From positions 1 to 36,429 of the forward strand of contig CAIMVM010000280.1 in NCBI GenBank assembly GCA_903844895.1: a stretch of DNA of 36,429 nt, written 5' to 3'. Under the pieces are notes generated by a model. That model did not search any database, was not told the DNA's origin, and was given only the letters and a program-made list of their open reading frames with translations. This stretch comes from an uncultured Pseudomonadota bacterium (lineage in GTDB: Bacteria; Bdellovibrionota_B; Oligoflexia; Oligoflexales; CAIMVM01). The position numbers and the translations under genes are program-made. The first letter of the stretch is position 1. Each line of letters starts with the position of its first letter. Below, one piece after another: positions 1-36,429 of the stretch.

Positions 1-2
1 AG

Positions 3-79
3 TGGTGGCGAGAGGCGGACTTGAACCGCCGACCTGAGGGTTATGAATCCTCCGCTCTAACCACCTGAGCTACCTCGCC
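3..79 (-). tRNA. tRNA-Met (CAU anticodon), CCA encoded
   Basis: Full cloverleaf on the minus strand. The acceptor stem GGCGAGG pairs with TCTCGCC (last pair G-T), the discriminator is A, and CCA is encoded in the DNA. The D-arm starts TAGCTCAG, and the T-arm is GGCGG-TTCAAGT-CCGCC. The anticodon loop is TTCATAA with CAT at plus-strand 43-45. The body resembles elongator tRNA-Met; a tRNA-Ile with lysidine-modified CAU is the alternative and cannot be excluded by eye. It is not an initiator, because the first acceptor pair is a normal G-C. The anticodon stem has an A31-C39 mismatch next to the loop. Length is 77 nt. Confidence 0.93.
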
Positions 80-114
80 GAGACTGGGTTAATTAAAGGC
101 TAAGTGCACGGCAG

Positions 115-654
115 TCAAGCACTTTTTTCATCTTTTAAGATATTGAATAAAGTTTTGGCCATGGGGACGAATTCTACGGAGACTCCATCTTGGATTTGGC
201 GGTAGGCAGGGCCGGCTTCATAATAACCTGCAGCTTCAAACCATGGCCCTTGAGAGGCACGAATGGCCAGGCATTTGATTTTGTAACAACCTGATTTACG
301 AGCTTCTTCTTCGATATAACGCAGGGCATCTAGGTCATGACCGCGTTCTCTTGCCTTCTTACGAAAATACACGCCATCGATGGTAGCCGTGCCATCTCCT
401 GCTGATTTATATTGCAGCCTTAAATGGACATAGCCTTCATATTTTTCCTTGAACTTAACCAGCCAAATTTTCCCGCGGTTCATTTCCCGGGTTACCGAGT
501 CTCTTATGCGAGCAGGCGAAGTTAAAGCGGCAATTTGATCCGCGTCGAGATAGGGCATACAGATCTCTTGAATGGACCTTAGCTTCACATCGCAAATTAC
601 GTCCACATCTGCGGGTGTTGCTTGTACTAAAAGCTCCCTGAAGTTTTCACTCAT
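115..654 (-). CDS. GNAT-family N-acetyltransferase
   Basis: A 179-residue protein with a GNAT layout: an N-terminal helix-rich half, a central strand IDGVYFRKKARERG corresponding to the acetyl-CoA-binding strand and loop, then a helix EEEARKSGC followed by CLAIRASQGPWFEAAGYYEAG, which is the typical GNAT 'neighbour strand plus GF/GY' ending. Substrate unknown. The start is supported by an AAGGGGA Shine-Dalgarno element three bases before ATG. It lies about 95 bp downstream of carB on the same strand, separated by a perfect inverted repeat, and may have its own promoter. The family call is from motif reading only. Confidence 0.72.
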   Translation of the reverse strand: MSENFRELLVQATPADVDVICDVKLRSIQEICMPYLDADQIAALTSPARIRDSVTREMNRGKIWLVKFKEKYEGYVHLRLQYKSAGDGTATIDGVYFRKKARERGHDLDALRYIEEEARKSGCYKIKCLAIRASQGPWFEAAGYYEAGPAYRQIQDGVSVEFVPMAKTLFNILKDEKSA

Positions 655-673
655 AAAGTCCCCTTAAAAGTAC

Positions 674-704
674 TGTCAGGACCATTATGAACTAGGTCCT
701 GACA
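674..704. terminator. Perfect 10-bp inverted repeat between carB and the GNAT gene
   Basis: TGTCAGGACC (674-683) and GGTCCTGACA (695-704) are exact reverse complements around an 11-nt loop. On the minus strand the hairpin lies just after carB and is followed by AGTACTTTTAAGG, a weak T-run, so an intrinsic terminator for the car operon is plausible. Because it also lies directly upstream of the acetyltransferase start codon, an operator is the alternative. Confidence 0.45.
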
Positions 705-749
705 AATTAAGGTGGGCTAAAATTTCATGGCTTGTTAAGAGTCTAAGTA

Positions 750-3700
750 TTAGACCTGATACTGGGGCAAGCAGGCCACTTTATGCCGGGCCGCAAATTC
801 TGGAAGCGCATTTAGGGCTCTTGCAAAAGCGGTAATTTTTTCCATATTAGTTAGCAAGGGAAGTCCAAACTGCACCGCCGCCTGCCTCACCTGGGCTCCT
901 TTGGTAAGTTCTTCGGTCCGATCATCTTTGGGGATGTTTAGCACCAAATCCACAAGACCTTTTCTAATGATTTCGAGGACATTTGGGGAATCTGTCTCGA
1001 GCCAAGAAACCGAAGTCACTTTAATGTTATGGCTTTCAAGGTAACTCGCCGTCCCAGGAGTGGCAAAAAGTGGAAGCCCCAAGTCCTGAAAAATCTTTGC
1101 AGACTCCAAGAAGCGAAATTTTTCCATTTCCGCACCTGCACTCACAAGAACGCCTTTTTTGGGGGCGGTTACTTTAGCAGCTTCCAAAGACAAGAGTAAG
1201 GCTTCCTCAAAAGTATGACCAATACACCCCACTTCTCCCGTAGAAGCCATTTCAACACCTAGAATGGGGTCTGCACCTCTAAGGCGTGTGAAGCTAAACA
1301 TAGCTGCTTTTACACCCACGTGAGGCAGCTCATCTTCAATGTGTCTTTTGACCCTTGGCTTGACACCAATCATAACGGAAGTTGCTACCTCAGCTAGGTT
1401 CAAACCAACGGTCTTGGAAATGAAAGGAAACGATCGAGCTGCACGAGCATTACACTCAATGACCTTGACGTGATTGTTTTGAGCTAAAAACTGAATATTA
1501 AAGGGTCCATTTAATTTCAGGCCAGCTGCAATCAATCTTGCGGCACGCTTTACTTGTCGAACGGTTTCCACGTAGAGTCTTTGCGCAGGGACAACCATGG
1601 TGGCATCACCGGAATGGATGCCTGCATTCTCAATATGCTCAGATACGATGGAAGTAATCACTTCCCCATTTTGAGCCACTCCATCAATTTCAATCTCACA
1701 AGCACCCAGCAAAAATTGAGAAATCACCACGGGATGGTCTGAAGAAATATCTGCGGCTGCTGAAAGAAATCTATCTAAAGAGGCTCGATCATAAGCGACC
1801 CGCATGGCAGCCCCTGACAATACGTAGCTTGGTCTCACAAGCACGGGAAAACCAATTCTCTCTATAAAGCGGTCAATGTCTTCACGTGTGCGCGCTGCCA
1901 CCCATTCCGGCTGTTCTACGCCGATGGTATCAAGAAGTGCAGAAAACTTAGAGCGGTCCTCAGAGTTATCGACCGTTTCTGGGGAATGCCCCAGTAAGTT
2001 CACCCCACTTGCCGCAAGTGGTATGGCTAGTTTGTTGGGTAGCTGACCACCCATAGACGAAATGACGCCTTTAGGTTTTTCAAAATCGACGATATCTAGA
2101 ATACGTTCTAGGGTTAGTTCTTCGAAATATAGGCGGTCGGAACTGTTGTAATCCGTAGAAACCGTTTCTGGATTGCAGTTTATGATAATGGAACACCAGC
2201 CAGCTTTTTGTAAGCATCGGCTGGAACTTACCGCACACCAATCAAATTCAACGCTGGTTCCAATTCGATAAGACCCGCCCCCAAGGACGATGGCAGAGGG
2301 CCTCTCATCTTTAGAAACTTCATCATGATGGGTTCCCCCATAAGTCATGTAGAGATAATTTGAAGGGGATGGGTATTCCCCGGCTGTAGTGTCAATTTTT
2401 TTAACTACAGGATAAACGCCTTTTTCAAGACGCAGGGCCCGAAGTTTCATAGAGACGAGGCGGGTTTCACTTTCTTTGGCGGTGCCAAATGCTTTCTTAA
2501 TCAGCAGTCCCGCAATTTGTTCATCACCGAAACCCAAACGTTTCCAATGACGCCAACCAGCGCCATCAACCCCTTCCACGACAGAGGCTATATTTTCAAT
2601 GGAGCCTTTGTAATTCGTAGCTAAGTTTTCAATCTTGAGTTCCATAGATATAATATTTGCGACTTCAGACAAAAACCACTTATCAATTTTAGTTTCAGAG
2701 TGGATTCTTTCAATTCCAAAGCCTTGTCTAAATGCTTGAAGGACGGCATAAAGCCGAGTGTCTGTCGGCACTGACAATTGGTCCTGCAATTCTTTTTCTG
2801 GCAATGCTTTAGTGAACCAAGAGAGACCTTCACCGTTTTCAGAAATCATCCGGACAGCTTTTTGTAAGGCCTCTGGAAACGTTCTACCAATCGACATAAT
2901 TTCGCCCACTGACTTCATCGTCGAGCCGAGCTCACGGTTGGCGCCTTTGAATTTCCCTAAATCCCATCTAGGAACTTTGACCGTCACATAATCTAAGGCG
3001 GGCTCATAGAATGCGCACGTAACCCCAGTTACAGGATTTTTGAGTTCCAGTAAGTCATAACCTAAAACTACTTTTGCGGCGATATAGGCAATCGGGTACC
3101 CAGACGCTTTAGACGCTAAAGCCGAAGAGCGAGAGAGACGCGCATTCACTTCAATCACATAATAATTAAGGGAATTCGGACAAAGAGCAAACTGGGCATT
3201 GCATTCACCTACTATGCCCATTGAGCCGATCATCTTGACAGCAGCATTACGTAAAAGTTGGTACTCATCGTCAGAAAGGGACTGACTTGGGCACACGACT
3301 ATGGAGTCCCCCGTATGAATGCCTAGAGGGTCAAAATTCTCCATATTACAAATGGTGATGACGTTCCCTTCACAGTCACGCATCACTTCATATTCCACTT
3401 CTTTCCAACCCTTTAAAGACTTTTCCACAAGAACTTGGGGACTCGTCACAAGAGCCGGCACCACTAAAGTTTTTAACTCGTGGTCGTTATTCGCAAAACC
3501 TGATCCCAACCCCCCGAGAGCGTAGGCAGCACGAACAATCACCGGATACCCAATTCGATTGGCTGCTGCGACAGCTTCATCAAGAGAACTCGTGGCAATG
3601 CTTTCTGGAATGGGAATTCCAATTTGATTCATTTTTTTTGCAAAAAGATCTCGATCCTCGGTCATTCGGAGGGTTTCAGGAGGTGTGCCAAGGTTCACTA

Positions 3701-4061
3701 CCCCATATTTTTTTAAGATTCCTCTTTCATCTAAATCCAATAGACAGTTAAGAGCCGTTTGACCACCAAACCCAGCAATAATCGCGGTGGGGCGTTCTAG
3801 CTCAAATATTTTCTCCACCCATTCAGGTGTCACGGGATAGAGATAAGTTTTGACGCCCGCTTCAGGATTGGTTTGAACCGTCGCGATGTTTGGGTTGACG
3901 ATAATAACTTCAAAACCTTCTTCCTTAACTGCTTTTAACGCTTGGGTGCCCGAATAGTCAAATTCGCCCGCCTGCCCAATAGACAAGCCCCCGGAACCAA
4001 GAATCAGAATTTTGGGAGTTTTGCCGTTTTGAATGTTTCTAAGCTCTGGTCTTAAAGGCAT
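750..4061 (-). CDS. carB: Carbamoyl phosphate synthase large subunit
   Basis: Makes carbamoyl phosphate from bicarbonate, ATP and ammonia channelled from CarA, feeding pyrimidine and arginine synthesis in the cytoplasm. The 1103 residues carry the duplicated ATP-grasp architecture: the first half opens with KILILGSGGLSIGQAGEFDYSG, and the second restarts near residue 590 with AIVLGGGSYRIGTSVEFDW. The C-terminal MGS-like allosteric domain begins near GVLVSAGAEMEKFRFLESA. Slightly longer than the usual ~1070 residues. Its ATG overlaps the end of carA by 10 bp, so the two are probably translationally coupled. Very secure identification. Confidence 0.98.
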   Translation of the reverse strand: MPLRPELRNIQNGKTPKILILGSGGLSIGQAGEFDYSGTQALKAVKEEGFEVIIVNPNIATVQTNPEAGVKTYLYPVTPEWVEKIFELERPTAIIAGFGGQTALNCLLDLDERGILKKYGVVNLGTPPETLRMTEDRDLFAKKMNQIGIPIPESIATSSLDEAVAAANRIGYPVIVRAAYALGGLGSGFANNDHELKTLVVPALVTSPQVLVEKSLKGWKEVEYEVMRDCEGNVITICNMENFDPLGIHTGDSIVVCPSQSLSDDEYQLLRNAAVKMIGSMGIVGECNAQFALCPNSLNYYVIEVNARLSRSSALASKASGYPIAYIAAKVVLGYDLLELKNPVTGVTCAFYEPALDYVTVKVPRWDLGKFKGANRELGSTMKSVGEIMSIGRTFPEALQKAVRMISENGEGLSWFTKALPEKELQDQLSVPTDTRLYAVLQAFRQGFGIERIHSETKIDKWFLSEVANIISMELKIENLATNYKGSIENIASVVEGVDGAGWRHWKRLGFGDEQIAGLLIKKAFGTAKESETRLVSMKLRALRLEKGVYPVVKKIDTTAGEYPSPSNYLYMTYGGTHHDEVSKDERPSAIVLGGGSYRIGTSVEFDWCAVSSSRCLQKAGWCSIIINCNPETVSTDYNSSDRLYFEELTLERILDIVDFEKPKGVISSMGGQLPNKLAIPLAASGVNLLGHSPETVDNSEDRSKFSALLDTIGVEQPEWVAARTREDIDRFIERIGFPVLVRPSYVLSGAAMRVAYDRASLDRFLSAAADISSDHPVVISQFLLGACEIEIDGVAQNGEVITSIVSEHIENAGIHSGDATMVVPAQRLYVETVRQVKRAARLIAAGLKLNGPFNIQFLAQNNHVKVIECNARAARSFPFISKTVGLNLAEVATSVMIGVKPRVKRHIEDELPHVGVKAAMFSFTRLRGADPILGVEMASTGEVGCIGHTFEEALLLSLEAAKVTAPKKGVLVSAGAEMEKFRFLESAKIFQDLGLPLFATPGTASYLESHNIKVTSVSWLETDSPNVLEIIRKGLVDLVLNIPKDDRTEELTKGAQVRQAAVQFGLPLLTNMEKITAFARALNALPEFAARHKVACLPQYQV

Positions 4062-5173
4062 GATTTTTTTACCTCTGAAATAAATTCCTCAATGATCCAT
4101 CCCGTATCACGTGGTCCACCTGCAGATTCAGGGTGAAACTGAACGCTGCGAAAATGCTTAGTCTTATGCTTGATGCCTTCAATAGTTTGATCATTGGCGT
4201 TTCTAAACCAGGGTTCCCAATCGGAGGGAAGCGACTTATCATCCACTACAAACCCGTGATTTTGCGACGTCATATAGCCATTTCTAGTATGAACTACATA
4301 CACAGGCTGATTATGACTGCGATGGCCATAAGGCATGCGGTGAGTGGTTGCCCCTGCGGCTAAACTTAAAAGTTGATGACCCAAACAAATCCCCAAAATG
4401 GGGCGGTCCTCTTGCAACAAGGACTTCACTCGATCCTTTAAATCCCCAGTCATAATAGGGTCACCAGGGCCATTAGATAAAAGCCAGCCATGACAATCTA
4501 TTTTTGAAAAATCAGTATCCCAAGGCAGAACCTGAACTTCGCAATCATACTTTAAGAGTTGGCTAATGATGTTCCACTTGACGCCACAATCCACAAGGCC
4601 GATGCGGATCTTTCCTTTTCCGAGTTTGATAATATCTTTCCTACTCACTTCGGGTAGGACATTTTGAAGTGAGGGATCAAAGTATTGACCAACTGTAAGG
4701 GGGTTGATACTCCCAAGATTTCGATAGCCTTCAGGCCTTTCTGGGGAAATGCGACCCAGCAAATTTCGTGATTTTCTAATGGTGTGAACGAGATGTCTCG
4801 TATCAATGCCTACAATTCCTGGCACTCCTTGAGCTTCCAGCCACTTGCTCAGGGGCTCAAAACTATTCCAATGAAAAGCTTCCCTGGAATCTATGGAAAC
4901 AATCACCGCCGAGGCATGCACCTTGTTGGATTCCCACCCTGAAGGAAGTGGGTAAGTCATCTCCTTTGGCAGGGGCGGAACACCATAGTTTCCAATGAGT
5001 GGGTAAGCAAAGACTAGTATCTCACCGAAATAACTTGGGTCTGTCATGGCCTCAGAGTATCCAACCATGCCTGTAGTGAAAACCATTTCACCACTTGACT
5101 CTAAAGGAGCCCCAATAAGATCACCTTGAAATCTTTCGCCATTTGAAAGTATCAAAGTACAACGCTGCCGCAT
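4052..5173 (-). CDS. carA: Carbamoyl phosphate synthase small (glutaminase) subunit
   Basis: Hydrolyses glutamine and passes ammonia to CarB. 373 residues from the ATG at 5173, close to the family's ~380. The N-terminal CPSase small domain includes GMVGYSEAMTDPSYFGEI. The class I glutamine amidotransferase domain has the nucleophile Cys in LGICLGHQLLSLA and the catalytic His-Glu in SVQFHPESAGGP. A longer open frame extends to 5359 but would overlap the divergent thiolase and adds non-conserved residues. The chosen start has GGGAG seven bases upstream and begins MRQRCTLILSNGERFQG, as in homologues. First gene of the carAB operon. Confidence 0.96.
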   Translation of the reverse strand: MRQRCTLILSNGERFQGDLIGAPLESSGEMVFTTGMVGYSEAMTDPSYFGEILVFAYPLIGNYGVPPLPKEMTYPLPSGWESNKVHASAVIVSIDSREAFHWNSFEPLSKWLEAQGVPGIVGIDTRHLVHTIRKSRNLLGRISPERPEGYRNLGSINPLTVGQYFDPSLQNVLPEVSRKDIIKLGKGKIRIGLVDCGVKWNIISQLLKYDCEVQVLPWDTDFSKIDCHGWLLSNGPGDPIMTGDLKDRVKSLLQEDRPILGICLGHQLLSLAAGATTHRMPYGHRSHNQPVYVVHTRNGYMTSQNHGFVVDDKSLPSDWEPWFRNANDQTIEGIKHKTKHFRSVQFHPESAGGPRDTGWIIEEFISEVKKSCL

Positions 5174-5181
5174 GATGTTCT

Positions 5182-5198
5182 CCCGTCTTGCATACGGG
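5182..5198 (-). promoter_or_regulatory. Hairpin overlapping the carA ribosome-binding site
   Basis: On the minus strand CCCGT and ACGGG form a perfect 5-bp stem around a 7-nt loop just before carA. The 3' arm shares bases with the Shine-Dalgarno element (ACGGGAG), so folding would hide the ribosome-binding site. The structure is seen in the sequence; a regulatory role is inference, as a stem this short can arise by chance. Confidence 0.35.
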
Positions 5199-5269
5199 AC
5201 GATAATATATAGAAACATTTGGCTAGCTGCTATGGTAATGTTCGAGATCGATATTTTATGGAGAAAAAG

Positions 5270-6451
5270 ATGGAAACTAGCGCATCCTACATCGTTTATG
5301 CCGGCAGAACAGCCATAGGCAAGCTTCAAGGGGCTTTTGCAGCAACCCCAGCTCCCCAATTGGCGGCGGCAGTCATAAAAGACGCCATGGCAAAGACTGG
5401 CCTTGCCGCTAAGAACGTCGATGAGATTATTTTAGGCAATGTGTTGACCGCAGGCATAGGACAGGCCCCTGCTCGGCAAGCGGCTATCTACGGCGGCCTG
5501 CCGCATTCGGTTTGTGCAACTACGATTAACCGAGTTTGTGGCTCTGGACTTAAATCCGTAATGCTAGCGGATCAGTCGATTCGCCTTGGTGACTCTGAAG
5601 TCGTTTTAGCAGGCGGCATGGAAAACATGACCCTAGCCCCCCACCTTCTGCCTGGAATTAGAGCTGGAGTTAAATTTGGCGGATTTGGAGCCCTAGACCA
5701 CATGCAAATTGATGGGCTAGTAGACCCCTATTCGAACTCTGCCATGGGTGTTTGTGGCGAATTATGTGCCAAGGAGTATGATTTTAGCCGCGAAAAGCAG
5801 GATGAGTTTGCCATTAAAAGCTATGAAAAAGCTCGATCTGCCGCTGAAAAAGGTTACTTTCAAAACGAAATCGTACCGATCGAAGTACGGGCTGGTAAAG
5901 CCACGCAAATGGTCGCTCAAGATGAAGAGCCCTTTGCCTCCGATCTTGCCAAGCTGCCAGGTTTAAGACCGGCTTTTGACAAAAACGGCACCATCACAGC
6001 TGGTAATGCCTCCAGCATCAATGATGGAGCTTCCGTAGTCATGTTAGCTTCAGAATCTGCACTCAAAAAACACAACCTAAAACCACTGGCGAAAATCGTG
6101 GCCCAAGCATCATTCGCCCATGATCCTAGCTGGTTTACAACGGCACCAGTCGACTGCATTCGCAAAGTTTTGGCTAAAGCAGGATTAAGTGTGGCGCAAA
6201 TTGATCTTTTTGAAATCAATGAGGCATTTGCGGTTGTAACGATGGCCGCCATTCAAAAACTTGAAATTGACCCGAGCAGAGTTAACGTACATGGTGGCGC
6301 TGTAGCCTTGGGACATCCGATCGGAGCGAGCGGCGCTCGCGTACTCACAACCCTTACCCATTCCTTAATAAGACACAAAAAGCGTTACGGACTAGCAACG
6401 CTTTGCATTGGTGGCGGAGAAGCTTCTGCTGTGATCATCGAGGTGTGTTAA
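5270..6451 (+). CDS. Acetyl-CoA C-acetyltransferase (thiolase)
   Basis: Thiolase-superfamily enzyme, most likely condensing two acetyl-CoA to acetoacetyl-CoA or the reverse. 393 residues, the standard size. Catalytic Cys90 lies in [10 protein letters not shown]. The later signatures [26 protein letters not shown] (catalytic His) and [11 protein letters not shown] (second Cys) are all present. The frame is open from a TTG at 5219, but the ATG at 5270 has GGAG six bases upstream and gives the conserved N-terminus [15 protein letters not shown]. It stands alone, divergent from carA with about 96 bp between them, and ends at a strong inverted repeat. Degradative versus biosynthetic use cannot be told from the sequence. 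Confidence 0.93.
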
Positions 6452-6479
6452 AACATTGCCCCAAACATAGGCCGGACAA

Positions 6480-6519
6480 GATCCAAGATAGATGCTCTTG
6501 CAACAATCTATCTTGGATC
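6480..6519. terminator. Perfect 14-bp inverted repeat between convergent genes
   Basis: GATCCAAGATAGAT (6480-6493) and its exact reverse complement (6506-6519) flank a 12-nt loop, 28 bp after the thiolase stop. The next gene is convergent, so a bidirectional transcription barrier is plausible. On the plus strand the stem is followed by AAAAATTTATA rather than a clean T-run, which makes it an imperfect intrinsic terminator. Confidence 0.5.
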
Positions 6520-6599
6520 AAAAATTTATAGATACATCGCAAAAAACCTGTCAAACAGACTCTTGTAAACCTGGCACATTTAGCAAGGACCCATTCTCT

Positions 6600-6806
6600 T
6601 CATTTCTTCTTGGCTAAAGCTTGGATTTTTTCTAAGCGCTTTTTCTGAACTCTCGCCATGGATTCAAAATCAAATTGCACACTTGAGCTCAATTTAGCTT
6701 CAGCATTTTCTTGTTTAATTTTGCGAATAAATAGTTCGCAACAAAGGTAACACCCTAAATGGGGCTGACTTCGGGCTATATCTTCACTATGAATCAAGCA
6801 TCTCAT
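6600..6806 (-). CDS. Small Cys-containing hypothetical protein
   Basis: 68 residues, unrecognised. The N-terminal third has H6, H16, C19, C22 and C23 (HLGCYLCC), a spacing that could bind a metal ion. The rest is charged and helical, ending in a Lys-rich tail (RLEKIQALAKKK). The ATG lies three bases beyond the stop of the upstream cNMP-domain gene, so it is probably the last gene of that transcript; the ribosome-binding site is weak (GGCGAG). It is accepted as real because it fits exactly into the operon spacing and no competing frame exists, but it could be spurious. Confidence 0.5.
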   Translation of the reverse strand: MRCLIHSEDIARSQPHLGCYLCCELFIRKIKQENAEAKLSSSVQFDFESMARVQKKRLEKIQALAKKK

Positions 6807-6809
6807 AAT

Positions 6810-8714
6810 CTAACTCGCCTTCGACTGATGGGTGAGACGGGTAAGAAGTTTGGTAAGATAATATTTATAAATTTTCGTTGAAATATTTCCATTTGAAAAT
6901 AGAGCTTGTTCAAACTTGGAAGAGCTGCAGTACCAGACTTTACATTGCGAAGTAGCGGTAAGCTGCAAAGGTGTCTGATACTCTGCTAAAACCGACAATT
7001 CTCCAAAGCTATCCGAAGCTGAAATAGATCCCGAGGGTTTAGAATCATTTCTGTTCTTCTTAGTACAGCTAAGCGTCCCCTCCAAAACCACATACATACC
7101 TTCCAAATCTGAGATGCCATCATAGAGCACAAAATCCGCATCTATTTCGATAACTTCACCTGCATGCCAAATCAATTCGCACTCATCTCTATTTAAATCC
7201 ACAAAAATGGAGCAATTGAAAAAATTCTTGTGGGTAGCCACCACATATCTAGATTCATCTTTCGAAAACCTCGCGCTCAAACTAGCCCCTGAATCAAAAT
7301 GCTCCGTCTTCTCTAAAGAAGTCGACAAAAAAGCATTCGCCGAAAGATTCCTGCCTCGGGTTTCATTTCCCGGAGAAGCAACTGATGGCTCAGGTGGGGA
7401 GGGCGCATCATCCTCGTCAATATAGAGTTTAAATTCGCTAAGATCACTGGGAGATTCCGCCGTATAGGTCGAGAGCTGAGGTCGAACTTCTTGATGTTTC
7501 GGTTCGGCAGACATTTCTTCAATGGCACTTACATCGAAAGAGAAATCTAAAGAGCTTCTATTGCCGTCCTCGACAGGACTATCTGCTGGTTGCAAATCAA
7601 GATTTTTATGAAGCTCAGAAAGTTGGGAGTCTTCTCCTAAAACGAAACGACTCGGAGCAGAGGATCTTTGAGACCTAGCGCTAGATTTTTTCGACTTTAA
7701 ACGAGATGAATTTTCAATATCACCAGCACGTTCGAAGCAATAATAAGCTCTTTCCAGATCTCCAAATTGCTCAAACGCAATGCCTGCCTTATCAAATTTG
7801 CCACCAGCTTCAAAAATCATCCCAGATCGATCATGCATTCCAGCTTCAGCAAAGGCTAAAGCAAGATCAACATAAGAGATATCTTCATAGTTAATAGCGA
7901 GCATGATCCGATTTATATCTTCCATCTTAGTCTTTGAAATAAGAGGAACTGATTTTTTATAGTTGCCTGCTTTATAAAACTCTATAATCGGCTTATGAAG
8001 TTGGCCATAAGACTGAACAATACTAACGATGTCATCATTAAAGTTCCCCGCAGAGAGCCACTTCACCATGGCATCTTTGTCGGATGAGGTAAATTGGCTC
8101 CTGTCAAAGGAAAGATCTTCAGTTAGTTTTCTAACAAATGACGTGACCGCTGCCTGGATATTTCCGCTTTTTAGGTAAGCTCGTCCCGCCTCTATATAGA
8201 GCTTACACTTGGAAAAGATCTTCGCCGCTTCTTCAAACTTGCTTGCTTTCTCAAAAAGTAAAGCCGCATTTCCATGGTCGCCAGACGCCATAGATGCTTT
8301 CCCGGCCTCATAAAACATTCCGGCAGAAATAAAGCACTCAGCGGCATTGGTCCAATATCCATTTCTAGCATAGATAATACCGGCCCGATTGGGCCGACGC
8401 ATCCGCATGAGAATTTGCGCCGCCTCGTGAATATGTTTGTTCGATTCCAGCACAGCAATGGCGTCGCGCTCTAAACCAATCGACTCTAAAAGTCTCGATG
8501 CCTGCAAAATGCGGTTTTGCCCAATAAGTGACTTCGCCTGGTCCAAAATCTTTGTCTCATGACGAGTCAGATGTCTCTGATCGCTAACGCGCTTAGGACT
8601 TTTGCCTGAATGCGTTGATTTTACCACGGGTCGATTCTTTGACTTCGTGACTTGGGAGTAAACTCCAAAGACAACCACTAAAAGTACGACAATGATGGCG
8701 TAGCCAATTGACAT
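6810..8714 (-). CDS. Membrane-anchored helical-repeat protein with C-terminal cyclic-nucleotide-binding-like domain
   Basis: 634 residues in four parts. Residues 4-20 are one hydrophobic segment (IGYAIIVVLLVVVFGVY) with the Lys-rich cytoplasmic side after it. Residues ~50-350 are TPR/SNAP-like paired helices (for example ALLFEKASKFEEAAKIFSKC, AYYCFERAGDIENSSRL). Residues ~350-490 are a low-complexity Ser/Glu/Pro linker. Residues ~500-620 resemble a Crp/cNMP-binding beta-roll (VIEIDADFVLYDGISDLEGMYVVLEG, SFGELSVLAEYQ). The Arg that contacts the phosphate in true cAMP binders is not obvious, so ligand binding is unproven. GGAG eight bases before ATG supports the start. Likely a cytoplasmic-face scaffold or sensor at the inner membrane. 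Confidence 0.8.
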   Translation of the reverse strand: MSIGYAIIVVLLVVVFGVYSQVTKSKNRPVVKSTHSGKSPKRVSDQRHLTRHETKILDQAKSLIGQNRILQASRLLESIGLERDAIAVLESNKHIHEAAQILMRMRRPNRAGIIYARNGYWTNAAECFISAGMFYEAGKASMASGDHGNAALLFEKASKFEEAAKIFSKCKLYIEAGRAYLKSGNIQAAVTSFVRKLTEDLSFDRSQFTSSDKDAMVKWLSAGNFNDDIVSIVQSYGQLHKPIIEFYKAGNYKKSVPLISKTKMEDINRIMLAINYEDISYVDLALAFAEAGMHDRSGMIFEAGGKFDKAGIAFEQFGDLERAYYCFERAGDIENSSRLKSKKSSARSQRSSAPSRFVLGEDSQLSELHKNLDLQPADSPVEDGNRSSLDFSFDVSAIEEMSAEPKHQEVRPQLSTYTAESPSDLSEFKLYIDEDDAPSPPEPSVASPGNETRGRNLSANAFLSTSLEKTEHFDSGASLSARFSKDESRYVVATHKNFFNCSIFVDLNRDECELIWHAGEVIEIDADFVLYDGISDLEGMYVVLEGTLSCTKKNRNDSKPSGSISASDSFGELSVLAEYQTPLQLTATSQCKVWYCSSSKFEQALFSNGNISTKIYKYYLTKLLTRLTHQSKAS

Positions 8715-8854
8715 CCGCAGATCTCCACAGACAAAGATACATTTCTTGTCCTGCTTCTAAGATCGGAAGATTATTCTAGAAGTTAACAAAACAGCCGACG
8801 GGAGCCGCCAAAAACATCACAATGCATATTAATTACAGCATGTTATATGGAAAC

Positions 8855-9466
8855 TTATATCTTATAGACGATCCCCACCGCAGTCGTAGAATCGAGTACG
8901 GAGGTAATCTTTTGCGGCTCTGCGGGACTTTCGATTTTAACCCCTGGCGATACCGTATAGGATAGCTTCAAGTTAAATGCCTTCGACAAGACAATATGAA
9001 GTCCAGCGCCTGCGCTTGGCTCAGGACCAGACTGTTCTGGATTGATCACATAGGTGACGCCACCACTTTTTTCAATCATATAGTAATCTTTGACGACAGC
9101 ACCCGCTTGGATATAGGGAATGAAAAGATCCCCATAATAGAGAATAAGAGAAAGATTTAGCGAGTTTGAAGCGACATCGGTACGACTCTCTTCATAGTAG
9201 TAAAGTTTAGTTGCAGAATCTTGCTTATAGCCAGAAGCCGTCATGGTGTCTACTCGGTGAGTAAACCCAAGTCGAAAATAGCTACCAAGCCCGACATCAA
9301 CGGAACCACTGATCATCGATCGCTTATTGTTTTGAAGGCCCATGTCGTAGTTAGAGGCAGAGCCGTCGAGACCGATATCTACCCCTGCAAAGGCTGCTCT
9401 TGATAGGACTAGAGATAGAATGCAGGGCACTGAAAACCTTAGAACATAAAAAAGAATCGAATTCAT
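8855..9466 (-). CDS. Probable outer-membrane beta-barrel protein
   Basis: 203 residues. The N-terminal signal peptide ends at a clear Ala-x-Ala site (SRAAFA before GVDIGLDGSA). The mature part alternates short amphipathic strands with turns (SVDVGLGSYFRLGFTHRVD, SLNLSLILYYGDLFIPYIQAG, AFNLKLSYTVSPGVKI) and ends in a strand with a terminal aromatic region (TAVGIVYKI), as in small eight-stranded barrels. The frame is open to 9667 but the ATG at 9466 has a near-perfect GGAGGAGG ribosome-binding site and avoids overlap with divergent rppH. No specific ligand or porin family is recognised. Confidence 0.78.
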   Translation of the reverse strand: MNSILFYVLRFSVPCILSLVLSRAAFAGVDIGLDGSASNYDMGLQNNKRSMISGSVDVGLGSYFRLGFTHRVDTMTASGYKQDSATKLYYYEESRTDVASNSLNLSLILYYGDLFIPYIQAGAVVKDYYMIEKSGGVTYVINPEQSGPEPSAGAGLHIVLSKAFNLKLSYTVSPGVKIESPAEPQKITSVLDSTTAVGIVYKI

Positions 9467-9519
9467 GTAGCCTCCTCCGGGCAGTATAGGTAGAATTATA
9501 GGAAGAAAAGAGGGAGACC

Positions 9520-9975
9520 ATGCTAGGAAAACCTTACCGTGTTGGTGTAGTGGGCGTATTCGTTGATAAAAATGGCCATGTATTAGTTGCTGAGCGCTCA
9601 GATGCTGCAAATTCCTGGCAACTTCCCCAAGGAGGCGTTGAAGACAATGAGGATTATGAGGCCGCACTTAAACGGGAAATGATGGAAGAGCTTGGCATTC
9701 AACGCTTAAAAATTCTAAAGAAATCCAGCAACCCGATTCACTATGACTTTCCGGAAAGTTTAAATGCCCCTCTCGCAAAAAAATACCGCGGACAGGCTAT
9801 GACTTGGTTCTTGGTCGAGTTAATCGATTCTGACGCGCCTGACCTCAGTTTAGCCACCGATGACGAATTTGTAAATTTTAAATGGGTGGAACCTAAAACC
9901 GCCATCGAACTCATTACCCCATGGAAGACTGAGTCTTATAGAGCAGGGTTTAACGCCTTAGGTTTAGGATTCTAA
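9520..9975 (+). CDS. rppH: RNA pyrophosphohydrolase (Nudix)
   Basis: Removes pyrophosphate from triphosphorylated mRNA 5' ends, starting 5'-end-dependent decay. 151 residues with the RppH layout: YRVGVVGVFVDKNGHVLVAERSD, then WQLPQGGVEDNEDYEAALKR leading into the Nudix box (G-x5-E-x7-R-E-x2-E-E-x-G-I fully conserved), then the family-specific KKYRGQAMTWFLVEL and FKWVEP. GGGAG precedes the ATG. Divergent from the outer-membrane protein with only 53 bp between starts. An Ap4A hydrolase of the same family is the main alternative. Confidence 0.92.
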   Translation: MLGKPYRVGVVGVFVDKNGHVLVAERSDAANSWQLPQGGVEDNEDYEAALKREMMEELGIQRLKILKKSSNPIHYDFPESLNAPLAKKYRGQAMTWFLVELIDSDAPDLSLATDDEFVNFKWVEPKTAIELITPWKTESYRAGFNALGLGF

Positions 9976-10005
9976 ACTCTCCCCCATTAAAGAGGTAAAC
10001 GCCAC

Positions 10006-10434
10006 GTGTCAAAGATTGCTCGCTGGAACATGATTATCGGATTTACAGTATTAGTTTTGGCTGCGTCTGGCGGTTTCTTTTTAGCAACTGAGCAAGTTCA
10101 ATCTTTTGTTGAGGGATCTGCAGCAAAGAGCGCCTGGTGGTTTACAGTAGCCACCTCTGCCCATGGCCACACGAACTTATTTGGGATGATTCATATTTTA
10201 TTTGGACTCACTTTGCCATACTCAAAGGCGACTCCTAGAGTGAAATCTTTACAAAGCATTGGCATAGGATTGGGGACTTTTACCATGAGTTTTCTCATGC
10301 TTGCACGCTCCTTAAAGCCGCCAGAGCCCGGGCGTGACTTTCTAGGCCTATTTATTGGATTCATGCTCTCGTGCTCATTAGCAGCGCTGATTTTCCATGT
10401 AATGGGTTTGCTACCGACAAAACGCAGCGCCTAA
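10006..10434 (+). CDS. Four-helix inner-membrane protein, unknown function
   Basis: 142 residues with four predicted membrane segments (about residues 8-27, 56-72, 80-100 and 113-134). Between the first and second lies ATSAHGHTNLFGMIHILFG with three His residues that could ligate a metal or haem; this resembles the spacing in small haem-binding or urate-oxidase-associated membrane proteins only loosely. GTG start with AGAGG upstream. 30 bp after rppH on the same strand and probably co-transcribed. Family not recognised. Confidence 0.75.
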   Translation: MSKIARWNMIIGFTVLVLAASGGFFLATEQVQSFVEGSAAKSAWWFTVATSAHGHTNLFGMIHILFGLTLPYSKATPRVKSLQSIGIGLGTFTMSFLMLARSLKPPEPGRDFLGLFIGFMLSCSLAALIFHVMGLLPTKRSA

Positions 10435-10487
10435 GGTTAAATTTCCCTACGTTAGCCAAGGAATCAACCTAAATCTAGAAAACATTC

Positions 10488-11039
10488 TTAGGAAGCTAAA
10501 TTGATCTTGGCTGAAAGTTCGGTCAGAATGTCTTTGGCTTTTTGCGGATCTTTTAAACTCTTAATATTATCGACTTTGAGCTTCCCGGAGAGAAGATCCG
10601 TCACTTTCTTCTTATCCGGTACCATTTCTGACAGCTCATTCAACTTGAGCCTTCTTGACATTCCAGCCACAATAGTCTCGTTAAAGGTATCGACATGAAA
10701 TGGCTTTCGCAAGTAGCCATCAGCTTCTTCACGGCACACTTTTTCCTGTTCCATATCCATTAAATATCCACTCACCAAAATAAAGGGAATCTTGGGGTCG
10801 ATTTTCTTCACTTTTCTCAAAAGTTGAATGCCATCCATCTTTGGCATTTTGAAGTCCGAAACAACCAAATCTATACTTTTCTCCTTAATGGTCTCTAAGG
10901 CTTCTTTCGCATTTCTAACAACAATGACCTTGGAGAAAAATTTATTCAAATGAATCTTAAAAAACTTGAGTAAAGTCTCATCGTCTTCCACAACCAAAAT
11001 GAAGCTCGTTCTGTCATATACAGTTTTTGGATCAGACAT
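10488..11039 (-). CDS. Response regulator, single REC domain with short C-terminal extension
   Basis: 183 residues. The CheY-like receiver domain (about 12-125) has the acidic pocket VVEDDE, phospho-acceptor Asp in VVSDFKMPKMDG (D62), the switch Ser in LVSGY and the Lys in LRKPF, all intact. The last ~55 residues (KKKVTDLLSGKLKVDNIKSL and beyond) are Lys-rich and helical with no recognised output domain. Two tandem ATGs; the second has GGGAG at better spacing. No histidine kinase is adjacent. It lies 100 bp downstream of the TPR operon on the same strand, so it could be read through from it. Partner unknown. Confidence 0.88.
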   Translation of the reverse strand: MSDPKTVYDRTSFILVVEDDETLLKFFKIHLNKFFSKVIVVRNAKEALETIKEKSIDLVVSDFKMPKMDGIQLLRKVKKIDPKIPFILVSGYLMDMEQEKVCREEADGYLRKPFHVDTFNETIVAGMSRRLKLNELSEMVPDKKKVTDLLSGKLKVDNIKSLKDPQKAKDILTELSAKINLAS

Positions 11040-11140
11040 CATGCACTCCCTAGGGCTTAGAACTTAAATATCTATCGGTACAATCCTTGCAAAGTTGAGT
11101 GGAGCGTGCATAACACACCGAAACTACAAACTATACTCGA

Positions 11141-12259
11141 TTAAAAGGGACGCATCTCGGCGAGGCGTTGATCTGCCTTACCGTAAACGGAGCTAGACGG
11201 TGGCGCCAGCTGAAGGATTTCCTGATAGAGCCGCTTGAGTTCTGTACTTCCGCCTGCCAATGCCTCCAAGGTTAGCGCCAAATTAAATCTTGCATCTACA
11301 TTGTTGGGATCGATTTCAATGACTCGTGCAAGAACACTTCTTGCGCGTTCATAATTCTTCTTCTGAATCAATAGGACCCCCTGCAAATTCAATGCATCAA
11401 CATGCTCCGAGTCCAGCTGAAGAGCCACCTGCAGATCCTTTTCTGCAGATTCGGCATCACCTTTCTCTAGGCCTATAGCAGCGCGATTCACGAGAGATGG
11501 AATAAACTTAGAGTTTATATTGATAGCCTTCGCATACCATTCCAATGCTTCATCAAGCCTGCCATTTCTTCTAGCAATAGTGCCTATTAAGTTAAGTAGC
11601 GCCAAATTTTCTCCCGATCGCTCAAGCCCACGCTTAGCAACGAAATCCGCTGTAGAAATCTTTCCAGAATTCAAGTAAGAAAGAGCTAACGCTACATATG
11701 CTGGGGCAAACGTGGAGTCAATTCCGACAAGCTGGCTCATAATATCCTGGCCTTTAGCCACATCTCTCTTATCAAGGTAAGCCAGTCCCAGACAATAGCG
11801 ATACTTAAAGAGAAAAACTTTATCAGGATACGTAATCTCATCAAGCAACACGCGAATTTCGGTGAGAAGAGCCAAAGAGGACTCGGCATTTCCTTTCCGG
11901 CTATACACAAGCGCAAGTTCCAGCTTTAAATCTAAATGATTGGGGTATGACCTGACTGCATGTTTTAAAGTGTCCTCAGAGGCGCTGTAGCTCCCGATCG
12001 CGGATTCAAGCCTAGCCTTTTGCATGGCCTCAGCTGGCGAACTAACTTTGCCCCACTTCTCTAACCTGCTTTTAATTTTGTCCCTATGGGCTCGATCGGG
12101 CGAAGGTGTGAACATCAACTTCCAATCAGCCACGGGATCAAGAATCATCGACTTGGCTAATCGATTCGGATCCTTAGAAATACCATCATCAAGTCCTAAG
12201 TTGTCTTTCTTTGGCCCAGAGCATGCTATAACCATACTTAGCCAGAATAATGCTTTCAT
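11141..12259 (-). CDS. TPR repeat lipoprotein, GltE-like
   Basis: 372 residues with a short signal peptide and lipobox (MVIAC, lipidated Cys13), then at least six tetratricopeptide repeats, for example residues ALEWYAKAININSKFIPSLV and AEKDLQVALQLDSEHVDALN, each with the canonical spacing. The start at 12259 has GGAG six bases upstream and overlaps the preceding stop (TAATG), so it is translationally coupled; an ATG four codons further up is less likely. Size, lipobox and its place directly after a giant repeat protein recall Myxococcus xanthus GltE following GltD. That assignment is inference. Probably an outer-membrane-attached periplasmic scaffold. Confidence 0.82.
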   Translation of the reverse strand: MKALFWLSMVIACSGPKKDNLGLDDGISKDPNRLAKSMILDPVADWKLMFTPSPDRAHRDKIKSRLEKWGKVSSPAEAMQKARLESAIGSYSASEDTLKHAVRSYPNHLDLKLELALVYSRKGNAESSLALLTEIRVLLDEITYPDKVFLFKYRYCLGLAYLDKRDVAKGQDIMSQLVGIDSTFAPAYVALALSYLNSGKISTADFVAKRGLERSGENLALLNLIGTIARRNGRLDEALEWYAKAININSKFIPSLVNRAAIGLEKGDAESAEKDLQVALQLDSEHVDALNLQGVLLIQKKNYERARSVLARVIEIDPNNVDARFNLALTLEALAGGSTELKRLYQEILQLAPPSSSVYGKADQRLAEMRPF

Positions 12260-15200
12260 TAGAGACTCCATTCGTTGGGAAGTTCGACTCGCGCAGCAGC
12301 GGGGATACTAGGTCCCAAGTTAGAACTTTTACCGCCATTAACTACCAGCCAAGATTTTCTGAGCCAACTGCTTTGGCCAAGGGAAACCGGGTCCCTGGTT
12401 GCCGCTAAAGCGTTATCTGAGTGCAAACTCTTACTCAGTCGCTCTAAGCGTTCGCTTTGACCCTTAAGTCGCTCTTGGTCGCGATAAGGTAGCTTTTTTT
12501 CTTCGTCATAAAGTACCTTCTTTATGTCTCTTGCAAGCTCACCAGAGGCTTCAGCGAGACGAAATCGTGCCTCAGGGGCAAACTCTTTAGACCCAGTACC
12601 AATAACCTGACTGAAATTTTCAGCTGCATTTTCAAAAATTTCTGACTTGATGGCAAGCGATCTAACTAAAGACTTATCTTCCTTATCAATTCGAGCGGAT
12701 TTAAATTTCTTCATCTCTTCTTGAGCCTTAGCTAACTCCACCTTAGAAATCACCTCACCCCAATCTTCTCTTCCAAGATTAGGTTTAGCAATGTCTGCTC
12801 GACGCCTGATATCACTAAGGCGATCCAATCCAGCACTGATTTGTTGATTGTCCAACAAAATCCTTGCTTCAAGAATCTCTGCATTAAATTTATCGATGGG
12901 TATATTGGCAACCGATTTAGCGTTAGCTGCGAGCTTCCATGCCTTTTCAAATTCCCCCTGCTTCAGCATTAAGTCAGCGTTCGCTAAAAGAAGTCTATAC
13001 TTTTGCTCAGGTCGTTTCTCGCGGCTTGTAGCAAGAGTTAAAGCCTCGGATTGCAATGGAAGATTGTTATTAGCTTCCGCGAGTCCTATAGCCTTCGTGA
13101 CTGAGGAACTAGCCTTAGAATGTTTCGGATACAAAGAAGCAAGCTTCATGTAGCTACCAGCAGACTCAGAAAACTTAAGTTGGTACTCCTGGGCCCGGGC
13201 TTCCAGATAGAGCATATCGCCTTGGTACTTGCCAGAAGGCCGAGCCAAGTATTCTTTGGCCGACTGCTCAGCCGCCAACCAACGACCGGCCATTGCTTGA
13301 CTGTAGGCGCCGTCCCGATAAAACTTGTCTGAGCCTGGAACTGCATCATGATTTTTAGAAATAGATAAGAGCAAATCTGAAGACTCATCAAACCTTGCAT
13401 CCTTTGACAAATCTTCATAACGCCTCGATACTACGTAGGAAAGTGTTCTTTCGAATTCACGCTTTATGGGCATGCCCACGGTCTTCCAATCTTCTAACTT
13501 AAGAAATTTGGTAATTGTCGAAATAGCCTGTTCATTATTATTTTCTGATATAGGAGCAAAAATAAGACCACGTAATGCCGCTACTCTCTGGCTGTTTTGG
13601 GGGTTCGACAAAAGAACTTTACGCCACTTAGCGGTACTATTTTTCGTATTGCCGTGGTCACGCCAAGCGCCAGCTACCGACAATAGTAAGTCGTTAGATT
13701 CCGATTTTGAGGGATATTTGGCGACAAAACTTTCAGCTGCATTGTCAAATGCTTCCAGCTTACTAAAAGTGTCTTTATCGAGGGCAGGATTGACTCCAGA
13801 ATCTAAACTTCTAGCATAGGACTTCCGCCAAATCTTTTCTGCGACGACCACTTGTTGATAAGCAACTATCTGCAAATCTTCCTCGTTCAAGGTGAGATTT
13901 CCTCTAAGTTTTGCTAAACTCGAAGAAGCCTCCTCCCAATTGTCCATCTGAAGTTGCGCAAGAGCACGATTCATTTTCCAACGATTGAGCTCAGGATCCG
14001 TTACAAATGTGCCTTCTAAAACAGAGAACAGCTGTTCTGCCGACAAGAAATCGTCTTTATTCCCAGTCTCCATACCTTTTTGTAGGTGCCAAGTGGCTGC
14101 CGTTAAAGTAGCTTCCCTAGCGACTACCTCCATATGGGAAATAGCTGACTGCTGCTGAGCATTTCTGGAGCGCCAAAGGCTCGACTTAGGCAAAATCAAA
14201 GAAAGGTCTTCTAAGACTTCTATTTTTTGATCCATCTGGTTCAACTGTCCCAACGAAACACTCCAAAGTTTTAAGATGTCTGGATAGAAGGGAGACAGAG
14301 CCAAAACTTTGCGTGACTGAGTCACAATGAGATTTACACTATTGTGATCGTCCACGCCTTGAAGTTTTTCCACTAACTTAATTAGTATTTCAGCGGAAGC
14401 TGTCGTTACATCAGGCTTGACTAATTGAAATCTGATTTTAGCTGGATCTTTGATTTCATATAGGGTGCTTGCCACAAGACTAATAGCGTCTTTCCTCATA
14501 CCATCCCGAGTTTCTGGGGACAGGTCACTGCTGCTTGCCTTAATGATTTCCACAGAGTTTGCAATACATTCCTCAAGAGCTCCCAAACGATAGTAGGCCC
14601 ATGCCATGCGGTATCTAATCTCGTAATAGAGTGGATCAAAACGCTTGGTTCCAAGCTGTTGTTGCTTGGTAATCCCTGCTTTAAGATACGAAAGAGACCG
14701 AGAGTAATTGTCTTTTTCAAAATAGGAGTCCGCTATAATCAAATTAGCATGTATAGAATATATATCTGTATTTTTACTTTTAGATAGCTCCTCCCAAATA
14801 GATAGGGAAGGTCCATTTTGACCAGACATTTCTAATGCGCTGGCTAGAAAATATAGCGCTTTATCATGGTCACGACTTTCAGGAAATGATTTTACATGTT
14901 CTTCTAATTGAGCTATGGATTCGCTTCGCACGGAAACCGAATCCAAACCTAAGGACTCTTGAATATTAGCTTGACGAGTTAGGGCGACACTTAAGTTAAG
15001 AAGATTGTCAGCCTTTAAATCGCCATTGGGGAGAATTTTCAGTTGCTCTTTGTAATTTTCAATTGCCGATTTCAGCAATGAAAGCTCGCTTTCCCCTTGA
15101 ATGCGATTTTTCTTGCTTTCTTCTTCCTGAAACCTTTGTAATGATTCGGAATACTCACTCATCTTTTGGGCACTTCGCTTCTTAGAAAAAGCCTGATAGG

Positions 15201-15354
15201 CCTCCCAATAATCTTTAAGAGCTCTAGAATTTGACGGCGAAGCACTAGACATAGAGGTCTGAAAAAAAGCGAGAACAATAACTAATACATGAGGTAATAC
15301 AGGAAGTAATGCAAGAAGTGATGCAAGAAGTGATGGAAGACGAGACTTTTTCAT
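12259..15354 (-). CDS. Large exported TPR-rich protein, GltD/AgmU-like
   Basis: 1031 residues. Starts with a long hydrophobic signal or anchor (residues 5-32, SLLASLLALLPVLPHVLVIV) and continues as irregular helical repeats of TPR/SEL type throughout (for example YFEKDNYSRSLSYLKAGI, AWAYYRLGALEECIANSV, AKWRKVLLSNPQNSQRVAAL). No catalytic motif seen. GGAG precedes the ATG, which overlaps the stop of the previous gene. It occupies the position that gltD has relative to gltE in Myxococcus, but sequence orthology was not tested. Likely a periplasmic scaffold on peptidoglycan or the inner-membrane surface. Confidence 0.8.
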   Translation of the reverse strand: MKKSRLPSLLASLLALLPVLPHVLVIVLAFFQTSMSSASPSNSRALKDYWEAYQAFSKKRSAQKMSEYSESLQRFQEEESKKNRIQGESELSLLKSAIENYKEQLKILPNGDLKADNLLNLSVALTRQANIQESLGLDSVSVRSESIAQLEEHVKSFPESRDHDKALYFLASALEMSGQNGPSLSIWEELSKSKNTDIYSIHANLIIADSYFEKDNYSRSLSYLKAGITKQQQLGTKRFDPLYYEIRYRMAWAYYRLGALEECIANSVEIIKASSSDLSPETRDGMRKDAISLVASTLYEIKDPAKIRFQLVKPDVTTASAEILIKLVEKLQGVDDHNSVNLIVTQSRKVLALSPFYPDILKLWSVSLGQLNQMDQKIEVLEDLSLILPKSSLWRSRNAQQQSAISHMEVVAREATLTAATWHLQKGMETGNKDDFLSAEQLFSVLEGTFVTDPELNRWKMNRALAQLQMDNWEEASSSLAKLRGNLTLNEEDLQIVAYQQVVVAEKIWRKSYARSLDSGVNPALDKDTFSKLEAFDNAAESFVAKYPSKSESNDLLLSVAGAWRDHGNTKNSTAKWRKVLLSNPQNSQRVAALRGLIFAPISENNNEQAISTITKFLKLEDWKTVGMPIKREFERTLSYVVSRRYEDLSKDARFDESSDLLLSISKNHDAVPGSDKFYRDGAYSQAMAGRWLAAEQSAKEYLARPSGKYQGDMLYLEARAQEYQLKFSESAGSYMKLASLYPKHSKASSSVTKAIGLAEANNNLPLQSEALTLATSREKRPEQKYRLLLANADLMLKQGEFEKAWKLAANAKSVANIPIDKFNAEILEARILLDNQQISAGLDRLSDIRRRADIAKPNLGREDWGEVISKVELAKAQEEMKKFKSARIDKEDKSLVRSLAIKSEIFENAAENFSQVIGTGSKEFAPEARFRLAEASGELARDIKKVLYDEEKKLPYRDQERLKGQSERLERLSKSLHSDNALAATRDPVSLGQSSWLRKSWLVVNGGKSSNLGPSIPAAARVELPNEWSL
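15301..15336 (-). repeat. Three tandem 12-bp units inside the signal peptide of the 1031-residue protein
   Basis: Three nearly identical 12-bp units (plus strand AAGAAGTGATGC with one or two substitutions in the outer copies) encode the repeated SLLA of the signal peptide. The period is a multiple of three, so unit gain or loss would change hydrophobic length without a frameshift. Confidence 0.7.
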
Positions 15355-17597
15355 TTGGTCACTCCACTTTGAGTTGTGTCAAGGTAGTCTTCTGCAATTT
15401 TTTGACGTTCGAGTTCCGATTTTTCGCGTGCTTTATTGTGATCTTTTTGCATTTGCTCAAGTTTTTTCATTTTGGACTCAGCCATCCATTCGTGAGTTTC
15501 AGAAAGACGCGATGTGATTTCGCCTAAGAACTGATTCACAAGCAGACTTCCTGACTTCCCCATGGCCAATTCTAGATCACCACGAAGCCAAGCGGCTCGA
15601 GAGACAGTTTCAGCTGCCATTTTTGAATGTTCCTCCAAATCACTCAATTGCCGATTAAGTTTGGTCTGAAGTGAATTCTGATTGGTGATTACATCGCGGT
15701 AAAGCTCTTCAGAAACTTGAAACCAATTCGTCCAAAGGCCGAGCAAACTTTTTTTAAGCTCTCTTGTGGTATAGTCGCCCGTTGGTGTGAGATAGGTTTT
15801 AAACTTAGAAAGTTCATAAGCCATGGCGAGTGAATACTGAAGAATAAATTTCTCGTGTGCCAGGTACGGTGACAGAGATGATAGAGAGGATGTGGTATTT
15901 TTTTGAACTTCCAGAGAAAGCTCAGAGACTCGTCGCTCAATTTTTTTTTGCAGACTGAGTACTTCTATCTGGTTAGAATTTTTAGAGTGGGAGTTTTGAA
16001 TTGCTAATTGCTGTATAGAAAGAGCTCTGATATCCCGAAGTTTGTCGAGTTGCGCTTGGCCGAGGACCCAGCCGCCAATATTTTCAAAATTTCTTTGAAA
16101 TTTTGAGGACTCACTTGATATAAATTCTCTACGAGTAGAACTGCGAGTAACTGCTTCACGATCCGCAAGAGATAGATCATTCTCGAATATAAAAAGACTT
16201 AAAGTTGAAATTCTGTTTGCGAGATCAGCAATTTCTTCGCATTTATTCCCTAGTTCACGCCCGCGAATTGTATCGTCGGGAAAAATGGTAGAAAATGGCT
16301 TAGAAGCAAGCCAATTATATTGTTCGATAACACTTGAACTTACAAAATTAGCTCGATCTTCAAGCCGATTGATTTTCGAAAATAGATCTTGGCCATTTTC
16401 AGCAATTGAACCCGGATTGCCAACGGATTTGACCTTCGAAATCATGGTTGCAAGATGCGCTTCTGTAATTCTTTCTCTCCCCAAGGCAGACTCTTTCAAC
16501 TCTGATGCGATAGACTCAAGTTTTTGAATCCTATTTTTATAAAATTCTGCATCATTTTCACTGGAAACGGTCTGAAGAACAAGAAAAGATCTGTAGAGAT
16601 CTACTTCGTGCAAATATTGACTCTGAGGAAATGCAGCGAGAAATAGATCAGAAAGTTTAAGCGCTTTTCCATATTCCATAGCCGAAGTAGCTGCATGAAT
16701 GGATTCTCTCAGTGCTGCATGATACTCGGTACTCTTGGAATCCACCTTTTCAAGCCACGAAAGGGATTCCTTATAGTGCTTTCTATAAAATTCTACACGA
16801 CCCAATGCAAGCAGAACCTGATCATGATACGTAGATATTTCGCTTGATCGAGATAGAGATTCTGCTTTTAATAGAATTTCATACGCACCGTCGGAATCAT
16901 CACGAGAAATGGCCAATAGGGCTTGGTAGAATAGTCCTCGAGTTGTGGTGGCTTTAGAGTTTGATTTTGTCGCTTGATTGAGCCAGTCCATGGCAAGATC
17001 CGGACTACGGTCTATAACAGCAAGACGTCCTGCCAAGAAGTGGGCTTCAAAAGCAGACTCCGTCCCATGTTCCGCCACAAGAATGGCTGAAATATTTTGT
17101 TTGAGTTCGAGACCTTTACGCGGCGACTTCTCTTTTAATAGACAGTCGATAACACTGGCGAGAACATCGTTTGTTTTTTCGGGATCTAGTTGAGACAGCT
17201 TTGAAGAATCTGCAAGAAATGCCTTAAAGTGCACAATGGCCGCCGCGTAGTTGCCAAGTGAGGCTTCTGATTTTCCATAGAGATAATGATATTGGAGAAG
17301 ATTTTGGGCTATGTGAGTGTTGGTGCCTCGCTCATAGCGCTTTAGCTCTCTTATGGTCGCTAGCCAATTGCCTTTTGAAAACCAGTAGATACTATCCTCT
17401 AAAGACTTAAAGCTTTGAGATTTACCGGTTCCCTGACCTGGAATGTTTTTAATCGCATTCTCTGATTTGAGAGATAGGCTGATGTCCTTAAGTTGGCTTG
17501 TTATCTTCGAAATTTCTTTTTCCGGAACGTCAAGCGCCTCCGAGACAGCAGGCGTGCTAGCGGCTATTAAGAACCAAAGAAACCCTCGACTCATCAT
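15351..17597 (-). CDS. Exported helical-repeat protein of unknown function
   Basis: 748 residues with a signal peptide (GFLWFLIAASTPAVSEA, cleavage before LDVPEK). The first ~370 residues are TPR-like (YWFSKGNWLATIRELKRYE, AAIVHFKAFLADSS, VEFYRKHYKESLSWLEKVD), followed by ~350 residues of long charged helices likely to form coiled coils, ending in a Lys/Glu-rich tail (KMKKLEQMQKDHNKAREKSE). Its start overlaps the preceding stop and its stop overlaps the next start, so translation is coupled on both sides. No family recognised; the context points to an envelope assembly. Confidence 0.78.
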   Translation of the reverse strand: MMSRGFLWFLIAASTPAVSEALDVPEKEISKITSQLKDISLSLKSENAIKNIPGQGTGKSQSFKSLEDSIYWFSKGNWLATIRELKRYERGTNTHIAQNLLQYHYLYGKSEASLGNYAAAIVHFKAFLADSSKLSQLDPEKTNDVLASVIDCLLKEKSPRKGLELKQNISAILVAEHGTESAFEAHFLAGRLAVIDRSPDLAMDWLNQATKSNSKATTTRGLFYQALLAISRDDSDGAYEILLKAESLSRSSEISTYHDQVLLALGRVEFYRKHYKESLSWLEKVDSKSTEYHAALRESIHAATSAMEYGKALKLSDLFLAAFPQSQYLHEVDLYRSFLVLQTVSSENDAEFYKNRIQKLESIASELKESALGRERITEAHLATMISKVKSVGNPGSIAENGQDLFSKINRLEDRANFVSSSVIEQYNWLASKPFSTIFPDDTIRGRELGNKCEEIADLANRISTLSLFIFENDLSLADREAVTRSSTRREFISSESSKFQRNFENIGGWVLGQAQLDKLRDIRALSIQQLAIQNSHSKNSNQIEVLSLQKKIERRVSELSLEVQKNTTSSLSSLSPYLAHEKFILQYSLAMAYELSKFKTYLTPTGDYTTRELKKSLLGLWTNWFQVSEELYRDVITNQNSLQTKLNRQLSDLEEHSKMAAETVSRAAWLRGDLELAMGKSGSLLVNQFLGEITSRLSETHEWMAESKMKKLEQMQKDHNKAREKSELERQKIAEDYLDTTQSGVTK

Positions 17598-18325
17598 CGG
17601 CCATCTCCAGTTTTTAGACTTACATCGATCTTTTTGCTGCCTGACGCAGATCCTGCTACAAGGCTATATTCCTTGGAGACGGCTTGGCCCTCTGATTGGA
17701 TTTCATATTTCTTATCGAGACTCCAACTTATATCTTCATCTGCGAGAAGCTTGCTGGAACTCCATCCCCAAACTCCTTCGACCTTGAGGGTATGTTTACC
17801 TTGGGGAAGCGCACCTTCGTACACTTTGAAATTTTGCGGCAGGGCGCTGCTTGATTGAGAAAGTTTATATTCAAAGAGGGGAATGTCATTTAGAAGAACC
17901 CGCAGGTATTTGGTCCGAACGTTCTGATCTTGTAGGCCCTTATAGAAAACAGTGGCCCTTGGCATGATCTTAGAGTCTTCCGTCAGACTTGTGGCTTGAA
18001 CATTGACCTTTTCCGTTAGAGTCTTTAAATCTGAGTCAAGTCTAGAGATTTCTTGAGAGAGCTCACTTATTTTTTTTAGCTCGTCTAGGTTTGCGGGCAC
18101 ACTATCAGAAGTAAATGTCTGACCCATTTTTTTTTCATTTTTTTTAATTACCTTGTAGGGTTCAAGCACTTCGGATCTTTGATCATCTAATTTTTTTTCT
18201 AGTCGATCCAGTACAGAGTCAATTTCTCCAACCTCGGCATCACCAGCAAGTGCAGTTATGCTAACGAAAATCACACTCAGTAAGAAAAAATTTGCTTTAG
18301 CGAAACACTTTAGAATTTGGCTCAT
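17594..18325 (-). CDS. Secreted coiled-coil protein with C-terminal beta domain
   Basis: 243 residues. Signal peptide FFLLSVIFVSITALAG is followed by two coiled-coil stretches (about residues 34-68 and 80-113) and a C-terminal beta-rich domain with LRVLLNDIPLFEYKLSQ and LPQGKHTLKVEGVWG, a pattern suggesting an immunoglobulin-like sandwich. Starts within the stop of the transglycosylase gene (ATGA) and overlaps the next start. Codons near residues 60-68 contain A9 and A8 tracts. Function unknown; probably a periplasmic subunit of the same system as its neighbours. Confidence 0.76.
   Translation of the reverse strand: MSQILKCFAKANFFLLSVIFVSITALAGDAEVGEIDSVLDRLEKKLDDQRSEVLEPYKVIKKNEKKMGQTFTSDSVPANLDELKKISELSQEISRLDSDLKTLTEKVNVQATSLTEDSKIMPRATVFYKGLQDQNVRTKYLRVLLNDIPLFEYKLSQSSSALPQNFKVYEGALPQGKHTLKVEGVWGWSSSKLLADEDISWSLDKKYEIQSEGQAVSKEYSLVAGSASGSKKIDVSLKTGDGR
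18127..18145. repeat. Paired homopolymer tracts (T9 and T8) inside a coding region
   Basis: On the plus strand, T9 (18127-18135) and T8 (18138-18145) are separated by CA; on the coding strand they are A8 and A9 runs encoding Lys-Lys-Asn-Glu-Lys-Lys. The frame is intact here, but such runs are prone to replication or transcription slippage. Confidence 0.85.
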
Positions 18326-19602
18326 TGCTCACCCCTTCTAACATTAGTTCTCTGGTCATATGCGATCTTTTTCTGTGGCAGGTAGGCGTTGATTGCTAGA
18401 AATGCATGGGACTTGCTCTGGCCGGCACTCAAAGGCATTAGCAACTCAAAGCCGCGAGGAAGTTTCATCTGGGGATATCTGCTGGCCACTTTTTTGTTGA
18501 TACAAGGATTGAATTTTAGAATCTCACTCACGTCTAGCTCGACAATCTCGGATAGATCTTTAAGAGAGACTGACTGCTTCAACTTTCCTGACCCTAACTT
18601 AAGCCTACTAGGACGCTGGGACACGGATCCTTCACGAATGGCTTTATTATAGGAATTTCTGGCTGCGATAAATTCAGCATAGAAATTTTGCGAGGCAAAA
18701 CCAAAAGAAGGAGCATCCCATTTTTCGATAAGATAAGGAAGATAGTCTGACCTTAGTGATTTTACGGCACGAGCAATACCAGCTGGACCATGATTATAGG
18801 CGGTTACCGCAAGAGGCCAATTCCCGAGGTCTTGAAAATTGGATTTGAAGAGCTGGGCTGCAGCTCTTGCAGCTTTGATGGGTGAATTGCGTTCATCGAT
18901 AAGCTGATTCACGATCATATAGGTCTGTGCTGTTCCTGGCATAAATTGAAACATGCCAGAAGCTCCGACTTTAGAAATAGCAGTCTCATTGAACATGGAT
19001 TCCACAAAAGCGATCCTGGTGAGATCTATGGGCACGCCCACCGCTTTAAACTCCATTTCTAGATAAGGTAAAAAGTCTTGAGCTTTTTCTGCTGCTGATT
19101 TGAAGATATCAGCCATACCCCTCTGCTGCCGAATAGAGGCTCTACCACTCATGAGTCTTGCATAGGCCTTTTTATTTTTACTATAGACCTGATAGACACG
19201 GTCTTCCATAAGACCGAGATTTCTAGCTTCTGAACCTAGTTTGGAAAACTGGCGAAGTGCCGCTTCATAGCGCCGCTGATATTTTTCAGCGATATTCTTT
19301 TGGCCATTGGAAGTCAACAAGAGTTTGTCGTTTTTTAAAGCAGCCATTCTTGAAAAAGGCAGAATATCTAAAATAAGCTGAGGGTCTTTAGTGTCATGAA
19401 TAATTATGGTTTTAGAGTCATACTCTTGAAAAATTCTTTCCCAATAGCCTACGCGCTCCCCTAGCTCAGGTGGAGCCTCTAGGCTCGCATCATAGGTGAT
19501 GGCGGTTGCTGAAGTCGCAACTAGGGCAGTTAGGAATAGAGTCCAAGTAGCGCTAACCGCATGCATAAGGATATTTCTTGCTTGATTAGGTGGAAGTGCC
19601 AT
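18322..19602 (-). CDS. Membrane-bound lytic transglycosylase (MltD type) with LysM-like domain
   Basis: Cleaves the glycan strand of peptidoglycan in the periplasm. 426 residues from the chosen start. Signal peptide ends near ALVATSATA. The SLT domain spans about residues 180-330, with catalytic Glu in RIAFVESMFNETA and the following family motif GASGMFQFMPGTAQTY, then WPLAVTAYNHGPAG. The C-terminal ~55 residues (SLKDLSEIVELDVSEILKFN and LPRGFELLMP) fit a LysM-type glycan-binding module. Upstream ATG at 19620 and downstream ATG at 19566 are alternative starts; none has a clear ribosome-binding site. First gene of the five-gene envelope operon and divergent from tRNA-Pro. Confidence 0.85.
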   Translation of the reverse strand: MALPPNQARNILMHAVSATWTLFLTALVATSATAITYDASLEAPPELGERVGYWERIFQEYDSKTIIIHDTKDPQLILDILPFSRMAALKNDKLLLTSNGQKNIAEKYQRRYEAALRQFSKLGSEARNLGLMEDRVYQVYSKNKKAYARLMSGRASIRQQRGMADIFKSAAEKAQDFLPYLEMEFKAVGVPIDLTRIAFVESMFNETAISKVGASGMFQFMPGTAQTYMIVNQLIDERNSPIKAARAAAQLFKSNFQDLGNWPLAVTAYNHGPAGIARAVKSLRSDYLPYLIEKWDAPSFGFASQNFYAEFIAARNSYNKAIREGSVSQRPSRLKLGSGKLKQSVSLKDLSEIVELDVSEILKFNPCINKKVASRYPQMKLPRGFELLMPLSAGQSKSHAFLAINAYLPQKKIAYDQRTNVRRGEQ

Positions 19603-19639
19603 GCTATCAAAACGCTCCATGACGAATTTTGTATGATGT

Positions 19640-19716
19640 CGGGGTGTAGCGCAGCTTGGTAGCGCGTACGTCTGGGGGGCGTGAGGTCGCTGGTTCGAAT
19701 CCAGTCACCCCGACCA
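19640..19716 (+). tRNA. tRNA-Pro (GGG)
   Basis: Cloverleaf with acceptor CGGGGTG paired to CACCCCG, D-arm TAGCGCAGCTTGGTAGCGC, anticodon loop CTGGGGG giving GGG, T-arm GCTGG-TTCGAAT-CCAGT (last pair G-T type) and encoded ACCA end. The first base is C, typical of bacterial tRNA-Pro. The anticodon stem contains G-T pairs. 77 nt. It starts 37 bp from the divergent transglycosylase gene, so its promoter must reach into that gene's 5' end. Confidence 0.95.
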
Positions 19717-19833
19717 TTAATATAGAGTTCATGCTGCTGCCCCTTCCCCATCCATCTTAAAAATCATCGACTTGTTAAAATTTAGTTACAACGAGTCTGA
19801 CTCAATAGAACTCACATCCTATTGTATCTCCGA

Positions 19834-19986
19834 CTTAGAGAGCCACAGCTCGGCAATATGTATCTAGGTCTGCGCCGAAAGTTCGCTGACAGTCTAAAAA
19901 TGCAGGCATAAATGAATTAGAAATAGATAAAAGAACATCTCGACCGCGCCGTGAGGGCTTTGAGAATGCCCATTGGCTCTCTGAAG
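19834..19986. ncRNA. Candidate structured RNA, strand undecided
   Basis: The ~310-bp gap between tRNA-Pro and the ferredoxin gene holds AGAGAGCC (19837-19844) and its exact complement GGCTCTCT (19975-19982), extended outward by CTT/AAG with one bulged G. This would close a ~130-nt element with further internal complements (GGGC...GCCC at about 19955-19970, CGGC...GCCG at about 19851-19876). A long hairpin with a central bubble would fit a 6S-like RNA, but no diagnostic 6S, tmRNA, SRP or RNase P motif is recognised. A TTG-initiated 66-codon frame crosses the segment and is judged spurious. Confidence 0.28.
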
Positions 19987-20028
19987 CTGTTAGCACACGC
20001 CGGTCAGGCAAGCCCCGGTTTGGAAAGC

Positions 20029-20346
20029 CTACCAATCCGTGGTAAGTTCAATTTCTGAGTCGTCAAAGACTCGGACCTGGCACCCCAGGCGCTCCCTGGG
20101 CTTAGCAGCCAGGGCTAAAAGATACTCTTGTTCTTTTGGGGATTTGGGGCTTAAACCATCTTTGTGACAAATAAAGGAACAAATACCGCAGTCGGCCTTA
20201 CGGCAATCAAACTCTAAGGGGAGTTTATGCCTCAAGGAAATAGCCTCTAGGCCAAGGCCTGGGCGAACCTCAAAAGTTCGAGACACTCCGTCGACAAGGA
20301 CCGTCAGTTTAACTCGTTTTTGCGCTGGATCAATTTTTGTTTCCAA
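20029..20346 (-). CDS. 2Fe-2S ferredoxin
   Basis: 105 residues of plant/adrenodoxin-type ferredoxin. Cluster ligands are Cys48, Cys53 and Cys56 in DCRKADCGIC and a fourth, Cys89, in RLGCQ; Cys60 is extra. The upstream TFEVRPGLGLEAI and the spacing fit the family. Probably donates electrons to Fe-S assembly or to a biosynthetic enzyme. Its start lies 43 bp inside the end of the A-type carrier gene, so the pair is translationally linked. Confidence 0.9.
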   Translation of the reverse strand: METKIDPAQKRVKLTVLVDGVSRTFEVRPGLGLEAISLRHKLPLEFDCRKADCGICSFICHKDGLSPKSPKEQEYLLALAAKPRERLGCQVRVFDDSEIELTTDW

Positions 20347-20717
20347 ACGTCCCTCTTAAAGAACTTCCCGCGATATTTAGAATGGCGGGGGTTTTCCACC
20401 AAAAATCCGGTGCCACGTTCATCTTGAACCCAGTCTATTTTTGAGCCTTTTACAAATTCAAGGGTGTCTTGGTCTGTAATTAGTTGCAATCGGCTGCCTG
20501 CAATGGGCCCAAGCTCCACATCACCTTCGGTTTTGGAATCAAAACTTACGCCGTAAAAAAAGCCATCACATCCCTTACCTTCCAGGTACAAGCGCAAAGA
20601 ATCCGAGCTACTGTAATCATTCCATAGGGTTACGGCTTGGTTCGCAGCCGTCTCGGTAATCACTATCAAAGGCTCTTGACCCTTTGGAGGTATATTGCTA
20701 GTTGTCTGATCACTCAT
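20304..20717 (-). CDS. HesB/IscA-like (A-type carrier) protein lacking the C-terminal Cys pair
   Basis: 137 residues. The fold signature is visible: ITETAANQAVTLWN, then RLYLEGKGCDGFFYGVSFD, then LEFVKGSKIDWVQDERGTGFLVENPR, matching the IscA/ErpA pattern strand by strand. Cys50 corresponds to the first of the three canonical cluster ligands. The second and third (CGCG motif after ENP) are absent: the sequence reads HSKYRGKFFKR, and Cys50 is the only Cys in the protein. The C-terminus is extended and basic. Divergent from the suf operon. It may be a carrier with changed ligands or have acquired another role; the family call is fairly firm. Confidence 0.8.
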   Translation of the reverse strand: MSDQTTSNIPPKGQEPLIVITETAANQAVTLWNDYSSSDSLRLYLEGKGCDGFFYGVSFDSKTEGDVELGPIAGSRLQLITDQDTLEFVKGSKIDWVQDERGTGFLVENPRHSKYRGKFFKRDVWKQKLIQRKNELN

Positions 20718-20893
20718 GGAAAGCCTTTGTATGAGCTGCCTTGGTCCTAACTCCTCAATAGAGCTAGGAAAGATATATCTAGCAAAATCTTGACTAAATT
20801 GCTAAACATATTTCCAGAGAGACTATCTTCATGAGGGAAGCCTGTCTATATACGAGAATCCTTTAAATTGGCAAGAAAATAGGAGAACGCGGC
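20718..20893. promoter_or_regulatory. Divergent intergenic region before sufB, with a possible operator
   Basis: 176 bp between two divergent Fe-S gene groups must hold both promoters. TAGCA (20780-20784) and TGCTA (about 20800-20804) flank CTTGACTAAAT, whose TTGACTA half resembles the half-site of type 1 IscR boxes. The dyad is imperfect and no -10 with good spacing is clear, so this is a candidate only. Confidence 0.25.
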
Positions 20894-22324
20894 ATGTCTG
20901 AAGCACCTCTGACTAACCGTGAATATAAATACGGCTTCTATACAGATATTGAAACCGAAGAGTTCCCCAAGGGACTTTCGGAATCCATTATTCGAAAAAT
21001 TTCGGCGATTAAAGAAGAGCCCGACTTTATTTTAGACTTTAGACTCAAGGCCTTTCGCCATTGGATCACCCTGGAAGAGCCTAAGTGGGCCAATGTAAAA
21101 TATCCAAAAATAGATTTTCAAGATTTGAAATACTATTCAGCCCCGAAGAAAAAACCACAGCTTAGCAGTCTTGAAGAAGTGGACCCTGATATATTAGAAA
21201 CATTCGAACGGCTGGGGATTCCTTTATCTGAACAAAAACGCCTGTCCGGCGTTGCAGTAGACGCCGTATTTGACTCAGTTTCCATTATGACGACCCATAA
21301 AGCTGATTTGGCGAAATTTGGCATCTATTTTGGCTCTCTTTCTGAAGGCGTCAAAGAGTACCCAGACATTGTGAAAAAATATTTAGGTAGCGTCGTTCCC
21401 TATAAAGATAATTTTTATGCTGCTCTCAATTCAGCCGTTTTTAGTGATGGCTCACTGGTATATATTCCTAAAGGTGTGCGCTGCCCTATGGACTTATCTA
21501 CCTACTTTAGAATCAATGCCAGAGAGACCGGCCAATTTGAGAGAACTTTAATCATTGCGGAAGAAGGTAGCTATGTGAGCTATTTGGAAGGGTGCACGGC
21601 ACCGATGCGCGATGAAAATCAATTGCATGCTGCCGTTGTAGAACTTGTAGCCTTAAGAGATGCCGAAATAAAATATTCCACCGTTCAAAACTGGTATGCC
21701 GGTGACAAAGAAGGAAAAGGTGGCGTCTATAACTTTGTAACCAAGCGCGGGCTGTGCAAAGGGGACAATTCCAAAATTTCTTGGACTCAGGTAGAGACAG
21801 GCTCCTCGGTCACTTGGAAGTATCCAAGCGTGATTCTTCAAGGGGATCACTCAATTGGAGAGTTCTATTCCGTAGCCCTCACTAATTTCAAAATGCAGGC
21901 TGACACGGGCACGAAAATGATTCACCTTGGCAAAAATACAACGAGTAAAATTGTATCTAAAGGCATTACGTGCGACGAATCCATAGGCACCTACCGCGGT
22001 CAAGTACGTATCGCAGCTTCGGCTGAGAATGCCCGAAATTATACTTGCTGCGATTCCATGCTGGTAGGCGACACAAGCATCGCCTGCACAGTTCCCTATA
22101 TTGAAGTAAAGAACAAATCCGCTGTCGTCGAACATGAGGCGTCAACCTCAAAAATAAGTAGCGATCAAATTTTTTATTTCAAGTCCCGGGGCATTGGCGA
22201 GGAAGAAGCCATTAGTCTCTTGCTCAACGGTTTTTGCAGAGATGTCTTTAACACCCTCCCAGCAGAGTTTGCTGTAGAAGCCGTCAAGCTACTCGAATTG
22301 AAATTAGAAAACAGTGTTGGTTAA
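20894..22324 (+). CDS. sufB: Fe-S cluster assembly scaffold SufB
   Basis: Core scaffold of the SufBCD complex in the cytoplasm. 476 residues, normal length. Characteristic stretches include [76 protein letters not shown] and the C-terminal [20 protein letters not shown] shared with SufD. AGGAG precedes the ATG. First gene of a seven-gene plus-strand operon; sufC follows after 12 bp. Confidence 0.97.
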
Positions 22325-22336
22325 ATAGGAGTTTAG

Positions 22337-23089
22337 ATGTTTGAGATAAAAAATCTACATGCCGGTATAGATGGTAAAGAAGTCATTAAAGGCCTCAATC
22401 TTACCGTTAATCCTGGTGAAGTACACGCGATTATGGGCCCCAATGGCTCTGGAAAGAGCACATTCTCAAAGGTAGTTGCAGGCCATGCTGACTATGAAGT
22501 ATCAGAAGGCCAAGTTCTTTTAGACATTCATTTTAAAATGAAAGACATACTACTTCTCGCACCTGATGAAAGAGCAAGAAATGGTGTTTTCTTAGCATTT
22601 CAGTACCCCACCGAAGTTCCTGGGGTAAATAATCTCGAATTTTTACGCGCTTCATTCAATGCCACCATGCGCGAGCAAGGCATTCAGGAAATGGACGCCA
22701 CAAGTTTTGAAGCTTTTGTGCTCAAGAAAATTGAATTTTTAGGCATGAAGCCTGACTTCTTGGCTCGACAAGTCAATGTGGATTTTTCTGGCGGTGAAAA
22801 AAAGAGAAACGAAGTCTTACAAATGGCAGTCCTATCGCCGAGGCTTTGTATCTTAGATGAAATCGATTCTGGATTGGACGTAGATTCCCTAAAAGCAGTT
22901 GCTGATGGAGTCAATCGTCTTAGATCAAAAGAAAATGCTTTTATACTTATCACCCATTACCAAAGACTTCTCGATTATATCGTACCTGATAAAGTTCATA
23001 TCTTTAACGATGGACGGATTATAAAGTCTGGCGGCAAAGAACTGGCCAAAGAGGTAGAAACTCTAGGCTATGACCATTTAATTCACTGA
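22337..23089 (+). CDS. sufC: Fe-S assembly ATPase SufC
   Basis: ABC-type ATPase that drives conformational change in SufBCD. 250 residues. Walker A GPNGSGKST, Q-loop in FLAFQYP, signature FSGGEKKRNEVLQM in the SufC-specific form, Walker B LCILDEIDSGLDVD and switch His in ILITHYQRLL are all intact. AGGAG precedes the start. Confidence 0.97.
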   Translation: MFEIKNLHAGIDGKEVIKGLNLTVNPGEVHAIMGPNGSGKSTFSKVVAGHADYEVSEGQVLLDIHFKMKDILLLAPDERARNGVFLAFQYPTEVPGVNNLEFLRASFNATMREQGIQEMDATSFEAFVLKKIEFLGMKPDFLARQVNVDFSGGEKKRNEVLQMAVLSPRLCILDEIDSGLDVDSLKAVADGVNRLRSKENAFILITHYQRLLDYIVPDKVHIFNDGRIIKSGGKELAKEVETLGYDHLIH

Positions 23090-23096
23090 GGTTTTT

Positions 23097-24332
23097 ATGG
23101 GTCAAATCGTAGAAAGCTTTGAAAAGGTTTGGGCGGAAGCGGATCAATCACATCCCCCTAAAAATTTCGTGCGCCTGATTCGAAAAGAATTAGAATTCCT
23201 GCCTTGGCCAGACAGGGGACATGAAGATTTCAAATACACAAATCTATCCAAATATTTAAATTCACCTTTTATAAGTTCGAAAAAAGAACTCTTTCAAATT
23301 GAAAACGACAATGCCTATCACACCATCACATTTATCAATGGATATTTGACCTCTAAGAATGTGGATACGAAGTCGATTCAAATTTCTGAGCTGGAGCCAG
23401 AGTCCCACTTTTTAGAAAGACCGTCGACTCAGATACTTTCACTTCTCAACTGGGCTCAAGGTAGCAAAACCGTTCATATTCAAGTGCTCTCCACCTGTAC
23501 TAAGCCCCTTTTCATCCAATATATCAATGTGGGCTCTGACAGCCAAAGCCTCATACAGCCAAGAATAGCCGTCGCTCTTTCACCTCATGCCAAAATCACG
23601 ATTCTTGAGGATACACTTGATATGGGCGGCAGCGGGGGATTTGTTAATAAACTATTTATGGCAACTCTTGCCGAAGGCTCAGAGCTCAACCATTACCGCA
23701 TTCAAAATGAAGGGCACAAGTCCACTTCCAATGGCTCCAATCAAGTTGAGGTCCATAGAGATGCGATCTATAAGACATGGCATTTTAACTTAGGTGCACT
23801 TTTAGGACGTGAAGCAAGTCAAATTCGTCTACTAGAGGAAGGAGCTAGGGCTCAACTCAAAGGCCTTTATCTTTCCACCGAAAATCGGCAGCTTGATCAA
23901 CATATTGAAGTCTTCCATGATTCCAAAAACACCTATAGCAAGCAACATTTCAAAGGCATTTTACGTGGAAAATCCAAGGCAGTCTTTAATGGACGAATTT
24001 ATGTTGCAAAAGGCGCCTCTGGAGTAGACGCCCGGCAGCTAAATAACAATCTCCTCCTCTCGTCAGAAGCTGAGATTGATACGAAACCTGAACTGATTAT
24101 TGAAAACTCCGACGTCAAATGCTCCCATGGGGCCACAGTCGGACAGCTTAATCCCGATCAAATCTTTTATTTAATGGCTAGGGGAATCCCAGCACCACAA
24201 GCAGAAGAAATCATTTGTCGGGCTTTTGCCGAAGAAATCCTATTTAGTATAGAAAACCTAGACATTAGAAAAAAGGTAACGCGAGCTTGTGCTCACGTCT
24301 TAAACCAAGGAGGACTATATGCTCCAGTTTAG
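23097..24332 (+). CDS. sufD: Fe-S cluster assembly protein SufD
   Basis: Paralogous partner of SufB. 411 residues. N-terminal LPWPDRGHEDFKYTNLSKYL matches the usual 'P.P...EEWRYT' opening. The beta-helix core ends in SDVKCSHGATVGQLNPDQIF, where the conserved Cys and His lie, then YLMARGIPAPQAEEI. 7 bp after sufC, and its end overlaps nfu by 14 bp. Cysteine desulfurase (sufS) does not follow, as it commonly does elsewhere. Confidence 0.95.
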   Translation: MGQIVESFEKVWAEADQSHPPKNFVRLIRKELEFLPWPDRGHEDFKYTNLSKYLNSPFISSKKELFQIENDNAYHTITFINGYLTSKNVDTKSIQISELEPESHFLERPSTQILSLLNWAQGSKTVHIQVLSTCTKPLFIQYINVGSDSQSLIQPRIAVALSPHAKITILEDTLDMGGSGGFVNKLFMATLAEGSELNHYRIQNEGHKSTSNGSNQVEVHRDAIYKTWHFNLGALLGREASQIRLLEEGARAQLKGLYLSTENRQLDQHIEVFHDSKNTYSKQHFKGILRGKSKAVFNGRIYVAKGASGVDARQLNNNLLLSSEAEIDTKPELIIENSDVKCSHGATVGQLNPDQIFYLMARGIPAPQAEEIICRAFAEEILFSIENLDIRKKVTRACAHVLNQGGLYAPV

Positions 24333-24870
24333 AATCCAGAGCACCCCAAATCCTAACGCACGTAAATATGTATTAAGTGCAACAGTTAAAGCTGAAGGAA
24401 AGGTTTCCTATTCTAGTGCCTCAGAATGCTCTCATGTGCCGATGGCTTCTACACTATTAGGTCTGCCTGGTGTCAAGCAAGTCCACCTTTTTGAAAACGT
24501 CGTAACGATAACTCAAAACGGTGAAATCAATTGGGCTGAATTGGATAAAAGTGTTCAGGATGCTATCCTTTCAGAAATTGACACCCATGACATCAACTTC
24601 ATTGACATTTTAGATAGAGAGCCAGAACGTCGGGCGCTCTTGTCAGAAGAAGGTAAAAGAATCGAAGATATTTTAGACATGACCATTCGCCCCGGATTAC
24701 AAGCAGATGGAGGTGACGTGGAAGTGATAGAAATTCATGAAAACATCGTCACATTACGCTACATGGGCGCTTGCGGAGGGTGTCCCAGTTCCATGGAAGG
24801 TACACTTGAGGCTATTAAAGCTATTTTACGTGATGAGTATGATCCAAATGTTGAAGTCGTAGCCATTTAA
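24319..24870 (+). CDS. NifU-like Fe-S carrier with Nfu N-terminal domain
   Basis: 183 residues. Residues 1-~85 are the Nfu_N domain (FRIQSTPNPNARKYVLS...); residues ~105-180 are the NifU C-terminal domain with cluster-binding CxxC in YMGACGGCPSSMEGTLEAI and the preceding RPGLQADGGDVEV. Delivers 4Fe-4S clusters to target enzymes in the known family. AGGAGG precedes the ATG, within the end of sufD. Next gene nadA encodes a likely client. Confidence 0.94.
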   Translation: MLQFRIQSTPNPNARKYVLSATVKAEGKVSYSSASECSHVPMASTLLGLPGVKQVHLFENVVTITQNGEINWAELDKSVQDAILSEIDTHDINFIDILDREPERRALLSEEGKRIEDILDMTIRPGLQADGGDVEVIEIHENIVTLRYMGACGGCPSSMEGTLEAIKAILRDEYDPNVEVVAI

Positions 24871-24891
24871 TCTTCATTGGAAACTTGAACC

Positions 24892-25959
24892 ATGGTCCTT
24901 GAGAAACCAAATTTTATAAATATTGATCAAACTAAAACTTGGATGAAAAGCAAGTTATCTCGTGTCGTACCCGAGTTCGAAATAGAAACCCAAGCCGAAC
25001 TCGTCGTAGAGATAGAAGAACTTAAAAAAGAAAAGAAAGCTATCATTCTTGGCCATAACTATATGGAACCCGCTCTTTATCATACGGTTCCAGACTTTGT
25101 GGGAGACAGCCTTCAACTTGCCAGGGCCGGAGCGACCACCAAAGCTCAGGTGATCGTATTTGCGGGAGTAGAATTTATGGCTGAAACAGCCAAAATTTTG
25201 AGCCCTGAAAAAACAGTGCTGATTCCCTCACAAAAGGCAGGATGCTCTCTTGCCAAATCGATCACTGGCGATGACGTACGAAGATTGAAACAGCTCTACC
25301 CAGGAGTTCCAGTGGTGAGCTACGTAAATACCTATGCTGACGTCAAAGCAGAAACCGACATTTGTTGCACCTCAAGCAATGCGGTTCAAGTCGTTAAATC
25401 CTTAAATACGAATCAAGTCATTTTTATACCTGACGAGTATTTAGCTCAGAATGTAGCCCGTGAATTAGGAATAGACCTGATCGTTCCCTCGAACGACCTC
25501 TCAAAAGCAGCTCAGATAAAGTCCATGGGACTGAAGCCCCATCTTATCGGCTGGCCTGGAAAATGTGAAGTCCACGACCAATTTCACGTGAGTGATGTAT
25601 CGGACATCAGAAAGCAGTTCCCTGAGGCGGTGATTTTGGCCCACCCAGAATGTCGAAGCGAAGTTGTAGAGGCTTGTGATTTTTCTGGATCTACTGCTGC
25701 GATGATTAAATATGTGCAGACAGTTCCAGCGGAAAAGTATGTTTTGCTAACGGAATGTAGTATGGGCGATAACATTCAGGCAGATAACCCTGAAAAAGAA
25801 CTTCTACGTTTGTGCTCCACTCGCTGTCCCCATATGGCCCAAATTACACTAAAAATGGTACGCGACGCTCTCCTTCTTAATCAGTTCCAAGTAAGTATCC
25901 CTGAAGATGTCAGAATTAAGGCGGAGCGCAGCCTCCAAAGAATGCTAGAAATTGGCTAA
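24892..25959 (+). CDS. nadA: Quinolinate synthase
   Basis: Condenses iminoaspartate with dihydroxyacetone phosphate to quinolinate in NAD synthesis, using an oxygen-labile 4Fe-4S cluster. 355 residues. The three ligand cysteines are readable: Cys118 in QKAGCSLA, Cys225 in WPGKCEVHDQF and Cys289 in LTECSMGDN. Also present are ILGHNYMEPALY and CCTSSNAV. No nadB or nadC neighbours. Placement behind suf and nfu ties cofactor delivery to this enzyme. The ribosome-binding site is weak. Confidence 0.95.
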   Translation: MVLEKPNFINIDQTKTWMKSKLSRVVPEFEIETQAELVVEIEELKKEKKAIILGHNYMEPALYHTVPDFVGDSLQLARAGATTKAQVIVFAGVEFMAETAKILSPEKTVLIPSQKAGCSLAKSITGDDVRRLKQLYPGVPVVSYVNTYADVKAETDICCTSSNAVQVVKSLNTNQVIFIPDEYLAQNVARELGIDLIVPSNDLSKAAQIKSMGLKPHLIGWPGKCEVHDQFHVSDVSDIRKQFPEAVILAHPECRSEVVEACDFSGSTAAMIKYVQTVPAEKYVLLTECSMGDNIQADNPEKELLRLCSTRCPHMAQITLKMVRDALLLNQFQVSIPEDVRIKAERSLQRMLEIG

Positions 25960-25981
25960 TGGCACCTAGAAGAGGTTTGAA

Positions 25982-26467
25982 ATGAATTTCACAGCAAAAA
26001 GTCGTTACGCATTAAAAATAATGATGGCCCTCTCAAAACAAGATGAAACTGGTCTTCAAACTCGTATTGAGGTGTCCAAACGTCATGGCATACCCCTAGA
26101 TTTTATGGATCAAATCCTAGCACGGCTTAAATCTTCAGATTTGATTCAAACCACTCGAGGCCGCTCAGGGGGGCTATGTTTGACGAAACCATCTTCTTCC
26201 ATCTCCCTTTGGGAGATATTTAAAGCCGTAGAAGACAACCTCTATCCCGTTCAGTGTTTAGAAAACGAGGGCTGTGTCTACGAAAATGAATGCATTTCAA
26301 GAAATATATGGACAGATATTTTTTCAGGCATTGAAGACCACCTTCGTCAAATCACGCTCCAAAAAGCCTTGGACAGCGCTGCTCCTAATATAGGATTAAA
26401 TCGCATTGAACATACTCAAGAATGTAAGGCACCCAAAAAACAGGTTGTCGACAGTTTGCCCCTATGA
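25982..26467 (+). CDS. Rrf2-family, IscR-like transcription regulator
   Basis: 161 residues. N-terminal winged helix (MNFTAKSRYALKIMMALSKQ, then GIPLDFMDQILARLKSSDLI and TTRGRSGGLCLTKP as the wing). The sensor loop has Cys92, Cys98 and Cys104, the same numbering as the 2Fe-2S ligands of E. coli IscR. Residue 107, His in E. coli IscR and the fourth ligand, is Arg here (CISRNIW). Probably senses Fe-S status and controls this operon, though autoregulation is inferred from position. AGAGG upstream; stop overlaps the ung start. Confidence 0.9.
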   Translation: MNFTAKSRYALKIMMALSKQDETGLQTRIEVSKRHGIPLDFMDQILARLKSSDLIQTTRGRSGGLCLTKPSSSISLWEIFKAVEDNLYPVQCLENEGCVYENECISRNIWTDIFSGIEDHLRQITLQKALDSAAPNIGLNRIEHTQECKAPKKQVVDSLPL

Positions 26468-27168
26468 CTTCAAGGCTACTTTTAGATCAGTTCCAAAAAG
26501 TCTCTTCTTCTTGGAAAGAAGTTCTCGGAGAAGAGTTTAAAAAGCCCTACTTTCAAAAACTCGACCAGCATATTTCCAAGTTAAGCCGTGTGGAAAATGC
26601 TTATTATCCGCCTTTAGATGACATTTTTTCAGCCTTTAAATGGACTGATTTTTCTGCTGCAAAAGTCGTGATCCTAGGCCAAGATCCTTATCACGGTCCG
26701 GGTCAAGCTCATGGCCTTTCCTTTTCTGTGAAGCAAGATATTCCTATTCCACCATCTCTCAAGAATATCTATAAAGAACTAAAGTCTGATCTCGATATTA
26801 ACCCTGCTAGCCAGGGAGATCTTTCTTCCTGGGCTAAGCAAGGTGTCTTTTTGCTAAACTCCATACTCACTGTGGAACCTGGCTGCCCCGGATCCCACGA
26901 ATCGCTGGGTTGGGAACTCTTTACCGATGCAGTATTTAAGGCGTTAAATCGCAGAGAGCAGCCGCTAGTATTTATTTTGTGGGGGGCCTATGCCCAGCGG
27001 CGTCAGAAATTACTGGACACCACAAGACATTTAGTAATCGCGAGCCCCCATCCCTCACCACTGTCTTGTTACCGCGGTTTTTTTGGTTCAAAGCCCTTTT
27101 CAAAAGCAAACGAGTTTTTGAAACTGCATGGCGTGTCCCCAATTCGTTGGGAACTGCTGCAGTCTTAG
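26464..27168 (+). CDS. ung: Uracil-DNA glycosylase
   Basis: Removes uracil from DNA in base-excision repair. 234 residues of family 1: catalytic motif VVILGQDPYHGPGQAHGLSFSV with the water-activating Asp, and the DNA-intercalation motif SPHPSPLSCYRGFFGSKPF. Begins inside the stop codon of the Rrf2 gene, hence last gene of the suf operon. Its presence there is probably a passenger arrangement rather than functional. Confidence 0.96.
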   Translation: MTSRLLLDQFQKVSSSWKEVLGEEFKKPYFQKLDQHISKLSRVENAYYPPLDDIFSAFKWTDFSAAKVVILGQDPYHGPGQAHGLSFSVKQDIPIPPSLKNIYKELKSDLDINPASQGDLSSWAKQGVFLLNSILTVEPGCPGSHESLGWELFTDAVFKALNRREQPLVFILWGAYAQRRQKLLDTTRHLVIASPHPSPLSCYRGFFGSKPFSKANEFLKLHGVSPIRWELLQS

Positions 27169-27264
27169 TTTTCAAATTTTTTTTGACATCTAAAGAATAC
27201 ATTTCCACTGCATTTTTGCAGGCCTAAGGAATAAGTCTCTTGGTAAGAAACTCAATATGCAAAA

Positions 27265-27786
27265 CTAGGCAATGGGATCTGAAATTTTGTACACACAACG
27301 CTCGAGCTTTGCGCCATTCAGGCCAACCTTTTCGGAGTGTCGATCATATACAGCTCCAATTTTTTCAGCAGCACGGCGGGATCGCAAATTATTCGGTGAA
27401 ATTTCCAACTCCACCGTCTTTACAAATCTCAGCGCAAAATTGACGAGACAACGCTTGATTTCTAAATTAGTCGACCCACCCCAGTACTTCGTTTCCAGAA
27501 AAGAATACCCCAACAATACTCTATTCTCATTGGGACTATAGTCATAAAACGACGAGGAACCTATGATCTGAGAGCTCGCTTTATCGATGATGACCAGTGG
27601 TGCTTCGAGTGACATGATCTTATCGAAGTAAATTCTAAATCCCTCTTTCTGATAGCGATAAACTTCAGAATGCATGGCCCAAATAGCCGGATCTGAAGCC
27701 GCTCTATAAAGGGCGTCATAGTCGGAGGCCAAAAGACTTCGAACGAGATAGCGCTCAGTTTCTAGTTTGTCCACTTTTGTAAACAT
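27265..27786 (-). CDS. GNAT acetyltransferase, RimJ/RimL-like
   Basis: 173 residues resembling ribosomal-protein/alanine acetyltransferases: opening LETERYLVRSLLASDYDALYRAASDP, then IGSSSFYDYSPNENRVLLGYSF, YWGGSTNLEIKRCLVNFAL and the acetyl-CoA-site NNLRSRRAAEKIGAVYD. Substrate unknown. 39 bp downstream of metH on the same strand, probably co-transcribed; convergent with ung. No clear terminator is seen in the ~96 bp between them. Confidence 0.88.
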   Translation of the reverse strand: MFTKVDKLETERYLVRSLLASDYDALYRAASDPAIWAMHSEVYRYQKEGFRIYFDKIMSLEAPLVIIDKASSQIIGSSSFYDYSPNENRVLLGYSFLETKYWGGSTNLEIKRCLVNFALRFVKTVELEISPNNLRSRRAAEKIGAVYDRHSEKVGLNGAKLERCVYKISDPIA

Positions 27787-27825
27787 GGAGATTTCCTTCC
27801 CATCAAATAAAGAATTCAGGACCCA

Positions 27826-30800
27826 TCAACCGTAAGCTAAATGAGAAGAAAGCCATTTTTTTACTTCCTCAAGGGGCATATTCTTTCTCCTGGCATAGTC
27901 TTCGATCTGATCGCGTTGAATACGCCCTACCCTAAAATACTTCGCCTCAGGGTGAAAGAAATAAAAGCCTGAAATACTGGAAGCAGGATGCATAGCTAGG
28001 CTTTCCGTCAAAGTGATCCCGGTAGCCTGTTCCACGTCCATAAGCTTCCATAGTTTTTTCTTTTCTGTATGATCTGGACAAGCCGGATATCCAGGCGCAG
28101 GCCTTATCCCGCGGTATTTTTCCGCGATAAGATCATCTGGTCTCCATTGGCCACTTTCTTCGATGCCTAATTCAACGCGAACTGTCATATGCAAAAATTC
28201 TGCGTGGGCTTCAGCAAGGCGGTCACCCAAGACTTTTAAAATTATGGAATTATAATCATCGCCTTTCAATTCATATTGCTTGGCGAGTTCTTCGACCTCT
28301 TTTCCTGTAGTTAAAGCAAACGCGCCCATGTAATCCTGAAATCCTGAGGATTTTGGAGCCACAAAATCAGCGAGAGAATAATAATTCTTATCGTCAGTTT
28401 TTTCTTTTTGCTGTCTTAAAAAATGAAATTTTTCTAATGACTCACTGCTTTCTTTTTTATAAATTTCAATATCGTCACCAACCGAATTACAGGCCCATAT
28501 TTGCGTCACAGATTTCGGCTTCCAAAGCCGATTCTTAGAAATATGATCCAAATGCGCTAGTGCATCTTGATAAAGCTTTTTGGCTTCGCCACCCCAACGA
28601 GGCGAACTTAATATACTTGGAAAAATGCCCTTCATTTCCCATGCCCAGAAAAAAGGACTCCAGTCGATGTAGGGGATAAGATCCGAAACTGTGACCTCTC
28701 TTACCTGGCGATTCAAATTTATAGGCTTAACCGCTAAACTTGATTTCCACTCTGGTTTAAATCCGGATGACTTAGCCTCTTCGTAGGTGAGCCACCGACC
28801 TTCATTTAAAGTTGAAAAATAACGTTCCTTGGTTTCCGCTTGCTCTAATTTAAGTGATTCCACGAATTCTTCTTTTAAGGTTTCAGACTGCAAAGAATTG
28901 CAAACTCCTACAGCAAGCGAAGCATCACTTACGTGAACCACAGGCCCTGAGTAGTGAGGAGCTATTTTTATGGCTGTATGAGCTTTACTAGTAGTAGCGC
29001 CGCCTATCAACAAAGGAATCTTCATCTCAAGACGTTCCATCTCTTTGGCGACCAAAATCATTTCATCCAAGGACGGCGTAATCAGCCCTGAAAGACCGAT
29101 CATATGGGCACCGACTTCCTTTGCCTTCTGGATAATCGTCTCTAGCCTCACCATTACGCCAAGGTCATGAACTTGCCAGTTGTTACAAGCCAATACTACT
29201 GCGACAATGTTTTTTCCAATATCATGTACATCACCTTTAACAGTAGCAATGACAAACTGTCCCTGACTGCTTTGGGAAGAATTTTGTTTTTCTTTTTCAA
29301 GATGTGGTTCTAACCAAGCAACAGCTTGTTTCATGACGCGAGCACTCTTGACCACTTGAGGAAGAAACATTTTCCCGGCCCCAAAAAGTTCTCCCACCAC
29401 TTTCATGCCGTCCATTAAAGGGCCTTCAATAACAAGAAGAGGTCGCTTGTATTTTGCAAAAGCCTCTTCTGTATCTTGAGTAATATACTCTGTGATACCG
29501 GCAACCAAAGCATGAGACAGTCGTTCCTCGACAGATCCATCTCGCCACTCATGGGCAGCCTGTACTTTGTCCTTAGCTACGCCTTTATATTTCTCAGCAA
29601 AAGCAATGAGATCGTCCGTTGCCGTGGCGGTTCGATTCAAAAGAACGTCTTCTACGTGTTTTAAAAGGTCTGGCTCTATCTCTTCATAAACTTCTAACAT
29701 ACCAGCATTTACAATTCCCATGTCCAGGCCAGCTTTAATGCCATGATAGAGAAACGAAGCATGCATGGCCTCTCGAACCGTATGATTGCCCCTAAAAGAA
29801 AAAGAAATATTGCTGATACCACCACTCGTGAAAATTCCAGGGCAATTTCGCTTGATTTCTTCAACAGCCTCTATGAAGTCCCGTCCGTAGTTTTGATGCT
29901 CTTCCATCCCTGTAGCAACGGTTAAAACATTGGGGTCTAAAATGATATCACAAGGATCCATCCCCACTACTTCCGTAAGAATAGAAAAGGACCTCTCGGC
30001 AATTCTAACTTTCTCGGCTTTAGTTGCAGCCTGGCCATTCTCATCAAATGCCATAACCACAACCGATGCCCCATATTTTTGAATGAGCTTTGCTTGCCTA
30101 ATAAACTCGGCTTCACCTTCTTTTAGACTGATGGAATTGACGATGCACTTTCCTTGAGTACATTGCAGCCCCGCCTCTAAAACCGACCATTTTGAGCTGT
30201 CGATCATAAAGGGAACCTTAACGATATCTGGCTCTGACGCTAACAAATTCAAAAACTTCCTCATGCATGCCACACTATCGAGCATGCCTTCGTCAAAGTT
30301 AATATCAATAATATTGGCACCGTTTTCAACTTGCTGCTTAGCAACAGCTAGTGCGCCATTAAAGTCACCATTTTTAATAAGTGCGGAAAACTTAGGAGAG
30401 CCAGTAACATTGGTTCGTTCGCCGACCATTAAAAAGTTTCTCGACTCATGATCTACAAAAAGTGATTCCAGTCCTGAGAGCTTAAGGCCTTTCTTAACTC
30501 TGGGGATGGGCCTTGGGACATAACTCTTAACTGCTTTTGCGATTTCTGAAATATGGTCGGGAGTTGTACCGCAACAACCTCCCACAATATTAATTAGGCC
30601 GTCTTTTGCAAATTGTTTCAAAAAGGCTGCCGTCATGGCTGGAGTTTCGTCATAACCCGTTGCACTTAATGGATTGGGAAGCCCAGCGTTAGGGTAGCAG
30701 CTTATATAACAGTCCGCTATGCGAGAAAGCTCTTCAATGTAAGGGCGCATTTCCTTCGCCCCCAAGGCACAATTAATGCCTACACTTAATGGCTTTGCAT

Positions 30801-31500
30801 GAGCAATAGAATGCCAAAAAGCTTCTATAGTTTGTCCCGACAAGGTTCGCCCAGAGTTGTCCGTAATAGTAACTGAAATCATTAGAGGAAGCCGGACACC
30901 TTTGGATTCAAAACAAGACTCAATGGCAAAGATCGCTGCTTTTAAATTCAGGGTGTCAAAGGAGGTTTCAGGTAAAAGTATATCTACACCACCATCAATC
31001 AGACCAAGAATTTGCTCGGAGTAGGATTCCACGAGCTCCATAAACGTCACCGCGCGAAAGCTGGGATCATTTACAACAGGAGACATAGATGCCGTCTTAT
31101 TAGTGGGCCCAATGGCTCCCGCAACAAAGCAGGTCCGATCTGGATTTCTTGCCACAAACTCTTCAACGCTCTTTCTTGCCACTTTGGCTGCTGCGAAGTT
31201 TAGTTCGTAAGCCAAATGCTCCAATCCATAATCAGCTTGTGCAATCGAGGTACTGTTGAAAGTATTTGTTTCTATGATATCTACACCAGAAGACAAATAC
31301 TTTGTGTGAATATCAAAAATGACTTTAGGTTGCGTCAACACCAAAAGATCATTATTACCCCGCAAATCACGATCATGCTCTTTAAATCGATCGCCCCTAA
31401 AATCATCTTCAGTAAGATGGTATTGCTGAATCATGGTGCCCATGGCGCCATCAAGTATTAAAATGCGCTCACTTAGCAAAGTGCTCAATTTACTAGACAA
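27826..31500 (-). CDS. metH: Cobalamin-dependent methionine synthase
   Basis: Transfers a methyl group from methyltetrahydrofolate via B12 to homocysteine. 1224 residues, full length. Domains in order: homocysteine-binding with Zn cysteines in [11 protein letters not shown] and [10 protein letters not shown]; pterin-binding (~340-600, [17 protein letters not shown]); helical cap; B12-binding with the axial His in [11 protein letters not shown] at about residue 760; C-terminal AdoMet activation domain ending with [18 protein letters not shown]. The start is TTG, supported by GGGGGAAG upstream. No SAM or cobalamin riboswitch is visible upstream. Confidence 0.97.
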
Positions 31501-31600
31501 TAAAACTTCCCCCGGAAACTAGATGAATCCTAAAATACCAGAGGGATGAGGCTATCTAAAGAGAAATCGACACCTGAAAAAAGAGACACAATATTCACGA

Positions 31601-31933
31601 CTAAATAGATATGGATAAAGACTTAGCCAGCAGGCTCGAGACCTGGGAAGCACCTAGCCATGATGAATTCTTGAGCTTTTTGCTCCCAACGGATTCAAAG
31701 TGATTGCCAGCAGGAGGGCAGCCGTCCCTGCGCCAATAACCTCTACCATTCGCTTCTACCATTCACTTCTGCCAGCCACCAGAGCCCCTGGCTTGCGAGA
31801 GCCCCTCGTTCTGTCTTAGACCCCAGATATCAAGAGCCTTTTTAGTTTGGGTCGATGAGAATTTAGCCGCAAGTGTGAGCTCAACAGGTGGTTGACTGTT
31901 AGTTGAGAGGACCTTCTGGTGAGGGCTCCCCAT
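31601..31933 (-). pseudogene. Decayed lipoprotein paralogue remnant
   Basis: A frame-consistent 111-codon stretch interrupted by one TGA at 31763-31765. Its translation aligns with the C-terminus of the intact lipoprotein at 33923-34894: GSGGWQK against GSAGWCK, then after a duplicated insertion YWRRDGCPPAGNHFESVGSKK against WCKGGRLSGTSAFETDGERN, and GAS in both. DNA near the end (AGGTGCTTCC and flanks) is also shared. Two tandem 13-bp units (GAATGGTAGAAGC type) sit at the break point. No signal peptide or start is left upstream. Alignment was by eye; a chance match is possible. Confidence 0.4.
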
Positions 31934-32239
31934 AAAGGTCTTACTTTAGGTGCGCCAACCCCCATAATGCTCTTGCTACCCGCACAACAAATACCTCAAG
32001 CCTTCTTAGGAGTTACTTTGCGGCGAAACAGTAATTCCTAGTAAAGGCGCTTCAAATCCCTACAGGTTGTAGAAAAACTCGTAGAAAAAAGGCTCGATTC
32101 GACTACCAAGCTTATGCTCCACGCTATATTTGTTTTTGCGATATTTACCAACTTCTTTATCAATTAAGTATTTCTGCCTATTTTCCGTAAAATACAACTG
32201 TATGTGGCAAGAGAAAACTATTAAAACTAGGGAGACGTG
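31934..32239. other. Intergenic stretch upstream of the baeRF gene
   Basis: About 300 bp with no credible gene on either strand. The last ~150 bp are AT-rich and should hold the promoter of the baeRF operon, but no convincing -35/-10 pair is seen. It contains two near-identical GTAGAAAAA direct repeats around 32070-32090. Confidence 0.4.
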
Positions 32240-33379
32240 ATGTTAGCTTCAAAGGTATCTAACCTAAAGCCTTTACTTGAGTCCTCTGGAGGACTTCATG
32301 TAACCGCCTATTTTGAAAATCGTGGAGATGTCAAAGACTTTAAGGAACAAATTCGCGATTCTATTCATAGAGCGCATGAGCACATCGCTGTGGTCATGAA
32401 TACTGAGGATCAGTTGGCTTTTCTTGAACCTTTGGAGGAACTATACAGAAACACTAACGACCTAACTAAAATGGAAGGGAGTCTTGGCGTATTCCTTAAA
32501 AAAGAATTCTTCTGCTCTCTAAATGTTCCGTTAAGAGTAAATCATACCTGCCAGGTTGCTACCAGCTTTCATATAAAGCCATTGCTCCAATGGCTTCAAG
32601 CCGATGAAGAGTTTCTTCTTATAGGCATTGATCAAGACACCGTTTATCTTGCCAAGGGCACCCAATTTTCTTTTACCATAGCCGATTCAGTTAGCCTGCA
32701 AAAATCAAATAGCAAAAGCTCTCTAGGCAGCATCAATACTCAAAGTGAACGTAATTTTGCCAAGGTATGTGAATTGGCAACGATCCATTGGTTGAGAAAC
32801 TGCCTGTTTGAGATGGCCACTGAATCGAAACCCAAATTGTATTTGGCTGGCAATCAGCCTATTTTGGAGCATCTGAAGGGAAGCCATTTCTACGATAGAG
32901 TTGTAAAAAAACCTATTTCCGCGAGTTTCTCAATTGGCGAAATGGACTCGATTTGCGCCAATATTCGAAAAATTCAACGGGCCGAGACATACGATTTCCT
33001 TGAACGGTCGTTAGGAGAATTCCGAGCGGCTGAGGATCGATATAGAACTCGAACCAATATTTTTCAGATCGCAAAAGCAGTCGCACAAGGCAGAGTGAGA
33101 AAGCTTGCCATATCCGAAGAAGTAAGTGTTTTTGGAAAAATGGATAGAAAAACTGGGGCTCTGGCGATACACCCTTTTGATCTAGATCATGAAGATGACG
33201 ACATTCTGGACGACTTAGCACAAATGGTCCTCCTGCAAGGCGGTGACGTGATTGTGGTTCCTCAGATAGATATTCCCAATCGCCGCCCCATTCTTGCAAT
33301 TGTTGACTATGCTGGGCACAATCACGACGCGGCAATAGAAAAATATGAACCTTACAACTTAAGAGGCAAACGCGCATGA
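32240..33379 (+). CDS. Bacterial archaeo-eukaryotic release factor-like (baeRF) protein
   Basis: 379 residues. The layout matches the baeRF group of eRF1/Pelota relatives found in bacteria: an N-terminal domain opening with LLESSGGLHVTAYFENRG, a middle domain (~160-250, RNFAKVCELATIHWLRN..., KLYLAGNQPILEHLKG), and a C-terminal L7Ae-like domain (IAKAVAQGRVRKLAISEEV, DDILDDLAQMVLLQGGDVIVVPQ). No GGQ peptide-release tripeptide is present in the middle domain. Possible role in ribosome rescue or stress, from family knowledge only. The ATG at 32240 is preferred over the GTG at 32237 from GGGAG spacing. Coupled to the next gene by an ATGA overlap. Confidence 0.75.
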   Translation: MLASKVSNLKPLLESSGGLHVTAYFENRGDVKDFKEQIRDSIHRAHEHIAVVMNTEDQLAFLEPLEELYRNTNDLTKMEGSLGVFLKKEFFCSLNVPLRVNHTCQVATSFHIKPLLQWLQADEEFLLIGIDQDTVYLAKGTQFSFTIADSVSLQKSNSKSSLGSINTQSERNFAKVCELATIHWLRNCLFEMATESKPKLYLAGNQPILEHLKGSHFYDRVVKKPISASFSIGEMDSICANIRKIQRAETYDFLERSLGEFRAAEDRYRTRTNIFQIAKAVAQGRVRKLAISEEVSVFGKMDRKTGALAIHPFDLDHEDDDILDDLAQMVLLQGGDVIVVPQIDIPNRRPILAIVDYAGHNHDAAIEKYEPYNLRGKRA

Positions 33380-33813
33380 AGTCATTATTCTACTATTTAA
33401 AGCTTTTGAAAAAGTCCAAATCCAATCCTAATTTTAGAAAACGAGCGATTCTATTTGGCTCTTTGGGAATTTTCACGTTCCTAACTATCGGCAGCTTGGC
33501 ATTATGGGGAGGACTTTCTGCGCTTTCCTACGTTTCAGATGCTACGCGCCAAGTTCTATCGACTCCTGCTGCCAATGAGCCTACAAGGTACTTAGAGGAG
33601 CAACTCAAAGACCTTCCAAACCTTCAGGCCGTAGCTTGCTTGGATAAGGCTCAGAGACTTTTAGCAGTATCCCCTTGGTTAGAAAGGCCTGTCCTAGCCA
33701 ATCTCATTCAATTGAAAGACGCATGCCTTGCCTCAGGCTCATCTGGAGAACATGAAATTGGAATTGAGTCGGAGGAAGCTTCTAAGCTTTTTTATGATGG
33801 AACCAAGATTTAG
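33376..33813 (+). CDS. Small single-pass membrane protein coupled to the baeRF gene
   Basis: 145 residues. A basic N-terminus (FYYLKLLKKSKSNPNFRKR) precedes one hydrophobic segment (about residues 25-53, ILFGSLGIFTFLTIGSLALW), then a ~90-residue domain outside the membrane with helices and two Cys (AVACLDKAQRLLAVSPWL, NLIQLKDACLASG). Inside-positive topology places the C-terminal domain in the periplasm. The ATG overlaps the stop of the preceding gene, so the two are made together. Family unrecognised. Confidence 0.72.
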   Translation: MKSLFYYLKLLKKSKSNPNFRKRAILFGSLGIFTFLTIGSLALWGGLSALSYVSDATRQVLSTPAANEPTRYLEEQLKDLPNLQAVACLDKAQRLLAVSPWLERPVLANLIQLKDACLASGSSGEHEIGIESEEASKLFYDGTKI

Positions 33814-33922
33814 TCTGGGATTAAAAAAAACCTGGGGAGCCCTATTTTGGACACTTGATTCCGTTATATACCTATTACATGTTTCATGTAGAGGATGCCA
33901 CCTTCATCACGATGGCGAGGAA

Positions 33923-34894
33923 TCAATTTCCGCAATCGACTGGAAATACGATGGAACTTAGACTGCTGGCTCTAGCCCAGGAAGCACCTTGAGTAATCAT
34001 TTCTTGTGCTGCATTATTTCTCTCCCCATCTGTTTCAAAGGCACTGGTTCCTGACAGACGGCCACCTTTGCACCAACCGGCACTCCCGTCCACGGGTTCA
34101 ACATGGCTTCCACGACATTGCCTCTCCCAAAACACAAAGGATCCCACAGAGTTTTCATCAAATCTGGAAAGGAGATAGCGCGTTGGCGAAAAAGTCTTAT
34201 CATCCGATGAGACAGCCTTTGAATACGAAAGGTATCTGTAATCTCCTTGTTTAAACATAGTAACAGACGACCTAAAGGAACGAATAGATTCGAAATTATC
34301 GTCGGTCTCTCCAGAATTTTGGACACCAATCGTGCCCCCTTGTGAGTCTGGATCTACGGTGATTTTAGAAATGATATTCTCAGAGGATCGATTCAGAAGT
34401 TTCGGTGCTCCACTATGAAATATTTCTTTTTTCCCTTTATCATTCCATCTCATATAGAGAAGGTTGTGGCCATCAAGGCAAACCTGCATGGAAGCTGTAT
34501 ATCCATCGCTTGCAATGGCCCTGTATTCCACTGATATTTTTCTGGAATCGAGAGTTTTTGAGGTTTTACCCTCAGACCTTATCTTTTCTTCAGTCGCAAA
34601 TTTTCGGATGATCCTATTTGTTTTTTTGATGGCCTTTAAAAACTCTACACCAGCTTGAGTGAGTCTCATCTGCTCATTGGCATTCAAACGAAATTCTGAA
34701 CTAAAATTTGAGCTGGACAGGCTTAATGCAGCAGGCGAAGTCTCATCGTAACTTGCTACTCCATTAGGTATTGTAAAATCAATCTCAGTCGGCGCGAATT
34801 CTTTAGTTGTCGAGCCTCCGTCTGTTTTCTTCGGGTTTCCAACATAGGTTCCACATCCTGCTAGAACCAACGCCAACGCATATTTTTTTGTCAT
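33923..34894 (-). CDS. Lipoprotein coupled to a TIGR02147 regulator
   Basis: 323 residues with a very short signal peptide and lipobox LAGC (Cys14). The mature part is Ser/Thr-rich and beta-rich, with a charged middle (RIIRKFATEEKIRSEGKTSK) and four Cys in the second half that could form two disulfides (VCLDG, RQCRG, GWCKGG, VDCGN). No enzymatic motif. Start overlaps the regulator's stop (ATGA). Family not recognised beyond resemblance to the decayed copy at 31601-31933, which implies a paralogous set in this genome. Confidence 0.78.
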   Translation of the reverse strand: MTKKYALALVLAGCGTYVGNPKKTDGGSTTKEFAPTEIDFTIPNGVASYDETSPAALSLSSSNFSSEFRLNANEQMRLTQAGVEFLKAIKKTNRIIRKFATEEKIRSEGKTSKTLDSRKISVEYRAIASDGYTASMQVCLDGHNLLYMRWNDKGKKEIFHSGAPKLLNRSSENIISKITVDPDSQGGTIGVQNSGETDDNFESIRSFRSSVTMFKQGDYRYLSYSKAVSSDDKTFSPTRYLLSRFDENSVGSFVFWERQCRGSHVEPVDGSAGWCKGGRLSGTSAFETDGERNNAAQEMITQGASWARASSLSSIVFPVDCGN

Positions 34895-35754
34895 TGATTT
34901 TCACCCCGTTTTAAGAATGGAAAGAGCTGAATATTGAGTTGATAAATGTCGCCGCCAGTAGTCTCTTCTAAGGCTAATGTTTCAGCTATCAAGTGAGTCA
35001 ACTTCTGTTCCAGTTTTGCAAAGTTTTGGGGGTTCAGTCTAACGGTTAGAGCCTGAATGGATCTTTCGTCTTCTTTTACCCTTGTAAGAGACTCTTTTCC
35101 TAAATCGATCATTTGTTGATGAAACCGCGTGACGGAGAGTGAGTCTACATGTTTAGGCGTCTCCACAAGTGGAATTTTGATGCTTATTTTTCCCGACTCG
35201 TCTTGTACCAAATACTCCATTTTAAGAAGCTGATCTAAAGCTAACTTTATAGTGTCAAGTCGAAGCGGGAAGTTTAACGCATCTCTGATGGCTTCTGGCT
35301 CTTGCAGTAAGTTCGCATTTGCGAATATTTCACGAAGTACCGGAAAGTACCATTCTGAAAGGTATTTGGATTGACGATCATCCAGGCTGCTGTAAGTTTT
35401 CTTATTTTTCTCCTCAAGCATTTTGATAAAATATTGGTCTCGTTCTTGTGTGTTTTTGGAATTTTGAAACTTAACAAGATTTTCAAAGTATCTTTTCTCA
35501 GCCCCGACAAATCCGAGTGCAGATGAAATCTTAGTAGCTGCCTTGGATGTTAATAGACGTTCATTATTAACAAAAAGTCGCAATACGTTAGTCCTAGAAA
35601 ATCCTAAATCATTGGCGAATTCTATCCAGGAGTAGGGTTTAACTTTTGATTTAACTTCGTTATAAAGACTCTCTAAATACTCTTGATAAGTGACAAAAGA
35701 AGTTACTTTTTCATGGTTTTCAGCGATTTTTTTTAAACTATATTTAGAAGTCAT
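34891..35754 (-). CDS. TIGR02147-family (DUF4423) regulator
   Basis: 287 residues from the ATG at 35754; an upstream GTG at 35799 would add 15 residues. N-terminal helix-turn-helix region YQEYLESLYNEVKSKVKPYS then WIEFANDLGFSRTNVLRLFV, a typical family opening (Y.dYL...y......s.R.fa...gfsspn.L). The middle has ENLVKFQNSKNTQERDQYF and YLSEWYFPVLREI, which are strong markers of this family, known mainly from Fibrobacter and Bdellovibrio relatives. The C-terminus ends FAKLEQKLTHLIAETLALEE. Likely a DNA-binding regulator of the lipoprotein gene it overlaps; the effector is unknown. Confidence 0.87.
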   Translation of the reverse strand: MTSKYSLKKIAENHEKVTSFVTYQEYLESLYNEVKSKVKPYSWIEFANDLGFSRTNVLRLFVNNERLLTSKAATKISSALGFVGAEKRYFENLVKFQNSKNTQERDQYFIKMLEEKNKKTYSSLDDRQSKYLSEWYFPVLREIFANANLLQEPEAIRDALNFPLRLDTIKLALDQLLKMEYLVQDESGKISIKIPLVETPKHVDSLSVTRFHQQMIDLGKESLTRVKEDERSIQALTVRLNPQNFAKLEQKLTHLIAETLALEETTGGDIYQLNIQLFPFLKRGENQ

Positions 35755-36429
35755 AACTCCCCACCCATAAAGACCCTCATCGGCGGGCGAGAACAGCACC
35801 TCTAGTCTTTTTGAAAAAACGAAATAGAATCAGCTAGTTAAGTGTCGAATTTAGGACTTTGGTGAATTTTTTGCGGTTTGTTTCTGCCTCTTTTCCTGTC
35901 TGTTTCACGACCTTTTTTCTCAGCAGGATTACTAATAAAAATCTACGAATATTTGGCATAGAATGATCGTTCCCTGGTTAAGGCCGCTATCTCAAGATAG
36001 GCCAAGTAGACTGAGTTTCCGCAAGGGTAGGTGTTGACATTCAACAAATGTGGCGACATCAACCTGCAATTTAAAGCATTAACTTGTAGGACTTTTTAAG
36101 GTACGCAAGATTCTTTAGAGAGTTGGACGGTACGTTTCCTAACGCACATTGCTTCATCGCGCCGGCCAAACACTTTATTCAGAAAGAGGACATTTTCTTT
36201 TTAAACTGAGTCTAACATAGAGCTCTAGGATGACCATTCTGGTTCCTATTCAATAGTCTTTCATCTTATTTAGTTTTAGACAATTTCATTGGGTGCGGCT
36301 GATTTCAGACGACCCTATTTTTTATAAATTTCAATAGGTTGTAGAATTTCCGCTTTCCTATGCCGTCGTAATTATCTAACCTAATTCCCTAAGAAATAGT
36401 TATCTCATCTTTGTTTTTATGCCAGGGAG
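35755..36429. other. Right-end intergenic region, no gene recognised
   Basis: About 670 bp without a supported reading frame. Two structures are visible. A hairpin at 35982-36003 has CTATC/GATAG closed by a TCAA loop and extended by GGC/GCC with a 2-nt bulge; it lacks a T-run. A perfect 6-bp dyad TGTTGA-CAT-TCAACA at 36032-36046 contains TTGACA and could be an operator or -35 element. The neighbouring gene beyond the window may use this as its control region. Confidence 0.4.

Follow-up and report, generated by a model that had tools for sequence, protein, structure and literature searches.

The window analyzed, a stretch of 36,429 nucleotides, corresponds to contig C280; the genome has a size of 4.23 Mb and is split into 372 contigs. 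The window contains five open reading frames on the minus strand whose sizes and positions agreed with the original prediction. Gene 1 (18322..19620) encodes an exported, MltD-type lytic transglycosylase of 432 amino acids (aa). Its likely start is 19602 or 19569, and the in-frame ATG at 19602 is the end that had been given originally. The SLT domain (residues 200 to 288) was recognized by PF01464 with an E value of 4e-21, and MltD was the closest family (E = 1.7e-14), with a score that stayed below the 508 bits required for the MltD equivalog. A sequence search of the PDB matched 8rhe (E = 3.7e-20). In an alignment of 16 sequences, the catalytic E207 and the FVES, QFMP, and AYNxG motifs were invariant, which supports the proposal in the original prediction of a dedicated peptidoglycan-cleaving subunit and makes gene 1 its putative gene.

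Gene 2 (17594..18325, minus strand) encodes an exported protein of 243 aa that belongs to a conserved family. Its AlphaFold model (mean pLDDT of 75) contains helices at residues 4 to 27 and 80 to 120, the latter a coiled coil, followed by a beta-sandwich of eight strands between residues 123 and 241. A Foldseek search with this model returned nothing at an E value of ≤0.001 and thus no clear structural relative, and no counterpart was found among the Glt profiles compared. Gene 3 (15351..17597, minus strand) encodes an exported protein of 748 aa, modeled by AlphaFold as a TPR solenoid with a long C-terminal coiled coil (pLDDT of 81), gene 4 (12259..15354, minus strand) an exported TPR protein of 1,031 aa, and gene 5 (11141..12271, minus strand) a TPR lipoprotein of 376 aa, in which the lipobox cysteine C17 is invariant in 20 sequences. 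The export signals of the operon proteins were assigned by eye.

The original prediction had described every junction as an ATGA- or TAATG-type overlap. This was true of the junctions between genes 1 and 2, 2 and 3, and 3 and 4, all of which are 4-nt ATGA overlaps; genes 4 and 5 overlap by 13 nt, and a TAATG junction is obtained only if gene 5 starts at the next in-frame ATG. Two further features were absent from the original prediction. Located 3' of gene 5 and co-directional with it is gene 6 (10488..11042, minus strand), which encodes a receiver-domain response regulator of 184 aa (PF00072, E = 3.9e-23), whereas just upstream of gene 1 lies a divergent tRNA-Pro (GGG) gene (19640..19716, plus strand) detected with ARAGORN. 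Promoter and terminator scans gave results at chance level.

The reading of individual loci revealed that 19 other genomes of the order carry all of genes 1 to 5 in an unchanged arrangement; most of the junctions are overlaps or gaps of a few bases. The five-gene arrangement is therefore not due to chance. The gene 3 protein was matched in 24 of the 56 genomes searched, its own genome included. Gene 6 is present in nearly all relatives, at a distance of 12 to 107 nt from gene 5, and few loci are devoid of it; the operon and the response regulator gene are thus conserved as a six-gene unit across the Oligoflexales. Similarly, the divergent tRNA-Pro gene was kept in 13 of the 14 related loci scanned with ARAGORN. 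The named relatives in which gene 4 family members occur are MAGs of Oligoflexales, Oligoflexus, and Pseudobacteriovorax, which the NCBI places in the Bdellovibrionota, class Oligoflexia. In six loci (L193, L195, L196, and L224 to L226) from genomes of another order of the same class, genes 2 to 5 form a quartet that has neither the transglycosylase nor the response regulator gene and is flanked by a tRNA-dihydrouridine synthase-like gene, assigned by eye, and an RNA-binding protein gene.

Past the response regulator (positions 6810 to 10434), the window encodes a 142-aa protein, a NUDIX hydrolase, a small barrel-like protein, and a 634-aa TPR protein with a cyclic-nucleotide-binding domain, a group of genes that stays together in most relatives. 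On the other side (20894 to 27168) lie a SUF iron-sulfur operon with a NifU-like protein, followed by NadA, an Rrf2 regulator, and a uracil-DNA glycosylase.

Similarity of genes 3 to 5 to GltC, GltD, and GltE

Profiles were built for the operon, for the Glt core, and for a second GltC-GltD-GltE set (GltC2, GltD2, and GltE2), and all were compared against all. At the level of these profiles, genes 3, 4, and 5 recognized GltC, GltD, and GltE, respectively, as putative counterparts that follow each other in the same gene order. For gene 4, the similarity was colinear and covered the full length, with hhalign E values of 2.2e-25 for GltD (838 columns) and 1.4e-45 for GltD2 (897 columns); median profile scores were 75 and 105 bits, respectively, as compared to at most 15 bits for GltC or GltE. 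Gene 5 aligned with GltE2 (E = 6e-29) and GltE (E = 6.8e-15), and its profile scores of 70 and 34, respectively, exceeded those of other TPR proteins (≤20). The hhalign probabilities were 99.7 to 100% for gene 4 with GltD and 98.4 to 99.8% for gene 5 with GltE. Profile matrix and profile-profile alignment thus agree on a strong relation of genes 4 and 5 to GltD and GltE. The resemblance to GltD and GltE that the original prediction had noted is thus borne out, as both this similarity and the conserved linkage of the five genes in related genomes were found.

It had also been stated that the first three genes have no recognized Glt counterpart, which does not hold for gene 3, for which GltC is the closest protein over the TPR half. 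The gene 3 profile scored 40 with GltC and 41 with GltC2, whereas the best off-target score was 23. In hhalign, the match to GltC had an E value of 2.5e-13 over 304 columns and was restricted to the N-terminal TPR half, with off-target TPR proteins reaching E values down to 5e-9. The proposed relation between gene 3 and GltC is consequently based on a modest margin and the conserved gene order.

Several other matches were set aside. Foldseek matches of gene 3 were generic to TPR solenoids and provided nothing specific on its identity; the Campylobacter motor scaffold 9hmf, for example, ranked 14th among many of this type. Matches of gene 4 to KSB1 and Caldithrix proteins corresponded to short TPR stretches, and searches of PDB sequences with the operon proteins retrieved generic TPR, coiled-coil, and SLT matches only. 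The GltE model NF033758 was discarded as evidence since it matches generic TPR proteins and was positive in 12 of the 14 control genomes.

The Glt core and the distribution of the operon

The same genome harbors a complete Glt core on another contig (positions 65000 to 84000 of C73, locus L051), comprising AglR, AglQ, AglS, an outer-membrane barrel, GltC, GltD, GltE, and GltG, the last with an FHA domain. A third contig (positions 9000 to 25000 of C247, locus L169) carries the second GltC-GltD-GltE set, which is motorless, has parallels in many relatives, and is reminiscent of the Nfs situation. No protein of the window matched the GltC equivalog NF033756 (cut-off of 450 bits) at an E value of 0.01, and relatives of the operon gave weak matches of 19 to 31 bits in their TPR part in four cases. 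The C73 GltC, with 204 bits, is itself under the cut-off. Of the eight MotA/TolQ/ExbB genes of the genome, none is in the window and one is in the C73 Glt core; likewise, GltG (FHA, TonB-like) and a GltA/B-type outer-membrane barrel are absent from the operon, and both are encoded on C73. With the tests for GltC, GltG, barrel, and motor failing in the operon and a complete core present elsewhere, the operon is not the Glt machine. The operon shares with the Glt core (AglRQS-GltCDEG) of Myxococcus xanthus and relatives the homologous GltC-GltD-GltE order, the exported TPR proteins, and the TPR lipoprotein. In contrast to that core, it lacks motor genes, GltG, and the barrel, the similarity to GltC is conserved in one half only, and it has its own transglycosylase, coiled-coil/beta-sandwich protein, and response regulator.

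The distribution of the gene 4 family (profile A6) leads to the same conclusion. Genomes were classified as flagellated by the presence of FlhA, with FliF as a second marker for genomes that gave no FlhA or no gene 4 match, which resulted in 50 flagellated genomes out of 58. Of these, 40 had gene 4, as compared to 0 of the eight genomes without FlhA and FliF (Fisher test, P = 2.3e-5, kinship being ignored). Two genomes (G053 and G056) with lower scores were accepted as carriers because the match to gene 4 was better than that to GltD and a gene 5 relative was adjoining. GltC was kept in seven of the eight non-flagellated genomes, all devoid of gene 4, whereas in seven flagellated genomes of genus g25 gene 4 was present and GltC was undetected. 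The distribution of gene 4 is thus independent of that of Glt in both directions, a double dissociation that argues, together with the complete core elsewhere in the genome, against the initial view of the operon as part of a gliding machine.

On an RpoB tree, the flagellar trait changes approximately four times, and three or four independent losses can be counted. In independent pairs, gene 4 changed in the same way as flagella or not at all, and never in the opposite direction (three pairs, median P = 0.25); the number of independent losses is too small for a significant phylogenetic test. As ten flagellated genomes have no detectable gene 4, the gene is not essential for flagella.

Possible role at the flagellum and alternatives

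Considering these data, our preferred reading, to which we assign a probability of slightly above one-half (approximately 55%), is that the operon products form a periplasmic assembly that derives by descent from GltC, GltD, and GltE of the Glt/Nfs machines but serves the flagellum. Its occurrence only in genomes with flagellar genes suggests that it may be a wall-anchored flagellar scaffold rather than a gliding engine. In one relative (G054, locus L200), relatives of genes 2, 3, 4, and 5 and then a response-regulator-like gene begin 15 nt behind a row of genes for FlgM, an FlgN-like protein, FlgK, and FlgL. This adjacency was seen in one genome only: no TPR cluster lies behind flgL at the flgK loci of 15 other genomes, and no flagellar gene is nearby in the window and in most relatives. 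Also weighing against this reading are the small number of independent flagellar losses, the ten flagellated genomes that have no detectable gene 4, the clusters of the other order that do not include the transglycosylase gene, and the generic nature of the gene 3 Foldseek matches. Furthermore, FlgJ was found in open frames of 135 to 217 aa in all eight genomes checked. These frames are too short for the usual hydrolase domain, which FlgJ is therefore predicted to lack here.

Most of the observations are accommodated by a scaffold of the flagellum that lies in the periplasm and brings its own wall-cutting enzyme, and we infer each functional step of this model. The exported TPR proteins would surround the basal body as a ring or as spokes, holding or positioning the stator, and the gene 5 lipoprotein would tie this scaffold to the outer membrane. 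The MltD-type enzyme might open or trim the peptidoglycan, giving rod and scaffold a passage or a site for anchoring, and might in this way do the work that a hydrolase-less FlgJ cannot; the response regulator might adjust the expression of the system or its activity.

The alternative that fares best, although we consider it unlikely, is a general module for envelope or peptidoglycan maintenance, similar to CpoB/Tol-Pal, that would coordinate wall cutting with the outer membrane and would be lost alongside flagella merely because host-associated or reduced lineages drop both. The weak similarity of gene 4 to YbgF/BamD, the position of an MltD-type enzyme as the first gene of the operon, and the small size of the non-flagellated genomes (1.8 to 3.1 Mb) are in accordance with this idea. 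However, gene 4 is kept in many flagellated genomes of 2.1 to 3.0 Mb, the non-flagellated genomes keep Glt, so that envelope machines are not lost in general, and the G054 genes sit behind flgL.

We give still less credit to an alternative load, in the manner of Nfs, for the AglRQS motor encoded elsewhere, with a role in gliding or surface transport. AglRQS of M. xanthus is also used by the Nfs sporulation complex, a set of Glt paralogues (PMC3858216) that, like the operon, comes without motor genes; genes 3 to 5 are homologous to GltC, GltD, and GltE, an AglRQS core is present in the same genome, and the lytic transglycosylase AgmT of M. xanthus connects the Glt motors to the peptidoglycan (PMC11444678). 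Nevertheless, the operon has neither a barrel gene nor GltG, and its conserved transglycosylase and response regulator set it apart from Nfs. Whereas Nfs needs AglRQS, the module occurs in the seven flagellated genomes without detectable GltC and is missing from the seven flagella-less genomes that keep GltC. An apparatus for predation or host attachment, in which scaffold and wall-cutting enzyme would serve invasion, is very improbable: there are predators among the Bdellovibrionota and a wall would be a possible substrate of the enzyme, but no operon product looks secreted beyond the cell envelope and the distribution tracks flagellar genes.

The proposed flagellar scaffold has precedents, since flagellar scaffolds made of TPR proteins have been described before, as have Glt/Nfs paralogues. 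TPR scaffolds of the stator or basal body include PflA/PflB of Campylobacter and MotC/MotK (PMC11870540, PMC13023049), and in B. bacteriovorus a TPR protein of approximately 1,000 aa is encoded in a flagellar operon and the motor shows a density resembling PflA (PMC5758724). These proteins, the FlcA-D collar, and the Bdellovibrio protein (WP_011165745.1) are, like those of the operon, long exported TPR proteins tied to the flagellum, and the G054 set, in a flagellar operon, parallels them. Any sequence similarity seen was generic to TPRs, and the likeness, including that of WP_011165745.1 to gene 4, is otherwise one of description; in addition, the operon lies mostly away from flagellar genes and has linked GltC- and GltE-like partners. 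As for the enzyme, Borrelia has a flagellum-specific lytic transglycosylase, a separate SLT enzyme, alongside a single-domain FlgJ (PMC8517470). BB0259 of Borrelia and SltF of Rhodobacter share with the present case the combination of such an enzyme with a hydrolase-less FlgJ, whereas gene 1, with a putative flagellar role, is MltD-like, does not have the BB0259 architecture, and is co-operonic with TPR scaffold genes. The Glt core itself and its duplications, including four sets in Bdellovibrio, were described by Luciano et al. (PMC3169522). We found no description of a flagella-tracking, GltCDE-derived module with a conserved transglycosylase in the literature searched, which left most subscription journals outside.

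A more far-reaching version, which we put forward tentatively and hold at somewhat less than even odds, is that the gliding machine's structural TPR core underwent duplication and that the copy, equipped with a lytic transglycosylase of its own, was recruited to the flagellar motor of the Oligoflexia, where it would be a stator or basal-body scaffold. Two motility machines that are usually deemed unrelated would then share homologous periplasmic parts, and Glt/Nfs envelope machines and flagellar motors would be linked by descent. If so, the operon would provide candidate genes for the periplasmic ring of the Bdellovibrio motor, its transglycosylase would be a candidate wall-cutting enzyme for flagella with a hydrolase-less FlgJ, and gliding annotations of TPR proteins in these genomes may in fact mark flagellar components.

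Elsewhere in the same genome (contig C28, positions 8865 to 12770 of locus L054), a MotA-MotB-like pair is followed by a gene for an exported protein of 709 aa with a weak FliG-like stretch, possibly another accessory protein of the flagellar motor.
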